This document shows, piece after piece, positions 1-64,000 of a stretch of 64,000 bases of DNA. Both the position numbers and the translations under genes were made by a program. The number at the start of each line of letters is the position of its first letter. The stretch's first letter is position 1. The notes under the pieces are model-generated. The model was given only the letters and a program-made list of their open reading frames with translations, did not search any database and was not told the origin of the DNA. This DNA comes from an uncultured Bacteroidota bacterium (lineage in GTDB: Bacteria > Bacteroidota > Bacteroidia > UKL13-3): the NCBI GenBank assembly GCA_903850915.1, contig CAINMV010000010.1, forward strand, positions 64,980-128,979. The letters are read 5' to 3'.

Positions 1-1
1 A

Positions 2-121
2 TCCTTTCGGGAATTGAATGTGGTGTCGGTTTGTGAATTTAACGTGAAAGCCGAAATGAGAAGAAAAAGAAGGACTACGTTTTTCAATACTTTGGCGCTG
101 AGTGATTTCCTGCTGTCTTAA
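2..121 (+). CDS. C-terminal fragment of an unidentified protein (cut by window edge)
   Basis: An open frame enters from the window edge and ends at a TAA at 119-121. The readable tail is basic and then hydrophobic (MRRKRRTTFFNTLALSDF near the end) and looks like a protein C-terminus, not random translation. It overlaps the 3' end of the convergent glycosyltransferase gene by 38 bases. About 39 residues are visible, too few to recognise a family. It could equally be a chance open frame; the coding-like composition is the only support. Confidence 0.3.
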   Translation, partial: SFRELNVVSVCEFNVKAEMRRKRRTTFFNTLALSDFLLS

Positions 122-827
122 AATATTCCTTCATGTATTTACCTTGGATGCCGGCCTTAAAGAGAGAATAAATACCTGCCAAAAACAGTTCCATTGAACT
201 ACGAAATGTAGCATTGTAAAAGCGACGTGCCGACGTTTTTACATAAACACCTTTAAGTAATTTTGCTTTATAAAAAGGTAAGGCATCCACGCCATAGCGA
301 TAATCTTCAAAAATCATCCCTTCATTAAAGCCTCCTACGTTTTTATGAATTTCTTTACAGGAAAAAATAGAACAACCGTGCATTGCGGGCTTAAAAACTC
401 GCAAAAGAGGAAGATATAAATTAGAATAATTCCAATACATAAACCTATACTTTACATTTTTCTCAGTTGCGTAAATTTTAGTCCCAGCTAGCTTTATATT
501 AAACTTCAGGATTCGATCATTAAAGGCTTCTTTTAGAAAGTTTTCCGGCAGAACCACATCGGCATCTAAGAATAGTAAATGTTCGTATTTGGCTGTTTTA
601 GCGCCAATATTGCGTTGTGCAGAAATGTTCCGAATTTTGTTGCAAACAAATGTAATTGGAAGGTTTTTCTCAGTTTTGTATTTCTGTGCTACACCGGAGG
701 TGTCGTCATCGGATCCTGAATCTGCAATGACAATTTCATAAAGAACACCTTCTTGAATTAAAATACTATCCAAAAGCATAGGAAGGTATTTCTCTTCATT
801 GAGGGTACAAACAACTATTGATAGCAT
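84..827 (-). CDS. Family 2 glycosyltransferase
   Basis: A 247-residue GT-A fold enzyme that transfers a sugar from a nucleotide donor, probably in synthesis of a surface glycan or glycolipid; the acceptor cannot be told. The N-terminus has the family signature (SIVVCTLNEEKYLP, then VIADSGSDDDT), the motif SAQRNIGA, and the metal/nucleotide-binding DAD at about residues 88-90 in LLFLDADVVLP. No clear membrane helix is present apart from a hydrophobic stretch near residue 215. I chose the ATG at 827 over an in-frame TTG three codons upstream. It lies 27 bases downstream of the desaturase gene on the same strand and is probably cotranscribed with it. Confidence 0.9.
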   Translation of the reverse strand: MLSIVVCTLNEEKYLPMLLDSILIQEGVLYEIVIADSGSDDDTSGVAQKYKTEKNLPITFVCNKIRNISAQRNIGAKTAKYEHLLFLDADVVLPENFLKEAFNDRILKFNIKLAGTKIYATEKNVKYRFMYWNYSNLYLPLLRVFKPAMHGCSIFSCKEIHKNVGGFNEGMIFEDYRYGVDALPFYKAKLLKGVYVKTSARRFYNATFRSSMELFLAGIYSLFKAGIQGKYMKEYFKTAGNHSAPKY

Positions 828-854
828 CTTGGACAAATTAGAAGGTGTATTTAT

Positions 855-2009
855 TTATATGCCAAAAGTATGCAACAAATCTTCGCTCTGATCTCCATTT
901 ATTTGACCCTCATGAATTAAGGCCGCTGCTCTATTTTTCAAATGCCTTAGATGCGAAGCGACACCTTCAAAAAAGGTAAATGACTTATACCAATTTAAAT
1001 TATGCTCCTTTAAAGTTGACTGAATAATACGCGTTAACTCAGGATAATGGGCATGTGATACCTCAGGAAATATATGATGTGCGATATGTAAATTAAAACC
1101 GCCAAAGAGGAAATTTGCTACCTTGTTTTCAGGATTGAAGTCGATTGTAGAAATAATTTGGTGCTTTACCCAAGATGATGCAAAAATATTTTCGTTTGGA
1201 GAAGTTTCGTAATATTCAACCTCGCTAACATGATGTGAAATAAAGAAGGTAAACGACAGATAAATTGACAATAAAAAATGCATTAAAAAGAACACCAGTA
1301 GTATTTGAGATAAGGTAAAGTTGGTGTAATACGCTGGAATTAAAATAAATGTAGAAACGTAAGTTACCTTAATTAAAACCAGCTTCACCCATTCAATAAA
1401 CGGAATTTTTATTATTTTAAGATTTCCATGTTCCTTAGTTGAAAAAGAAATAAAATCTTGAACAAAAATATACATCAAAGAGAAGAAACCATATAAAAAA
1501 GTAGCATAAATATGCTGGTATTTATGAAACCAATATACCTTTTGGTGTTTGTTTATAAGCAACAAGGGAGTAAGATCTAAATCAGTGTCGTTTTCATTAA
1601 TATTCGGGAAAATGTGGTGTGAGAAATTGTGGCGAAGTTGCCACAAATAGCCACACATGCCTTGCAAGCCAAAAACTAGCTGAAAAATCACATTGTCCAC
1701 TTTACGGCGGCCTGTAAGGCAATGGTGCGCAGCATCATGTCCAACATTTATACCCAACGTAAGAAAAGAGAAGCCGAGCAATAGATAGGACGTAACCAAT
1801 AAAAATAAGCTGTCAACATGTAAAATAGAAAAGTATGCGAAACCAACTATTATGCACAGTAAAAAACTCTTCACCCACATAAAGCCATTGGCATTTTTCT
1901 TAAAAACTGAAGTAGCAAAATAAACATCGGCACGCTCTCTAATCGTTTTGAAAACCAACTCTGTATCCTTTGCTTCGTACTTTAACTTCTTTTTTTCGTA
2001 GGTAACCAT
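855..2009 (-). CDS. Membrane fatty acid desaturase (acyl-lipid / front-end type)
   Basis: A di-iron integral membrane desaturase of 384 residues that would introduce a cis double bond into acyl chains at the inner membrane. The three histidine boxes are visible: HDAAHH after the second hydrophobic block, HNFSHH about 35 residues later, and HIAHH in FNLHIAHHIFPEVSHAHY near residue 315. Hydrophobic pairs flank the boxes in the usual order. The third box begins with His where front-end desaturases usually have Gln, so regioselectivity is open. An ATG at 2009 is preferred; a 21-codon upstream extension would read through the promoter. The neighbouring glycosyltransferase and thioesterase suggest envelope-lipid modification. 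Confidence 0.9.
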   Translation of the reverse strand: MVTYEKKKLKYEAKDTELVFKTIRERADVYFATSVFKKNANGFMWVKSFLLCIIVGFAYFSILHVDSLFLLVTSYLLLGFSFLTLGINVGHDAAHHCLTGRRKVDNVIFQLVFGLQGMCGYLWQLRHNFSHHIFPNINENDTDLDLTPLLLINKHQKVYWFHKYQHIYATFLYGFFSLMYIFVQDFISFSTKEHGNLKIIKIPFIEWVKLVLIKVTYVSTFILIPAYYTNFTLSQILLVFFLMHFLLSIYLSFTFFISHHVSEVEYYETSPNENIFASSWVKHQIISTIDFNPENKVANFLFGGFNLHIAHHIFPEVSHAHYPELTRIIQSTLKEHNLNWYKSFTFFEGVASHLRHLKNRAAALIHEGQINGDQSEDLLHTFGI

Positions 2010-2045
2010 AATTAATAAATAACACCTATTATTTGAAATAACACA

Positions 2046-2073
2046 CAAAAGTAATAAAAATAAAATTAACAAA
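2046..2073 (-). promoter_or_regulatory. Bacteroidota-type promoter for the desaturase gene
   Basis: On the minus strand TACTTTTG (2046-2053) matches the -7 consensus TAnnTTTG, with TTTG at 2070-2073 as a -33 element and a 16-base spacer. The predicted start leaves a leader of roughly 30 bases before the ATG at 2009. Confidence 0.5.
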
Positions 2074-2125
2074 CTCCTTTTGATGACTTTCGCAAATTCC
2101 GCTAGTCGTAGATTTAATCCTTAGC

Positions 2126-2854
2126 TTAATTCTTTAAAAACCAATTTGCATTCGTTTCTTTTAGCTTAAGAAGCACATCCCGACAAAACTGCCGAAGCAG
2201 AAAAGCATCCTGCATTTGAGAAAAAGCATCTCCATCATTGTATTGCAAGGTACGCTCTGCATCATTTCCCTTTTCCTCACTTTTATAAAAAAGTTTATTT
2301 TCATCAAAAAGGCTAAGCACGGTTTTTTCAACATTTATATCGTCGAAGTCGCCATTATTACTTTTCATTTCTTTTTCTGTGATTTTCAGTATAGTACCAT
2401 AAACGAAATAGCTTTCATGGATAAAGTGATAATTGTTGTTGTACTTATTAAGTAAAATAATGTGAATCACATCAAATTTATCAGTGGCAAACACTTTGCA
2501 TTTAATACTATCTATTGTAAAGTCAAAGACAAAGCGGGTATAGCTTTTAAGATTATTTATATAGGAATCTAGGCTCTCCTTAGTTTTTTTCTCACCTTCA
2601 CTATCATATTTCACGGAGCAGTCGGTCTGACTTAATTTTTGAATCAAGGCCTTTGGCGGCGTTAACGCAATTTTAACATCTAGGTTTTCAACATCACGAT
2701 TTCCTCGTTCGTCAAAGAAGGAAGTAATCCGGACGTCCACCATATCCCTTTCGAAAATACGATGCATGGAATTCTCATTGGGATGTGCACATTGCAAAAA
2801 CATTAGGCAACATAGGACGATCATAATAAAGGCATTTCTTGAAATTATCTTCAT
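2126..2854 (-). CDS. Putative lipoprotein of unknown function
   Basis: I do not recognise a family. The 242-residue product begins with a charged start, a hydrophobic stretch and a Cys in MFLQCAHPNE, a loose lipobox such as Bacteroidota lipoproteins often carry, so it is probably lipid-anchored outside the inner membrane. The rest is soluble and mixed alpha/beta, without repeats. Its ATG overlaps the stop of the upstream thioesterase gene by four bases (ATGA arrangement), so the two are likely translationally coupled. The lipobox is imperfect (Phe-Leu-Gln before Cys), leaving a cleaved secretory signal as the alternative. Confidence 0.7.
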   Translation of the reverse strand: MKIISRNAFIMIVLCCLMFLQCAHPNENSMHRIFERDMVDVRITSFFDERGNRDVENLDVKIALTPPKALIQKLSQTDCSVKYDSEGEKKTKESLDSYINNLKSYTRFVFDFTIDSIKCKVFATDKFDVIHIILLNKYNNNYHFIHESYFVYGTILKITEKEMKSNNGDFDDINVEKTVLSLFDENKLFYKSEEKGNDAERTLQYNDGDAFSQMQDAFLLRQFCRDVLLKLKETNANWFLKN

Positions 2855-3267
2855 ATCATATATTTTGAGGCTATCTCTATTGGGATGCTTGCTGAACGTT
2901 TTGTTTTTAAATCAACCATACTGTATTTAAACCATCCATTACAACACAACTTCTGGCTTCCTTTATTATGAATAGTAAAATGCACCTCAACAATATTTTT
3001 ATCAAAATGCTCTACCCAAGTTGTTACCGATGCAATATCCTTAAGAAGCAATGGACGCTTAAACTGCATAAAACTATCTGTCATCACCCAACCAAATCCA
3101 AGTTTTATAAATTCATCCATGCTAAATCCATAACATCGTTCCATTTGATCGAAACGTGCAAAGAGCACATAATCCATGTATTTGCTGCTATGAACATGAT
3201 TATTCAAATCAATGTCATCTGGCCTCACCATAACCTCCGTTACAAACTTGCTTTTATTAAGCTTCAT
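2851..3267 (-). CDS. Hotdog-fold acyl-CoA thioesterase
   Basis: A 138-residue single-domain thioesterase of the 4-hydroxybenzoyl-CoA/YbgC/FatA-like group, expected to hydrolyse acyl-CoA or acyl-ACP in the cytoplasm. The motif RPDDIDLNNHVHSSKYMDY near residues 16-34 is the characteristic Asp-x-Asp...His-Val start of the long hotdog helix, and the following strands (FKRPLLL, then VEHFDKNIVEVHFTI) fit the family. Length is normal. It is first in a two-gene unit with the overlapping lipoprotein gene. The substrate cannot be read from the sequence. Confidence 0.85.
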   Translation of the reverse strand: MKLNKSKFVTEVMVRPDDIDLNNHVHSSKYMDYVLFARFDQMERCYGFSMDEFIKLGFGWVMTDSFMQFKRPLLLKDIASVTTWVEHFDKNIVEVHFTIHNKGSQKLCCNGWFKYSMVDLKTKRSASIPIEIASKYMI

Positions 3268-3299
3268 AATTACTAATTATGCTTTCTTAAGCGAATGTT

Positions 3300-3307
3300 C
3301 AAAAATA
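3300..3307 (-). promoter_or_regulatory. -7 promoter box for the thioesterase-lipoprotein pair
   Basis: TATTTTTG on the minus strand fits TAnnTTTG and lies about 33 bases upstream of the ATG at 3267. A convincing -33 element is not visible. The box sits in the short palindrome CAAAAATAACATTTTTG (3300-3316). Confidence 0.4.
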
Positions 3308-3500
3308 ACATTTTTGAAGCAATGAATTGTCGGTTCTGGCCTGTTACTTTATTTGAAGCATGTGAAATAAATCTAATCTTGTTATTAATCCAATCACTTA
3401 ACCTTAATGCCAAAGTGCGATTTGTAGGATTAAGTAACTTATAAACAATTATTAACCATAATTTTGAATACAACTTTTATGTCAACTTCGAATTATTGGT

Positions 3501-3508
3501 TACATTTG
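3501..3508 (+). promoter_or_regulatory. -7 promoter box for the 3530 gene
   Basis: TACATTTG fits TAnnTTTG and lies 21 bases upstream of the ATG at 3530, giving a leader of about 15 bases. No clear TTTG lies at the right distance upstream. Confidence 0.4.
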
Positions 3509-3529
3509 TGAAACATAATCCAGATATTC

Positions 3530-3943
3530 ATGAAATTCAAGATTCTGCTTTCTTCGTTAATTTTGATCTATACCTTACAAATTAGCCAAGCGCAAACAAC
3601 ACCTGCGAAAGACGCTACTACAAAACCTGCAGCAACAAAGCAACAGCCTCCTAAAAAGACGACTACAACTGCGCCGGCCGCTAAAAAAACTGCTCCTGCT
3701 CCAGCAAAAAAAACCGCTCCTGCTCCAGCAAAAAAAACGGTCACCCCTCCTCCTGCTGCTAAAAAGACAGATCCAAAAAAACCAGAAGCGAAAAAGCCTG
3801 AAGCGAAAGAGGACAGTAAAAAAGACACAAAACCAGCTACCTCGTCATCTACTTCTGGACCCAACGGAGAAAAAGTCCAAGTGGGACCTAAAGGAGGAAG
3901 ATATTATATCAACAAAAACGGAAATCGAATATATGTAGATTAA
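3530..3943 (+). CDS. Exported Ala/Lys/Pro-rich protein with PBCV-type basic adaptor tail
   Basis: A 137-residue protein in three parts. Residues 1-21 are a signal peptide ending near SQAQ. Residues 22-108 are a low-complexity Ala/Lys/Pro/Thr spacer containing tandem APAPAKKT units. The last 28 residues form a compact basic motif (VGPKGGRYYINKNGNRIYVD) resembling the PBCV-specific basic adaptor domain, a short module known from chlorella viruses and found appended to bacterial proteins. It has its own promoter box and a strong terminator, so it is a monocistronic gene. Role unknown; the basic, glycine/aromatic-rich tail suggests binding of an acidic polymer or cell-wall material, which is inference. 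Confidence 0.8.
   Translation: MKFKILLSSLILIYTLQISQAQTTPAKDATTKPAATKQQPPKKTTTTAPAAKKTAPAPAKKTAPAPAKKTVTPPPAAKKTDPKKPEAKKPEAKEDSKKDTKPATSSSTSGPNGEKVQVGPKGGRYYINKNGNRIYVD
3692..3739 (+). repeat. Two tandem 24-base repeats inside the Ala/Lys/Pro-rich gene
   Basis: Units 3692-3715 and 3716-3739 are almost identical and encode an eight-residue APAPAKKT-type period. Each has a run of eight A residues, so copy-number or frameshift slippage is plausible here. Confidence 0.85.
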
Positions 3944-3977
3944 TCCGCTATATTACCAGAAAAAAGGCCTCCATATT

Positions 3978-4011
3978 AAGCTGCTTTTGTTTTCAAAAGC
4001 AGCTTTTTTTT
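3978..4011 (+). terminator. Strong rho-independent terminator
   Basis: A perfect 12-base stem (AAGCTGCTTTTG at 3978-3989 with its complement at 3994-4005), a TTTT loop and a following T run to 4011. It ends the 3530 transcript before the C25 protease gene. Confidence 0.85.
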
Positions 4012-4076
4012 GCATCTTCCGGAGCAAAAGGTTGACTTTTAATGGTAACATTCGTAAAAAAACCTTCTTCATTTAA

Positions 4077-7000
4077 ATGAAATCTGCACCCTTCATCCTT
4101 TTATTAATCCTTAGCTGCTGCACTAAACTAGTCGGGCAACTTCAATTTGGCAATGAGTGGATTAACTACAGCCAGGAGTATTATAAAATTAAGATTACAC
4201 AAGAAGGAATTTACCGCATAAGTTATTCTACCTTAGTAAATTCTGGGTTACCGGTGGGGGCAACTTTTAATCCCAAAAAACTCCAACTGTTTAATCTCGG
4301 CAAGGAACAGCCCATTTTTATTTCAGGTGAAGAAGATTCGACCTTCGACCAAGGAGATTATATTGAATTTTATGGGAAGAAAAACGACGGGAGTACAGAC
4401 ATCCCCTTATATAGAACGCCAGAAGAACAACCGCACACATTTTTTAGTTTGTACACCGATACCAATGCCTATTTTCTTACATGGAATAGCGCAGTGTATG
4501 GCAAACGATTAGGCTCATTTATCAATACAAACTATGCTAATTTTACACCAGAGCCTTATTTCATGCATACGTCAAATAACATATTCCTTGAAGCGTATTT
4601 TGAAGGACCCATTTATTCCACTTATGGCATCCTATCTGAATACACCGAAGGAGAAGGATGGCTCGGCAACTTCTTTAAAAAAGGACAGACACAAAATCGT
4701 GACATCAGTACGCCATACGCATATACCCCAGGACCATATCCTACGGTGCAATTACTTTGGTTTGGCCAAAGCGACGTGGATATCACGGGGACACAAACAA
4801 AAAACCATCATAGTGTTGTTAGAGTTAGCCCAAATATGACGAGTTATAGGCAGCTTATTGACACCTCATTTAAAGGATATGCCATGAACAGGAAGAATTT
4901 CACCTTGTTGAATTCAGATATTGGCAACGCTACAACACGCTTTCAGTTTTCTATTATCAACGACTTGGGATTAGTTGCTGATAATCAAAATATAGGTGGC
5001 GTTTTTCTAGCCTATGCTCGTCAATTTAACTTAGGAAACACCTCGAAGTTTAGTTTTAATTTAACTGGAGTTGTAAATGGAAACGAAAGCTACATCAACT
5101 TTGCGAATTATGCAAGCGCCAAAGTCAATCCAATTATTTACGATATTACAAATGGGTTGCGTATTGGTGGAAGCCTTTCGGGAAATGATTTAAAAGTGAT
5201 TATACCGAATTCGGGAAGCAAAAAACAAGTTTTTATTTGTGATACAACCGATATCATTTCGATTTTAGGGATAGAAAAAATGCAATTTGTGGATTATAAA
5301 ATTGCGAACAACAATTTCGATTATCTTATTATAACACATGACCAGCTTTTAACTAGCGCTGCAGATTATGCAGTTTACAGAAGCAGCACCGGATTTAAGC
5401 CAATCGTAGTTACAACAAACCAACTTTACAATCAATTTTATTATGGAATCCATCATCCAATGGCATTGCGAAACTTCTGCAGTTATGCCTTGGAAAAATC
5501 CATGACAGCTCCCAAATACTTGCTTTTATTAGGTAAAGGACAGTTGCATTATTTGGTGCGGTCTGACGCATTAGGTTATAGCTATGATTTGGTTCCTACG
5601 ATGGGCAGTCCGGCTAGTGATTACATGATCACCTCTGGATTAAAAGGCACTTATTTAGAACCTGCGATTCCTACCGGCAGGATTCCCGCAATCACCAATG
5701 CCGATGTAACGAACTACCTCAATAAACTTAAGGAATACGACGCCTTGCCTTCGAGCTTATGGCAAAAGAACATTTTGCATTTGGCGGGAGGGAGAAATAC
5801 TGTTGAAAATAATTTATTTGCGAATTATTTAAACAGCTACAAGAAAATTATTGAAGGCCCTAAGGTAGGTGGAAATGTAAAATTATATTCCAAGGACCAA
5901 GCAGTTTCAGTAAGCACAGGACTCAAAACCTATATTCAAAAAGACATTGCGGATGGAATTGGGATGCTCACCTACTTTGGACATGGCGCATCCGATATTC
6001 TTGAAATAGATTTTGGTGGTCCAGAGGAAATAAGCAACAAGGGGAAATACACAATAATGATGTTTAGTGGCTGCCTGCTTGGCAATAGCTTTACAAAAGG
6101 TTCTCTAGGCGAAAAATTCATCCTCTATCCCAATGGTGGCGCTGTAGGTTGGATTTCGAATAGTGGCTATGGCTTTACTGGTGAGCTAGATTTATTTAAC
6201 ACTAAATACTATCAAAACACCTGCATAAAGAACTATAACAAAGGGATTGGCGACATCTTAAAACAGTCGATAGCAGACTATCAAGATGTTGTTCCTGGGA
6301 ACATATACAATAACATAAACTCACGCCAATTTGCTTATGAGGGTGATCCTGCCCTTCGATTCTATTTTAAATCACAACCCGATTTTTTCATTTCCAATTT
6401 ATTTGTCGCCACTTCAAATGTTACCTCGCTCTCCGATTCTTTTAGGGTTGCAGTTGTAATTAGCAATAGTGGAGAAGCCCTAACAGACACAATAAACATA
6501 AGTTTGAAAAGAAAGCTTCCTGACAATTCCATAATAATAATACCTAGCAAACGATTAAGAGCAGCCTTTAATTCAGACACGATTTATTTTAACATCCAAT
6601 CTAAAGATTTAAAAACTGGAGGCATTAATCAATTTGAGGCATTTGTTGATGCTAGCTTTGAAATTACAGAAAGCAATGAAACAAACAACGGTTTTAATCT
6701 GCAATACTTGATGGCATCAGAAGGTGCTCAAATTATTGATCCTGCTAATTATTCTATTGTAGGAAAAAAGCCTATTAAACTTAAGGCACAGTCGAGTTCC
6801 ATCGACGGACTATCACATGCTTTTGTATTTGAAATTGATACTAATTCGAATTTCAATTCGCCATTAAAAGCCAGATCACCTTTAATTTCAAGCAGTTTCA
6901 TCGCTACTTGGGAACCGGCAATCGCATTAATCGATAGTACCGTTTATTACTGGAAGGTAAAACTAGCAAATTCTGGCAACTTAGATGCGTGGCAAAAATC

Positions 7001-9089
7001 ATCTTTTTTGTTCATAGAAAATTCGCGCGGTGGGTGGGCTCAAAAACATTTTCAACAGTTCGATAAAATTCAATGCTCCAGTATTACACTTGATACAACC
7101 CAACGTAGATTTAATTTCTCGCGCAAAACCTCCTCATTTTATAGCCTTACCACGTTTGGCCAAAATGGATCTTCCGTAAGAACACATAATCAAAACTACT
7201 GGCCAACACGCTATGGCACCATTTTAGATGGCATTTCTATCATCTCTTACAATCCCGACAATGAAGTTAGGTATAACTATCCAAGTCAATTTAATTTAGC
7301 TGTGCAGGTGCCCGATCCGTTTGCTTCTGGCAATGCAGGAACAGTAACAATAAAACAAAGTGGGACTTATTTTTTCAATACCAATAACGTTGGAAATGTG
7401 AATTACCAAGCCATTCGCGACTCTTTGCGAAACCATATTAACCGGATTCCATTAGGCAACTACATTTTTTTACATAATGGAAGAAATACAGGTGTTGAAA
7501 ATTGGGATACCGCCTTGGTGAACTGTTTTAAAAGCATTGGTGCAACAAAAATTGCATTTATTAAAGAAGGTTGGCCATACTACTTAATGACACGCAAAAA
7601 CCGTATGCCTGATGATGTAATTTATGAGCAGACAGCAGACACCATAAATGGCATTTCAGGACCTCTATTAGCACAGAAACTTGAGAAATTCACACAGATG
7701 TATCCCTTAACAACGAATGGAACAATTACCAGTGAATGGATTAATGGAGCTTCGAAATGGAATTCAGCGTATATTTGGAACAGCGGGGGTGACACCAAGC
7801 AAGATTCATTTTCTTATGATATCATTGGTCTAGACAAGCAACAAAAAGAAGTTGTACTTTATTCTGGAATAAAATCAGACAGCTTCGACATTCGCAACAT
7901 CTCGGATACCTTTTATTCGGCCATTAAATTTGCAATTCATTACTCCGACGATTCGCTCAGAACAAGCTTGCAGCTAAAACACTGGATGGTAACCTTTGAT
8001 GCACTGCCAGAAGCAAGCGTAAATACAAGCAGCAACTATTATTTTTATAAAGACACCCTTCAAGAAGGAGATAGCGTGCATTTCCAACTTGCATTCCAAA
8101 ACATCTCTGAATACAATATGGATAGCATTGATTTTATCGTTAAGTGCATCGACAATCAAAATCAGGAAGACACGATAGTTCGCCGAAGAATGCCTCCTTT
8201 AGCCGCTGGCGACACATTGATACTCAGCCATAGCTTTAGCACCTTAGGTATGGGGGGGGCAAATAAATTACAATTGATTTTCAACCCAGGCATACTCCCT
8301 GAAAAATCCTACAGTAATAATATTTATCAAAAAAACTTCTTTGTTATCAAAGACAAAATTAATCCTTTGTTGGATGTGACCTTCGATGGCATCCATATCA
8401 TTAATAACGAAATTGTAAGTCCAACTCCTCTAATACTAATTAGCGCCATTGATGAAAACAAGCTACGACTTCTTGATGACACTCAATGTTTTTCCTTGTA
8501 TTTAAGACCACCTGGAGGCAACTTAAACCGAATTGCGTTGAATTCTAGAGAAATAAAATTTAAAGCTGCAGATAGCCTAAGTAATAAGGCGATTATAGAA
8601 TTTAGACCATCTTACCTTGCTGATGGCAATTATGAATTCTCGACCAACGTAACCGATGCATCTGGTAATAAAGCGGGTATAAACGACTATATCATCAATT
8701 TTGAGGTGACGGGCACTGCCTCCATTACAAACTTCTCCCCATACCCCAATCCGGTTAACAACGCATTACGCTTTATGTTTTCACTAACAGGACCAAATAT
8801 ACCTGAAGATATTCAAATACAAATATCAACCATTGATGGTAAGCTGATTAAGACCATCTCAAAAGTAGCCTTAGGTCCGATTCATATTGGCAACAACATT
8901 ACCGCAGTGGTATGGAATGGGACTAATGAAAATGGGGATAAACTTGCTAATGGGGTTTACCTGTATCGGGTTTTTATTTCCGACAAGAGAAACACCTTTC
9001 TACATAAAAAAAGCACTATCGATGCTTATTTTAAGAGCCAAGACAAGGACATAAACAAGAACATGGGTAAGATTTATTTGATACGATAG
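4077..9089 (+). CDS. C25 family cysteine protease, PorU2-like, with FlgD-like/T9SS C-terminus
   Basis: A 1670-residue exported protein. Residues 1-20 form a signal peptide. The N-terminal half begins with the beta-rich prodomain seen in PorU-type proteins (YKIKITQEGIYRISY). A gingipain-type caspase-like domain spans about residues 400-760, with catalytic His636 in YFGHGASD and Cys666 in MMFSGCLLGN. Several Ig/CARDB-like domains follow (about 770-1540). The last 110 residues are a FlgD-like sorting domain (FSPYPNPVNN...NGVYLYRVFI). PorU itself, the T9SS sortase, lacks a sorting tail, so this is better placed with the PorU2-type paralogues: a surface or secreted protease, or an accessory sortase. 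It has no T9SS core genes beside it. Confidence 0.9.
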   Translation: MKSAPFILLLILSCCTKLVGQLQFGNEWINYSQEYYKIKITQEGIYRISYSTLVNSGLPVGATFNPKKLQLFNLGKEQPIFISGEEDSTFDQGDYIEFYGKKNDGSTDIPLYRTPEEQPHTFFSLYTDTNAYFLTWNSAVYGKRLGSFINTNYANFTPEPYFMHTSNNIFLEAYFEGPIYSTYGILSEYTEGEGWLGNFFKKGQTQNRDISTPYAYTPGPYPTVQLLWFGQSDVDITGTQTKNHHSVVRVSPNMTSYRQLIDTSFKGYAMNRKNFTLLNSDIGNATTRFQFSIINDLGLVADNQNIGGVFLAYARQFNLGNTSKFSFNLTGVVNGNESYINFANYASAKVNPIIYDITNGLRIGGSLSGNDLKVIIPNSGSKKQVFICDTTDIISILGIEKMQFVDYKIANNNFDYLIITHDQLLTSAADYAVYRSSTGFKPIVVTTNQLYNQFYYGIHHPMALRNFCSYALEKSMTAPKYLLLLGKGQLHYLVRSDALGYSYDLVPTMGSPASDYMITSGLKGTYLEPAIPTGRIPAITNADVTNYLNKLKEYDALPSSLWQKNILHLAGGRNTVENNLFANYLNSYKKIIEGPKVGGNVKLYSKDQAVSVSTGLKTYIQKDIADGIGMLTYFGHGASDILEIDFGGPEEISNKGKYTIMMFSGCLLGNSFTKGSLGEKFILYPNGGAVGWISNSGYGFTGELDLFNTKYYQNTCIKNYNKGIGDILKQSIADYQDVVPGNIYNNINSRQFAYEGDPALRFYFKSQPDFFISNLFVATSNVTSLSDSFRVAVVISNSGEALTDTINISLKRKLPDNSIIIIPSKRLRAAFNSDTIYFNIQSKDLKTGGINQFEAFVDASFEITESNETNNGFNLQYLMASEGAQIIDPANYSIVGKKPIKLKAQSSSIDGLSHAFVFEIDTNSNFNSPLKARSPLISSSFIATWEPAIALIDSTVYYWKVKLANSGNLDAWQKSSFLFIENSRGGWAQKHFQQFDKIQCSSITLDTTQRRFNFSRKTSSFYSLTTFGQNGSSVRTHNQNYWPTRYGTILDGISIISYNPDNEVRYNYPSQFNLAVQVPDPFASGNAGTVTIKQSGTYFFNTNNVGNVNYQAIRDSLRNHINRIPLGNYIFLHNGRNTGVENWDTALVNCFKSIGATKIAFIKEGWPYYLMTRKNRMPDDVIYEQTADTINGISGPLLAQKLEKFTQMYPLTTNGTITSEWINGASKWNSAYIWNSGGDTKQDSFSYDIIGLDKQQKEVVLYSGIKSDSFDIRNISDTFYSAIKFAIHYSDDSLRTSLQLKHWMVTFDALPEASVNTSSNYYFYKDTLQEGDSVHFQLAFQNISEYNMDSIDFIVKCIDNQNQEDTIVRRRMPPLAAGDTLILSHSFSTLGMGGANKLQLIFNPGILPEKSYSNNIYQKNFFVIKDKINPLLDVTFDGIHIINNEIVSPTPLILISAIDENKLRLLDDTQCFSLYLRPPGGNLNRIALNSREIKFKAADSLSNKAIIEFRPSYLADGNYEFSTNVTDASGNKAGINDYIINFEVTGTASITNFSPYPNPVNNALRFMFSLTGPNIPEDIQIQISTIDGKLIKTISKVALGPIHIGNNITAVVWNGTNENGDKLANGVYLYRVFISDKRNTFLHKKSTIDAYFKSQDKDINKNMGKIYLIR

Positions 9090-9111
9090 CAATAATATGA
9101 CAACAATCACT

Positions 9112-9137
9112 GGGCAATTCTTCTGCGTGAATTGTCC
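9112..9137 (+). terminator. Hairpin after the C25 protease gene
   Basis: GGGCAATTC (9112-9120) pairs with GAATTGTCC (9129-9137) with one G-U pair and an 8-base loop. It lies 23 bases past the stop codon but has no T tract, so termination is only suggested by position. Confidence 0.35.
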
Positions 9138-9155
9138 AAATATTGCTAAAAATAT

Positions 9156-9163
9156 TATCTTCG
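9156..9163 (+). promoter_or_regulatory. -7 promoter box for the korA-like gene
   Basis: TATCTTCG, a form of TAnnTTTG that recurs before several genes in this window, lies about 50 bases upstream of the ATG at 9212. A TTG at 9132-9134 could be the -33 element with a 21-base spacer. Confidence 0.45.
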
Positions 9164-9211
9164 CACGACACTTAATTTATCATTTTCAAATAATTAAAGA
9201 ATTTTGTTTAT

Positions 9212-11056
9212 ATGGCTGGTGCACAACAATTATCTTCAGTAGTCATTCGGTTTGCAGGCGATAGCGGCGATGGAATGCAACTTACAGGCTCTCAATTTAC
9301 CAATTCGGCTGCTTTAATTGGCAACGACCTTTCTACCTTTCCGGACTTTCCTGCAGAAATTCGGGCACCTTTGGGCACCTTACCTGGCGTTTCGGGTTTT
9401 CAACTTCATTTTAGTTCAGAGGCGATTTACACCCCTGGTGATATTTGCGATGTGCTGGTGGTGATGAACGTTGCGGCCCTTAAGGTTAACATAAAGCAAC
9501 TTAAAGATGGCGGTACAATAATTTTGAATACAGATGGTTTTGACCCTAAAAACCTCCGTTTGGCTGGATTAACAGAAGAAACCAATCCCTTAAATGATGG
9601 TTCATTAGACAAATTCCAAGTAAAACAAATCGATGTCACAAAAATGGTTCGAGAACTTTTAAAAGAAAGTGGCCTTGGGGTGAAAGAAATCGATCGTTGC
9701 AAAAACATGTTTGTCCTAGGATTGTTGTTCTGGATGTATAATCGGGATATGACACCTACTATTGGATATTTAGAAGGTAAATTTGGTAAGAAACCTGATA
9801 TCCTAAAAGCAAATATTAGTGCCTTGAAAACAGGTTTCGCCTTTGGAGAAACCACCGAAAGTTTTGCCGTTACCTATGAAGTAAATAAAGCAATCCTTCC
9901 AAAAGGCGAATATAGAAGCATCACTGGAAATGAAGCTACAGCATACGGATTAATCGCTGCGGCACAAAAAGCCAATTTATCCTTATTCTTAGGTGCTTAC
10001 CCAATAACACCGGCTTCCGATGTTTTACATGAATTAAGCAAACACAAAAACTTTGGTGTTCGTACCTTTCAAGCTGAAGATGAAATTGCAGGTATCGCGA
10101 GTGCAATCGGCGCAGCTTATGGTGGTAGCTTGGCTGTTACCTTATCCAGTGGTCCTGGTATTGCACTTAAAGGCGAAGCCATAGGCTTGGCCGCGATGAT
10201 GGAATTACCATTGGTAATTTGCAACGTGCAACGTGGTGGCCCATCTACAGGTTTACCTACAAAAACAGAACAAGCAGATTTAATGCAAGCCTATTATGGG
10301 CGAAACGGTGAATGCCCAGTGGCCATTGTTTCTGCCAACGGCCCAAGTGATGCCTTCTTTGCTGTTTATGAAGCTTGCCGTATTGCATTGCAACATATGA
10401 TTCCGGTTTTCTGTTTAACTGATGGCTATATTGCTAATGGTGCAGAACCTTGGAAATTCCCAAAATCGGCAGACTTACCAAAGATAAACCTATCATTTAC
10501 AACTGAGAAAAACTCAGATGACAAAAATAAATTCCTTCCTTACTTACGTGACGAAAAATTAAGTCGCCCATGGGCAATCCCTGGAACACCTGGATTAGAG
10601 CACCGAATTGGAGGTTTAGAGAAGCAGGCAGTTAGTGGAAATATAAGTTACGACACCGACAACCATGAGTTCATGGTGAAACTACGTCAAGAAAAAGTAG
10701 ATCGTATAGCCGACTATATTCCATTGCAAACCCTTGACAGTGGTGAAGAACAGGGTGATCTATTGATTTTAGGATGGGGAAGCACCTATGGCGCTATTAA
10801 AACTGCCGTAAAACAAGCCCACAATGAAGGCAAAAAAGTATCGCACGCTCACTTGCGTCACTTAAGCCCATTCCCAAAAAATCTAGGCGAAATATTGAAA
10901 AACTTCAAACAAGTGCTTGTGCCAGAAATGAATAATGGCCAATTAGTGAAAATCATCCGTGATAAATATTTCGTGAATGCTATTCCATTAAACAAAATAC
11001 AAGGACTTCCATTTAAGGTTGATGAAATAAAGCAAGCTATCGAAAAGTTTGTTTAA
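9212..11056 (+). CDS. 2-oxoacid:acceptor (ferredoxin) oxidoreductase, fused gamma-alpha subunit
   Basis: A 614-residue KorA-type subunit that oxidatively decarboxylates a 2-oxoacid (2-oxoglutarate or similar) to its acyl-CoA, passing electrons to ferredoxin. Residues 1-190 are the gamma domain (RFAGDSGDGMQLTGSQFTN). From about 215 onward is the alpha (pyrimidine-binding) domain with AYPITPASDVLHELS, FQAEDEIAGIASAIGA and RGGPSTGLPTKTEQADL; domain II follows. The TPP-binding beta subunit (KorB), normally encoded directly downstream, is not in this window: a terminator and an unrelated hydrolase follow. The beta partner must be elsewhere, or this gene has been separated from it. Substrate assignment is by family only. 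Confidence 0.93.
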   Translation: MAGAQQLSSVVIRFAGDSGDGMQLTGSQFTNSAALIGNDLSTFPDFPAEIRAPLGTLPGVSGFQLHFSSEAIYTPGDICDVLVVMNVAALKVNIKQLKDGGTIILNTDGFDPKNLRLAGLTEETNPLNDGSLDKFQVKQIDVTKMVRELLKESGLGVKEIDRCKNMFVLGLLFWMYNRDMTPTIGYLEGKFGKKPDILKANISALKTGFAFGETTESFAVTYEVNKAILPKGEYRSITGNEATAYGLIAAAQKANLSLFLGAYPITPASDVLHELSKHKNFGVRTFQAEDEIAGIASAIGAAYGGSLAVTLSSGPGIALKGEAIGLAAMMELPLVICNVQRGGPSTGLPTKTEQADLMQAYYGRNGECPVAIVSANGPSDAFFAVYEACRIALQHMIPVFCLTDGYIANGAEPWKFPKSADLPKINLSFTTEKNSDDKNKFLPYLRDEKLSRPWAIPGTPGLEHRIGGLEKQAVSGNISYDTDNHEFMVKLRQEKVDRIADYIPLQTLDSGEEQGDLLILGWGSTYGAIKTAVKQAHNEGKKVSHAHLRHLSPFPKNLGEILKNFKQVLVPEMNNGQLVKIIRDKYFVNAIPLNKIQGLPFKVDEIKQAIEKFV

Positions 11057-11063
11057 TTATCTA

Positions 11064-11105
11064 ATAACCTCAATCGCTTATGGATTGAGGTTATATTCTT
11101 TTATT
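11064..11105 (+). terminator. Rho-independent terminator after the korA-like gene
   Basis: ATAACCTCAATC (11064-11075) pairs perfectly with GATTGAGGTTAT (11083-11094) around a 7-base loop and is followed by a T-rich stretch. It isolates this gene from the SGNH hydrolase gene. Confidence 0.7.
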
Positions 11106-11121
11106 ATCTGTTTTCTGTTTG

Positions 11122-11152
11122 TTTGCAAATCATTTTATTTGCCGTATCTTTC
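11122..11152 (+). promoter_or_regulatory. Promoter for the SGNH hydrolase-purN pair
   Basis: TTTG at 11122-11125 and TATCTTTC at 11145-11152 with a 19-base spacer match the Bacteroidota -33/-7 pattern apart from the last base. The leader before the ATG at 11178 would be about 20 bases. Confidence 0.55.
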
Positions 11153-11177
11153 TATATTCAAGAAACAGCAATAATGT

Positions 11178-11810
11178 ATGCCAAATAATTTTAAAAAACC
11201 ATTACGTTATCTTGCTTTGGGCGACTCCTATACCATTGGAGAGTGTGTTTCATATGACGAGTGTTTTCCGGCACAGCTTACCGCTATTTTAAAAGAAACA
11301 TTAAACGTTTTACCACCTATAATAATAGCTAAAACAGGCTGGACCACTGATGAGCTTGCCGCAAACATTAAAACCAATGCATTGCAAGGCCAATATGATA
11401 TAGTAACTTTATTAATTGGAGTGAACAACCAATATAGAGGTCGTGATACGGCCAACTATCGTAAAGAATTTTCTATATTGTTAGACACCGCAATTAAATT
11501 TGCAGGTAACAATATAAAACATGTTTTTGTTGTTTCTATACCCGACTGGGGAGTAACTCCTTTTGGTGCAGCATCAGAAAGAGATTTATCACAGATTTCG
11601 AAAGAAATTGATTGGTTCAATAGCATCGCAAGATGGGTTTCGCAACAGAGAGGAATTACCTTTGTTGATATCACCCCACACTCCAGAACAGCCAAGAATG
11701 AGGCTAGTTTAATCACTACAGATGGTTTGCATCCTTCAGGGAAAATGTACCAATATTGGGCAAAACAAGTAAGTTTGCACATTCAACAAAAACTAAAAAA
11801 TAGCAGATGA
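11178..11810 (+). CDS. SGNH/GDSL-type hydrolase
   Basis: A 210-residue esterase-like enzyme with the SGNH blocks in order: LALGDSYTIG with nucleophile Ser17 (block I), the conserved Gly in AKTGWTTDEL (block II), LLIGVNNQYRG (block III, Asn) and TDGLHPSG with Asp182/His185 (block V). There is no signal peptide, so it appears cytoplasmic; the substrate is unknown (ester, acyl-CoA or acetylated sugar are all possible). Its stop overlaps the purN start in an ATGA, implying coupled translation, although a functional link to purine synthesis is not evident. Confidence 0.85.
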   Translation: MPNNFKKPLRYLALGDSYTIGECVSYDECFPAQLTAILKETLNVLPPIIIAKTGWTTDELAANIKTNALQGQYDIVTLLIGVNNQYRGRDTANYRKEFSILLDTAIKFAGNNIKHVFVVSIPDWGVTPFGAASERDLSQISKEIDWFNSIARWVSQQRGITFVDITPHSRTAKNEASLITTDGLHPSGKMYQYWAKQVSLHIQQKLKNSR

Positions 11811-12397
11811 GCCAAAAAATAAAAATTGCCATTTTTGCATCCGGAAACGGCAGCAATGCGGAGAATATTATCACTTATTTCAACAACCATCCTTCTATTG
11901 CAATTTCCATTGTATTAAGTAACAAAGCTGATGCATACGTGCTTCAGCGAACCTCTAAACATGGAATAAAAACAAGGGTATTTGGGCGTGACGAATTTTA
12001 TAATTCAAGCGCTATTTTGGAGGAATTAAAGGATGATAATATTGACTATATTGTTTTAGCCGGATTTCTTTGGTTGATACCGGAAAGTCTGATTACACAT
12101 TTTCCTAATCGCATTATCAATATTCATCCTGCCTTACTGCCGAAACATGGTGGTAAAGGGATGTATGGCATGCACGTGCATGAAGCTGTAGTGGCGCAAC
12201 ACGACAAAGAAACCGGAATAACAATCCATCTGGTTAATTCCCGTTATGATGAAGGACGTGTTTTGTTTCAAGCAAAAACGCCTGTAAGCCCCGAAGATAC
12301 AGCCGATGAAGTCGCCGCTAAAATTCATACTTTAGAAATGACCTATTTCCCGAAAACCATTGAGCAGCTTTTACTCAAACCAGAGAGTTTAGAGTAA
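11807..12397 (+). CDS. purN: Phosphoribosylglycinamide formyltransferase
   Basis: A 196-residue GAR transformylase: it moves the formyl group from 10-formyltetrahydrofolate to GAR, the third step of purine synthesis. Visible family marks are the phosphate-binding FASGNGSNAENI near residue 10, the catalytic Asn/His in INIHPALLPKHGG (about residues 104-116), and the catalytic Asp in SRYDEGRVLF near residue 147. Length is normal for the family. It is translationally coupled to the upstream hydrolase gene and converges with the DUF5522 gene, whose stop is one base away. Confidence 0.93.
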   Translation: MSQKIKIAIFASGNGSNAENIITYFNNHPSIAISIVLSNKADAYVLQRTSKHGIKTRVFGRDEFYNSSAILEELKDDNIDYIVLAGFLWLIPESLITHFPNRIINIHPALLPKHGGKGMYGMHVHEAVVAQHDKETGITIHLVNSRYDEGRVLFQAKTPVSPEDTADEVAAKIHTLEMTYFPKTIEQLLLKPESLE

Positions 12398-12398
12398 A

Positions 12399-12572
12399 TT
12401 ATTTTGCATTATCATCTTTTTTAAATGGACATTCTCTGCAGCCATTGCCACAGCAATAGCCTCTTGATAAGAGATAAAAAGAAGTAAAAACAAGCATGCC
12501 ATCATTATAATAATAATGAATACCTTCCACGAGTGGCTGGTTATTTTTTACTTGTTTGTTGTTGTCCTCCAT
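12399..12572 (-). CDS. Small DUF5522-type Cys-rich protein
   Basis: A 57-residue protein, too short for usual size cut-offs, read from an ATG at 12570-12572 to a TAA at 12399-12401. It carries the signature of the DUF5522 family: GIHYYYNDGMLVFTS followed by LLSRGYCCGNGCRECPFKK. Its four Cys in a CC-x3-C-x2-C arrangement suggest a small zinc or iron-sulfur site. The family is widespread in Bacteroidota and beyond, and its function is unknown to me. The intact frame, the family match and the tight convergence with purN (one-base gap) make it a real gene. Confidence 0.85.
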   Translation of the reverse strand: MEDNNKQVKNNQPLVEGIHYYYNDGMLVFTSFYLLSRGYCCGNGCRECPFKKDDNAK

Positions 12573-12614
12573 TTACCTTTTTTTCTTTTCAGAGATTTAC
12601 CCTAAAGTTAATTC

Positions 12615-12725
12615 ATGAAAAGCCCAAAAATAACCACGTATCAATTAATTCATGTTGCATTGTATGTGGCATTAACAATTTCTGTTCTTGTTTTATTTTA
12701 CTTTTTAAAAGAAGCGGTTAAATAA
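12615..12725 (+). CDS. Possible 36-residue single-pass membrane protein
   Basis: ATG at 12615 to TAA at 12723-12725. The product has a polar N-terminus (MKSPKITTYQ), one hydrophobic helix of about 22 residues (LIHVALYVALTISVLVLFYF) and a charged tail (KEAVK), a clean positive/hydrophobic/charged layout for a one-helix membrane protein. No promoter box, family or homologue can be named. It lies between two genes on the other strand. A chance open frame in AT-rich DNA is the alternative. Confidence 0.4.
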   Translation: MKSPKITTYQLIHVALYVALTISVLVLFYFLKEAVK

Positions 12726-12788
12726 CAATCCAAGCTTTCGATATTGTTATTTTTTAGCAAGGCAAAAGCTCCATTTAGATGCAGTTGA

Positions 12789-14042
12789 TTAGATTAGCTC
12801 AATTACCGTAATCTCAGGGAGTATTCCAACTCGACCTGGAAAACCTAGAAATCCGAAACCACGATTAACATAGAGAAACTGTTCCTTATCTTGATAAAGG
12901 TCGGCCCATTGTTTATATGCCCATCGACTAGGGCTCCATCGAAATTTACCCCATTCCACGCCAAATTGCATTCCATGTGTATGCCCTGCAAACATCAAGT
13001 CAATATCCTGGTGATTGGTGGTAACCTCTGCCTCCCAATGCGATGGATCATGAGAAAGTAAAATTTTCACAGGCACATCCTCCATTCCTATCATCGATTC
13101 TTTTAGTTTGCCATATTTGGGCCATCGTTTTCCAAGTCCCCAGTTTTCAACGCCAATCAAACCAATTTTAGCATCGCCCCTTTCGAGATAGGTATGCTCG
13201 TTGGTCATTAATTTCCATCCAAGTTGACGATGTGCCTCTTTTAAATTTTGCAGGTTTTGCGCCTTTGCCTCTGCAGAATCCCAGGCTAAATAATCGCCAT
13301 AGTCGTGATTGCCAAGAATACTGTAAACACCCATTGGCGCTTTTATTGCAGAAAGATGTTGCATCCATGGTGTAACTTCATCCGCAGAATTATTAACCAA
13401 ATCACCAGTAAAAAAAACCACATCAGCCTTCTGTTGCCTAATCATTTCAATACCTTGCTGCACTTTATGTTCGTCTCGCCAACTGCCACTATGTATATCA
13501 CTAATTTGCAAAATCTTTAATCCTCGAAATGCATCAGGTAAGTTTTTCAATTTCAGTTTTGTGTAATGCACTTGATAGTCATAACCACCTTTAATTAAGC
13601 CTTTCGTTAGCATCGCTAATAATCCGCCACCAATTAGCAATCCAGCCTGCGAAAGGAATTTCAATCTACCTAAGTCACTTCCCCCTTCAATATCGGCAAC
13701 AGATGTGCTATAAAATAATTCTTGAAAAATCCAACGAAAGAGGCGAATTATATCATCAAAAATCAAAAAGAAAACGACAATTAGCTTGCTCATGTAAATG
13801 GCTATTGTCATCGCGTAAAAATATGTTTTGAAGTCCTTTAGCGGTGCTAATACGGGAACAAACAAGAGTAGCAATAACATTATTACCGTAAAAACGCCAA
13901 GTAAGAAATGAACGCGACGGGCTATTCTTAAATATTGAGGATTTTCAATAAGTACTCTTAGTGCTTGCCAACTATACAAATCCAACACAACAATAAGCAC
14001 AACAAAAATTGCACTAGTAACAATCGTTCTATAAACATCCAT
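12789..14042 (-). CDS. Membrane-anchored metallophosphoesterase
   Basis: A 417-residue protein with four or five N-terminal membrane helices (to about residue 160) followed by a calcineurin-like phosphoesterase domain. The metal-binding motifs appear in order: LQISDIHSGSW, FFTGDLVNN, YSILGNHDYGD, LLSHDPSHW and MFAGHTHGMQFG. Members of this YkuE/YaeI-like group act on phospholipid or UDP-sugar phosphoesters at the membrane; the substrate here is unknown. The ATG at 14042 is preferred over a TTG four codons upstream. Confidence 0.9.
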   Translation of the reverse strand: MDVYRTIVTSAIFVVLIVVLDLYSWQALRVLIENPQYLRIARRVHFLLGVFTVIMLLLLLFVPVLAPLKDFKTYFYAMTIAIYMSKLIVVFFLIFDDIIRLFRWIFQELFYSTSVADIEGGSDLGRLKFLSQAGLLIGGGLLAMLTKGLIKGGYDYQVHYTKLKLKNLPDAFRGLKILQISDIHSGSWRDEHKVQQGIEMIRQQKADVVFFTGDLVNNSADEVTPWMQHLSAIKAPMGVYSILGNHDYGDYLAWDSAEAKAQNLQNLKEAHRQLGWKLMTNEHTYLERGDAKIGLIGVENWGLGKRWPKYGKLKESMIGMEDVPVKILLSHDPSHWEAEVTTNHQDIDLMFAGHTHGMQFGVEWGKFRWSPSRWAYKQWADLYQDKEQFLYVNRGFGFLGFPGRVGILPEITVIELI

Positions 14043-14242
14043 AATATTTTGCAAAGAAACGGCAAAGAAAACCTAAATAAAAATTACTGACTAAAAACTA
14101 ACACAAATTATGATTGAATAACATTAGAAATTTAAGCTCTTTAAAAACAGGCACGCCTTTATTCACTAATAATATTTTTGTATATCTCAAGAAAAGAAAA
14201 AAGGACAGAAATAACTTTCGCTTCTGTTCGTGCTTAATTTCA

Positions 14243-14250
14243 TACTTTTG
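14243..14250 (+). promoter_or_regulatory. -7 promoter box for the nucleotidyltransferase gene
   Basis: TACTTTTG exactly matches TAnnTTTG and ends 19 bases before the ATG at 14270. The frame is open for 52 codons upstream of that ATG, but it crosses this box, which supports the shorter start. Confidence 0.5.
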
Positions 14251-14269
14251 CTATCTAATCAGAGTACAA

Positions 14270-15268
14270 ATGAAAGCCATCATCCCCGTTGCAGGCATTG
14301 GAAGTCGCCTACGTCCTCATACACATACACAGCCAAAATCGTTAATTCCTGTAGCAGGAAAACCAATTTTAGCCCATATCATTGAAGAGTTAACCACGGT
14401 TGGAGTAAAAGAATATATTTTCGTTATTGGATATCTTGGAGATAAAATTGAACAATACATTACCCAACATTATCCGAAACTAAAATCGCAATTTGTATTA
14501 CAAACCGTTGGCAAAGGAGTAGGGCACGCGATATGGCTTTGCAAAGACAAAATAAATCGCAATGAAGAGCTCCTTATTGTTTTGGGCGACACGATTTTTG
14601 ATGTAGATCTTAAGAAGGTGGTCAAGCAAAAAGGCACCTTACTCGGCACTAAAAAAGTAACTGACCCGAGGGCTTTTGGCGTTGCGGAGGTGGATTCTAA
14701 AGGCAATATTAAAAGACTTGTAGAAAAGCCTTCGATTCCTAAATCAAATCAAGCTTTGGTGGGGTTGTATAAAATTGACGAAACAGGTGAATTGATGGAC
14801 GCGTTGGACTATAATATTGAAAACAATGTTAGAACCAAAAACGAATTTCATTTAACCGATGCGCTGCAACGTATGCTAACCTTAGGCGTAAAAATGAAAA
14901 CCTTTGATGTAGCCAATTGGTACGACTGTGGTAAAAAAGAAGTATTAATTGAAACAAATAGCATATTATTAAAACGATTACCGCAAAAGACTAAATATCA
15001 TTTCGATAACACCGTTATTTTAGCTCCCGTCCATATTGACGAAGGTTGTAAAATAAGCAACTCAATTATTGGACCCAATGTTTCTATTGGTGCCAATGCT
15101 GTAATCAACTCATCAATTATAAAAGAAAGTTTAATTGGTCCCGGTGCTCAAATTGAAAACGCCGTGCTACACCAATCATTGATTGGTAATGATGCCTCCT
15201 ATAAAGGCAATGTACATAATTTAAACTTAGGCGATAGTGCTGAAATAAATTTCGATAATAGCTATTAA
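14270..15268 (+). CDS. Sugar-1-phosphate nucleotidyltransferase with left-handed beta-helix tail
   Basis: A 332-residue enzyme joining a sugar 1-phosphate to an NTP to give an activated sugar. The N-terminal Rossmann-like domain has the signature KAIIPVAGIGSRLRPHT and QPKSLIPVAGKPI (Lys of the PKxL motif), then VLGDTIFD for metal/nucleotide binding. After about residue 245 come hexapeptide repeats (ISNSIIGPNVSIGANAVIN and following), typical of RfbA-long, GlgC-like or GlmU-like enzymes. Base and sugar specificity cannot be read; no rml or glycogen genes lie nearby. It converges with the SprT-like gene 11 bases on. Confidence 0.92.
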   Translation: MKAIIPVAGIGSRLRPHTHTQPKSLIPVAGKPILAHIIEELTTVGVKEYIFVIGYLGDKIEQYITQHYPKLKSQFVLQTVGKGVGHAIWLCKDKINRNEELLIVLGDTIFDVDLKKVVKQKGTLLGTKKVTDPRAFGVAEVDSKGNIKRLVEKPSIPKSNQALVGLYKIDETGELMDALDYNIENNVRTKNEFHLTDALQRMLTLGVKMKTFDVANWYDCGKKEVLIETNSILLKRLPQKTKYHFDNTVILAPVHIDEGCKISNSIIGPNVSIGANAVINSSIIKESLIGPGAQIENAVLHQSLIGNDASYKGNVHNLNLGDSAEINFDNSY

Positions 15269-15279
15269 TATTCGAATGT

Positions 15280-15906
15280 CTAACTATCTACCTTTATAAT
15301 TTTACATTCGGCCATAGCACTTACCAAATAATTCCGTCCTGTTGCAACATCGGTGCACTCAAAGCGTGTACGACGCAGACTCCCCTTTTTAAAAACACTG
15401 TCGTTGCGCAACTTAAATAGGGCGCCGAAAGGAACACTTTCAACGGTAGTTATTGTCTCGTCTTTTTTTCGATCATAGTTTTTTAATACGCGTTGCAGAT
15501 GCAAATCGCTGCAACTTGCACTTGGATTTACAAAATGTCGGCGCAAAGCCACCTTCACATCCTCCGGAAAAATCGTCATTTGCATAAATGGTTGAATCAA
15601 TTGCTTGTATTCCGTTTTCCACTCCTGACCGTGCGGTGGAACCGAATGTTTAAATTTATTCCAAGTAGTAAGATGAGCGAATTCATGAACCAATGTAATT
15701 AAAAAATCAAATGGATTAAGATCGTGGTTAACGGTAATACGGTGGCTACTTCCATTGAACGGCGCTCGATAATCTCCCAGTTTAGATTTTCGCTTTTTAC
15801 TTACATGTAAATGCACATGATGCTCTTTTATCCAGCTAGCAATAATTGGAGCCGCAGGTTCAGGTATCACTCGTTTTAACGCATTTTCCAATTGTTCTTT
15901 ATGCAT
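15280..15906 (-). CDS. SprT-like zinc metalloprotein
   Basis: A 208-residue protein with the SprT/Spartan-type zincin signature HEFAHLTTWN near residue 85, preceded by NPFDFLITLV as in the family, and a further His (PPHGQEW) that may be the third ligand. Bacterial SprT-like proteins are cytoplasmic, and a role in protein or protein-DNA crosslink turnover is suggested by the eukaryotic relatives, but not established. The ATG at 15906 is preferred over a TTG four codons upstream. Its C-terminal 90 residues carry a beta-rich region with several Cys but no obvious zinc ribbon. Confidence 0.85.
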   Translation of the reverse strand: MHKEQLENALKRVIPEPAAPIIASWIKEHHVHLHVSKKRKSKLGDYRAPFNGSSHRITVNHDLNPFDFLITLVHEFAHLTTWNKFKHSVPPHGQEWKTEYKQLIQPFMQMTIFPEDVKVALRRHFVNPSASCSDLHLQRVLKNYDRKKDETITTVESVPFGALFKLRNDSVFKKGSLRRTRFECTDVATGRNYLVSAMAECKIIKVDS

Positions 15907-16015
15907 ATGCAACGTCAAATCATCAATATTTTACAAGTTGGTTATTATAGATTACTTTTTTGTTAAAGTGCCATACAATATTCCATAATTTATTCGTAAT
16001 TTGCTGTATCAAATA

Positions 16016-17593
16016 ATGCGCATCTCGTTTATAATTTTATTTTGCTTTTTTGAGCTCGTTGCCAATACTCAACATCGTGTTCTTGTTTATTTTAAGGATA
16101 AAGGACCTGAGGCTTTCGAAAAGCTTAAACATCCTGAACTTCTTTTTACGCCAGAGGCCATTGAACGTCGAATACAATCCAATTGCAATTTTGATTTACT
16201 TGACGTGCCTGTAAATCCTGAATACATTGCACTCATCGCCAGAAACGGATACAAAATTCAAAGTGTATCACGTTGGTTAAATGCCGTAATGATTGAAGCC
16301 TCGGCAGAAAAAACACCTGATTTACTGCGATTACCTATAGTGGAGAAAATTCAATTTTGGGATGAATATAATAGTACTCCTCACAACACCACCGCAACGC
16401 AAAGCATCTATAACTATGGCAACTCAACAAACCAAATAAAAATGCTGAATTTGGATTTATTGCATAATCAAGGTTATACTGGAAATCAAATTCTAGTTAT
16501 GGTTTGCGATGGCGGATTCAACAACGTGAACAACTTAGGGGCCTTTCAATACATGCGATCGAAAAACCGTATTAAGGCCACACGCGATTTCGTAAGCAAC
16601 GATGGCGATGTTTATGCAGACGATAATCATGGCGCTTTTGTTTTGTCCATTCTCGCGGCCAAACTTGATTCGGGTGTTATTGGTTCTGGCTTTGACGCCA
16701 ACTTTATGCTCGCACGAACAGAAAATGTAGCTAGTGAAACCCATAGTGAAGAGTACAATTGGCTTCTTGCCTCAGAATGGGCGGATAGTGCCGGAGTTAA
16801 AATAATTCAATCTTCACTCGGTTATAGTGACTTTGATTCCGGAGGAAATTATGCTCCAACAGCTATGGATGGCCATACTGCAATTATAACCCAAGCCGCA
16901 GTTATTGCAACACGCAAGGGAATGGTGATTGTAAATAGCGCAGGAAATGAAGGAGATAAAAATTTCCGTAAAATCACAGCCCCATCCGATGCTGATAGTA
17001 TCCTTTGTGTAGGCTCTGTATACGATAGTAAAGCTAGAGTTATGAATAGCGGTCAGGGGCCATCGGCTGATCTTCGCATTAAACCCGACGTTATGGCCAT
17101 GGGCGGAAATACGGCGTATGTAAATGGCTCCAACACTGTTTCTTTTGGAACCGGAACTTCGTTTGCATCCCCATTAATTGCAGGGTTATGTGCCTGTTTA
17201 ATGCAAAAAAACAAATACGTCACCAATATTGAGCTGGTGAATGCCGTTAAGCGCAGCGCCGACAGATTTGGCAATCCAGATACATTATATGGTTATGGCA
17301 TACCAAATGCATTTATAGCTGATACCATCTTACAAAACATTTCAAGTGGAAGGGGGATTGAAAGAATCGTAAAGTCAAACCCAAACATTATTATTAATAG
17401 CCTCGCCTCTAACGAATTAAAATTAAACATCTCAATCCAAAGACCTATCGTAATTGAAATATACAATTGCGCCGGCAAAGTAATTTGTTCAAAAGAAATT
17501 ATTACGAATCATATCGACATATCGACACTTCAATCGGGAACGTATTACTTAAAACTAAACGGACAATTTGCAGGTAAATTTTGCAAGTTATAG
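16016..17593 (+). CDS. Secreted S8 (subtilisin-like) protease with T9SS sorting tail
   Basis: A 525-residue exported serine protease. Residues 1-18 are a signal peptide and about 19-130 a propeptide-like region. The catalytic triad is Asp165 (MVCDGGFNN), His205 (DDNHGAFVLS) and Ser382 (GTSFASPLIAG), with the oxyanion Asn in VNSAGNEGD. The final 70 residues form a short Por-type sorting domain ending in SGTYYLKLNGQFAGKFCKL, so export through T9SS is expected. The ATG at 16016 is used; a TTG five codons upstream overlaps a degenerate promoter box and would blunt the signal peptide. It converges with carA. Confidence 0.9.
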   Translation: MRISFIILFCFFELVANTQHRVLVYFKDKGPEAFEKLKHPELLFTPEAIERRIQSNCNFDLLDVPVNPEYIALIARNGYKIQSVSRWLNAVMIEASAEKTPDLLRLPIVEKIQFWDEYNSTPHNTTATQSIYNYGNSTNQIKMLNLDLLHNQGYTGNQILVMVCDGGFNNVNNLGAFQYMRSKNRIKATRDFVSNDGDVYADDNHGAFVLSILAAKLDSGVIGSGFDANFMLARTENVASETHSEEYNWLLASEWADSAGVKIIQSSLGYSDFDSGGNYAPTAMDGHTAIITQAAVIATRKGMVIVNSAGNEGDKNFRKITAPSDADSILCVGSVYDSKARVMNSGQGPSADLRIKPDVMAMGGNTAYVNGSNTVSFGTGTSFASPLIAGLCACLMQKNKYVTNIELVNAVKRSADRFGNPDTLYGYGIPNAFIADTILQNISSGRGIERIVKSNPNIIINSLASNELKLNISIQRPIVIEIYNCAGKVICSKEIITNHIDISTLQSGTYYLKLNGQFAGKFCKL

Positions 17594-17619
17594 TTCTTGA
17601 AAAAAAGGATTTTAAGAAC
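17593..17619. terminator. Possible bidirectional hairpin between the subtilase gene and carA
   Basis: GTTCTT (17593-17598) pairs with AAGAAC (17614-17619), extended by AAAA/TTTT after a one-base bulge. It spans the 3' ends of both convergent genes. The stem is weak and AT-rich, so this rests mostly on position. Confidence 0.3.
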
Positions 17620-18712
17620 GCATCATAGCGATAAAATCATCAAACAGATACCTACTATCGTGTGGTCCAGGAAAGGCCTCTGGATGATATTGCACACTAA
17701 ATGCCTTTTTGTTATTTACACTTATCCCTTCTATGGTTTCATCATTAAGATTAACATGAGTGATGCTTACCAAACTAGAGTTTATAACATCATTGGCTAC
17801 TACACTAAAGCCATGATTTTGACTAGTGATTTCACTAAGCCCAGTGGCCAGATTTAGAATTGGATGATTTAAACCTCTATGACCACAATGCATTTTATAG
17901 GTATGAATGCCACATGCCTGCGCCAACAATTGATGTCCTAAACATATTCCAAAGACAGGGATTTCTGTGGTTAAAATCTCTTTTACCGTTGCAATTGCAT
18001 AGTCCATGGTAGCCGGGTCGCCAGGACCATTACTAAGCATAAACCCATCCGGCTTAAATGCCAACATCTCCTTCAAGGTCGTTCTGGCTGGGAATATTTT
18101 CACAAAGCAATCACGTGCTACCAAGCAACGAGAGATATTATTCTTAACTCCAAAATCAAGAAGTGCTACTTTATATTTTGAATTTTCATCACCTCGCGTA
18201 AATGCCTCTAAAGTACTCACCTGTGAACTCAATTCCAACCCTTCCATAGAAGGCACCAACGACAACTGCTTTTGCAATTCTGCCACATCAAGTATTTCGG
18301 ATGAAATAATGGCGTTCATTGCCCCTTTATCGCGGATATGACGCACCAATTCACGGGTGTCGATATCAGCAATTCCAGTTAGATTGTTTTCAATAAAATA
18401 ATCTTGTAAAGAAAGGTTTGCGCTATGACGACTGAATACATCGCTAAAACTTTTACAAACCAGACCAGCTATTTTTATACCATCGCTTTCCACCTCTTGG
18501 TTTTGAGTGCCATAGTTGCCTACATGCACATTGGTGGAAATTAATATTTGTTTGTAATAACTCGGATCGGTGAACACCTCTTGATAACCGGTAAGTCCGG
18601 TATTGAAACATAATTCACCTGCAGTGGTTCCGATTTTACCGATTGCGGTGCCTTTGTAAACGGTACCATCGGCCAAAACCAATAATGCCGGAAGTTTAGA
18701 GAGTATTTTCAT
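17612..18712 (-). CDS. carA: Carbamoyl-phosphate synthase small (glutaminase) subunit
   Basis: A 366-residue glutamine amidotransferase subunit that releases ammonia from glutamine for carbamoyl-phosphate synthesis, feeding arginine and pyrimidine pathways. The N-terminal CPSase domain (LADGTVYKGTAIG, FNTGLTGYQEV) spans about residues 1-135. The class I GATase domain follows with FMLSNGPGDP, the nucleophile Cys in FGICLGHQLLAQ near residue 256 and the His/Glu pair in VQYHPEAFPGPHDS near 340. Length is normal. The large subunit carB is not in the window. It lies downstream of the pentein-type hydrolase gene on the same strand, with its own promoter box. Confidence 0.97.
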   Translation of the reverse strand: MKILSKLPALLVLADGTVYKGTAIGKIGTTAGELCFNTGLTGYQEVFTDPSYYKQILISTNVHVGNYGTQNQEVESDGIKIAGLVCKSFSDVFSRHSANLSLQDYFIENNLTGIADIDTRELVRHIRDKGAMNAIISSEILDVAELQKQLSLVPSMEGLELSSQVSTLEAFTRGDENSKYKVALLDFGVKNNISRCLVARDCFVKIFPARTTLKEMLAFKPDGFMLSNGPGDPATMDYAIATVKEILTTEIPVFGICLGHQLLAQACGIHTYKMHCGHRGLNHPILNLATGLSEITSQNHGFSVVANDVINSSLVSITHVNLNDETIEGISVNNKKAFSVQYHPEAFPGPHDSRYLFDDFIAMMRS

Positions 18713-18722
18713 TATTGGAGCG

Positions 18723-18730
18723 CGAAGATA
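18723..18730 (-). promoter_or_regulatory. -7 promoter box for carA
   Basis: TATCTTCG on the minus strand, followed by GC as in the other boxes here, ends 10 bases before the carA ATG, so the leader would be very short or nearly absent. No clear -33 element is seen. Confidence 0.5.
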
Positions 18731-18791
18731 GAAAAAACTATGTAATGTAAAAGTAAAAATTGGGCGACCCTTTAAGTTACACGTAATGCGA

Positions 18792-19703
18792 CTAATACAC
18801 CATCATCTTCATACAAAACACGCTACCACCGCTTTTCATGTATTCAGAAGTTTCGGTTTCATGAATTGTAAAATCAAGATCAGTCAAAATTTTTATGGCT
18901 GTGGCAGAGCCCTTTTGAATAATAGCATGCCTATATTTAGAATTGTATGGGATATGCGCATTTAGGCAAAAAGTCTGTTCTGCTTCGTATTCTGAAATAA
19001 AATGAAGATACTTGAAAAGATGTTGAATATTTTTCAAGCCATCCTCCGTAAAAGCCTCCTTGCACAAGATTACATTGTCCGTGTCAACTGGCAAAAAACA
19101 GGTATCCAGATGGTAGAATTTTGGATGCAACAGTTCCAATAACACCACTGGAACATCCAAAATTTGAGCCAACTCTTCGTGCGCATTGGCTTTACTTCGG
19201 TGACCAAATCCACCATATAAAAGCTGTTTGAATGGATGAGCAATGGTATCTCCCATGCCTTCAAATAGGTCTGTTCGTTCAAGATGAAGCGTTGTATAGC
19301 CAATTCCTTTGAAGAATTCCTCGAAATAAGGCACTTCAAGTTTACGAGAATCATGCTTCATTTTACTCATTACCACTATATTTCTACCATCTTTTACTCT
19401 CCATGGAAATGTTTGATTGGCACAAAACACCATATCCTCCAAGCCAATAGCACCGGGTATTTCCATAACCTTATCAATCACATGCATCTGCGAAAGGTTT
19501 TGATAAACAAACCTTAACGAATTCCACTGGGCCATTGCTTCATCTTTCTGTGTTTGCCCCTGAAATCCTTCCATAAAAGCATTTTTCACATCCACAATAT
19601 CAAAATATTCGGGGGTGCAAAGCAGCACATTTGTTGGCTCAGTGCGACTTTCTACGTCATCGATGGAAAATGTTAAATCGCGGGAGTAAATTTTGTTATC
19701 CAT
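18792..19703 (-). CDS. Amidinotransferase/DDAH-like pentein hydrolase
   Basis: A 303-residue cytosolic member of the guanidine-modifying (pentein) superfamily, which includes dimethylargininase, arginine deiminase and arginine:glycine amidinotransferase. Supporting marks are the acidic pair in GAIGLEDMVFCANQ (Glu89/Asp90), FGHRSKANAHEELAQIL, the catalytic His in KFYHLDTCFLPVD (His198) and the nucleophile Cys297 in SGGSVFCMKM next to the C-terminus. It probably hydrolyses a guanidino or ureido compound such as arginine, methylarginine or citrulline; the substrate is not determined. The ATG at 19703 follows a good promoter box. carA lies downstream and a second, secreted pentein is divergently transcribed. 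Confidence 0.85.
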   Translation of the reverse strand: MDNKIYSRDLTFSIDDVESRTEPTNVLLCTPEYFDIVDVKNAFMEGFQGQTQKDEAMAQWNSLRFVYQNLSQMHVIDKVMEIPGAIGLEDMVFCANQTFPWRVKDGRNIVVMSKMKHDSRKLEVPYFEEFFKGIGYTTLHLERTDLFEGMGDTIAHPFKQLLYGGFGHRSKANAHEELAQILDVPVVLLELLHPKFYHLDTCFLPVDTDNVILCKEAFTEDGLKNIQHLFKYLHFISEYEAEQTFCLNAHIPYNSKYRHAIIQKGSATAIKILTDLDFTIHETETSEYMKSGGSVFCMKMMVY

Positions 19704-19724
19704 GTTCGAATTGCGTTCTTTGTG

Positions 19725-19732
19725 CAAATGTA
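19725..19732 (-). promoter_or_regulatory. -7 promoter box for the pentein hydrolase gene
   Basis: TACATTTG on the minus strand, an exact TAnnTTTG match followed by CAC, lies 21 bases upstream of the ATG at 19703. The frame upstream of that ATG would run across this box. Confidence 0.5.
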
Positions 19733-19788
19733 AATAAACCATCTGCTTATTAAACCAGATTGTTTAACCTAAAAATCTAAATTATAAA

Positions 19789-21657
19789 ATGAAAAATATT
19801 TTCGCAGTGATTCTGCTATTCGTTTCTATACTTGCGTTCTCGCAACGCCGGAACCCCGAACTTACTCAACGTATTGCGGGCTTTAAAAGACCTGCACAAA
19901 AAACAAGTCAAGAAGTTCAGTTGACAAAACAGCGAGCTTTAAACAAAACCAATACATCGGTGTATGCTAGTTCTATCCCCTCTAACATTAAATTCCCAGG
20001 AGAATTTGAGGAATCACAGGCAGTGTGTATCAGCTGGAGTTACGACTACGACAACAACGGAATACCTACCATTGTGGATACTTCGAGCGAATATGGATGG
20101 GTAAGCGAACAACTTGCCAATGCCATTCAACCTGAATGCCCTGTATGGATTCGAGTTAAAAGCAAAAATGATACTGTTATTTTAAAACGATATATGAAAT
20201 CGCAGGCAACCCCTTTATACAATTACAAGTTTATTATTTGCCCTATGGACGACTGGTGGATGCGCGATTATGGCCCTATCGGAATTTATCATGGTGCGGC
20301 TGATAGCTTAGCGTTTTTAGATCTAAAATACTATGATGGGCGCGACTACGATAATGATTTCCCAAAGTACTTGGCCGACAGCATGCATATTGTTAGCTAT
20401 GAAACTCAGCTGAATGCTGAAGGAGGTAATATTATGACCGATGGATGGGGTAAATTATTTTTTAGTGATGTAATTACATCTACGAATACAGACATTTCGA
20501 TTCACAATCCAGCATGGACAACCAACAACACTTTAGATTCTTGTAAGAAGTATTTTGGATCGCCGACTCTTATTGAAACCAAAACATTACATTGTGATGG
20601 TGGAACCGGCCATATCGACTTATACCTTAAAATGATTGATGATGAGCATATGATGGTAATGCAAATGCCATCTGAAGTTACCGCCGTTGACAGGCAACTT
20701 ATTGAGGATAACTTACAAACTATTAAAGGCTACAGCACACAATACAACCGTCCATTCAAAATATATCGCATCCCAACTCCTACTGATAATGCCGGCAATA
20801 TTGTTAAGACATGTACGAAAATAAATAATGATGCTCGTACGTATATCAATGGAATTACAGTGAACAAAACGTTCATTTACCCAAAATATTCAGATGCAAT
20901 TGATGGCAACGTGGCTCAAGATGCTGCAGCTGAAGCCTACATTAAAAAGATTATGCCTGGCTACAAAGTTATTGGCATTGATAGTCGTGTTATTTGTGCT
21001 AATGGCGGAGGTGGTGAATTGCATTGCATTACAATGCAAATTCCAGCCGAAAATCCGTTGCGCATTTGGCATCCTTCGATTGAAGGTTACGTGCCTTTAC
21101 AATCCAAGTATCATATAATAGCCAAGGCCTCCAATAGAAGTGGAATTGCTTCTACCAAATGCTATTGGCGCAAAAAGGGTGGTGCTACTTTTAACACACT
21201 AACGTTGACTGATAGCGCAGGATATGCTATTGGTGACATTCAGGATAACACCATTACCACATCCGATGAAATACAATATTATATTGGGGCTACTAGCAAT
21301 AACGGCAAAATAGCTGTCCGCCCGATTGTGGCGCCACAAGGCTACTACCGTTTTTATTTCACCCAAGGAGTCGGTTTTACTTCAGAGGAGATAGAATTAA
21401 CAAATCATTTATTTGAAATCTCCCCAAATCCAACTAGCAATAACGCTAACCTACAATTTCAGTTGTTAGAAGAAAGTAATGTTAAGTTTATTATAACAGA
21501 CATAACCGGAAAGATAATACAAAAAATCGAATCTCATAACAATGCTGGCATTTCCTGCTTAAAGATTCAGGTTAGCGGTTATTCCACGGGCATGTATTTC
21601 TGCACCATGACTGTAAACGAAAATTCGACTATTACACGACGATTTATCGTCAACTAG
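19789..21657 (+). CDS. Secreted peptidylarginine deiminase-like protein (PF04371 type) with T9SS tail
   Basis: A 622-residue exported pentein. Residues 1-18 are a signal peptide and about 60-430 the porphyromonas-type PAD/agmatine deiminase domain. Catalytic residues are Asp160 (DDWWMRDYGPIG), His275 and Asp277 (GTGHIDLYLKMID) and nucleophile Cys413 (GGGGELHCITMQIP). An Ig-like domain follows (about 430-530), and residues 540-622 form a type A sorting domain (FEISPNPTSNN ... RRFIVN). This architecture matches the secreted P. gingivalis PPAD, which turns protein arginine into citrulline plus ammonia, and not cytosolic agmatine deiminase. Protein or peptide arginine is therefore the likelier substrate, but that is inference. 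Confidence 0.85.
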   Translation: MKNIFAVILLFVSILAFSQRRNPELTQRIAGFKRPAQKTSQEVQLTKQRALNKTNTSVYASSIPSNIKFPGEFEESQAVCISWSYDYDNNGIPTIVDTSSEYGWVSEQLANAIQPECPVWIRVKSKNDTVILKRYMKSQATPLYNYKFIICPMDDWWMRDYGPIGIYHGAADSLAFLDLKYYDGRDYDNDFPKYLADSMHIVSYETQLNAEGGNIMTDGWGKLFFSDVITSTNTDISIHNPAWTTNNTLDSCKKYFGSPTLIETKTLHCDGGTGHIDLYLKMIDDEHMMVMQMPSEVTAVDRQLIEDNLQTIKGYSTQYNRPFKIYRIPTPTDNAGNIVKTCTKINNDARTYINGITVNKTFIYPKYSDAIDGNVAQDAAAEAYIKKIMPGYKVIGIDSRVICANGGGGELHCITMQIPAENPLRIWHPSIEGYVPLQSKYHIIAKASNRSGIASTKCYWRKKGGATFNTLTLTDSAGYAIGDIQDNTITTSDEIQYYIGATSNNGKIAVRPIVAPQGYYRFYFTQGVGFTSEEIELTNHLFEISPNPTSNNANLQFQLLEESNVKFIITDITGKIIQKIESHNNAGISCLKIQVSGYSTGMYFCTMTVNENSTITRRFIVN

Positions 21658-21701
21658 TTTTAAACTAACCTCGATATAATTCAGCTTCTGGATAAGCAAC
21701 T

Positions 21702-21767
21702 TGAAACATCACTCTTATTATGTTTCACCTTCACCAACTTATCTTGATATTTAATTACAATAAGTTG
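21702..21767. terminator. Two hairpins between convergent genes
   Basis: TGAAACAT/ATGTTTCA (21702-21709 and 21720-21727) and CAACTTAT/ATAAGTTG (21735-21742 and 21760-21767) are perfect 8-base stems in the 122-base gap between the deiminase-like gene and the giant gene. Neither has a good T tract; together they may act as a bidirectional end signal. Confidence 0.35.
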
Positions 21768-21779
21768 TGATGCCATAGC

Positions 21780-24700
21780 TTAAAGCTTTACCACTTTACC
21801 ATATTTCGAATCGACACCATTAACGTTGATTCTAATATAGTAAACTCCCTTAGAAAGCGACTCAGTATTTACTTGGAATTGATTATAACCCTTTACGGAT
21901 GAAGCTTCTTTTTTGAATACTAGCCGTCCTTCGAGATTAACAACTTCTAATGTAGCCTTCCCTTTCTCTGAATATGTATACGTCACTGTTAAGATATCGT
22001 TGAATGGATTCGGCTTTACGGTTTCAATAATAGGTTGAAACGCTAAACCTATATTCACCCAACGAATCATCGAATATTCATAATCTCCTGAATAGTCTAC
22101 TTGCTTTAATCGATAATAATAAATCATTGTATTTTCCTCCAATTCTAATACATCGTTATAACCATACGATGATGTATTCGATGTTGTTCCATTGCCTTTA
22201 ATTTGGCCTATTTTAATGAAATGCAACCCATCGTTACTACGTTCAATATCGAAATAATCGTTATTGATTTCAGAGGCTGTCACCCATGTTAAATTAACAA
22301 CGCGACCTATTGCCTTCGCTTTAAATGAAATTAACTTTACAGGTAAAGGATTATTGCCTACTGCACCAAAGATGAAAGGGCTAAAACTATTTACCGAAGG
22401 CGCTTTTACGGTAAGTGCACTAGTTGTTCCTGTTACTATTGTAGCGCCAGCGGTTGCATTTTCCCAACTTTGCAAGGTGGAGTTCCAATGAGCTACGATT
22501 AAATTAGATAAAATCGTACCATTGCCAGTAAAGAAGTTAGAACCCGTTGAACCGCCACAGCCGCTGTTTGCGTTGCCATATATCGTCACATCAACTGCTG
22601 ACGTTCCAATGGTACGGTCTAACTGCCAATACTCGCAGCTATCCAAATTTAGTAATGGAGCGGTGTGAGCCGTTCCAAAAACATTATGTGGACTAGCTCT
22701 AATATATTCGGCAGTAAAGGCATCGGTAACGTTTGTTGGTGCTGAAATTGCAATAGCCTGATATCCGACACCCGTCTTTCCCGCAGGAAATACAAAAGCG
22801 ATGTTACCGGTTTTCTTCATAGGGCCATCCACAAAACTACTATCTGAGACATTACCAACACTTGCAGTGCTTGTTAAGGAAAGTAAATTCGACGCTGTCG
22901 ATATTAATTTGCCTGAAGTTAAATTTAACACACCACTCACTGAGAGTGCCCCAGCAAGTGTTTTTTGATATACCGCACCACCAGAAATAATTAATCCATT
23001 GTAATTTCCAACTACAATAGTTTGAGCCCCTGCCGCACCATAATTTACCACCGAAGTCCATGTTTTAGAAGCCGGGATTGGAGATGAAGAAGTATTTTGC
23101 GTTTTTAATGTTCCGCTACCACTATTGGAGCTAAATCCAAGTATTTTATTCGTAGTCATGTCAAAAGTAGCGCCGCCATCAATTTGAAGCGCATTAGATA
23201 CAGCAAGATCCGCAGGGGCATAGGTTTTTGTTCCAGCTCCTGATATGGTTAGATTATAATACCCCAAGGCATTCACGGATTGGGAAGAGGCTCCGGAATA
23301 ATTAACACACAAATTGCTAATGGTTTTTGTTGTTATTGGGTATTGCGTTAGAAAATCTGCTGTGCCGGTGATACGCGTTACTTTTACCGTGCCACTGCCT
23401 GTTAATGTGCCTGCACCACCTACTGTATAAGCCGCTCCTGGCTCTAATGTCGCCAATGAATTCACCGTTAAATTGCCCCCCACTATAATGTTTTGAATGG
23501 CAACAACAGCTCCTGAATTTGCAACTGTCAACTCATTAAACGCACTTGTTGAGGCTGAACCCAAAATACTATCGTTTGCCGATGTGCCATTAAACTTTAC
23601 CTTTCCTCCATTATGCGTAAACGTTCCATTATTGGTAAAATTCCCTGCAAGATACAACGTGTCCGAGGTGGCAAATAGCGTTCCAGCACTAACAGTGAGG
23701 CTATTAAACGCCTTTGTTGTACTACCCAAGAGTAATGTACCTGCCCCTGCCTTGGTTAAATTGACTGTTTGAGCATTAATTACTGCTCCAAGTGTTAGCG
23801 TATCGGCATTTACTGTTATAGTCGGACTTACATTTAATGTGATATTATTGGCGGCCAAATTTAAACTTGCCGAAGCTCCTAAATAGCCAAAATCACCATT
23901 AACTATAATAGGGTAACTTACAAGTGTGCTATCCGCGTTACTGCCATTGTCGATTGCGCCTCCATTAATGGTAAAGGTGCTTGTGGAATCGCCTAATGCC
24001 CTTGTGTTGTTTAATTTCAACGTACCTGCATTGAGCGTGGCACCGCCTCTAAACGTATTACGTTTCGAAATAGTCCAAGTTCCTATTCCATTTTTTACAA
24101 CCGCCATTGGTCCTGAAATTAAACTTGATATACTTCCTCCGGCAGCTCCTCCAAAGGTAAAGGAGGTAGCACCAGAAACTGAAGTTCCTGTTATGTTTAA
24201 CAACCCACCTTCTCCACTAACACTAGCATCAGTTGCAAGGTATAAAACCCCAATTTGAGTAGAGGCTGTTGGTGCGCTATTGGTGAGTGCCCCTAAACTA
24301 GATACACCTAAACCATTTAAAGTAATATACTCCGTAGCAGCCGAAGTTAACGAAAATCCATTCATGTCGAGGGAAGCACCATTGGCAATGTTAGTTCCTG
24401 TGGCGGATGTGGCGCCACTGGTGCCTAAGGGACCTTCGGTGGCCAAGGTGGACGATGCACCCAACTTTAAGGTTCCCGCACTTATCATTGTAATGCCGGT
24501 GTAGGTGTTTGCACCAGACAAGGTCCAGGTGCCAGCCCCCTCTTTGATTATCTTTCTATTACCAGCGATCGCAGAATCTATGTTGCCACCTACTGCACCG
24601 CCAAGGGTGATTGCAGTAGTGCCAGAAAATATCGCATAAGGCCCTTTGACTATTATCAATCCTCCTTCACCATTGATACTTGCCGCAGTGGCAAGTGTAT

Positions 24701-27700
24701 TTCTGCAGGTAAATGTTGACGTTCCTGAGGCGCTATTGGTGACTGCTCCTAATCCTGCAAAGCCAGAGCCGTTTATAGTAAGCTGCTCAGTTCCTAAAAT
24801 AGATATCGAATTTCCCAATAATGAAAACCCATTCAAATCGAGCGAAGCCCCAGAAGCTACAATTGTGCCAGCTTCAATCTGAAACCCTGATGACACCGCA
24901 CCTAATGGGCCTGAATTAGCGGCAGTAGAAGATGAAACCCCCAGCTTCAAGGTTCCATTATTGATTACTGTCAAATTTGGATACGTATTTACACCTGATA
25001 GAGTCCAAGTTCCAGCACCTTCTTTATAAATATCAATACCTGCATACGTTATAGTTGAAATTATCCCAGATAAGGTTCCATTACTTCCTGCTGTCCCATC
25101 CATATTAAGACCAAACGCCCCAAGCGCTAAAGCGCCGCTGCATGTAAGCGTACCTGAAGTTGTTGCTGTTATTGTGCTCGTTAAACCTAAAGTAATTGGT
25201 CCTTTAAAAGAGGCATTACCACCGGTGTTGGTTAATGCACCAGCGGGTGAGGCCGTTAATCCAGTTCCGTTAATGGTTAGAGGTTCAGCTGTAGAATGCA
25301 CAAATCCATTTAAATCTAAAACTGCACCTGATGCAACTGTCGTTCTTCCAGCTACGGTGCCGAGCACAGAGGTAGAAGCACCGAGTTTTAACGTACCTAT
25401 ATTAATATCAGTTGTGCCCGTATAGGTGTTAACACCTGAAAGCGTCCAAGCACCTACTCCATTTTTAGCAACCGATGTTGGAGTTGAAATTATACCTGAC
25501 ATGGTTCCTGAACTTGATGCAGGCCCATTTAATATTAATGCAAAGGCCCCAGCCACAGCACCACTGCAGGTAAGTGTGCCCGAACTTGTAGCACTAATAG
25601 TACTTGCGCCAGCTAATGTTATTGGACCGCTAAATGAGGCATCACCTCCGTTGTTGGTTAAAACGCCGGCAGGCAATGCGGTTAATCCAGCTCCATTTAA
25701 AGTAAGTGGTTCGGCCGTTGAAAGCACATACCCATTTAAATCTAAAACTGCACCTGATGCAATTGTTGTTATTCCAGCGACGGTGCCGAGAACGGAACTA
25801 GAAGCACCTAGTTTTAGTGTGCCAGAGCTTATGGTAGTTATGCCGCTGTATGTATTCGCACCAAATAATGTGATTACTCCCGTTCCACTGTATGTAATTC
25901 CGCCTGAACCATTTCCAAATACATCACTTTGAAACACATTCCCATTGCCATTAAACGTGGTTAAGAAGGTGGAATTTGCTACAGCACCTAAACTCAATTG
26001 GGTAATTCCTCCACCTACTGGGTTGGTAACTGTATAGATAGGTGCAGCAGTATGTGTGACCGAGGTAAACGATAAACCCGCTATTCCAGCAAGTACAGAC
26101 CCCCCATTTATTGTTAAAGTAAAAGCGCCTATAGTTAATGTGCCTAAGGAATGTGTAACACCAGATCCTATTGTAGCCACATCAGTTGAAATAGTAGCTG
26201 CTCCACCCACGGTAATATTGTAGGCATTTACAGATGTTGCAGTCATTAGTAACAAAGCCCCTCCATTTAATGCTAAGTTAGTAGCTGCGGTACCAAGGGC
26301 TGCTATATGGCTTAATTGCAATGTACCCGCGCTTAATGTTAGCGTTCCACTAAATGTATTGGAACCTTGCAGAATTAACTTACCTGCACCAGTAGCCGAT
26401 AAGTTTGTAGCGGAAACGGCATCGGAAATTATTGCCGTTCCCAAGGTTTTTGTAAACGACACAGGACCTGAAGTCGCAAACCCTGCTATACTTTGCGTGG
26501 CGGTGCCCGTAATAGTGAATGCACCGCTGCCTGTAATTGCGTTGGCACTAGTATTCACAAAATTACCACTTAATGAAAGTGCAAATGTTGATAAGGCTAA
26601 AGTTGCCCCAACGCCATACGTTAATGTACCTGTAACGGCTGTAGCAACGCCAAGTGTAGTTGTGCCCCCGCTAACTGTCAAATTATAAAACGTTATGAAT
26701 TTTGTTGTTGGTAGCGTAATGGTGGCTGCCAATTCAACGGTACCTGTCCCAGGTGTCCAAACAGCAGTGGAACTTGTATTGGTGATGGCTCCGTTTACCT
26801 TTAAGAGACCCCCGGCAGTCATTATAATACTACTTGCCTGGGCTGCAATTGGGCCAAGTGCCAAGCTACCTGCAATTAAAGTTGAGCCACTAGAAAACGT
26901 TATTGTGCCAATTTGAGTAGCAACTGAATTACCAACCCGAACTGCTCCTGCAACACGTAATATAGGACTAACCCCCGTTGTAAATGCAAGATTTGCTGTT
27001 CCTGCGGTATTGGCAAGCTGCAATGATTTACATGAAAAGTCACCATCCACTGTTACTGTAGTTCCTATTAGTATTGTCACCGAATCCTGCGCACCAGGCA
27101 CAACTCCGCCCGTCCATGTGGCTATGGCGCTCCAATTTCCTGTTGCAGCACTTACAATTGAGGTCGTTGCCGCTGTTGTTATAAGACCTGAATTATTTGC
27201 AAAGAAAACAGTATTATTGTTTGTAGCCCCTGTGTACCCCCATGAGCCAGTTGCTGATTGCCCTGTGCTCCCAAAAATTAGGCTATGCACAGTCGAGGAA
27301 GTATTAGTCCCAAGATTGAGAACTGCACCAGTCATGATGGACAAATATCCCGAAATTATTTTTTGTGTATTATTAATAACCATTGTTCCAGAATTAATAA
27401 TTATTCCTTCACCACCAAATGTAGCAGGCCACTCCAAACCTGCTGTTGCAGATTGATCATATTTCAACGTTGTTGAAGCTGTGTAAGTTGGAACCACTGA
27501 AACTGTTGCTGACCCAGCCATGGTTAATAGATTATTCACGATAACACTAGTAGTTGTTTTAGCACCTGAGCCGCTTAATCCTAAATTGCTATATGTGCCA
27601 GCTTGGACGGTTTGTGCGCCAAGTCCAGTATAATTTACCGTGTTTCCTGCGGCGGTCATTGTAAGCGCAGAAATGGTCGGGACCGTTGGTGTAGTATTGA

Positions 27701-30700
27701 TATTTAGCGTGCTCGTGCTTGTAGCATTATTAAATGATGTTATGATACTCGAACCCGAGTGGTTAACAATGCCACCAGCATTATTTGTTATAGCCAAAAT
27801 TGTTCCCGAACCGCTTATGTTGATGGTTCCTGTATTGGTAAAGTTAAGGAGCACTGTTGCTGATGTAGCTGCGTTGCTAAAAGCAAAAGTTCCGGCATTG
27901 GTATTGGTAGCAATTGAACACCCACCACCAGTAATATTTACAGTACCAGAAGTATTCGACAAAATGCCTGATCCCGTTATAGAAGTTGCAGAATTAATAG
28001 TACCTGTATTTGTAAGAGTTACCCCAGTAATAGTGAGCAACGTGGCAACAGTTAATGTTCCATTATTTGTATAGGCTGCTGTGAAAGTTACACTCGGAAT
28101 GGTATTTGTCGTTGTCCCTCCAATTGTATTGCTTGCTCCACTAAATGTATGCGTTCCTGTGCTGGCCGTATATGTTCCGTTATTTGATAAGCTTCCTGCC
28201 AAACCTACTGCTGCGGCTGCTGATTCATTGAGATATCCATCATTGTTAATGCTGACATTGCCTGTAAACGTTTTTACTCCTGTTGCGTTGGTAATGCCTA
28301 AGGTCGCTAAAGTTCCGTTTATTCCATCACCAATCGTGGTTGTTCCGGTAACGGTCCATGCAAAGGCACCTGCAATATTTAAGGTTGCGCTATTATTCAC
28401 TATTAAGTTACCTGCAACTGTTTTTGCAATTGTAACTTCTGTCCATGTTTTCACCCCGTTGCCAGAAATACCTAAAATATTATAATTTATATCTTTAACA
28501 GTTTGGGTTGTACCAGTATAGTTAACGGTGTTTCCAACTGCTGAAGCCACTAGTGTCGTTATTCCAGATGCACCTCCAATATTTAATATGCCGGTTGCAC
28601 CTTGTGTAAGGGTGCTAGTTCCGGAAAGTGCCGTTGTAATTGTTAGCGTACTATTGTTGGTGGTAGTATTGTTCACAAACATCGTATCATTAACAATTGT
28701 TGTTCCTCCTATTGTGGAAGTAGCTCCAGTTATTGTTAACTTGTTGTAAGTAGTGGCAAAAACAGCGGCACTGGCACCAGTGTAACTAACAGAATTACTA
28801 ACCGCACTTGCGATGAAGGAGCCTGCGCCACTTATTGGGGAAGTTGCATTTAATCTCAATTTGGAATTTGCTCCTTGGGTAAAGTTACCGGTTAATACAA
28901 TATCATTTATGGATACCGTTCCAGAATTATTATTGGTAATTGTGGTGCTATTGGCGGGTGTAACACTTCCTCCGAAAGTTATGGGTCCGGAACCTAACAA
29001 ACTAGATGACGCCAAAAATGAAGCTGCGCCAGTTCCATTAGCGAAATTATTGACGCTATTGTTAGTGACATCCGCACCAAAAATTGTTGTGGCATTACCT
29101 GAGTTAGTCCAAGTACCACCAGCAGCCACAGTAACTGCACCTGTAAAAGTTAATCCGCTAGCACCTGAAATTGTAAATGTGCCACTAGTACCTCCACCAA
29201 CTGTGGTTGCAGCTCCAATGTCCAATGTAAAAGCACCAACTGTAAACGCAGCTCCATTTCCAATTGATAATGCTCCTGTAATCGATAAATTCGCACCTGT
29301 GGTTATGGAGGCGGTACCTATAATACTTACCTCCCCACCAATAGCTGTAATTACGGGTGTAGCTGTTACTGAGCCGCTCATATTAAAACTACCTCCTAAG
29401 GTTGTAACTCCTGTCATTGTCTTTGCACCACTTCCGCTTAAGCCAAGAGTGCTATAGGCAGTTGGCATCAAAGTTTGCGCGGCGCCGGTATAGTTTACTT
29501 CATTAGTATTGGTAACGGCTTCCAATCCTAAAATTCCAGATGTTCCACCAATATTTAATACTGAACCTGCTCCCTGCGTTAATGTACCAGCCCCTGAAAG
29601 CGCCGTTGTTACTGTTAATGTGCTATTGTTAGTAGTTGCACTTGTTACCGTCATGGTTCCACTAACGGTAACGGCCCCTCCGATAGTTGCAATGCCGGTA
29701 CCATTAATGCTAAGAGAGCTGTAATTTGCAGACTTAATTGCTTGTGAGGCGCCAGTGTAAGAAACATTATTGGCATTGGTACTTGCATCAAAAGTTCCAG
29801 ATCCACTAAATGGTGCTGCATTTACTAAAGTTAACGTTGGTGTATTTAGTCCCTGGGTAAAGTTGCCCGCAAGCACAATATTATTGATAGATACCGTTCC
29901 AGAATTGCTATTAGTAAGCGTGGTACTATTTGCTGGTGTAATGCTTCCTCCGAAGTTCATAGCTCCTGAACCCGCCAAAGATTGTGTCGCAGAAAATGCA
30001 GCAGCACCCGTTCCGTTGTCAAAGGTATTCCCATTAATAATAATTCCACCTCCAAAACTAGTTGCGGGATCTTGTCCTGATAAATCCCATGTACCGCCAA
30101 CATTTATCGTAACAGCTCCTGTAAATATTTTTGTTCCTGTTGCTGCAGTTAAGGTATTTACATTGCCAGTAATTGACGATGTACCGCCAACAATTAAACT
30201 AAATCCACCTAAACTTAACGTAGCTCCAGTTCCAACGGTTAGACTTCCCGTTACTACATTATTCGCTCCGGTAGTCATGATGGCTGCACCTGTGATACTT
30301 ACATTACCACCTATCGTTGAAATTACGGGAGTAGCCGTTACTGTGCCACTAATGTTAAAACTACCACCTAGAGTTGTAATGCCTGTCATCGCAATTGCGC
30401 CACTTCCGCTTAAGCCTAGAGTGCTATAGACAATTGGCCTCACTGTTTGTGAAGCGCCCGTATAGTTAACTGTATTGGCGTTGGTACTTGCATCCAATCC
30501 TGTGATCGTCGATGAGTCTCCTATATTTAGCGTAGATCCTGCGCCTTGTGTTAATGTACCAGCACCAGAAAGAGCCGTTGTTGCCGTTAAGGTACTATTG
30601 TTGGTGGTTGCACTTGTTACCGTCATGGTTCCACTAACGGTTGTTACACCACCTATTGTGGCTGTGCCTGTACCATTAATGTTAAGTGTGCGGTAATTTG

Positions 30701-33700
30701 CTGCCTTTATTGCTTGTGAGGCACCAGTATAATTAACAGTATTGGAATTGGTACTTGCATCAAAAGTTCCAGATCCACTAAATGGTGCTGCATTTTTTAG
30801 TGTTAAAGTGGGGGTATTTAGTCCCTGAGTAAAGTTGCCCGTTAACACAATATTATTTATTAATACCGTTCCGGAATTGCTGTTGGTAAGCGTGGTGCTA
30901 GCCACTGGTGTAACACTACCTCCGAAAGTCATCGGTCCAGAACCGGCGAATGATTGTGTGGCAGAAAATGTAGCGGCACCCGTCCCATTACTAAACGTAG
31001 TACCATTGTTAGTGATTCCACCACCAAAACTTGTTGCAGCACTACCATTGTTATACCAATTGCTATATTTTGCCAACATTACTTGACCAGTGAATGTTTT
31101 CAATCCAATACCGCTGATTGATACCATACTATGTGTAGTGCCATCACCGATTGTGGTTGTCCCTCCTACAGCTAAGGTAAATGCACCAGCAATAATGACA
31201 GAGTTACTACCTATGATTGTTACATTGCCTGTAATTATTAAATTTGACCCGGTGGTCATGCTTCCTTCTATGCTTAAATCATGTCCTATGTTAGTAATTT
31301 CCGTAGTTGTAATAACATCTGCTCCTATATGAAGATCATAATTAACGGTTGTTACTCCTGTCATCACCAAAGAACCTGTTCCTGATAAATTAAGGGTACC
31401 ATAGGCAACAGGCTTCACTGTTTGTGATGTGCCGGTATAGTCAACCGTATTGGCATTGGTACTCGCATCAAAAGTTCCAACCCCACTAAATGGTGTTGCA
31501 TTTGCTAACGATAATGTTGGAGCATTTAGTCCCTGCGTAAAGTTACCCGTTAACAAAATATTATCTATATATACCGTTCCAGAATTGCTATTGGTAAGCG
31601 TGGTACTAGCTGCTGGGGTAACACTTCCTCCAAAAGTCATAGCTCCTGAACCCGCCAAATATTGTGTCGCAGAAAAGACAGCGGCACCCGTTCCGTTGCT
31701 AAATGTGTTAACGCTATTGTTGGTAATACCTGCGCCAAAACTAGTTGCTGGATTTTGCCCTGAAAAATCCCATGAACCGCCAGAATTAATCGTAACTGCC
31801 CCTGTAAATGTTTTTGTTCCTGTTGCAGCAGACACCGTATTTACTGCACCTGTAATTGAGGAGGAGCCACCAATACTTAAACTAAATCCACCTAAACTTA
31901 ACGTCGCCCCGGTACCAACAGTTAAACCACCCGTTACTGCATTATTAGCTCCGGTGATCATGGCGGCAGTACCTGTGATGCTTATATTACCTCCGATAGT
32001 TGTAATTAAAGATGTAGCTGTTACTGAGCCACTCATAATGAAATCTCCTCCAATTGTGGTAACGCCTGTCATTGTTTTTACACCACTTCCGCTTAAGCTA
32101 AGAGCGCTATAGGCAGCAGCCTTCACAGTTTGCATGGCTCCGGTATAATTCACCGAGTTGGCATTGTTACTTGCTTTTAGCCCTGTAATAGCAGTAGTGC
32201 CTGCAACATTTAATGTAGAACTGGCGCCTTGCGTTAAGGTATCAGCCCCGGAGAGAGCTGTTGCTACCGTTAAGGTGCTATTGTTGGTGGTTGCACTTGT
32301 TACCGTCATGGTTCCATTAACGGTAATAGCTCCGCCAATAGTTGCAATGCCTGAACCATTAATGGTAAGATTGCTGTAATTTACTACCTTAATTGCTTGT
32401 GAGACGCCAGTATAATTAACTGTATTGACATTGGTACTTGCATCAAAAGTTCCAACCCCAGTAAATGGAGTTGTATTTGCTAACGTTAAAGTTGGAGTGT
32501 TTAATCCCTGAGTAAAGTTACCCGTTAATACAATATTATTTATAGATACCGTACCGGAATTGCTATTGGTAAGCGTGGAGCCAACAGATGGTGTAACTCC
32601 TCCCCCGAAAGTGATAGCCCCAGAACCTGCCAAAGATTGTGTCGCAGAAAATGCAGCAGCACCAGTTCCGTTGCTAAATGTGTTAAAACTATTGTTGGTA
32701 ATACCTGCGCCAAAACTAGTAGTGGAATTACCTGAGTTGGTCCAAATTCCACCAGTGGCAATGGTAACTGAGCCGGTAAAGGTTTTTAAACCAGCACCAG
32801 AAATTGTTAATGAACCGCTTGTGCCAGCTCCAACTGATGTTGTATTGCCAACGCCTAATGTAAAAGCACCTGCAGTAAAAGCAGCACTATCTCCAATGGT
32901 AAGTGAGCCTGTTATCGCTAAATTCGCTCCGGTTGTCATGGCGGCGGTACCTGTAATTCTTGTATTACCAGCAATCGTTGTAATTACGGGTGTAGCCGTT
33001 GCTGCGCCGCTCATGTTAAAATCCCCTCCAATTGAAGTGACGCCTGTCATTGTTTTGACTCCGCTACCAGATAAGCCTAAGTGATAAAAGGTTCCTGTTT
33101 TAACCGTTTGTGCACCAGCGCCCGTATAGTTAACTGTGTTTCCTGTTGCTGTAACTGTTAATGTTGTAATAGTTGGAACCGTTGGTGTGGTAGTAATTTT
33201 AAGGGTACTTGCAGCTGCATTGGTAAAAGCTGCAATTGTGCCCGAACTACTTAGGTTAACAATACCCCCATAGTTGTTTGTAATACCTGTAATAGCACCA
33301 GAACCACCAAGATTAATAGTGCCGGTATTGATATAATTAGCCAATGCTGTAGTTTGAAGGCCAGATCCAGTTATTGAAATATTTCCACCATTAATTAGCC
33401 TTGTTATTGATGACGCTGCTCCAATATTTAATGTTCCTGAATTTATTAGGGTGCCAGTACCAGCAAGAGCTGTACCCACTTTTATTATTCCACTATTTTG
33501 ATATGTTCCACTTATTGTTACTCTTGGGAAATCGGTGATTACACCGCCACTTATTAATTTACCTAGTCCCGAGAATGTATGAGCAGCTGTTCCAATTCCT
33601 GTAAATGTACTTGCATTATTGGTAAAGTTACCAGCAAAATCATAGGTATTCACATCTCCATTTACACCAGCGGCAGGTTCAGTCCAAACAGCATTAGTTT

Positions 33701-35264
33701 CTAATTGAACATTACCATTGAAAACCATTGCCATTGCTGTAGCCGTTGAGGAACTAAATGCAATTGTACCGCTAACTATCAAATTTCCATTGAATGTTAT
33801 TGGTCTTGGAAAGCTTGCCGACCCTGCACCGTTAATTGTAAAATCTCCAAAGACATATGAAACATTTCCTGACGACCAAGTTAATGCACCACCACTATTT
33901 ATTGTTACACTTCCTGTTTGGGTTAGAGCCAAAACCGGAACGGTTACCACTGAACCAATCACAACATCATCTGAGGCGGAAGGCACCGCATTTTGCACCC
34001 AAGTAGCTGCTGTTGCCCAGTCACCGCCACCAGCTGCACTTTCAAAAGGGCTAATTACCGCAACGGTGAGAATACCCGTAAAAGTGGCTGCAGGATTAAA
34101 GAAGCTATCATTTTTGATTGTGGCAGCAGAAACTGATGACCCATAGGTGTTAGCGGCTCGGTTGGTACCACCAAGAAATAGCGCTCTAATTGCTAAACTT
34201 ACCGTACTAGCAAGACTTGCTTTCGCAGTTCCTGTAGGGGATATACTTAATTTATTTCCAACACTAGTGCCTGTAGGCAACGTTTTTAAACCACTACCAG
34301 AAAGGGTAAGATTTAAATAAGCCTGAGATTTTACCGTTTGCGAACCTGCACCAGAATAAATTACTACATTTCCTGCTGCAGTTGCTGTCATTGTTGTAAT
34401 TGTAGGAACATTTGGAGTGGTACTAATATTTAATGTACAAGAATTGCCATTTATAAAGCTTGTTATTGTGCTTGAAGATACTAAATTCACAGTTCCACCA
34501 TTACTATTCGTAATGCCTGTAATGGCTCCAGATCCTTGCAAATTTAATATCCCATTATTAATGAAATTAGCCAAAAGAGTGGTAATGTTAGATCCTGTAA
34601 ATGTAGTTGTACCTCCATTTTGAAAAGTAGCAATTGATAACGTTCCGCCTACTGAAAGGGTTCCTGTTGAAGCATTTGTAAATATCCCCCCCACTCCTGT
34701 TAATGCCGTTCCAATGGTTACAGTACCTATATTAACTAAGCTAATGCCTGTTACCGTAACGCTTGGCATAGACAAGGTTCCGGAAAGTGCTTGATTGTTG
34801 GTTAAAAATGAATGTACTCCAATACTTGCCGTATACGTACCACTATTATTAATACCAGCAGTGAAAGAAACTGTTATACTTCCACTTTCTATAACCGTTG
34901 AGCCTACTCCTATGGTTAAATTACCAACTAGATAATTCACGGAAATAGATAAAGTAGAAGCCGTTGCGGTACCGATTGTTATGTAAGTCAAAGCATTAGC
35001 AGGTGCAACGCTGAGTGCTGGCTGATTGCCTGAAGTAAAGGCAACCACTCCTATCGTTACATCATCACCGACCGCAGAACCAGGATTACCATTGGGAATC
35101 CAATTCGTGGTTGTTGCCCAAGCTGTACTCGTAGCTCCTGTCCACGTATAAGATACGGCATTCGCCTTAAAACTCATCCCTAGTATTAAAACCAAAGAAA
35201 GTAGAAATGGCGTACCCCCTTTAACGAAGTTGAAATTTAATTTATTGGTGATAAAGCGCTTCAT
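21780..35264 (-). CDS. Giant (4494-residue) repeat-rich T9SS surface protein
   Basis: One uninterrupted frame of 13.5 kb. I place the start at the ATG at 35264, in front of a signal peptide (MKRFITNKLN...SLVLILGMSFKANA); an upstream ATG at 35324 would add 20 residues. The body is Gly/Ser/Thr/Asn-rich beta-repeat sequence with few charged residues. From the N-terminus come: modules with TNxGTINLxGSGAITGIT motifs; a tandem block of about 325-residue modules (SATQSLAGSGAMTFGGS, GNFTQGLNTPTLTL); then autotransporter-associated beta-strand repeats (GAGTWTLSGANTYTG). The last 170 residues have the PVKLISFKAKAIGRVVNL domain and a type A sorting tail (VKPNPFNDILTVTY...). A cell-surface or gliding adhesin is likely; the ligand is unknown. 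Confidence 0.85.
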   Translation of the reverse strand: MKRFITNKLNFNFVKGGTPFLLSLVLILGMSFKANAVSYTWTGATSTAWATTTNWIPNGNPGSAVGDDVTIGVVAFTSGNQPALSVAPANALTYITIGTATASTLSISVNYLVGNLTIGVGSTVIESGSITVSFTAGINNSGTYTASIGVHSFLTNNQALSGTLSMPSVTVTGISLVNIGTVTIGTALTGVGGIFTNASTGTLSVGGTLSIATFQNGGTTTFTGSNITTLLANFINNGILNLQGSGAITGITNSNGGTVNLVSSSTITSFINGNSCTLNISTTPNVPTITTMTATAAGNVVIYSGAGSQTVKSQAYLNLTLSGSGLKTLPTGTSVGNKLSISPTGTAKASLASTVSLAIRALFLGGTNRAANTYGSSVSAATIKNDSFFNPAATFTGILTVAVISPFESAAGGGDWATAATWVQNAVPSASDDVVIGSVVTVPVLALTQTGSVTINSGGALTWSSGNVSYVFGDFTINGAGSASFPRPITFNGNLIVSGTIAFSSSTATAMAMVFNGNVQLETNAVWTEPAAGVNGDVNTYDFAGNFTNNASTFTGIGTAAHTFSGLGKLISGGVITDFPRVTISGTYQNSGIIKVGTALAGTGTLINSGTLNIGAASSITRLINGGNISITGSGLQTTALANYINTGTINLGGSGAITGITNNYGGIVNLSSSGTIAAFTNAAASTLKITTTPTVPTITTLTVTATGNTVNYTGAGAQTVKTGTFYHLGLSGSGVKTMTGVTSIGGDFNMSGAATATPVITTIAGNTRITGTAAMTTGANLAITGSLTIGDSAAFTAGAFTLGVGNTTSVGAGTSGSLTISGAGLKTFTGSVTIATGGIWTNSGNSTTSFGAGITNNSFNTFSNGTGAAAFSATQSLAGSGAITFGGGVTPSVGSTLTNSNSGTVSINNIVLTGNFTQGLNTPTLTLANTTPFTGVGTFDASTNVNTVNYTGVSQAIKVVNYSNLTINGSGIATIGGAITVNGTMTVTSATTNNSTLTVATALSGADTLTQGASSTLNVAGTTAITGLKASNNANSVNYTGAMQTVKAAAYSALSLSGSGVKTMTGVTTIGGDFIMSGSVTATSLITTIGGNISITGTAAMITGANNAVTGGLTVGTGATLSLGGFSLSIGGSSSITGAVNTVSAATGTKTFTGAVTINSGGSWDFSGQNPATSFGAGITNNSVNTFSNGTGAAVFSATQYLAGSGAMTFGGSVTPAASTTLTNSNSGTVYIDNILLTGNFTQGLNAPTLSLANATPFSGVGTFDASTNANTVDYTGTSQTVKPVAYGTLNLSGTGSLVMTGVTTVNYDLHIGADVITTTEITNIGHDLSIEGSMTTGSNLIITGNVTIIGSNSVIIAGAFTLAVGGTTTIGDGTTHSMVSISGIGLKTFTGQVMLAKYSNWYNNGSAATSFGGGITNNGTTFSNGTGAATFSATQSFAGSGPMTFGGSVTPVASTTLTNSNSGTVLINNIVLTGNFTQGLNTPTLTLKNAAPFSGSGTFDASTNSNTVNYTGASQAIKAANYRTLNINGTGTATIGGVTTVSGTMTVTSATTNNSTLTATTALSGAGTLTQGAGSTLNIGDSSTITGLDASTNANTVNYTGASQTVRPIVYSTLGLSGSGAIAMTGITTLGGSFNISGTVTATPVISTIGGNVSITGAAIMTTGANNVVTGSLTVGTGATLSLGGFSLIVGGTSSITGNVNTLTAATGTKIFTGAVTINVGGTWDLSGQDPATSFGGGIIINGNTFDNGTGAAAFSATQSLAGSGAMNFGGSITPANSTTLTNSNSGTVSINNIVLAGNFTQGLNTPTLTLVNAAPFSGSGTFDASTNANNVSYTGASQAIKSANYSSLSINGTGIATIGGAVTVSGTMTVTSATTNNSTLTVTTALSGAGTLTQGAGSVLNIGGTSGILGLEAVTNTNEVNYTGAAQTLMPTAYSTLGLSGSGAKTMTGVTTLGGSFNMSGSVTATPVITAIGGEVSIIGTASITTGANLSITGALSIGNGAAFTVGAFTLDIGAATTVGGGTSGTFTISGASGLTFTGAVTVAAGGTWTNSGNATTIFGADVTNNSVNNFANGTGAASFLASSSLLGSGPITFGGSVTPANSTTITNNNSGTVSINDIVLTGNFTQGANSKLRLNATSPISGAGSFIASAVSNSVSYTGASAAVFATTYNKLTITGATSTIGGTTIVNDTMFVNNTTTNNSTLTITTALSGTSTLTQGATGILNIGGASGITTLVASAVGNTVNYTGTTQTVKDINYNILGISGNGVKTWTEVTIAKTVAGNLIVNNSATLNIAGAFAWTVTGTTTIGDGINGTLATLGITNATGVKTFTGNVSINNDGYLNESAAAAVGLAGSLSNNGTYTASTGTHTFSGASNTIGGTTTNTIPSVTFTAAYTNNGTLTVATLLTITGVTLTNTGTINSATSITGSGILSNTSGTVNITGGGCSIATNTNAGTFAFSNAATSATVLLNFTNTGTINISGSGTILAITNNAGGIVNHSGSSIITSFNNATSTSTLNINTTPTVPTISALTMTAAGNTVNYTGLGAQTVQAGTYSNLGLSGSGAKTTTSVIVNNLLTMAGSATVSVVPTYTASTTLKYDQSATAGLEWPATFGGEGIIINSGTMVINNTQKIISGYLSIMTGAVLNLGTNTSSTVHSLIFGSTGQSATGSWGYTGATNNNTVFFANNSGLITTAATTSIVSAATGNWSAIATWTGGVVPGAQDSVTILIGTTVTVDGDFSCKSLQLANTAGTANLAFTTGVSPILRVAGAVRVGNSVATQIGTITFSSGSTLIAGSLALGPIAAQASSIIMTAGGLLKVNGAITNTSSTAVWTPGTGTVELAATITLPTTKFITFYNLTVSGGTTTLGVATAVTGTLTYGVGATLALSTFALSLSGNFVNTSANAITGSGAFTITGTATQSIAGFATSGPVSFTKTLGTAIISDAVSATNLSATGAGKLILQGSNTFSGTLTLSAGTLQLSHIAALGTAATNLALNGGALLLMTATSVNAYNITVGGAATISTDVATIGSGVTHSLGTLTIGAFTLTINGGSVLAGIAGLSFTSVTHTAAPIYTVTNPVGGGITQLSLGAVANSTFLTTFNGNGNVFQSDVFGNGSGGITYSGTGVITLFGANTYSGITTISSGTLKLGASSSVLGTVAGITTIASGAVLDLNGYVLSTAEPLTLNGAGLTALPAGVLTNNGGDASFSGPITLAGASTISATSSGTLTCSGAVAGAFALILNGPASSSGTMSGIISTPTSVAKNGVGAWTLSGVNTYTGTTDINIGTLKLGASTSVLGTVAGRTTVASGAVLDLNGFVHSTAEPLTINGTGLTASPAGALTNTGGNASFKGPITLGLTSTITATTSGTLTCSGALALGAFGLNMDGTAGSNGTLSGIISTITYAGIDIYKEGAGTWTLSGVNTYPNLTVINNGTLKLGVSSSTAANSGPLGAVSSGFQIEAGTIVASGASLDLNGFSLLGNSISILGTEQLTINGSGFAGLGAVTNSASGTSTFTCRNTLATAASINGEGGLIIVKGPYAIFSGTTAITLGGAVGGNIDSAIAGNRKIIKEGAGTWTLSGANTYTGITMISAGTLKLGASSTLATEGPLGTSGATSATGTNIANGASLDMNGFSLTSAATEYITLNGLGVSSLGALTNSAPTASTQIGVLYLATDASVSGEGGLLNITGTSVSGATSFTFGGAAGGSISSLISGPMAVVKNGIGTWTISKRNTFRGGATLNAGTLKLNNTRALGDSTSTFTINGGAIDNGSNADSTLVSYPIIVNGDFGYLGASASLNLAANNITLNVSPTITVNADTLTLGAVINAQTVNLTKAGAGTLLLGSTTKAFNSLTVSAGTLFATSDTLYLAGNFTNNGTFTHNGGKVKFNGTSANDSILGSASTSAFNELTVANSGAVVAIQNIIVGGNLTVNSLATLEPGAAYTVGGAGTLTGSGTVKVTRITGTADFLTQYPITTKTISNLCVNYSGASSQSVNALGYYNLTISGAGTKTYAPADLAVSNALQIDGGATFDMTTNKILGFSSNSGSGTLKTQNTSSSPIPASKTWTSVVNYGAAGAQTIVVGNYNGLIISGGAVYQKTLAGALSVSGVLNLTSGKLISTASNLLSLTSTASVGNVSDSSFVDGPMKKTGNIAFVFPAGKTGVGYQAIAISAPTNVTDAFTAEYIRASPHNVFGTAHTAPLLNLDSCEYWQLDRTIGTSAVDVTIYGNANSGCGGSTGSNFFTGNGTILSNLIVAHWNSTLQSWENATAGATIVTGTTSALTVKAPSVNSFSPFIFGAVGNNPLPVKLISFKAKAIGRVVNLTWVTASEINNDYFDIERSNDGLHFIKIGQIKGNGTTSNTSSYGYNDVLELEENTMIYYYRLKQVDYSGDYEYSMIRWVNIGLAFQPIIETVKPNPFNDILTVTYTYSEKGKATLEVVNLEGRLVFKKEASSVKGYNQFQVNTESLSKGVYYIRINVNGVDSKYGKVVKL
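23900..26400 (-). repeat. Autotransporter-associated beta-strand (PATR) repeats
   Basis: Six or seven copies of a passenger-type motif of the form W-T-L-S-G-x-N-T-Y-x-G followed 8-10 residues later by GTLKLG, at about 24060, 24510, 24980, 25420, 25850 and 26350, with weaker relatives on either side. Spacing is 430-500 bases. The motif is known from type V autotransporter passengers, where each marks turns of a beta helix; here the carrier has a T9SS tail instead. Confidence 0.85.
28540..33110 (-). repeat. Kilobase-scale tandem modules inside the giant gene
   Basis: Five landmarks encoding GNFTQG fall at 32506, 31531, 30823, 29851 and 28873, giving intervals of 975, 708, 972 and 978 bases. 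The full module is about 325 residues with shared motifs (NYTGASQ, TTNNSTLT, SATQSLAGSG, TLTNSNSGTV, FDASTNAN). The short second interval lacks one block of about 264 bases, that is 88 codons, keeping the frame. DNA identity between copies is visibly high, so recombination between copies is likely. Confidence 0.9.
33060..34760 (-). repeat. Second module type near the N-terminus of the giant protein
   Basis: Two copies (about 34270-34760 and 33060-33480) of a module with TGTLxIGxxSxIT, then GSGAITGITNxxGGxVNL, then PTVPTITTLT and a GAGAQTVK-type ending. A third copy sits far away at about 27540-28000. The copies bracket the kilobase-scale array, as if the array had expanded within one such module. 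Confidence 0.6.
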
Positions 35265-35453
35265 GATTGCAGTACTATACTTGAAAAGCAGATTAGCCCA
35301 TTTTAAAATGTGCATTTTCTGCATTTAGCTAGGTTGTATACGGTATTATGTGAATTCGGAATTATGTGAAATTTATTTAATGAAACGGATAACTTATCAA
35401 AAACAGGCAGGGGAAATCCTTAACAGTGGGATTTTTATTGACATTAAAATTGA

Positions 35454-35492
35454 AAAAAAGAAATGCTGATAACAACATTTTTCACATCAGCA
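35454..35492 (-). terminator. Rho-independent terminator (minus strand)
   Basis: TGCTGAT (35464-35470) pairs with ATCAGCA (35486-35492). Read on the minus strand, the hairpin is followed by TTTCTTTTTTTC. It would stop minus-strand transcripts coming from the 35.8-37.0 kb region before they enter the giant gene, whose own promoter should lie between 35265 and 35454. Confidence 0.5.
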
Positions 35493-36352
35493 ATTTTCTA
35501 TCCCCTTTATTTGAAATAAAGTTAAGGTTGAAACTCAAAATTGAAAAAATTAACGGTTAATAATCTACGAAAATAGTTATCGCCAAAGCGAATGGTTGTA
35601 TTATTAGGATGATTTTGACAACCCGAAAAGATTATTTTTATTGCATAAAAAGATTAGTAACAAAATCTAATTGACTACAAGTAACTTTTAATTAAACAAA
35701 ATAGAAATTGCTTAAATAATATAAAAAGATTGATTATTTCTCAATTAAGTGAATTTAGAGAAAAGCGTTGGAAAGAGGAAACGGAAATTTTATTTATCCT
35801 ACTATTTCCACACTTTTTTCAAGCTCAATTAGCTTTTGAAATACCGCCTCCGAAATTATCCGTTGTTTTTCTTCTTCGCAGAGAATTATTTGAGAAAGCG
35901 CAAATAACGCTGTTTTTGGAAGCTCTTGAGGTTCTTTATCACGATACTCTAACGCATAAAACGGACCGAATAATGGCAACAAAGACAATTGTTGTTCGTA
36001 GTTTAGAATTTCAGAAAGTTTCATTTGACGCCAACTGGAAGTAATTTAATATTACACTAAGTTACGAACTTACGTTCGCTAAAACCAACATCTTGTAGAC
36101 AAAACACTGCACTTATTGTAGTGCTTTCATCTACAACTACAATCTCCGTATATACCACCTCGGTGGAACTAAATTAGAATTAGCTTCTAATGTTGTGGAT
36201 TAGGTCGAAAGCTATTGAGCGAAGATTGATTATTTTATTAAGATGAAAATAGTACGGCAGAATTCAATTCATTATTAGACGAAATAATGAAAATATAACA
36301 GCAAATAATCAACCTACCGACAAAAAAACCAACATTTAAAAACCGAAGGCAA
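35493..36352. other. Gene-poor, hairpin-rich stretch
   Basis: About 860 bases with only one weak minus-strand gene candidate. Nested inverted repeats are present: CGAAC-4-GTTCG (36065-36078), and TTGTAGA/TCTACAA (36093-36099, 36130-36136) enclosing GCACT/AGTGC (36109-36113, 36120-36124). A short plus-strand frame ending at the TAG near 36200 reads NLRIYHLGGTKLELASNVVD and may be a protein remnant; I cannot name it. The region could be a decayed gene or mobile element. Confidence 0.4.
35794..36024 (-). CDS. Possible small protein of unknown function
   Basis: A 76-residue open frame from an ATG at 36024. The product is soluble with a protein-like composition (MKLSEILNYEQQLSLLPLFG at the start, then a helical EEEKQRIISEAVFQKLIELE region). 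It lies just upstream of a minus-strand terminator, which supports a transcript. No promoter box or family is recognised. An overlapping plus-strand frame of 104 codons covers the same bases and looks less protein-like. Confidence 0.4.
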   Translation of the reverse strand: MKLSEILNYEQQLSLLPLFGPFYALEYRDKEPQELPKTALFALSQIILCEEEKQRIISEAVFQKLIELEKSVEIVG

Positions 36353-36979
36353 TTATACCAGCTTGTGATTCATAGCGTATCGCATCAATTCTGCATTGTT
36401 TCTCAACTTCATCTTCTCAAGTAATCGACGACGATAGGTACTAATAGTAGGAACACTGAGACATAGTTTTTCCGCTATCTCTGATACTTTTTTACCTGAT
36501 GAGATAAGTTTCAATACCTCAAACTCACGGTCAGAAAGTTGTTCATGCTGTATTTTTGAGTGATCTTCAAGTAAATCATTAGCAAGTAGCTCTGCCACCG
36601 ATTCGGTAATAAATTTCTTACCGGATAGAATTCTATTAATTGCAACTATTAATTCACCACCGGAAGCAGACTTCTCAAGAAACCCAGATGCCCCTGCACG
36701 CAGCACCCGCAAAGCATATTGCGCCTCAGGTTGGGCCGTTAGCACAAACAATGGAGTTTTGCAGCCTTCTTTTCTAAGTTCACGCACAACATCCAAACCA
36801 CTCATCTCGGGCATTGTAATATCGAGAATAGCTAAATGATAATTGCTTTCCATTAATTTTTTATACGCATCTCTACCATTAGCTGCTTCATCGAAAACAA
36901 CCTCAGGATACTCAATAGAGACAATTTGAATCAAACCTTTTCGAACCACATAGTGATTGTCTGCGATTAGTACTTTCAT
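36353..36979 (-). CDS. LuxR/NarL-type response regulator (orphan)
   Basis: A 208-residue two-domain regulator. The receiver domain (1-120) has the phosphoacceptor Asp53 in LAILDITMPEMSG, Thr in VLTAQP and the conserved Lys in FLEKSAS near residue 103. The C-terminal HTH (about 140-205) has LSDREFEVLKLISSGKKVSEI and ends in a DNA-binding helix region. It is clearly related to the regulator at 42422-43048, but no histidine kinase is adjacent. The acidic pair is Asp7-Asn8 (ADNH) where most relatives have Asp-Asp, which could weaken magnesium binding or phosphorylation. Target genes are unknown. Confidence 0.92.
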   Translation of the reverse strand: MKVLIADNHYVVRKGLIQIVSIEYPEVVFDEAANGRDAYKKLMESNYHLAILDITMPEMSGLDVVRELRKEGCKTPLFVLTAQPEAQYALRVLRAGASGFLEKSASGGELIVAINRILSGKKFITESVAELLANDLLEDHSKIQHEQLSDREFEVLKLISSGKKVSEIAEKLCLSVPTISTYRRRLLEKMKLRNNAELMRYAMNHKLV

Positions 36980-37123
36980 TGGGCTTTGAAATACGATTTA
37001 ATTAATGAAGGAGACAAAAGTACGGAAGTTCCGCTAACTTGCAATTTACTTTCATATTGCTGGGCTCCATAATTCCAATAACCACTAAAGAAGTAATATC
37101 ATGAATTGCTGACAAACGGAATC

Positions 37124-37726
37124 CTACCTACTCTCCCATCTTCGTAAAGATGAGCCTTGATGTGTAACCACCTCCCAATGATTTATTTGTGATGCACGAA
37201 ATAGCTTTAATCGCAAACGCTGCGGATAGAAATTATGGATAATAATACTCTCCTGAGAACGTTTTTTCAGAACATGAATCTGCGCTAAAACATCGTAGGC
37301 AGAAGAGGCGCAACGCATGCCAAAGTAAGCGTAATCATATGGATCGCAATAGGAATAATGCGATTGAATTTCTTTTAATAGTCCATACTGAACTCGTGGA
37401 ATTACAATTATAAAAGTACAATATTTAGCCTTTGCTGTGTCTTTCATCCAAATTTCTAATGGCAAATTCTCCCATTTCGAATGATAGCCTTTGCGATGTG
37501 GGAAGACATGGATTTTTCCGCGTTTTCGAAAGCTAAAAACAGAGTCGCCAATTTGCAAACTAACATGCCCATCATGTAGCCCACCAAATTGTTTTTTCTC
37601 CACCTTACGTGCATTCCATTTGGGCCTTGAGCCATAGTAAAAATGCACTTTTATGGATGCCGAATCCGACTGAGCGGAGAGCTATACTGCGCAGAATGAG
37701 ATTATTATAAAAACAACTAATTTCAT
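37124..37726 (-). pseudogene. Exported papain-like (Lnb/NlpC-permuted type?) protein gene with amber codon in the signal peptide
   Basis: From the ATG at 37724-37726 the frame reads a signal peptide MKLVVFIIISFCAV, then TAG (37682-37684), then LSAQSDSASIKVHFYYGSRP and 174 further sense codons to a TAG at 37124. Signal-like sequence on both sides of the stop, in one frame, says this was a single exported protein of about 199 residues. The body has a conserved-looking His (GGLHDGHVSLQIG, residue 54 counting the stop codon) and a later Cys (YFGMRCASSAYDVL, 139). That is the order of catalytic residues in circularly permuted papain-like enzymes such as Lnb lipoprotein N-acyltransferases; this placement is inference. 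A GTG at 37648 could restart translation, but without export. Confidence 0.65.
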
Positions 37727-37802
37727 TTTACACGAATTACAACGAAATAAAATAAGCTGAAGCTTATGGTTTTATCATTTGTATTAATTGAACGTTAAAC
37801 AA

Positions 37803-37821
37803 AATATTGTTAGACAATATT
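37803..37821. repeat. Perfect 8-base inverted repeat upstream of the amber-interrupted gene
   Basis: AATATTGT-TAG-ACAATATT (37803-37821), a dyad with a 3-base spacer about 77 bases upstream of the ATG at 37726. Its left part overlaps a TAATATTG box on the minus strand (37815-37822), so it could be an operator over a promoter. It could also be simple AT-rich symmetry. Confidence 0.4.
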
Positions 37822-37842
37822 ACAAAGCTTAGAATAGGAAGC

Positions 37843-37869
37843 AAAAAAAAACCATTCCTTTTGGAATGG
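37843..37869 (-). terminator. Rho-independent terminator of the thrS-infC-rpmI-rplT cluster
   Basis: On the minus strand, CCATTCC-AAAA-GGAATGG (37869 down to 37852) is followed by nine T residues (37851-37843). It starts 26 bases after the rplT stop codon. Confidence 0.9.
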
Positions 37870-37895
37870 CTTTTTACCTTGTAGTAAAACTAATA

Positions 37896-38240
37896 CTATT
37901 TCGTCGAATTCACCACTTCCAAAAATACTTCTGGGTGGTTCATTGCTAAGTCAGCTAACACCTTGCGATTTAAACCAATATTTTTTTGGCTTAGAGCATT
38001 GATTAACTTTGAATAGGTTGTACCATTGGCACGTGCTGCAGCATTGATACGTTGTATCCAAAGTGCACGAAACTCGCGTTTTTTGGTTTTACGGTCACGG
38101 TATGCATACCCTAAACCTTTGTCGATACTGTGCTTAGCTACTGTAAGTACGTTTTTACGCGCACCAAAATAACCTTTGGCAAGTTTTAAAATCTTTTTTC
38201 TTCTGCGTCGCGATGCGACAGCGTTTACGCTTCTAGGCAT
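37896..38240 (-). CDS. rplT: Ribosomal protein L20
   Basis: A 114-residue basic protein of the 50S subunit with the usual L20 features: [23 protein letters not shown]-type N-terminal extension (split here at about residue 20), [20 protein letters not shown] in the middle and the globular C-terminal part with [15 protein letters not shown]20 is needed for early 50S assembly and in several bacteria represses its own operon. It is the last gene of the thrS-infC-rpmI-rplT cluster and is followed by a strong terminator. Confidence 0.98.
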
Positions 38241-38347
38241 TTAAATAAAATAATTGTGGCTAAAGTGCAGGCCTCACTGGGCTTATCTTTGGTACTTTTT
38301 GCCTGGTTAATTAATATATAATCTCTGATTATTGAGATTAACTTTTA

Positions 38348-38545
38348 TTACGATAACAAAAGCATTTTCTTAACGCGATATTCATCGCCTTTGAAAACGT
38401 AGGCAGTTTTGCCTAAGTTACGCTTTTGAGTCGTTTCTTTTTTAGTCAGGATGTGGCTTTTGTAAGCTTGTCCGCGTTTAATTTTACCGCTAGCAGTTGT
38501 GCTAAAACGCTTTTTTGCTCCTGAGTTGCTTTTTAATTTTGGCAT
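38348..38545 (-). CDS. rpmI: Ribosomal protein L35
   Basis: A 65-residue, very basic 50S protein starting MPKLKSNSGAKKRF and containing KIKRGQAYKSHILTKK, as in the L35 family. It lies between infC and rplT, its usual place. In the 107-base gap to rplT there is a hairpin TAATCTC-8-GAGATTA (38319-38340), just after the stop codon, with no T tract. It might pause transcription or protect the 3' end, but this is only positional. Confidence 0.97.
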   Translation of the reverse strand: MPKLKSNSGAKKRFSTTASGKIKRGQAYKSHILTKKETTQKRNLGKTAYVFKGDEYRVKKMLLLS

Positions 38546-38636
38546 TTTGAGTATTGAATAGTTAAAATTGGGTCCTTTGTATAATTCTTTAAATTTCAGT
38601 AAGCCATCTCATGACTAACTAATCTCTAAAATTATT

Positions 38637-39206
38637 TTATTTCTTTGGTGCAATCATTATCGTCATTTTCCTACCTTCCATTTTTAATCCGGTATCTACT
38701 TTACCGAAATCAACCAAACGTTCCACAAAAGTTTCCAGAAGTTGACGACCTCTTTCTTTATAAATAATTTCTCTTCCTTTAAACATCACTAGTGCTTTTA
38801 CTTTGTCACCGGCTTTTAAAAACTCCTCAGCATGCTTTACTTTAAAGTCAACATCATGCTGGTCTGTATTCGGGCCAAAGCGCACCTCTTTAACTTCTTG
38901 CTTGTGCGAGTTGGCTTTAATTTCTTTTTTCTTCTTCTTTTGCTCGTATAAAAACTTTTTATAGTCAACAATACGACAAACCGGCGGCACGGCATTTGGA
39001 GAAATCTCCACCAAATCCAACCCCAATTGGTCGGCGATATCCACTGCCTCAGCCAACTTCACAACACGAGCTTCGATATCTTCACCGACAATACGAACTT
39101 CGGGAGATTTTATAAATCCGTTAATGTTATGTTCAGCAACTCTACGTTGCGGAAAACGACGATTTTGGTAAGGACCACTGCTGGGCTTTTTTGGAGGTAA
39201 TGCCAA
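38637..39206 (-). CDS. infC: Translation initiation factor IF-3 (TTG start)
   Basis: A 189-residue IF-3 that binds the 30S subunit and checks initiator tRNA and start codon. The N-domain has NINGFIKSPEVRIVGEDIEA and LVEISPNAVPPVCRIVDYKKF; the linker has KKKKKEIKANSHKQ; the C-domain has EVRFGPNTDQHDVDFKVKHA. The only reasonable start is TTG at 39206: a stop lies three codons upstream and no ATG or GTG follows before conserved sequence. A non-AUG start is typical of infC, where IF-3 represses its own translation by rejecting such codons. TATACTTG overlaps the start and resembles a promoter box, so an internal promoter remains possible. Confidence 0.95.
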   Translation of the reverse strand: MALPPKKPSSGPYQNRRFPQRRVAEHNINGFIKSPEVRIVGEDIEARVVKLAEAVDIADQLGLDLVEISPNAVPPVCRIVDYKKFLYEQKKKKKEIKANSHKQEVKEVRFGPNTDQHDVDFKVKHAEEFLKAGDKVKALVMFKGREIIYKERGRQLLETFVERLVDFGKVDTGLKMEGRKMTIMIAPKK

Positions 39207-39309
39207 GTATACTTATTTGTTTTTCTGCATTTTCTTTTACTATGAAGTAGTTTGGTTCAATGCAAATTAAAAACCCATACTACTTTGCTGGCCTTCTGCC
39301 TGCTATTTT

Positions 39310-41247
39310 TTATTTCAACTTCTCTAAATCTGCGGCTTCTTTAAAATGACTAACAAATTCCTGCATACCCATTTTACCTGAGTCACCCTGACCATGCCTA
39401 CGCACCGAAACTGAATCTGCTTGCTCTTCTTGATCGCCTACTATTAGCATAAACGGTATCTTTTTCATCTCCGCGTTTCTTATTTTTTTTCCAATAGTTT
39501 CATTGGAATTGTCAATAAGTCCGCGAATATCGTTAATTTCTAAAAATTGAGCAACTTTTTCTGCATAGCTTTCAAACTTTTCGCTCACCGGCAATATAAT
39601 ATACTGTTCTGGAGTAAGCCAAAGAGGGAAATTGCCGGCACAATGCTCAATTAGAAGTCCCATAAAACGCTCCATGCTTCCAAAAGGGGCACGATGAATC
39701 ATAACTGGACGGTGCTTTTGGTTGTCGGCGCCTATGTATTCCAACTCAAAGCGCTCTGGCAAATTATAATCTACCTGAATAGTACCCAACTGCCAGCTTC
39801 TGCCAAGGGCATCTTTCACCATAAAATCGAGCTTAGGTCCATAAAAGGCCGCTTCACCATATTCTATAAAGGTTTTCATGCCCTTTTCGGCGGTGGCTTC
39901 TATAATTGCATTTTCTGCTTTTTCCCAATTTTCTTCACTGCCAATATATTTAGCTCTATTTACTTTGTCGCGAAGGCTAATTTGAGCTGTATAATTGTCA
40001 AATCCTAGCGATTTGAAAACATAAAACACGAGATCGATAACCCTTTTGAATTCCTCTTTTATTTGGTCGGGACGGCAGAATAAGTGAGCATCATCTTGTG
40101 TGAAGCCACGAACCCTTGTTAAGCCACTTAATTCACCACTTTGTTCGAAACGATAAACTGTTCCAAATTCAGCCAATCGCACTGGCAAATCGCGGTAACT
40201 GCGTGGTTTTGTTTTGTAAATTTCGCAATGATGGGGACAATTCATCGGTTTCAGCATATACTGTTCACCTTCAGGTGTAAGTATAGGTTGGAAGGAATCC
40301 TTGCCATATTTTTCCCAGTGTCCACTCGTTTCGTATAAATCTTTTTTACCGATGTTAGGTGTAATAACAGGCAAATAGCCCATCCTTGTTTGTGCTTCAC
40401 GCATAAATCGTTCCAAGCGTTCACGTATCATGGCTCCTTTTGGCAACCATAATGGCAACCCTGCGCCCACCTTATCACTAAAAGCAAAGAGTTCCATCTC
40501 TTTACCTAGGCGTTTGTGATCCCGTTTTTTAGCTTCTTCTAACAAACGCAAATGTTCTTCTAAATCTTTTTGCTTTTGGAAGGTTACCGCATAAATCCGG
40601 GTAAGCATTTTGTTTTTCTCATCGCCACGCCAATATGCTGCAGCCACGTTCATTATTTTCACTGCTTTCACAAAGCCCGTACTCGGGATATGTGGACCTT
40701 TACATAGATCAGTAAAATTACCTTGCGTATAAAAAGTAATTTCACCATCATTCAATCCTTCAATCAAATCTAGCTTATAGTGGTCGCCTTTTTCAGTAAA
40801 ATATTTAACGGCTTCTGCTTTGCTCACTTCTTTTCTTTCAAAAGTGACATCACGTCTTGCCAATTCAATTATTTTATCTTCTAGCTTTTTAAAATCATCG
40901 GCGCCAAAAGACTTGCCACCGAGATCAATATCATAATAGAAACCGGCATCGATTGCTGGGCCAATGCCGAACAACGTTCCAGGATATAACGCTTCTATTG
41001 CTTCGGCCAACAAATGTGCTGATGAGTGCCACATTGTTTTACGCCCTTCTTCATCATTCCAAGTTAGCAAAATTAAATTTGAATCTTCATTTATGGAACG
41101 ATTGGCATCCCACACCTCACCATTCACTTTGGCGGATAATACATTTCGAGCTAAACCAGCGCTAATGCTTTGTGCCACTTGCATGGCTGAAGTTCCCTTT
41201 TCGTATTCCCGAACTGTGCCATCGGGTAGCGTAATATTTATATTCAT
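39310..41247 (-). CDS. thrS: Threonyl-tRNA synthetase
   Basis: A 645-residue class II synthetase charging tRNA-Thr. Domains in order: TGS (1-62), N2 editing domain with [12 protein letters not shown] and the conserved Cys/His region [19 protein letters not shown] (about 70-235), the catalytic core (about 245-540) with zinc ligands Cys in [12 protein letters not shown] and His later, motif 2 [20 protein letters not shown], and a C-terminal anticodon-binding domain beginning near [10 protein letters not shown]. Length is normal. It starts the thrS-infC-rpmI-rplT cluster behind a TATCTTCG promoter box. No T-box leader is seen, as expected for this phylum. Confidence 0.98.
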
Positions 41248-41299
41248 GAAAGAAATACTTTACTTTTTAAACGTACAAATGTCTAAGAAGAATGAAGTG

Positions 41300-41307
41300 C
41301 GAAGATA
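41300..41307 (-). promoter_or_regulatory. -7 promoter box for thrS
   Basis: TATCTTCG on the minus strand, followed by GCAC, gives a leader of about 45-50 bases before the thrS ATG. No -33 element at good spacing is apparent. Confidence 0.5.
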
Positions 41308-41365
41308 AGAATTTTTCGTTAGAGTTAAATTTACAATGGCTAGAAACGTTGATATACATCAAATC

Positions 41366-42343
41366 CTATTTTTTGCGATGCATTACATATGCTGCAAAAT
41401 CGCTGAATTCTTTTTTAGTTTCTTCCTCCATTGTCACCATTTCTAATGCTTCTAAAGCCAAAGAATAATATCGTTGCTGCTCGGCTTCTGCTTCTTTTTT
41501 AGCACCTGTTACTTGAAAAAGCTGTTTTACTGATTGTACTTTTTCATTTACATCGTTAGGCTCATTTGAGAGCCAAAATTGCAGTTCGAATAATTGCTTT
41601 GCATCAGCCAAATTCAAGGCTTTTAGCAATAAATACGTTTTTTTATTTGACAAAATATCGCCCCCTATTTGTTTGCCAAATAATATAGGATCATCAGCAA
41701 AGGCATCAAGAATATCATCATGCAATTGAAAGGCGACACCTAAGTTTTTCCCGAATTGATATAATGCTTCGGCATTGGTTTTTTCTGCACCACCAACCAA
41801 AGCGCCTAAATAAAAGCTGCATCCCAAGAGAACCGAAGTTTTCAAAGAAATCATCTCCAAATATTCCTCGATGGAAACATCATTGCGCGTTTCGAAAAGC
41901 ATATCCATTTGCTGCCCACGGCATACTTCTATTGCAGTTGTATTGAACATTGTTAAGGCTTCATTGAGGATATCTAGTGGCAACTTTTGTAAAAACATAG
42001 TAGCCTCAAACATCATCAAATCACCGCATAAAATGGCAGTAGAGGAATTCCATTTATGATGCACCGTTGCTTGCCCTCTGCGCAATGGAGCTGCATCCAT
42101 TATATCGTCGTGTACCAGTGTGAAATTATGAAACACCTCGATAGCCATGGCTGCATGCAATGCTTCTTCAAAATTGCTCTTAAAGGCATTGCACGACATT
42201 AACACCATTGCTGGTCGGAGGCGTTTGCCTCCCAAATGCATTATATAATTTGCAGCATCCGTTAAGGATTGTGGTTTACCCTGAAATGGGTGACCATCCA
42301 AATAAGATTCAAAGCTTCTTAAATACACTTCCAGCGAATTCAT
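41366..42343 (-). CDS. Trans-polyprenyl diphosphate synthase
   Basis: A 325-residue all-alpha prenyltransferase that extends allylic diphosphates with IPP, making the farnesyl/geranylgeranyl or longer chains for quinones and carrier lipids. The first Asp-rich motif is in LVHDDIMDAAPLRRGQATVH (about residues 77-96) and the second in FQLHDDILDAFAD (about 209-221); GGKRLRPAMVL near residue 34 binds IPP. Product length is set by residues before the first motif and cannot be called here. It follows the kinase-regulator pair on the same strand after 78 bases. Confidence 0.95.
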   Translation of the reverse strand: MNSLEVYLRSFESYLDGHPFQGKPQSLTDAANYIMHLGGKRLRPAMVLMSCNAFKSNFEEALHAAMAIEVFHNFTLVHDDIMDAAPLRRGQATVHHKWNSSTAILCGDLMMFEATMFLQKLPLDILNEALTMFNTTAIEVCRGQQMDMLFETRNDVSIEEYLEMISLKTSVLLGCSFYLGALVGGAEKTNAEALYQFGKNLGVAFQLHDDILDAFADDPILFGKQIGGDILSNKKTYLLLKALNLADAKQLFELQFWLSNEPNDVNEKVQSVKQLFQVTGAKKEAEAEQQRYYSLALEALEMVTMEEETKKEFSDFAAYVMHRKK

Positions 42344-42421
42344 ACGCTACAAATATAATTGCAGATTTGTAATTTCGAGCTTAATTAGTTTATAATTCGA
42401 AAGATTAATTAATTCGGGCCA

Positions 42422-43048
42422 TTAACTAACCAAATCATTTTCGATTGCATAACGCGTTAAGTCGGACAAATTTTTGAAATCCATCTTTTCCATTACACGA
42501 CTACGGTATGTTTTTATTGTATTGGCACTTAAAAATATTTCTTCTGCTATTTCGCCTATAGCCTTTCCTTTGGCAAGCATCGTAAATACTTGCATTTCCC
42601 GATCAGATAAATTGTCATGTTTTAAAGTGGCCTTGCTGCCTATGCTCTCTGCTAGGTTTTCGGCTAGCGTAGCTGAAATATATCTCCTACCAGAAAGCAA
42701 TCTTTTCACCGCAAGAATCAACTCATCGGGTGCACTGTTTTTATTAAGAAACCCAGAAGCTCCCGCTTTTAATGCTCGAATTGCATACTGCTCCTCCGAA
42801 TGCATACTCAGCATAAGTATCGGCGCCTTAACTTCATCCAAGCGCATTTGTTTTAAGATTTCCATACCATTTTTTCCTGGCATGGAGATGTCGAGTAAGA
42901 TACAATCCCATTCTAATTTATGAAGTATTGCATTCACTTCATCGCTATTCGACGCTTCTTCAATATTAAGATCTTTGTATTCACTTAAAAGCAATTGAAT
43001 AAGACCCTTTCTTAATATAGCATGATCATCAACTATTAATATATTCAT
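42422..43048 (-). CDS. LuxR/NarL-type response regulator, partner of the adjacent kinase
   Basis: A 208-residue regulator. The receiver domain has the acidic pair in IVDDHA, phosphoacceptor Asp53 in ILLDISMPGKNG, and the conserved Lys region GFLNKNSAP near residue 103; the HTH begins at LSDREMQVFTMLAKGKAIGEI and ends with KTYRSRVMEKM. It follows the PAS histidine kinase gene by 13 bases, so the two form an operon and very likely a signalling pair. It is a close paralogue of the orphan regulator at 36353-36979, which may share input or targets. Confidence 0.94.
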   Translation of the reverse strand: MNILIVDDHAILRKGLIQLLLSEYKDLNIEEASNSDEVNAILHKLEWDCILLDISMPGKNGMEILKQMRLDEVKAPILMLSMHSEEQYAIRALKAGASGFLNKNSAPDELILAVKRLLSGRRYISATLAENLAESIGSKATLKHDNLSDREMQVFTMLAKGKAIGEIAEEIFLSANTIKTYRSRVMEKMDFKNLSDLTRYAIENDLVS

Positions 43049-43061
43049 GTTGGTTAGTAAA

Positions 43062-45041
43062 TTAATTTTTAAAATAAGGTAATGACAATGTTACTATCGT
43101 TCCGCTATCTTCACTAGTTAGTATTGCTAATTGGCCATTGGATCCTGATGCCCTTTCTTTCATCCCAATTAAACCAAGTGTCTTCTTTTCTTTAATTTTT
43201 TCTTTGTTAAAGCCAATACCATTATCTTGAATTGATATTATTATCAGATCTGCCTCCTTTCGAATTGAAGTAAGAACATGGGTTGCATTAGCGTGACGCA
43301 ACACATTCGTCAATGACTCTTGATATATTCTAAAAATAACAATATCAAGTTCATTGCCTATTTCAAATTCAGTATAGTTAATTTCAAACTTAATTGTAAT
43401 TCCTGATAATTTTCTAAACTCTTCTGTTTGCCATTCCAGTGCCGACAATAAACCTAAGTCGTCGAGAACACCAGGACGCAAGCTACTTGAAATTTTACGA
43501 ATCGTTTTTGAAGCAAAATCAACCTTAATAATGCTCGCAAAAACAAAAGATCTCAATTCATCTTGTTCCTGATTTAAATTTTTCATCATTAGCGATAAAT
43601 CAATTTTAAGGGCAGATAGTTGCTGCCCTAATTCGTCGTGAATTTCACGAGAAATAATCGCCCTTTCGTCTTCCCTCAATGAATTGATGTTTTTATTAAG
43701 TCTTTGAATATCTATACGACTTTCCGATAAAAGCTGCCTTTCTAATTCCAACTCTGTTATATCTTGACCCATTGAAAGAATCACAATTTGTCCGTCAAAA
43801 TCAATTTTAAAAGATGTGAAATCCATATAACGAAGTTCGCCATTTTTGGTCCTATTTCTCCAAGTGCTTTTTTTCCTTATTGGTGCCTTGTCATTGAATA
43901 AAGATGCAACTTTTAAAATAGAGCTGTGATCCATCGGAAAAACAAATTCCAAAATACTTCGCCCAATTAAATCGTTTCTAGAATCCCCTTCATAAACCTC
44001 AACTGCCTTTTCATTCAGGTCAATCAATTCTAAACTTAAAGGATCCCAAACAAGAATAATCATAGGGGCTAAATCGAAAAGCTTTTTGTACTTTTCCTTT
44101 GAAATTTGCAATGCAATTTCATTCGCTTTTTTTTCGGTAATATCGACGCCTAAACTCAATCGCAACCATTCACCGTCAATTTCGATAGGCTTTTCTATAA
44201 AATAAAAATCACGATAATCATCGACTTCCTTCTTAAAACTAACTTCAAAGTTTGTTTTACCACTTAAGGATGCTTCATTTCTGGCTGTAAATATTTTATG
44301 CTGATATTCGAGATGGTAATTTTCTAAGGTACTTGATTTATTAATTTCTTGCTTATCGTTACCGATAAAAACATCAAAATTGGCATTCCATCTTTTTAAA
44401 TTGCCATCACTATCTGAGATAAAAAAAATATCTGGCAATGAATTAATTATAGTTTCTGAAAGGTTTTTCTCCTGTAAAATTTGAATATCCTGTTCTATTT
44501 TCTCTGTGACATCTGCAATTCTACCGATTAATATTGGAGTGCCTCCTTCATTAATAATTGTAGACCCATATATTTCATACCAGCCTTGAGTCCCGTTCTT
44601 TTGCACACCCCTCACAACATATCTTGTCGTTTCAACATTGCCCGCTATCCTTTCCATTATCTTACTTTTAAGTAATTCCTTATATTCAGGAGTCACTAAA
44701 TCAAAAATGCTCTTTTTGTTTACCAATTCATCCACTGAATAACCGGTAATTCTGCAAAATTCCGAATTGGCGTAGGTCAGAAACTCACCGTTTACTTCAT
44801 AAATTCCTAAAGGAGCCGATTCAACCAAGGTTTTGTAATCTTGAGTGAGGCCTGCCCCTTTAATAGAATTCGCTAAATGTTTTTTCTCCTTTGCCCATTG
44901 GAAAATAATAAAGGCAAATAGCAAGGTAATTAATAAACCACCCAATGAAATAATAAGCGCTCCTATTGTAAAATTTCTGCGGGCATCTAATAAATAATAT
45001 TGAAATGCTACTCCTTGCGTAAGGAATAACAGCACACCCAT
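43062..45041 (-). CDS. PAS-domain sensor histidine kinase (HisKA_3 type)
   Basis: A 659-residue membrane kinase. After an N-terminal hairpin of two hydrophobic helices (to about residue 48) come three PAS domains (about 65-185, 195-310, 320-445; SAPLGIYEVNGEFLTYAN marks the first), a HisKA_3 domain with phosphoacceptor His in ISREIHDELGQQLSALK (about 475), and a HATPase with QDNGIGFNKEK and TLGLIGMKERA. The signal is unknown. The ATG at 45041 splits the first helix: the same frame stays open for 46 codons upstream and reads YAAAVALIF just before it, but has no ATG, GTG or TTG. The true start may be a rare codon, or the start has been lost. Confidence 0.9.
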   Translation of the reverse strand: MGVLLFLTQGVAFQYYLLDARRNFTIGALIISLGGLLITLLFAFIIFQWAKEKKHLANSIKGAGLTQDYKTLVESAPLGIYEVNGEFLTYANSEFCRITGYSVDELVNKKSIFDLVTPEYKELLKSKIMERIAGNVETTRYVVRGVQKNGTQGWYEIYGSTIINEGGTPILIGRIADVTEKIEQDIQILQEKNLSETIINSLPDIFFISDSDGNLKRWNANFDVFIGNDKQEINKSSTLENYHLEYQHKIFTARNEASLSGKTNFEVSFKKEVDDYRDFYFIEKPIEIDGEWLRLSLGVDITEKKANEIALQISKEKYKKLFDLAPMIILVWDPLSLELIDLNEKAVEVYEGDSRNDLIGRSILEFVFPMDHSSILKVASLFNDKAPIRKKSTWRNRTKNGELRYMDFTSFKIDFDGQIVILSMGQDITELELERQLLSESRIDIQRLNKNINSLREDERAIISREIHDELGQQLSALKIDLSLMMKNLNQEQDELRSFVFASIIKVDFASKTIRKISSSLRPGVLDDLGLLSALEWQTEEFRKLSGITIKFEINYTEFEIGNELDIVIFRIYQESLTNVLRHANATHVLTSIRKEADLIIISIQDNGIGFNKEKIKEKKTLGLIGMKERASGSNGQLAILTSEDSGTIVTLSLPYFKN

Positions 45042-45251
45042 AAAGATTAGCGCAACTGCTGCAGCATATTTTTCAGATGATAAATACCTAAAAACGGAAT
45101 TGGATTTGATTATTGAGGTTGGATTTAGAATGCTAAAATAAGAATTTTTATTATTAACGACTGATTTTTCTATCGCAATTTATTAATAATCTGCAATTTA
45201 GCTCTTTTTAAAGGTATATAGTGTATTTCTCCCCCTTCGGACATTAATGCG

Positions 45252-45259
45252 TATCTTCG
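45252..45259 (+). promoter_or_regulatory. -7 promoter box for der
   Basis: TATCTTCG followed by CG ends 10 bases before the der ATG, so the leader is very short. A TTTC at 45226-45229 is the best -33 candidate. Confidence 0.5.
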
Positions 45260-45269
45260 CGTTTTTGTT

Positions 45270-46577
45270 ATGAGTAGAATATTAGCCATTGTAGGCAGAC
45301 CAAACGTAGGGAAATCAACCCTCTTCAACCGACTAGTGGGGAAACGTGAAGCTATTGTTGACGATAGTTCGGGTGTTACACGCGACCGCCATTATGGAAC
45401 TTGTGAATGGAATGGGGAGTCCTTCACCGTGGTAGACACTGGTGGTTTTGTGGAAGGAAGCGATGATATTTATGAAACAGCAATCCGCCGACAGGTGAAA
45501 ATTGCGATTAGTGAAGCGGCTGTCATTATATTTATGGTTGACGTTACTGATGGGGTGAATCCTCTCGATGAAGAAGTAGCTCAGCTATTACGAAGATGTA
45601 AGAAACCAATACTACTCGCTGTAAACAAAGTTGATAACAACCAACGTTTATTAGGTGAAGGGGTTTTTTATAAATTCGGATTAGGAGAAATATTTAGTAT
45701 TAGCAGCGCCAGTGGCAGCGGAACTGGAGAATTGCTTGATAAGGCCGTTGAATATATTAAAGAAGAAAAAGAAATCGACGATTTCTCTGCATTACCGAAA
45801 GTGGCTATCGTAGGTAAGCCTAATGTAGGTAAATCGAGTTTGATAAACGCATTACTCGGTGAAGAACGTAACATCGTTACCGAAATCGCCGGCACCACGC
45901 GCGACACAATACATACAAGATATAATTCCTTTGGGCACGATTTCATGTTAATTGATACTGCCGGAATCCGCAAAAAACAAAAAGTGCATGAAGATATTGA
46001 GTTCTATAGTGTAATGAGAAGCATTAAAGCACTTGAAGAATGTGATGTATGCTGCTTGGTAATTGATGCAACTATTGGAATAGAAAAGCAAGATTTAAAT
46101 TTATTGCATCTGGCCGAGAAAAATGGCAAGGGTGTTGTGATTTTGGTTAATAAATGGGATTTGATTGAGAAGACAAACAAAAGCACAGTTCAATATGAGA
46201 AAGAGATAATGGCTTCGACAGCACCCTTTACGGATATTCCTATTATTTTTATTTCAGCGCTGAACAAGCAGCGTATTCATAAAGCAGTGGAAGTGTTTAT
46301 GCATGTAAATGAAAACCTTAAACGCCATATCTCCACGCATAAGCTTAATGATTTCCTTGTACAAGTTGTGGAAGCTTACCAACCACCCGCGGTAAAAGGA
46401 AAATTCATTAAGATAAAGTTTATCACACAATTGCATACAAAAACACCATCGTTTGCCTTATTTTGCAATTTGCCTCAATATATACAAGACAACTACAAAC
46501 GATACTTGGAAAATAAATTCCGAGAAGAGTACGATTTCTCAGGAGTTCCAGTGCGTCTTTTCTTCCGCAAGAAATAA
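45270..46577 (+). CDS. der: Ribosome-assembly GTPase Der (EngA)
   Basis: A 435-residue tandem-GTPase protein needed for late 50S assembly. Domain G1 has the P-loop GRPNVGKST at residues 9-17 and VDTGGF and NKVD further on; domain G2 starts near residue 175 with GKPNVGKSS, then DTAGIRKK and NKWDL. A C-terminal KH-like domain follows, ending near VRLFFRKK. Length is typical. It is transcribed alone, diverging from the histidine kinase gene and converging with the 1610-residue protein gene. Confidence 0.98.
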   Translation: MSRILAIVGRPNVGKSTLFNRLVGKREAIVDDSSGVTRDRHYGTCEWNGESFTVVDTGGFVEGSDDIYETAIRRQVKIAISEAAVIIFMVDVTDGVNPLDEEVAQLLRRCKKPILLAVNKVDNNQRLLGEGVFYKFGLGEIFSISSASGSGTGELLDKAVEYIKEEKEIDDFSALPKVAIVGKPNVGKSSLINALLGEERNIVTEIAGTTRDTIHTRYNSFGHDFMLIDTAGIRKKQKVHEDIEFYSVMRSIKALEECDVCCLVIDATIGIEKQDLNLLHLAEKNGKGVVILVNKWDLIEKTNKSTVQYEKEIMASTAPFTDIPIIFISALNKQRIHKAVEVFMHVNENLKRHISTHKLNDFLVQVVEAYQPPAVKGKFIKIKFITQLHTKTPSFALFCNLPQYIQDNYKRYLENKFREEYDFSGVPVRLFFRKK

Positions 46578-46606
46578 AAATTTACTAGCGATTTATTTCG
46601 GGCTTC

Positions 46607-46651
46607 AAATTTGTAAAAGAAAAGAATTAACTTCTATTCTTTTACAAATTT
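46607..46651. repeat. Perfect 15-base inverted repeat at a convergent gene end
   Basis: AAATTTGTAAAAGAA (46607-46621) and its exact complement (46637-46651) around a 15-base loop. The right arm is the last codons of the T9SS protein gene (KKFVKE); the left arm is noncoding. It may serve as a bidirectional terminator, though there is no T tract, or be a duplicated, inverted 3' end. Confidence 0.6.
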
Positions 46652-49600
46652 CTTCACGCCTTGTGCTAGCTTAATTAGATACACACCTTGAGACAAACTC
46701 GATATATCGATATGTGTTTCGGATGCCGTAATAACCCCGTACATCACTTCTTCTCCAATGGCATTATAGATGAAGTATGGGGGGGATTCCGCAATCAACC
46801 CAACGGCTTTTATTGCTAGGTCGTGGCCCGCTGGATTGGGTGAAAGCTCGAATAAAAGACTTTCATCATGCACTGTTATCCCTGCCAATAGTTTGCGGTA
46901 AACCACGTTCATTTCTCCCAAACGCGCGGTGTTAAAGGTGAAATAATTCAAGTTATTCACTAACGAATCGGCCGGCGAAATAAATGCTGTTGTTCCGGTA
47001 CTATAATTATTATTTAAAACATCTAAATCGTCTGGCGTTGTGCTATTGTAGTAATTTAAAACAGCAAGATCCGCTTTGGTAATCGATGTGCCTATTCGTG
47101 CCAATATACTATCCTTGGTAAGGTTAAAATCACTTGGCTGATAAAAAAATCGAATCCCTACAGGAGCAGAAGGCGCATAGGAAGATTGAATCCATAAATT
47201 TCGAGCGAAATAATAGTTGTCCGTTTTATTCGGACTCACTCCGGTACGTTCCGATCGCAAGCTATTTGTAAATACATTCACACCGAAACAAACTTGACCG
47301 AGCCCATTATTATATGGGTTTAGTTGTGCTATTAAGTTGTTTTTGTCGTCACGCAAATCAATCCATTCGTTTCCTCCAATAATTTGGCAAGGAGCACCGG
47401 TACTATATGTACCCGTGGCCACTCGCAATTCAGAATTATAAATAGATATATCATCGATTGCAAAATTGGCCCCTTGTTTTCCTAACGCTTCAAAAGCAAT
47501 TAGTACTTGAGGCTGTGACGCATAACCAGAAATATCGATATCATAACGACTCCATTGCGCCGTAAGTGCATTTACGTTATGTCGCGAAATAGAGGCAATT
47601 TTCGCCCAAGATGCACCATCATTAGTGGATACAAGAACATATAGTGAGTCCTTTTTAGCAATATTCAAACTGCTTAACGTAAGATAAAAGGTTAACGTTG
47701 CGTGAGCATTTAAAGATGAAAAATCGAAGCAAGGTGAAACCATCCTTGAACTTGCATTATTGAAAAAGCTTGTTGCATTAAAAACACTCATGCTTGTACC
47801 AGTTCTAGAGGTAAGCATAGGATTTACTAATGTTCCGGCAACCTGCCAAATTTGATTGTTGTTTCCTGTAATCGACCAATTTGCGCTACCTGTTTCAAAA
47901 CCATCAATAAATGGGAAAGTGCCTACTATGGGTTTTGTACCGATACTATAATTAGACAACGTATCATTAGAAAGTTTTATATCTGTAGGAAATGCAGTGT
48001 ATATTTTAAAACTATAATTCCCTGGCGCACTTAGGTTTGCCGTTTGGGTAAACTTATAATTTAAATTAGCACCCACCGGCAAAGGAGCAGTTAATGTTAT
48101 AGACTCTTGAACTGGAGCGTTACCATTAACACTATATGCTATCGGAATAACCGTATTTAATGGCAATGGTATATTACCCAGGTTTTGTATGGTTACACTG
48201 ACAACTTCAGCCGCCGACAAGCCACATTTACTAACAGGGGCAGAAATCCCAATTACACTTACATCGTTGAAAACGTTATCATAAATTACTACACTATCGA
48301 TGGCAGCACCTTCATCATTTAACGTTGCATCGCTTCTAAATCGGAAACGGAACTGCACGTTGCTCTGCGAAGCCAAATTTGGAATATTTATTTTATACGT
48401 TTTCCATGCTAAATTATCACCACTCCATTTTGGAGGCTGAATACCCCCAGTAACATTGGTATTGTTGTATGTTGCTTGGACATTAGCAGAATCAACCCGC
48501 TGCCAGCTTAGGCCACTATTAATACTGCGTTCGAGCACCATGGCATCGGTGTTGGTTACCATACGAAAACGCATTAAGAAACTCATCACAGGATTCACCA
48601 TTGAGGAGAAATCGAAGCAAGGAGAGTAGAGCGCATCATGCGTGTTATTTGCATAATTATTATATGGATTAACCAACCAACATTGTTGACCATTAGGTGT
48701 GGAATTGATGATGGTTTTGGATGGGAAATTCCATCCCCATTCGTTCACTAATCCACCGTTAACACCTTCGCCATACCAATTTCCATCGTTAATTTCAAAA
48801 TTTTCATAATACGGGAATGTGCTAATAGAAATCCTTGAAACCACTTGATAGTTATTAATGGCGTCATTCGTTGCATCGCTGTCGTTTGGTAAGGCCGTTG
48901 TTACTGAAATTAAATACACCCCAGCCGTAGCTAAATTCAACGTATTTATAAATGTACAATTCAACGAATCACTATACTTCATTATTGCAGTAAGTGTTAT
49001 CGTATCCTTACCTGCTGACACAATGACATTGTTTGCATCTAGCATTTTAAATGATATTGGAATAGAAGTACCTATCGGCAATTGCTTGCCAAAGTTTTTA
49101 ATTTTTACACGAAGTGGAGTTGTCGATGTTAAACCACATCCACCGGCAGGACTTAATACAGCAGTTACGCCAACATCTTTACCAAAGAGGTCGGTAATTG
49201 AAATACTATCGATGGCAACACCTTCATCATTAACGATATCATCGCAACCAAAATGCAAACGGAACTTAACATTGGACTGACCTAGATACGATGCTAATGG
49301 AACTTTTACCCTTTGCCATCCTGCGCTAGAGCCACTCCATAGCGGTGCGGTGAAAACGGCTAAGGTAGACGTACTATTATAACCACCAGTGGTCATATTT
49401 GTAACTTTAGTCCAGGTGGTTCCACCATTTATACTCGACTCTAAGATACAACCATCGTAATCTAATTCTGTTTTAAATTTGAGAGAGAACTCCAAACTCG
49501 GTGCTATCCCGGATGTGAGATTCAAGCAGGGCGATTCCAAGGCATAATCCGATAACGGCTCATAGTCGCTGATAAACTTGGTAACCCAACATTTGCTTCC

Positions 49601-51466
49601 ACTTGCGGCTCCCGAAATAAATGTCTTTGTGGGTGTTCCCCAATAAAAATCGTTGAGTGTACCAGTGACACTTTTGCTTGTCCAGGCACCATCTGAGTTT
49701 TCGAAATTTTCTCGATAAGGCAAATTAGTGATGCTAAGAATAGAAATTATTTTCACTAATGTATCGTTAGTGCGATCTGAGTCGATTGCCAACGATGACC
49801 ATATTTTGAAACTATAGGTGCCAAAGGCAGCCATTGGGGCGGCAGTTTTAAAGGTATATTGAATGGTGTCGCCAATAATTTTATTGACTGTTAATGTGAT
49901 TGTGTCCTTTACAGCGGTATTGTTATTTAGTTGATAGGTAACCGGGATTTTTGTTCCACTAGCCAAGGTTAACCCTTGGTTAGTTAAGCTAATTTTCACG
50001 GGATTAGATGCGCTAAAACTACACGAATTCACAGGTGTTATTAGCGATGTTACACTCAAATCATACGCCGTATTCGAAATAAAAACGCTGTCGAAGGCAA
50101 TACCCTCATCGGTAACCAAGATGTCGCTTTGAAAATGCACTCGAATTTTAGCTGATGAAGCCCCACCTAATGTTGGTAGCGTGGCCACGTACCTAAGCCA
50201 TCCGCCATTGTCGCCACACCATGCTGGTGGAGTAAAAGAAGCGAAAGTAGAGGTGTTATTATAGGTATTGGCAAGTATGCTACTTTGAGGCAATTTTGTC
50301 CAGGTAGCACCACCATTAGAACTAACATCGAGGTATAGGCCATCATAATCCAACTCGGTGCGATAGCGCATAGAAAATGCGATTCGAGGCAATGGTACAT
50401 TGGTGAAGTTAAGACAGGGCGATTCCAAAGCATTATTAGACAAATCAGAGTAATCGTTGATTAGATTTGTAGACCAACAATTTAGTCCATTGGCTGCAGC
50501 ATTTATATTCATTTTTGTTGGTGCACCCCAAATCCACTCGCTGATACCGCTTCCTAAGTCCACCCCTTTCCAACCACCATCGGAGGTTTCAAAATTTTCG
50601 CTATACGGAAAAGCTGAAACTCCTAAAGCCGTTATTGAAATTGCATTTGAAGCACTATCCAAAGCCAAGCTCGTACAGGATACAATACAACGATAATTAA
50701 GACTCCCCGAGGCTGCAAAGGAATACGCAGCCGCATTGGCTCCCGTGATATTTGCCCATGCACCAGCTGCAATAGGTTTACTTTGCCATTGATATCCTAA
50801 GCCACTTGCAACAGAAGTTCCAGTTAAATTGAGATTCACCACCTCACCAGCGCATGGAAAAGCATTATTAGTAGCTGTAATTCCAGGCGTTGGCGCAGCA
50901 TTACAAGCCACTGGAATATAATAGGTAAGTTGCAATTTAGGTGGATTCGTGGCATTGGTATACCCTCTAAAACTATAAAGATTGGTACCTCCGACATCGC
51001 GTGTTAAGCCCATTCCAACCCACGTTCCAACGCGGCTGTTTATTAGCATTACACCTGTTGTATTAAGAGGTGTATTATAATAAGACGCAACAGTACTATT
51101 CCAGGCTAAATAGGCCAACTTCGCTGTTACGGGACTATTATCGCCACAGTCAGCATAAAGTGTTGCAGCGGTTGTAGTAGCTGGGTCGTTGGACAACGCA
51201 AAAATGGAGTTATTTAGAGTGGAGCCGCCACCTGTATAGTAATAATATTGCAAAGTAGCTGCGGTAACCACGGCATTCGCCGGAAGCGTACTTAAGTCGA
51301 ACTTCACAAAAGCCCGTTTGGAACCGTCACCCACTGAATCCATATCTCCAATGGTTTTTAATGTACTCGTTGTACCTCCCGAATAATTGGCGGTGATAGT
51401 AACTGTTTGAGCTTGTATTGCAATGGCAAACCAAGTTAAAAATAAAATGGAACAAAAGTATTTCAT
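46634..51466 (-). CDS. Large T9SS cargo with MAM-like modules
   Basis: A 1610-residue exported protein. Residues 1-19 are a signal peptide. Residues 20-185 resemble a DNRLRE-type domain (KRAFVKFDLSTLPANAVV...ATLQYYYY), followed by an Ig-like stretch (GYQWQSKPI). Then come four MAM/jelly-roll-like modules starting near residues 290, 587, 889 and 1191, each opening with a variant of FPYSENFE and W, and holding LDYDG, NGGATWT and DDxxxxDEG-type calcium-site motifs, separated by CARDB-like domains. The end is a sorting tail (FELSPNPAGHDLAI...SQGVYLIKLAQGVKKF). Probably a surface adhesin or glycan-binding protein; no catalytic domain is seen. Confidence 0.88.
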   Translation of the reverse strand: MKYFCSILFLTWFAIAIQAQTVTITANYSGGTTSTLKTIGDMDSVGDGSKRAFVKFDLSTLPANAVVTAATLQYYYYTGGGSTLNNSIFALSNDPATTTAATLYADCGDNSPVTAKLAYLAWNSTVASYYNTPLNTTGVMLINSRVGTWVGMGLTRDVGGTNLYSFRGYTNATNPPKLQLTYYIPVACNAAPTPGITATNNAFPCAGEVVNLNLTGTSVASGLGYQWQSKPIAAGAWANITGANAAAYSFAASGSLNYRCIVSCTSLALDSASNAISITALGVSAFPYSENFETSDGGWKGVDLGSGISEWIWGAPTKMNINAAANGLNCWSTNLINDYSDLSNNALESPCLNFTNVPLPRIAFSMRYRTELDYDGLYLDVSSNGGATWTKLPQSSILANTYNNTSTFASFTPPAWCGDNGGWLRYVATLPTLGGASSAKIRVHFQSDILVTDEGIAFDSVFISNTAYDLSVTSLITPVNSCSFSASNPVKISLTNQGLTLASGTKIPVTYQLNNNTAVKDTITLTVNKIIGDTIQYTFKTAAPMAAFGTYSFKIWSSLAIDSDRTNDTLVKIISILSITNLPYRENFENSDGAWTSKSVTGTLNDFYWGTPTKTFISGAASGSKCWVTKFISDYEPLSDYALESPCLNLTSGIAPSLEFSLKFKTELDYDGCILESSINGGTTWTKVTNMTTGGYNSTSTLAVFTAPLWSGSSAGWQRVKVPLASYLGQSNVKFRLHFGCDDIVNDEGVAIDSISITDLFGKDVGVTAVLSPAGGCGLTSTTPLRVKIKNFGKQLPIGTSIPISFKMLDANNVIVSAGKDTITLTAIMKYSDSLNCTFINTLNLATAGVYLISVTTALPNDSDATNDAINNYQVVSRISISTFPYYENFEINDGNWYGEGVNGGLVNEWGWNFPSKTIINSTPNGQQCWLVNPYNNYANNTHDALYSPCFDFSSMVNPVMSFLMRFRMVTNTDAMVLERSINSGLSWQRVDSANVQATYNNTNVTGGIQPPKWSGDNLAWKTYKINIPNLASQSNVQFRFRFRSDATLNDEGAAIDSVVIYDNVFNDVSVIGISAPVSKCGLSAAEVVSVTIQNLGNIPLPLNTVIPIAYSVNGNAPVQESITLTAPLPVGANLNYKFTQTANLSAPGNYSFKIYTAFPTDIKLSNDTLSNYSIGTKPIVGTFPFIDGFETGSANWSITGNNNQIWQVAGTLVNPMLTSRTGTSMSVFNATSFFNNASSRMVSPCFDFSSLNAHATLTFYLTLSSLNIAKKDSLYVLVSTNDGASWAKIASISRHNVNALTAQWSRYDIDISGYASQPQVLIAFEALGKQGANFAIDDISIYNSELRVATGTYSTGAPCQIIGGNEWIDLRDDKNNLIAQLNPYNNGLGQVCFGVNVFTNSLRSERTGVSPNKTDNYYFARNLWIQSSYAPSAPVGIRFFYQPSDFNLTKDSILARIGTSITKADLAVLNYYNSTTPDDLDVLNNNYSTGTTAFISPADSLVNNLNYFTFNTARLGEMNVVYRKLLAGITVHDESLLFELSPNPAGHDLAIKAVGLIAESPPYFIYNAIGEEVMYGVITASETHIDISSLSQGVYLIKLAQGVKKFVKE

Positions 51467-51697
51467 TGATAAAATAAATATAGGACACGAATGTATGAAA
51501 AAAAAGATGACCTTTTGTGGTGGTATAAAAAACCGGCATTACATTAACGTAAAGCAAAGGTGATGGTGATTCCGAGAAAAGCCAAAAGGATTTTAATTAA
51601 AGTCAAAATTAAATTCTGAATGTCATTTTACTCTTCTATTTCAATAGTTGTCTGCCATAATCTGCTTTGGCATTAATATTGCGATTGAGGACTTGAA

Positions 51698-51874
51698 ATG
51701 AAAAATATTTGTCTTTTGTTGTTTTTAGTTGCAATTTTATGGTCGTGTAATAACAAAACAAACATGACAAATGAAAATCAGGATACCTTGCATTTATCGC
51801 CACCAGCGGCATTAGATACTTTACAGGTGCAACCCCGTCCGGCAGATTCAATGTTAAATACCAGAAAGAATTAA
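51698..51874 (+). CDS. Small lipoprotein (58 residues)
   Basis: ATG at 51698 to TAA at 51872-51874. The product starts with a textbook lipoprotein signal, MKNICLLLFLVAILWSCNNK, whose Cys17 follows Leu-Trp-Ser. The mature part of about 42 residues is polar, acidic and Pro-containing (SPPAALDTLQVQPRPADSM). It is too short for common size cut-offs and lies upstream of rplS, on the strand opposite to a spurious frame at 51636-52034. The function is unknown; such small lipoproteins may be entericidin-like or toxin-antitoxin related, but nothing here shows that. Confidence 0.75.
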   Translation: MKNICLLLFLVAILWSCNNKTNMTNENQDTLHLSPPAALDTLQVQPRPADSMLNTRKN

Positions 51875-52152
51875 TTGCCATCACCTGCGCATTACTGAAA
51901 TCTTTCGCCTTACAACAAGTGGTATTTCTTGCCAACTGCACAGATTTAATACTCATTTTGCCATTAAATATTATGCTTTCGAAGCAGAAAACAAATATAT
52001 GTTTGTTTGTTTTTTGGCTAAAAACCAATCGCAATCACCTTATTTCAACAAGAAAACATGAAAAAATTAAACCTACGCCTCAAAAAAAACTATCCTCAGC
52101 GAGGGTTTCAGAAAAATCCCGGGATATTTCTTCACACTTCAAAAGATTTTGC
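51875..52152. other. Intergenic region before rplS
   Basis: Apart from the rplS promoter at its end, I see no gene, RNA gene or strong hairpin in these 278 bases. Open frames on both strands are short and not protein-like. Confidence 0.5.
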
Positions 52153-52160
52153 TATATTTG
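52153..52160 (+). promoter_or_regulatory. -7 promoter box for rplS
   Basis: TATATTTG followed by CAC is an exact TAnnTTTG match, 21 bases upstream of the rplS ATG. Confidence 0.55.
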
Positions 52161-52181
52161 CACTCCAAAAATTTTTAGGAC

Positions 52182-52529
52182 ATGAATTTCATTAAAGTTG
52201 TAGAACAAGATTATATTATCAGTAAGCATCCAGAATTCAAAGCTGGTGATACCGTTACCGTTTCTTATAAAATTAAAGAAGGTAATAAAGAACGTACACA
52301 GTTGTTCAATGGCGTAGTTTTGCAACGACGCAACTCTGGAATGGGCGCTAATTTCACTGTACGTAAAATCTCGAACGGTGTTGGAGTGGAGCGTATTTTC
52401 CCACTAAACAGCCCTTTCGTTGAAAAAGTTGAAGTTAATAGCCGTGGTAAGGTGCGTAGAGCAAGAATATTCTACTTGCGTAAATTACAAGGCAAGGCAG
52501 CGCGTATTAAAGAATTACGTTACAAATAA
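52182..52529 (+). CDS. rplS: Ribosomal protein L19
   Basis: A 115-residue 50S protein at the 30S-50S interface. It has the L19 signatures [59 protein letters not shown] and the C-terminal [20 protein letters not shown]. Length is normal. In many bacteria rplS follows rimM-trmD; here it stands alone between its own promoter and a strong terminator. Confidence 0.98.
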
Positions 52530-52552
52530 TTCTATTATCATTAAAATAATAT

Positions 52553-52587
52553 AAAAAAACCCGTAAGTTTTCTTGCGGGTTTTTTTG
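52553..52587 (+). terminator. Strong rho-independent terminator after rplS
   Basis: AACCCGTAAG/CTTGCGGGTT (stem up to 15 base pairs with the flanking A/T run, one G-U pair, TTTT loop at 52568-52571) followed by T residues. It starts 23 bases past the stop codon. Confidence 0.9.
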
Positions 52588-52588
52588 T

Positions 52589-52619
52589 TTTGAAGATCCA
52601 CCATAGTAGTGTAATATTG
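52589..52619 (+). promoter_or_regulatory. Promoter for the DUF2520 gene
   Basis: TTTG at 52589-52592 and TAATATTG at 52612-52619 with a 19-base spacer, directly behind the rplS terminator. The leader would be very short before the ATG at 52629, which argues against the in-frame TTG at 52590. Confidence 0.5.
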
Positions 52620-52628
52620 CTTCCAGAT

Positions 52629-53441
52629 ATGAGAAAAAAAATTGCCATTATCGGTTCCGGCAACGTAGCTACATTTATTGCCCGAGCTCTTCGTAAAGCC
52701 AACAACAACATTACCCAAGTTTATGGCCGTGACTTTGAAAAAGCCAATGAGCTAGCGCGTAAAATTAATGCCGAGCCCATTGATAACTTAGAGCACCTAA
52801 ATACTAGTGCCGACATGGATGCTTATATTATTGCGGTTAATGATGATGCCATTGAAAAAGTAGCCTCACAATTGAATATCGAAAATAAAATTGTGATGCA
52901 TACTTCTGGAGCTACATCTAAAGAAGTACTTTCAAACTCTTCTGCTAACTACGGCGTACTTTACCCTTACCAAACAATACGACGCGGTGATGTAATTGAC
53001 CTATCCAACATGTGCATGTTTTTTGATGGTAGTAATGAAGATACTATTCTGCTTATTGAAGAGCTTGCTTTTGAAGTTACCAGCTTTGCCTTACAAGCCA
53101 ATGATGAGGAGCGCTTGCGCTATCATTTAGCTGCAGTTTTTGCAAATAACTTTAGTAACCACCTATTTGCTCTCGCCGAAAAAATGCTACAAGATTACCA
53201 TCTTGATTTTGAAACATTGAGACCCATTATACTTCAAACCGCACAGAATGCGATGCTGACCTCTCCCGCCAAAAATCAAACTGGGCCAGCTTTCCGTGGC
53301 GATGAAAAGACGATGGCAAAGCATATTGAGCTTTTAGAGAGCTATCCTGATTTAAAAGCAATTTATGCCGACTTAAGTTCGAGCATAAAAAAGTTTGAGC
53401 CAAACCCAATAGAGGATGGACAAGAAATAACCGAGGACTAA
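52629..53441 (+). CDS. Rossmann-fold DUF2520 protein (ProC-like)
   Basis: A 270-residue protein with a dinucleotide-binding start KIAIIGSGNVATFIARAL and a C-terminal helical DUF2520 domain (LAAVFANNFSNHLFALAE, LRPIILQTAQNAMLTSPAKNQTGP split here). The architecture resembles pyrroline-5-carboxylate reductase and 6-phosphogluconate dehydrogenase relatives, so an NAD(P)-dependent reductase or dehydrogenase is likely, but no reaction is known to me. The ATG at 52629 is chosen because 13 upstream in-frame codons cross the promoter. The DUF2461 gene follows after 25 bases on the same strand. Confidence 0.9.
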   Translation: MRKKIAIIGSGNVATFIARALRKANNNITQVYGRDFEKANELARKINAEPIDNLEHLNTSADMDAYIIAVNDDAIEKVASQLNIENKIVMHTSGATSKEVLSNSSANYGVLYPYQTIRRGDVIDLSNMCMFFDGSNEDTILLIEELAFEVTSFALQANDEERLRYHLAAVFANNFSNHLFALAEKMLQDYHLDFETLRPIILQTAQNAMLTSPAKNQTGPAFRGDEKTMAKHIELLESYPDLKAIYADLSSSIKKFEPNPIEDGQEITED

Positions 53442-53466
53442 ACATATTGTTACCAAAACAAATGCT

Positions 53467-54129
53467 ATGATTCAGAAATCAACACTTCAATTTCTAAAGG
53501 AGCTCAAGAAAAACAACACCAAAGAATGGTTCGATATAAATCGGAAAGAGTATGAAGCCGCTAAGAAAGACTTCCTCAATTTTATTGAAAACCTCATTCC
53601 CAAAGTCGCTGCATTCGATCCGGAAATAGCGGAAGTGAAATCAAAAGATACAATTTTTCGAATAAACCGAGATGTTCGTTTTGGGAAAGATAAAACACCA
53701 TATAGAGCACATTTTGGCGCTGTTTTATGCTTAAAGGGTCGTAAAAGCACCTACCCAAGCTATTACATTCATTTAGAACCTAGTGGCGTGTGGGTAGGTG
53801 GAGGCGCCTATATGCTTATGCCGAATGAATTGCAAAAAATTCGCCAAGAAATTGATTATAATTCCAGTGAATTTTTAAAGATTGTCGAGAATAAAAAATT
53901 CACACAAATTTTTGGTACTGTGCGTGGTGAAGCGCTAGTAAAGCCACCCAAAGGATTTGAGGCTACCAGTGAGGCGATTAACTATATCAAACACAAACAA
54001 TGGTATGTAATGACTGCAACCTTTTCTGATGCCGAGGTGCAAAGCGAAATGTTCGAGAAAAAAGTAATCGATTCCTTTAAAATACTGCAGCCGTTAAATG
54101 TATTTCTTCAACGTGCGATGATTGATTAA
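53467..54129 (+). CDS. DUF2461 family protein
   Basis: A 220-residue protein of the TIGR02453/DUF2461 family. Typical motifs are NNTKEWFDINRKEYEAAKKD at the start, then DTIFRINRDVRFGKDKTPYR and HLEPSGVWVGGGAYM. The family is common in Bacteroidota, Actinobacteria and fungi and has no established function that I know; the absence of a signal peptide suggests cytoplasm. Its stop codon overlaps the stop of the convergent coiled-coil gene by bases 54126-54129. Confidence 0.9.
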   Translation: MIQKSTLQFLKELKKNNTKEWFDINRKEYEAAKKDFLNFIENLIPKVAAFDPEIAEVKSKDTIFRINRDVRFGKDKTPYRAHFGAVLCLKGRKSTYPSYYIHLEPSGVWVGGGAYMLMPNELQKIRQEIDYNSSEFLKIVENKKFTQIFGTVRGEALVKPPKGFEATSEAINYIKHKQWYVMTATFSDAEVQSEMFEKKVIDSFKILQPLNVFLQRAMID

Positions 54130-55040
54130 CGCAAGATAAAAGTTGTGGTTCCAATCATAAACCCTTCACAATAGACCTCCACTTTGTAGTTTCCTTTGTT
54201 AAGAGCAACATTCCCTTTATCCCAAACCAACTGCAATTGTTGCTTGGTATTGGTGAATTGGAAATTAATTTTTTGGGTGTATGCGGTTTCATTCCCTTGG
54301 AAGGTAAATGTACCTTTATCCGGCGAAGCGATTGTACTGCCTGCTGGGTTAATGATTTTCATACAGATAGTTTTTTGATTTTTCTCTGCAATGAAATTTT
54401 CACCTAAGTTAAACGTAACCTTAATCCTGTTTGCTGATCCTACTTTAGTAGTTTCCTTTTCTTTCCCCTTATCCTTAATGCTAAAAGTAACTGCCTTTAA
54501 ATTTTCGGATTTCAAAATACTAGCTACCGCCTTCACATTTTTCAAACCTGTATTTTCTTCGGTTAGCTTTTCATTTTGGTCTTTTGCCACCTTGACATCC
54601 GATTGCAGACCTTGGTTTTCTTGCTTAAGCACACCATTCACTGAATTTAACGAGTCGATTCGCTCATTCAAACGACTAAGCATTTTATTAAGTTGCTTTA
54701 TTTCTTCCCGAGCTTTATCGAGGTCGGTTTTATTCAACTTATCGCGTTGCAACATTTGACGAATTTGAGCTACCTTGGATTCAAGCTCCGTTTTCTGTTG
54801 ATCCACCAGATTATTCAATTTAGCATTAGCCCCTTTAAATTCATCTAGCTGGGCCAACACGTCGCTATATTGCTTCTCAAGCTCTTTTTTAGCAATCTCT
54901 GTACTTTCAAGCTTTAACTCTACTTGTTTTTTTTCTTCCTTCGTGTTTAAATAATTACTAATAAATAATGCATTAAGCGCCACCAAAACACCAACTACTA
55001 CCAATAGTAAAACCTTATTTGTCTTATTCTGATCTGCCAT
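54126..55040 (-). CDS. Membrane-anchored coiled-coil protein of unknown function
   Basis: A 304-residue protein I cannot assign. Residues 10-29 form a single membrane helix (LLLVVVGVLVALNALFI), residues about 33-165 a long charged coiled coil (heptad-like ELEKQYSDVLAQLDEF and NKMLSRLNERIDSLNSVN), and the last 110 residues a beta-rich domain (KVTFNLGENFIAEKNQKTIC, ending GTTTFILR). The layout suggests a periplasmic spacer carrying an Ig-like head, possibly in envelope or division structure. It ends the minus-strand run starting at eno, but cotranscription is not shown. Confidence 0.8.
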   Translation of the reverse strand: MADQNKTNKVLLLVVVGVLVALNALFISNYLNTKEEKKQVELKLESTEIAKKELEKQYSDVLAQLDEFKGANAKLNNLVDQQKTELESKVAQIRQMLQRDKLNKTDLDKAREEIKQLNKMLSRLNERIDSLNSVNGVLKQENQGLQSDVKVAKDQNEKLTEENTGLKNVKAVASILKSENLKAVTFSIKDKGKEKETTKVGSANRIKVTFNLGENFIAEKNQKTICMKIINPAGSTIASPDKGTFTFQGNETAYTQKINFQFTNTKQQLQLVWDKGNVALNKGNYKVEVYCEGFMIGTTTFILR

Positions 55041-55119
55041 GGCTAAAAAATATACTTATAATTTGTAAAGTACAAACCTACATTTTTTTACAACACTATA
55101 CAACACAAAAAAACAAGCT

Positions 55120-55920
55120 TTATTTCTTTAATATTAAGGGCATGGTGCCATATATGTTGACATATGCCAAAACCACTGCTGGCAAGTCTTTCTGCGTGTT
55201 TTTTTGCTCTTCAGCCTGAAGTTCCTTTTCAACCCTTTTCAGTTGCTCCTTGTTCATATTCTCGGCTAAAGCAGCCAAAAGTGTGCTTTCTTTCACCTTC
55301 ATCACCTCTGTTTGCTCCATTTCTTCGCCGAATTCCGCATCCATGGACATCGTTATTTCCTCATCGATTACCCAGTCGCATTCGGCGATTTTTAGGCGTT
55401 GAAATATCAACTCGTAAATTGGCAAGTATGCTTCGCGAAAGCTATCATCGATATTTCCGCAATAAAAATCGCTGCTATTAAAAACCTTATCGACATGACA
55501 ATAATGATTAACAAAATCGGCTATAAATTGGGCACTGGCTCTCCAGGTTCCTAGATCCACTTTATGACCCTTTTGAATGACTTTATTGTTACCTGAAAAT
55601 ATATCCCAAACACAATTGGAATACAGCTCTACAAATGCCACTAAATAATCGGGGTCTTCCTTTTCGTATTCCGATGATATGAGAAACGCCTCAAACGTCA
55701 TGGGAATGAGTGGCTTGTACTCGTCTCCCTTTTGCTCTGTCATATAAGCATTCCGATTTTTTAACGACTCCAAATAATCGTTATATAAATCGTTGTCCGT
55801 TAATTCCAAATGACTGAACCACTCACTATATACCAAACCATCAGGACATAATATATCCATAGTAACATCTACATCATCGTATGCTACTGCCAAAACATCA
55901 AGGTTTAAATCAATATTCAT
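55120..55920 (-). CDS. Conserved-looking soluble protein of unknown function
   Basis: A 266-residue acidic cytosolic protein without signal peptide, membrane helix or recognisable motif. It starts MNIDLNLDVLAVAYDDVDVT and ends with a helical Lys/Glu/Gln segment (about 205-245, NMNKEQLKRVEKELQAEEQK) before a short hydrophobic tail. Codon usage and a full-length frame support it as a real gene. It sits between a coiled-coil membrane protein and a small exported protein on the same strand, 62-79 bases from each. No function is suggested by the sequence. Confidence 0.75.
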   Translation of the reverse strand: MNIDLNLDVLAVAYDDVDVTMDILCPDGLVYSEWFSHLELTDNDLYNDYLESLKNRNAYMTEQKGDEYKPLIPMTFEAFLISSEYEKEDPDYLVAFVELYSNCVWDIFSGNNKVIQKGHKVDLGTWRASAQFIADFVNHYCHVDKVFNSSDFYCGNIDDSFREAYLPIYELIFQRLKIAECDWVIDEEITMSMDAEFGEEMEQTEVMKVKESTLLAALAENMNKEQLKRVEKELQAEEQKNTQKDLPAVVLAYVNIYGTMPLILKK

Positions 55921-55983
55921 TTTACCGCAAAAATAGTTAAAAAGGAAATGTTAATTTTAAAAATACCACCGAAAGCAACGACT

Positions 55984-56355
55984 TTACAAGTACCCATTTT
56001 TTATAAGTACCGTAGCAATATCTTTCGCATCGGATCCTTCTTTAGATGTGACTTCAAATGTAATGTCTGGATTTTTCAACATCATTATAACCCATTCGTG
56101 GCTTGCCTTACCATAAGCGAATGCGGTGGCTACTTGCGTGCCATTGGGAATAAAAATCTGACAAACACGTGTTGGTTCGCCACTGTTATATGGTTCCAAG
56201 AAACGAACAAATCCAATATTTCTTTTGTCTTGACGAATTAACGCACCGTTGACTTCAATTGGCGCTTTGGTATTTCTAGTAACAATTTTTAGGGAATCCT
56301 GAGCAAAAGCTGACAGATGAACAAGAAAAAAACAAAAGAAAAAAATACGAAACAT
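55984..56355 (-). CDS. Small exported protein of unknown function
   Basis: A 123-residue protein with a clear signal peptide (MFRIFFFCFFLVHLSAFAQD, cleavage near AFAQ). The mature part of about 104 residues looks beta-rich (KIVTRNTKAPIEVNGALI and RVCQIFIPNGTQVATAFAYG) with one Cys. No family is recognised. Its ATG lies three bases after the stop of the DivIC-like gene, so the two are very likely cotranscribed and perhaps translationally coupled. Confidence 0.8.
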   Translation of the reverse strand: MFRIFFFCFFLVHLSAFAQDSLKIVTRNTKAPIEVNGALIRQDKRNIGFVRFLEPYNSGEPTRVCQIFIPNGTQVATAFAYGKASHEWVIMMLKNPDITFEVTSKEGSDAKDIATVLIKNGYL

Positions 56356-56358
56356 CTG

Positions 56359-56673
56359 CTATTCTTCCAGCTTTTTTAAGGTTTCGAAAATATAAATATC
56401 CTCATCATCGTGTTTCATAAAATAACGTTCGCGGGCAAACTTCTCTAGGCTTTTTTGACTGTTAAACAGCTCTTGTTTCTCGATATTTACCTTTGCCGTT
56501 TCTTGAATATAGAAGTTGCGCTCTTGCTCTAGGTGATGTAAGTTTTTCTTCAGCTTATAGATTCCGTAAAAATTATTACCATCGAAAAAAGCAAGCCATA
56601 CAAATAAAATTATGACCGTGAGGTAATATTTATTTTTAAGAATAGGCCAAATTTTAGATATCACTTTTGACAT
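56359..56673 (-). CDS. Septum formation initiator (DivIC/FtsB-like)
   Basis: A 104-residue bitopic division protein: a basic N-terminus, one membrane helix (YYLTVIILFVWLAFF, about residues 16-30), a coiled coil (YKLKKNLHHLEQERNFYIQE and following) and the family C-terminal motif FARERYFMKHDDEDIYIFE. It should pair with FtsL in the FtsQLB-type complex at midcell. I use the ATG at 56673; a TTG four codons upstream is part of the promoter box TATCTTTG. It follows eno by 54 bases, an arrangement also seen in other Bacteroidota as far as I recall. Confidence 0.88.
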   Translation of the reverse strand: MSKVISKIWPILKNKYYLTVIILFVWLAFFDGNNFYGIYKLKKNLHHLEQERNFYIQETAKVNIEKQELFNSQKSLEKFARERYFMKHDDEDIYIFETLKKLEE

Positions 56674-56682
56674 GATTATAGA

Positions 56683-56690
56683 CAAAGATA
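56683..56690 (-). promoter_or_regulatory. -7 promoter box for the DivIC-like gene
   Basis: TATCTTTG on the minus strand is an exact TAnnTTTG match lying between eno and the ATG at 56673, so this gene may be transcribed separately as well as from the eno promoter. Confidence 0.5.
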
Positions 56691-56727
56691 TGTTTTTGCA
56701 ATTTGATTTTTAGTGCGTGATTTGGAA

Positions 56728-58029
<1,302 letters not shown>

Positions 58030-58049
58030 TTAGACTTAAAATATTAGCG

Positions 58050-58057
58050 CAAAATTA
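58050..58057 (-). promoter_or_regulatory. -7 promoter box for eno
   Basis: TAATTTTG on the minus strand exactly matches TAnnTTTG and is followed by CGC; the ATG is 33 bases downstream. No -33 element at good spacing is seen. Confidence 0.45.
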
Positions 58058-58098
58058 CGCAAAAAAGTTACGTTAGTTAATGCTAAAAAGATTCGTTT

Positions 58099-60111
58099 TT
58101 ATTTCTTTTCCTTGAAGTTTTTTAAACCTGTTTCTAAAAATTTACGAAACGCCGGAATGTCGGCATTATACCCTCTTGGCATGGTAAGCGGCTGTAAGTT
58201 GTCGTATCCAAGAATAACATAATATGGCGCTGCATTACTATTAAAGTTCTTCACTTGAAAATCAAGGTTTTTCTCGCCTACGGTCGACTTCAGCTCTTTG
58301 TCTAGATCACTAATATAACGACTGGCTGAATCAAGTGGTGTTTTGTCATCATAGTATAATGAAACTACCACAAATTCATTTTTAAGTAGCGTAATCACAT
58401 CTTCATCAATCCAAACTCCATCTTCCATTTTGCGACAGTTGGTGCAGCTTTCCCCTGTAAAATCGATAAACAAAGGTTTGTTATGTTTTTTGGCGTATTC
58501 TAATCCTTGTTCATAATCAAAAAAGCCTTTTATACCATATGGTTGTTTGAATTTGCCACTATATTTAACACTGCCTCGATCATCCGGAATATTACTTAAT
58601 AGTATTTTTGAGCTCGTGTATAAATCAAAATCAAGTGATGTTTGCGGCGGAACATATCCGGATAGAAACTTCAATGGAGCGCCCCACAACCCAGGTATTA
58701 GATAAATGGAGAAACAAAAGAAAACAATTGAGAATAAGAAGCGTGGCACAGGAACAGAATCCATGGGGGAATCGTGGGGGAATCTTAGCTTACCAATTAG
58801 ATAAACACCTAGCAAGAATGATAACACGATCCAAATTATCAGATATATTTCACGATCCAGCAAATGCCAATGATAAACACGATCGGCAACCGATAAGAAT
58901 TTGAAGGCGAAAGCGATTTCAATAAATCCTAAAACGACTTTTACAGTATTAAGCCAACCTCCACTCTTGGGCAGGCTCTGCATCCACTGTGGGAAGATTG
59001 CAAAGAGCATAAATGGGATTGCGATGGCTGAAGAGAAAGCCAGCATAGCTGGAATAGCCCGTGCAAATTGCCCTTGTGAAGCTAGGATTAACACTGAACT
59101 TGCTACAGGAGCTGTGCACGAGAATGACACAATCACTAGTGTCATTGCCATAAAAAACACCCCGATAATACCTCCTTTCTCACTTAACCGATCCATTTTT
59201 GTTCCCCAGGATGAAGGCAAAACAATTTCGAACATGCCAAGGAAGGAAACGCCAAAGATTACAAATACCACAAAAAACAAGACATTCGGAATCCAATGTG
59301 TACTTAATGTTTGCGCGAAATTTTTTCCGAATAGAAGAGAAAAAACAACACCAATTAACGTGTAAATTACCACAATTGACAAGCCAAAAGCAATTGCCTG
59401 ACGAATTCCTTTCCCCTTATCTTGTTTGGTAAAAAATGAAACAGTCATAGGAATCATTGGGAACACACACGGTGTTATAAGGGCTGTTAGTCCAGCCAAA
59501 AAAGCTGTTAGCAAGAGCGACCATATCGACTCTTCGGGTACTTCAGCAGATATCGGCGTCTCCTCCTTTTGCGCAACCACCGCCGTTTCATTGCCTTTGT
59601 AATGCGCATATACCGAAGCATCGGCAACAACAAAATCGCTGAATGGCAAGGCACTTAAATCCACCTTAAATTTCTCTCCTATAGGCACGCATTGGTCGGT
59701 ACACGACTGTCCCTCTATTTTCCCTAACATCTCAATTTTCCCTGCCTTGTTCACTCGAATAGGGATACGAAATTGCCCCACCTTCTCAAAAATTTTCACA
59801 ATCGAGTCGTCCCAATTTTCGTCCTTATGCGCAAAGGGTTCATAAGGCATTACCTTACCGACTTGGGAAAAGTCGTTGCTTTTTTCAATATTGCATTCAA
59901 ATTTTAGAGGCCCATCTGCTGGGAATTCTGTGCTATATAAATACCAACCATCAAGGATACTGGCATTAATAATAAAGTCGATAGTGTCACCAACTTTATA
60001 ATCTGTTTTAGATATGGCATAGGAGAAAGAAACAGGATTTACTTTATCCGCCTTCACCATAAAAAATAAGAAGAAACAGGTGAGAAAAGAAAGTGTCTTT
60101 TTGAAATTCAT
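58099..60111 (-). CDS. dsbD: Thiol:disulfide interchange protein DsbD
   Basis: A 670-residue electron conduit moving reducing power from cytosolic thioredoxin to periplasmic substrates. After the signal peptide (1-21) comes the alpha domain with Cys137 and Cys141 (EGQSCTDQCVPIG). The eight-helix beta domain follows (about 200-490), with its two Cys in LITPCVFPMIPMT and SFSCTAPVASS, and then the thioredoxin-like gamma domain with Cys556/Cys559 (TGESCTNCRKMED). The ATG at 60111 is chosen because it gives a proper signal peptide; an upstream extension would add 28 AT-rich codons. A gene for a paralogue of its alpha domain lies 132 bases upstream. Confidence 0.93.
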   Translation of the reverse strand: MNFKKTLSFLTCFFLFFMVKADKVNPVSFSYAISKTDYKVGDTIDFIINASILDGWYLYSTEFPADGPLKFECNIEKSNDFSQVGKVMPYEPFAHKDENWDDSIVKIFEKVGQFRIPIRVNKAGKIEMLGKIEGQSCTDQCVPIGEKFKVDLSALPFSDFVVADASVYAHYKGNETAVVAQKEETPISAEVPEESIWSLLLTAFLAGLTALITPCVFPMIPMTVSFFTKQDKGKGIRQAIAFGLSIVVIYTLIGVVFSLLFGKNFAQTLSTHWIPNVLFFVVFVIFGVSFLGMFEIVLPSSWGTKMDRLSEKGGIIGVFFMAMTLVIVSFSCTAPVASSVLILASQGQFARAIPAMLAFSSAIAIPFMLFAIFPQWMQSLPKSGGWLNTVKVVLGFIEIAFAFKFLSVADRVYHWHLLDREIYLIIWIVLSFLLGVYLIGKLRFPHDSPMDSVPVPRFLFSIVFFCFSIYLIPGLWGAPLKFLSGYVPPQTSLDFDLYTSSKILLSNIPDDRGSVKYSGKFKQPYGIKGFFDYEQGLEYAKKHNKPLFIDFTGESCTNCRKMEDGVWIDEDVITLLKNEFVVVSLYYDDKTPLDSASRYISDLDKELKSTVGEKNLDFQVKNFNSNAAPYYVILGYDNLQPLTMPRGYNADIPAFRKFLETGLKNFKEKK

Positions 60112-60243
60112 GAGCGCAATATACATCAAATAAAAAAAAATTAAGTAGCGCATAAACATTGACTTTGAGTTTAATGCACTGTGGAAAACTAACAATATTA
60201 ATGAATCTAATCTTAAATTCCTTTTTTGTTCGCCTAATCGTTA

Positions 60244-60774
60244 TTATTTAACCTTTTCCAAATTATAATGTTTGTAAACATTGGCATCCACGGCTTGATA
60301 ATCACAAAAAGGCAACTTATTTAAGTCGGCATCAACTTGAATTTTAAACGGCATGCACACCTCGTTGCAAACCTGTCCAGTAAGGACCGCTTTAATACTT
60401 ATTTCCCCCATTTTTTTCATCACCATTGGCAAGCGAAATTGAGCCCGTTCTTCAAAGATTTTCACTTCACCTTCCCATATTTCATCATAATGTTCGAAAG
60501 GTTGCCATGCGATAATTTTGTCGAGTATTTGAAAATCTTTTGACATCTCCACTTTACATTCAAACTTCATTGGGCCATCAGCTTTAAATTCAGAACTGTA
60601 AACGTACCACCCTTTATTTATTTTAAGATTGATAATAAATTCCACAGTATCCCCTGCTTTATAATTTGTTTTAGAAATGGCATAGGTTGCAATTACCGGA
60701 ATTGCATTTTGTGCAATAGTGTATGCATTTATAAGAAAGAAAAATGCGAGTAACCCTAATTTTAAAACTTTCAT
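60244..60774 (-). CDS. Stand-alone DsbD alpha-domain protein
   Basis: A 176-residue exported protein with signal peptide (MKVLKLGLLAFFFLINAYTIAQ). The mature part is one DsbD N-terminal (DsbD-alpha/PF11412-like) domain. It shares YAISKTNYKAGDTVEFIIN and the GWYVYSSEFKADGPMKFEC stretch almost residue for residue with the adjacent DsbD, including the redox pair Cys136/Cys140 in TGQVCNEVCMPF. It lacks the transmembrane and thioredoxin domains, so it probably accepts electrons from DsbD or passes them to a dedicated partner. Local duplication of the dsbD 5' end is the likely origin. The ATG at 60774 fits the signal peptide best. Confidence 0.85.
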   Translation of the reverse strand: MKVLKLGLLAFFFLINAYTIAQNAIPVIATYAISKTNYKAGDTVEFIINLKINKGWYVYSSEFKADGPMKFECKVEMSKDFQILDKIIAWQPFEHYDEIWEGEVKIFEERAQFRLPMVMKKMGEISIKAVLTGQVCNEVCMPFKIQVDADLNKLPFCDYQAVDANVYKHYNLEKVK

Positions 60775-60823
60775 TATTTGAAGAATACTTACTACTTTTT
60801 TATATGGAATACTTGCAATATTT

Positions 60824-61219
60824 TTATTTTTTCTTAAAACTAATTCTATCATCTTTTGTGATATTATCATCCTTCAGCTCAATTAAACTAGATGACTTTG
60901 AAACAATGAGCCAGCTGTTATTAACTTTGTCAAGTGCACCTGAACCTGATATGCTTATGATATATTTAGAAGCACCATCATCATAACTCCAGCTTCCATT
61001 CACGATGTCGCCTGATGGCTTTGTTACAGCCATGGTTCCGTTGGTTTTGAAATCAAAAACATAACCTGAAAAGTTATCCGTCTCATCGTTTCCGTTCTCG
61101 TAATATAAACCTACCGTCCAAGTTCCCGTGGTTATAATTTTTACCGCCGTCTTTTTACATGATGCAAATGCGATTGTAATTAAAACAACTACAAAAAGCG
61201 ACTTGAAATTTGTATTCAT
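60824..61219 (-). CDS. Small lipoprotein with lipocalin-like look
   Basis: A 131-residue protein with a clear lipoprotein signal, ending FASC (Cys21) and followed by KK. The mature part alternates short beta segments (GTWTVGLYYENGNDETDNF, then YVFDFKTNGTMAVTK and GSWSYDDG), the pattern of the lipocalin-like/META-type small lipoproteins common in Bacteroidota; this likeness is by eye. It lies 49 bases upstream of the DsbD alpha-domain gene on the same strand, behind a good promoter. No function is indicated. Confidence 0.8.
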   Translation of the reverse strand: MNTNFKSLFVVVLITIAFASCKKTAVKIITTGTWTVGLYYENGNDETDNFSGYVFDFKTNGTMAVTKPSGDIVNGSWSYDDGASKYIISISGSGALDKVNNSWLIVSKSSSLIELKDDNITKDDRISFKKK

Positions 61220-61241
61220 AAGAAAAATAAAAGTTAGGCAA

Positions 61242-61269
61242 CAAATCTAATCATTTCTGCGCAATCAAA
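61242..61269 (-). promoter_or_regulatory. Promoter for the lipoprotein-DsbD region
   Basis: On the minus strand, TTTG (61266-61269) and TAGATTTG (61242-61249) with a 16-base spacer; TAGATTTG exactly matches TAnnTTTG. The leader to the ATG at 61219 is about 17 bases. Confidence 0.55.
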
Positions 61270-61310
61270 ACCTGCTTTTGATAACGCAACATCATAAGTG
61301 TTGTTAATAC

Positions 61311-61352
61311 AAATCGCCCTAAAAACAGTATAATACTGCTAATGGGCGATTT
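61311..61352 (-). terminator. Branched hairpin after the acc-asparaginase genes
   Basis: AAATCGCCC (61311-61319) pairs perfectly with GGGCGATTT (61344-61352), and the loop contains a second palindrome CAGTAT-A-ATACTG (61326-61338). It lies 33 bases past the asparaginase stop. The T tract is short on either strand, but the GC-rich stem supports termination. Confidence 0.55.
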
Positions 61353-61385
61353 TTGTAAACTATTAAGAAATGACTATTTCTTTCT

Positions 61386-61871
61386 TTAAATCTCGTCGAA
61401 AAATCCAGTTTGTTTGTTTTTCTTCACCTGATTCCAATTGAAGTATCGCCCATTCATGGCAACATACACTCCATGTGGCAAACTCTGGGCGAAAGCAAGT
61501 GCGCTTCCTAGATTAAACAAACCATCACTACTTCCAAACTTAAAAGGAATCATGGCACCTGTTATGATTATTGTTTTGTCTTTTACCTCGCGAGCTAGCA
61601 CTTCTGCTGTCGCTGTCATCGTATCTGTGCCGTGGGTGATAACAATTTTATCCTCGTGACACAGTTTGCAGTTTTCGATGATTATGTTACGATCTACATC
61701 CGTCATTTCCAAGCTATCGATGAGCATTAGCGTCTGTATACTAACATCTAAACGGCTACGCCCAAGACTAAGTAAATCTTGAATATGTGTATCTTTAAAA
61801 AAAAGTTCCCCTGTAAGTTCGTTATATTCTTTATCGAAGGTGCCTCCGGTAACATAAATTCGGATGGACAT
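61386..61871 (-). CDS. Single-domain asparaginase-like protein
   Basis: A 161-residue protein corresponding to only the N-terminal catalytic half of L-asparaginases (about 330 residues). Active-site motifs are present: VTGGTFDKEY with Thr11, VITHGTDTMTATAE with Thr82/Asp83, and GAMIPFKFG with Lys111. The C-terminal domain, which helps close the active site across the dimer, is absent; the frame ends cleanly, with no remnant visible downstream. Short asparaginase-domain proteins of this length are known elsewhere, so this is probably a real family and not a truncation. It follows accC by 15 bases. Confidence 0.85.
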   Translation of the reverse strand: MSIRIYVTGGTFDKEYNELTGELFFKDTHIQDLLSLGRSRLDVSIQTLMLIDSLEMTDVDRNIIIENCKLCHEDKIVITHGTDTMTATAEVLAREVKDKTIIITGAMIPFKFGSSDGLFNLGSALAFAQSLPHGVYVAMNGRYFNWNQVKKNKQTGFFDEI

Positions 61872-61886
61872 AGTGCAATTTTTAAA

Positions 61887-63221
61887 TTAAAATTCGAAAG
61901 TATTCATAAAAGCAGTTGTGAAATTCCCTTTACGAAATTCCGGATGTTGCATTATTTTTTGTTGCAACGATACTGTTGTTGTAACACCTTCAATAATAAA
62001 TTCGCCCAATGCACGTTCCATTTTCACTATAGCCTCATCACGAGTTTGAGCACTTACAATAAGCTTCGCAATCATACTGTCATAATTAGGAGGAATTGTA
62101 TATCCAGCATAAACGTGAGTATCTACACGCACGCCATGACCACCTGGGCGATTTAATTGCGTTATTTTACCCGGACAAGGACGGAAGTTATTTTTAGGAT
62201 CTTCGGCATTGATACGGCATTCGATGGCGTGTTTCAATGGGAAATAATTTTTTCCGGAAATCGGCACTCCGGCGGCAATTAGAATCTGTTCTTTAATCAA
62301 ATCATAGTTAATTACCTCCTCTGTAACTGGATGTTCCACCTGGATTCGCGTATTCATTTCCATGAAATAAAAGTTCTTGTGTTTGTCGACCAAAAACTCG
62401 ATGGTCCCTACGCCTTCGTATTTGATGGCCTCTGCTCCTTTGATAGCAGCTTCGCCCATTTGCTCACGCATTATTTGATCAATAAATGGAGAAGGACTTT
62501 CTTCGATTAATTTTTGATGACGACGCTGAATACTGCAATCCCGCTCGCTAAGGTGACAAACTTTTCCGTATTGATCGCCGGCCAATTGAATTTCGATGTG
62601 ACGTGGCTCTTCAATATATTTTTCCATATACATGGCGCCATTACCAAACGCGGCTGTAGCTTCTGTAGTTGCACTATCCCACGCTGAAATTAGCTCATCA
62701 TCCTTCCAAATAATTCGCATTCCCTTACCACCACCGCCGGCGGTAGCCTTAATAATAACAGGGTAACCAATTTTTTTGGCAACTGATTTTGCTTCTTCTA
62801 TATTTTCGAGCAATCCTTCACTACCGGGGATGCAAGGAACACCGGCCTTCTTCATGGTATCCTTGGCGTTGCTTTTATCCCCCATCTGATTAATTTGCTC
62901 TGGTGTAGCACCAATAAACTTAATGCCATGTTTAGCACAGATGCCACTAAACTTGGCATTTTCACTTAAGAAACCATAACCAGGATGAATTGCATCTGCA
63001 TTTGTAATTTCAGCGGCTGCAATTAAACTAGGAATATTAAGATATGATTGAATGGAAGGAGGTGGACCGATACAAACGGCCTCATCGGCGAATCTAACAT
63101 GCAAACTTTCTTTGTCGGCAGTACTATAAACGGCAACCGTTTTAATACCCATTTCTTTACAGGTACGAATGATGCGTAATGCAATTTCCCCTCTGTTGGC
63201 AATTAATATTTTTTTGAACAT
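61887..63221 (-). CDS. accC: Biotin carboxylase subunit of acetyl-CoA carboxylase
   Basis: A 444-residue ATP-grasp enzyme that carboxylates the biotin of AccB, the first step of fatty acid synthesis. Marks: [20 protein letters not shown] at the start, [14 protein letters not shown], the glycine-rich ATP loop [13 protein letters not shown], the catalytic stretch [16 protein letters not shown] and [14 protein letters not shown]. Length is normal. It follows accB after 109 bases on the same strand; a TATCTTTA box in that gap may add a second promoter. Confidence 0.97.
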
Positions 63222-63330
63222 TTGTTGTCTTTGCTAATTTAATAAAATACTGAATTATAAAGATAGGCTCCATTTGTGGTTTACACCAACATAAATGAAT
63301 TGCGTTTAAGCTCTAACGAATTCGCTTGTA

Positions 63331-63795
63331 TTAATTGGGTTGTACAAGGAACAACGGCTGATCAAATTCCACTGGTGTTCCACTTTCAACTAAAATCTTC
63401 ACAATAGTTCCAGATATTTCGCTTTCTATTTCGTTAAAAAGCTTCATTGCCTCAATGATACATAATACCTTTCCGGGTACTATTGCATCTCCAACATTAA
63501 TAAAAGGTGGTTTTTCGGGGCTAGCTGCTCGATAGAATGTGCCAATCATTGGGGCTTTAACCGTTATCAGATTGGACTTCTCTTCCACTGGAGCAACAAC
63601 AGGAGCTGATGAAACAGCAGATGGCTGATGCGGAGCAACGGCGGCTTGGGTATGAATTACAGGAGCACTTGTATAGGTTACCTGCTTTTCGTTCTTTTTA
63701 ATGCAAAGTTTGAAATCGGGTTTCTCGATACTAACTTCATCTACACCGGCATCCGATACCAGCTTTATTAAGGTTTGAATTTCTTTAAATTCCAT
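63331..63795 (-). CDS. accB: Biotin carboxyl carrier protein
   Basis: A 154-residue carrier whose biotinyl-lysine shuttles carboxylate between AccC and the transferase. The N-terminal region (1-45) is the AccB-specific helix plus KPDFKLCIKK strand; a Pro/Ala/Val-rich linker follows (about 45-75); the biotinyl domain carries the biotin-accepting Lys in CIIEAMKLFNEIESE near residue 117. Length is normal. It is the first gene of accB-accC-asparaginase and has a good promoter box. Confidence 0.97.
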   Translation of the reverse strand: MEFKEIQTLIKLVSDAGVDEVSIEKPDFKLCIKKNEKQVTYTSAPVIHTQAAVAPHQPSAVSSAPVVAPVEEKSNLITVKAPMIGTFYRAASPEKPPFINVGDAIVPGKVLCIIEAMKLFNEIESEISGTIVKILVESGTPVEFDQPLFLVQPN

Positions 63796-63818
63796 TGTAA
63801 AATGATTTTAAAACGTTT

Positions 63819-63846
63819 CAAAAGTAGAAAAATAAAGCAAAACAAA
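63819..63846 (-). promoter_or_regulatory. Promoter for accB-accC
   Basis: On the minus strand TTTG (63843-63846) and TACTTTTG (63819-63826) with a 16-base spacer; the -7 box is an exact TAnnTTTG match. The leader to the ATG at 63795 is about 20 bases. Confidence 0.5.
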
Positions 63847-63953
63847 AAAAATCATCTTAAATAAGGAGTTTTAGACGCCCAAAAAGGCCCACTTTTGAAA
63901 AATACCTCGGTTTTGTAAAAAAACGATAACGTTAATAAAAAGCTTTATAGAAT

Positions 63954-64000
63954 ATGCAACCGTCCCTGGAAATTCGTCGATTGGTTACCAAATTGTTAAT
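63954..64000 (+). CDS. Possible start of a gene cut by the window end
   Basis: An ATG at 63954 opens a frame that stays open to the window edge (MQPSLEIRRLVTKLL). It would diverge from accB with 158 bases between the starts. Fifteen codons are too few to judge more than plausibility. Confidence 0.3.
   Translation, partial: MQPSLEIRRLVTKLL

Follow-up and report, generated by a model that had tools for sequence, protein, structure and literature searches.

PPAD, from Porphyromonas gingivalis, is usually presented as the unique bacterial enzyme that citrullinates proteins, and it is tied to periodontitis and rheumatoid arthritis. Its structure (Protein Data Bank (PDB) codes 4yt9 and 5ak7) comprises a pentein catalytic domain and an Ig-like domain, and the precursor also has a signal peptide and a sorting tail of the type IX secretion system (T9SS). 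In its active site, R152 is indispensable and is joined to the carboxylate of the substrate by a double salt bridge. R154, which contacts the carboxylate together with the carbonyl before it, matters less, with about 30% of the activity left in the R154A variant; Tyr233 closes the active site over the carboxylate. R152 and Tyr233 are described as the clamp on the C-terminal carboxylate, with which a substrate extended beyond its C-terminal arginine would clash (PMC4487231, PMC4893104). The human endodeiminase PAD4 also keeps the R152 equivalent (PMC4487231). A wider distribution of PPAD-type genes than had been assumed was noted earlier (PMC8826395). Bacterial agmatine deiminases (AguA, TIGR03380) have the pentein fold, the PF04371 domain and the catalytic residues in common with the protein described here, and in the plant enzyme D220, four residues before His224, binds the agmatine amine (PMC6447857).

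Domain organisation and fold

The deiminase gene under study, called PAD below, lies in a window of 64,000 nucleotides (the whole stretch of DNA analysed) from an uncultured Bacteroidota bacterium, and its product is organised as follows:

19789..21657, + strand: secreted PPAD-like deiminase, 622 aa (open reading frame with ATG start; PF04371; T9SS tail; PPAD as top PDB match by sequence and fold)
19789..19842, + strand: putative signal peptide, residues 1-18 (MKNIFAVILLFVSILAFS, then cut before Q), judged by eye
19984..21072, + strand: catalytic pentein domain, about residues 66-428 (profile, PDB and model matches)
21073..21372, + strand: Ig-like domain, about residues 429-528 (phmmer alignment with PPAD to residue 522; model strands 366-466)
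21418..21654, + strand: T9SS type A sorting domain, residues 544-622 (profile match)

The PF04371 profile (PAD_porph) matches residues 69-419 with an E-value of 1.1e-43, and PAD is the one PF04371 protein of its genome. Searched with phmmer against the PDB, it finds PPAD first (1.2e-21), over residues 123-522 and hence across the catalytic and Ig-like domains, whereas agmatine deiminases follow at 1e-9 or worse and align with the catalytic domain only. The N-terminus, MKNIFAVILLFVSILAFSQ, has by eye the appearance of a signal peptide, and the T9SS itself is encoded in the same genome, where the gldN family occurs twice, as two GldN-family proteins above the cut-off. The PPAD-like architecture put forward by the original prediction is thus borne out by the PF04371 match, the T9SS tail and the order of the phmmer matches.

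An AlphaFold model of residues 60-529, based on 56 sequences, reached a pLDDT of 95.4 and a pTM of 0.93. The structural comparison with PPAD that had been proposed as a check points in the same direction, as the top seven Foldseek matches in the PDB are all PPAD (E-values from 1e-41 to 2e-39, about 470 columns), followed by structures of the agmatine deiminase type (1e-25, about 370 columns). The fold is shared with PPAD at a TM score of 0.75 by query and 0.84 by target, and about 22% of the structurally aligned residues are identical.

Regarding the surroundings of the gene, a scan for promoters and terminators gave results no better than shuffled sequences. A subtilase (S8) with a T9SS tail, a possible supplier of peptides, is encoded nearby (16001-17593, + strand), and an ORF of 4514 aa resembling a repetitive secreted protein (21780-35324, - strand) is convergent with PAD.

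Active site and substrate clamp

The residues discussed in this section are found at the following positions:

20266..20268, + strand: D160 (PPAD D130), invariant in the clade and preceded by W157 (PPAD W127) and R159
20329..20346, + strand: YYDGRD, residues 181-186, with D183 at the position of PPAD R152 and R185 at that of R154 (alignment)
20593..20619, + strand: substrate-closing (Michaelis) loop CDGGTGHID, residues 269-277 (clade alignment)
20830..20850, + strand: DARTYIN, residues 348-354, with N354 at the position of PPAD N297 (clade alignment)
21025..21027, + strand: C413, catalytic Cys (PPAD C351; clade alignment)

D160, H275, D277, N354 and C413 align with PPAD D130, H236, D238, N297 and C351 and are invariant among the 56 aligned relatives of the clade. 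Four of them (Asp160, His275, Asp277 and Cys413) had been named beforehand and hold at those numbers, and N354, not listed then, completes the set, so that PAD has the catalytic W, D, H, D, N and C of PPAD, besides the equivalent of R154. The latter is located in a segment where phmmer aligns FIYNRPRPNDDEFP to LKYYDGRDYDNDFP without gaps, so that R154 corresponds to R185 and R152 to D183. The suspicion that only one clamp arginine is aligned and that the carboxylate-binding site is changed is consequently confirmed as a trait of the whole family: the R154 position is Arg in 56/56 relatives and the R152 position in none of the 56, where D, P, E, S, A and other residues stand instead. Meanwhile, the Tyr233 position, G272 in the Michaelis loop, is Gly in 55/56 relatives, and Tyr is not universal among the PPAD-type enzymes either (9/17). 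The clamp of R152 and Tyr233 is lost throughout the clade, with the R154 equivalent retained. Further PPAD residues are replaced, C239 by Leu or Met and T180 by Glu, whereas the loop CDGGTGHID, whose DGGTGHID-type signature is invariant in the clade, and the arginine R350 are absent from PPAD.

As both R152 and Tyr233 are missing, recognition of the peptide end must differ from that of PPAD, and extended or internal arginines may be accepted because the residues that would collide with them are gone. However, PPAD cannot do without R152, and a substrate other than a peptide would explain the loss of this residue equally well. The retention of the R152 equivalent in PAD4, an endodeiminase, also speaks against the reading.

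R350, four residues ahead of the catalytic Asn, is Arg in 56/56 clade members; at this position none of the listed PPAD-type enzymes has Arg, and 30/30 agmatine-deiminase-like proteins have Ala. R350 may substitute for R152 or serve as a latch of the loop through D270. If the former, PAD would be an exodeiminase of C-terminal arginine like PPAD, in which R185 and R350 grip the carboxylate in place of R152 and R154, a reading that we regard as unlikely. It agrees with the fold and domains, which are as in PPAD, with the restriction of R350 to this clade relative to PPAD-type enzymes and agmatine deiminases, and with its place in a segment that lines the PPAD active site (PMC4487231). However, that segment frames the ammonia/water channel of PPAD and not the carboxylate end, R350 may pair with the invariant D270 instead, and Tyr233 has been lost as well.

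Position among related deiminases

A tree of the catalytic domain (58 rows) separates the clade of PAD (support 100/98) from the PPAD-type enzymes (100/99) and from the agmatine deiminases (100/100); the placement of six intermediate rows, all on long branches, is uncertain. PAD possesses the catalytic set, the R154 equivalent and the Ig-like and T9SS layout of PPAD, but it lacks R152 and Tyr233 and does not cluster with PPAD, and the name PPAD should not be used for it. Clustering with the agmatine deiminases, set beforehand as the outcome that would speak against a PPAD-like enzyme, is not what the tree gives.

An exported agmatine deiminase is accordingly very improbable. Agmatine-deiminase-like proteins provide the best PF04371 matches in the phylum, and PAD resembles AguA in the Glu at the T180 position, the Asp five residues before the His and the Cys motif (E211, D270 and GGxxHCIT, common to both clades), besides a weak match to TIGR03380; however, that match stays at 81.1 bits, compared to a cut-off of 381.8, and the tree keeps the two groups apart. 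The position of the amine-binding Asp is Asp in 30/30 agmatine-deiminase-like proteins of Bacteroidota and Gly in 56/56 members of the PAD clade (G271 here), and PAD has no NAWGGK insertion of the kind seen in agmatine deiminases, while R185 and R350 are missing from AguA. In addition, of the two enzymes, PAD alone has the export signal, the Ig-like domain and the T9SS tail, and across 62 genomes of the order, including that of PAD, AguB, the N-carbamoylputrescine amidase, never exceeded its cut-off.

PAD orthologues, about 44-50% identical, are present in 37/64 genomes of the order, whereas the four other genomes of its genus all lack one. A single-sequence scan of genome contigs gave no match; an alignment-based scan of GTDB yielded the 79 loci used here. 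Members of the same clade occur in Chitinophagales, Flavobacteriia, Ignavibacteria and Kapaibacteria. The claim of a PPAD-like enzyme outside Porphyromonas thus stands as to its presence, but not as to rarity, as the clade is common in the order and reaches other classes. No functional description of it was found in the literature searched. Meanwhile, PPAD-type enzymes with both R152 and R154, in the motif YNRPRPND (L109, L110, L111, L112, L113, L116-L120, L122, L123, L124 and L125), are found in MAGs of Bacteroidales, Cloacimonadota, Marinimicrobia, Zixibacteria, GN15 and Fermentibacteria and in an archaeal MAG, some of them with T9SS tails, such as L109.

Some loci of the clade show peculiarities of their own. 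Members from Tenacibaculum (L097 and L098) include two tandem copies in L098 (1283-4951 and 5680-9402), the downstream one, of 1241 aa, having four fn3 stretches, carbohydrate-binding modules CBM5/12 and a T9SS tail. In L093, the PAD gene is divided between two frames (5830-6984 and 7044-7661), as a decayed copy or through a sequencing error.

Divergent partner gene and proposed function

PAD is preceded by a gene on the opposite strand, a pairing not present with PPAD:

18792..19742, - strand: divergent partner resembling an arginine dihydrolase of the ArgZ type, 316 aa, with a likelier start at 19703 (sequence matches, conserved pair)

The partner belongs to the same superfamily as PAD and matches cyanobacterial ArgZ/AgrE at 5e-36. 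As in the N-terminal domain of those enzymes (PDB codes 6jv0 and 6lrf), it has the FxAN motif (FCAN, with Asn in place of the first substrate Asp, compared to FTAN in ArgZ), HLD and the catalytic Cys, here in GGSVFC. However, it stands alone, without the ornithine cyclodeaminase domain, and remains below the NCBIfam cut-offs for arginine dihydrolase (NF052232, 152.9 bits, cut-off 450) and dimethylargininase (141 bits, cut-off 300). The citrullinase CtlX was considered and rejected, as it has FPNN and HTN (PMC9007349) compared to FCAN and HLD in the partner.

Among genomes of the order, 16 possess the ArgZ-like gene, and in 15 of them it adjoins PAD divergently; their co-occurrence has a Fisher p of 0.0005, with shared ancestry ignored. 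The GTDB scan found the pair at 22 loci, adding Chitinophagales, with PAD identities among pairs down to 40% and with varying genes outside the pair; the pair itself may simply have been inherited from one ancestor. Of two complete genomes, that of Chitinophagaceae bacterium LGM1 has the divergent pair and that of Bacteroidetes bacterium UKL13-3 lacks it. Elsewhere in Bacteroidota, the ArgZ-like gene often occurs on its own (97/392 genomes; the loci that were read had no PAD on either side), suggesting a use of its own. The conserved divergent partner, which the original prediction leaves unmentioned, is the best functional clue.

The space between the two genes also varies. A small protein of about 160 aa with a signal-like start is encoded there in loci of the Chitinophagales type (L078, L079, L080, L093, L099 and L100), the L078 copy having no Pfam or NCBIfam match. 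The palindrome TTCGAA is located at 19705-19710 of the window, immediately before the partner's likely start codon, and is also intergenic in L058, L059, L060, L061, L063, L064, L065 and L081. It was not convincing as a regulon signal, with seven matches before start codons in the genome versus four for the reversed control.

Regarding the fate of ornithine, the genome encodes an ornithine aminotransferase (657 bits, cut-off 378), with no relevant neighbours at its locus, and a dehydrogenase of P5C (L-glutamate-gamma-semialdehyde; 770 bits). At seven loci that lack an ArgZ-like gene, a P5C dehydrogenase is encoded directly upstream of PAD (804 bits, cut-off 614). The same seven (L048, L049, L050, L051, L052, L056 and L067) have, if the contig extends far enough, a Prc-like tail-specific protease directly downstream on the same strand.

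Alternatively, PAD might be secreted to deiminate or dihydrolyse free arginine and so provide the cell with citrulline or ornithine, which would suit the loss of the clamp, the encoded ornithine route and the activity on free arginine of characterised relatives of the partner. This reading seems doubtful, since the active sites of deiminases acting on free substrates are closed and these enzymes lack additional domains (PMC4487231), and since the R154 equivalent, which is linked with a preference for peptides, does not vary in the clade.

The reading preferred here, with a probability of roughly one half, is that PAD represents a separate clade of T9SS-exported deiminases acting on peptide arginine, with a C-terminal recognition unlike or looser than that of PPAD and a role in arginine scavenging. 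Its inferred parts are the export of PAD, its action on peptides with a relaxed specificity, the import of the products and the coupling to metabolism. After export through the T9SS, PAD would convert arginine of extracellular peptides or proteins to citrulline and ammonia. To judge from the conserved residues, the chemistry should be that of a PPAD-type deiminase, by a Cys-His-Asn mechanism with the guanidinium held by D160 and D277 and with R185 taking the part of R154, the arginine that binds the peptide carbonyl in PPAD. The products would be imported, and the presumably cytosolic ArgZ-like enzyme could convert arginine (or citrulline) to ornithine, which ornithine aminotransferase and P5C dehydrogenase would turn into glutamate. 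As PAD lacks two grip residues of PPAD and is paired with a gene of arginine breakdown, it probably has a different, nutritional job. A more specific proposal, to be taken as tentative and rather improbable as a whole, is that of a widespread exported clade citrullinating internal as well as terminal arginines, the former because the C-terminal clamp of R152 and Tyr233 is missing, and coupled to cytosolic arginine dihydrolysis as a module for scavenging nitrogen from peptide arginine.

An environmental Bacteroidota clade with the build of PPAD, another substrate grip and a conserved arginine-catabolic partner would show the role of such enzymes outside a host. The PAD clade is a natural comparison for the model that relates specificity to R152 and Tyr233, and it is a candidate for citrullinating proteins in environmental bacterial communities.
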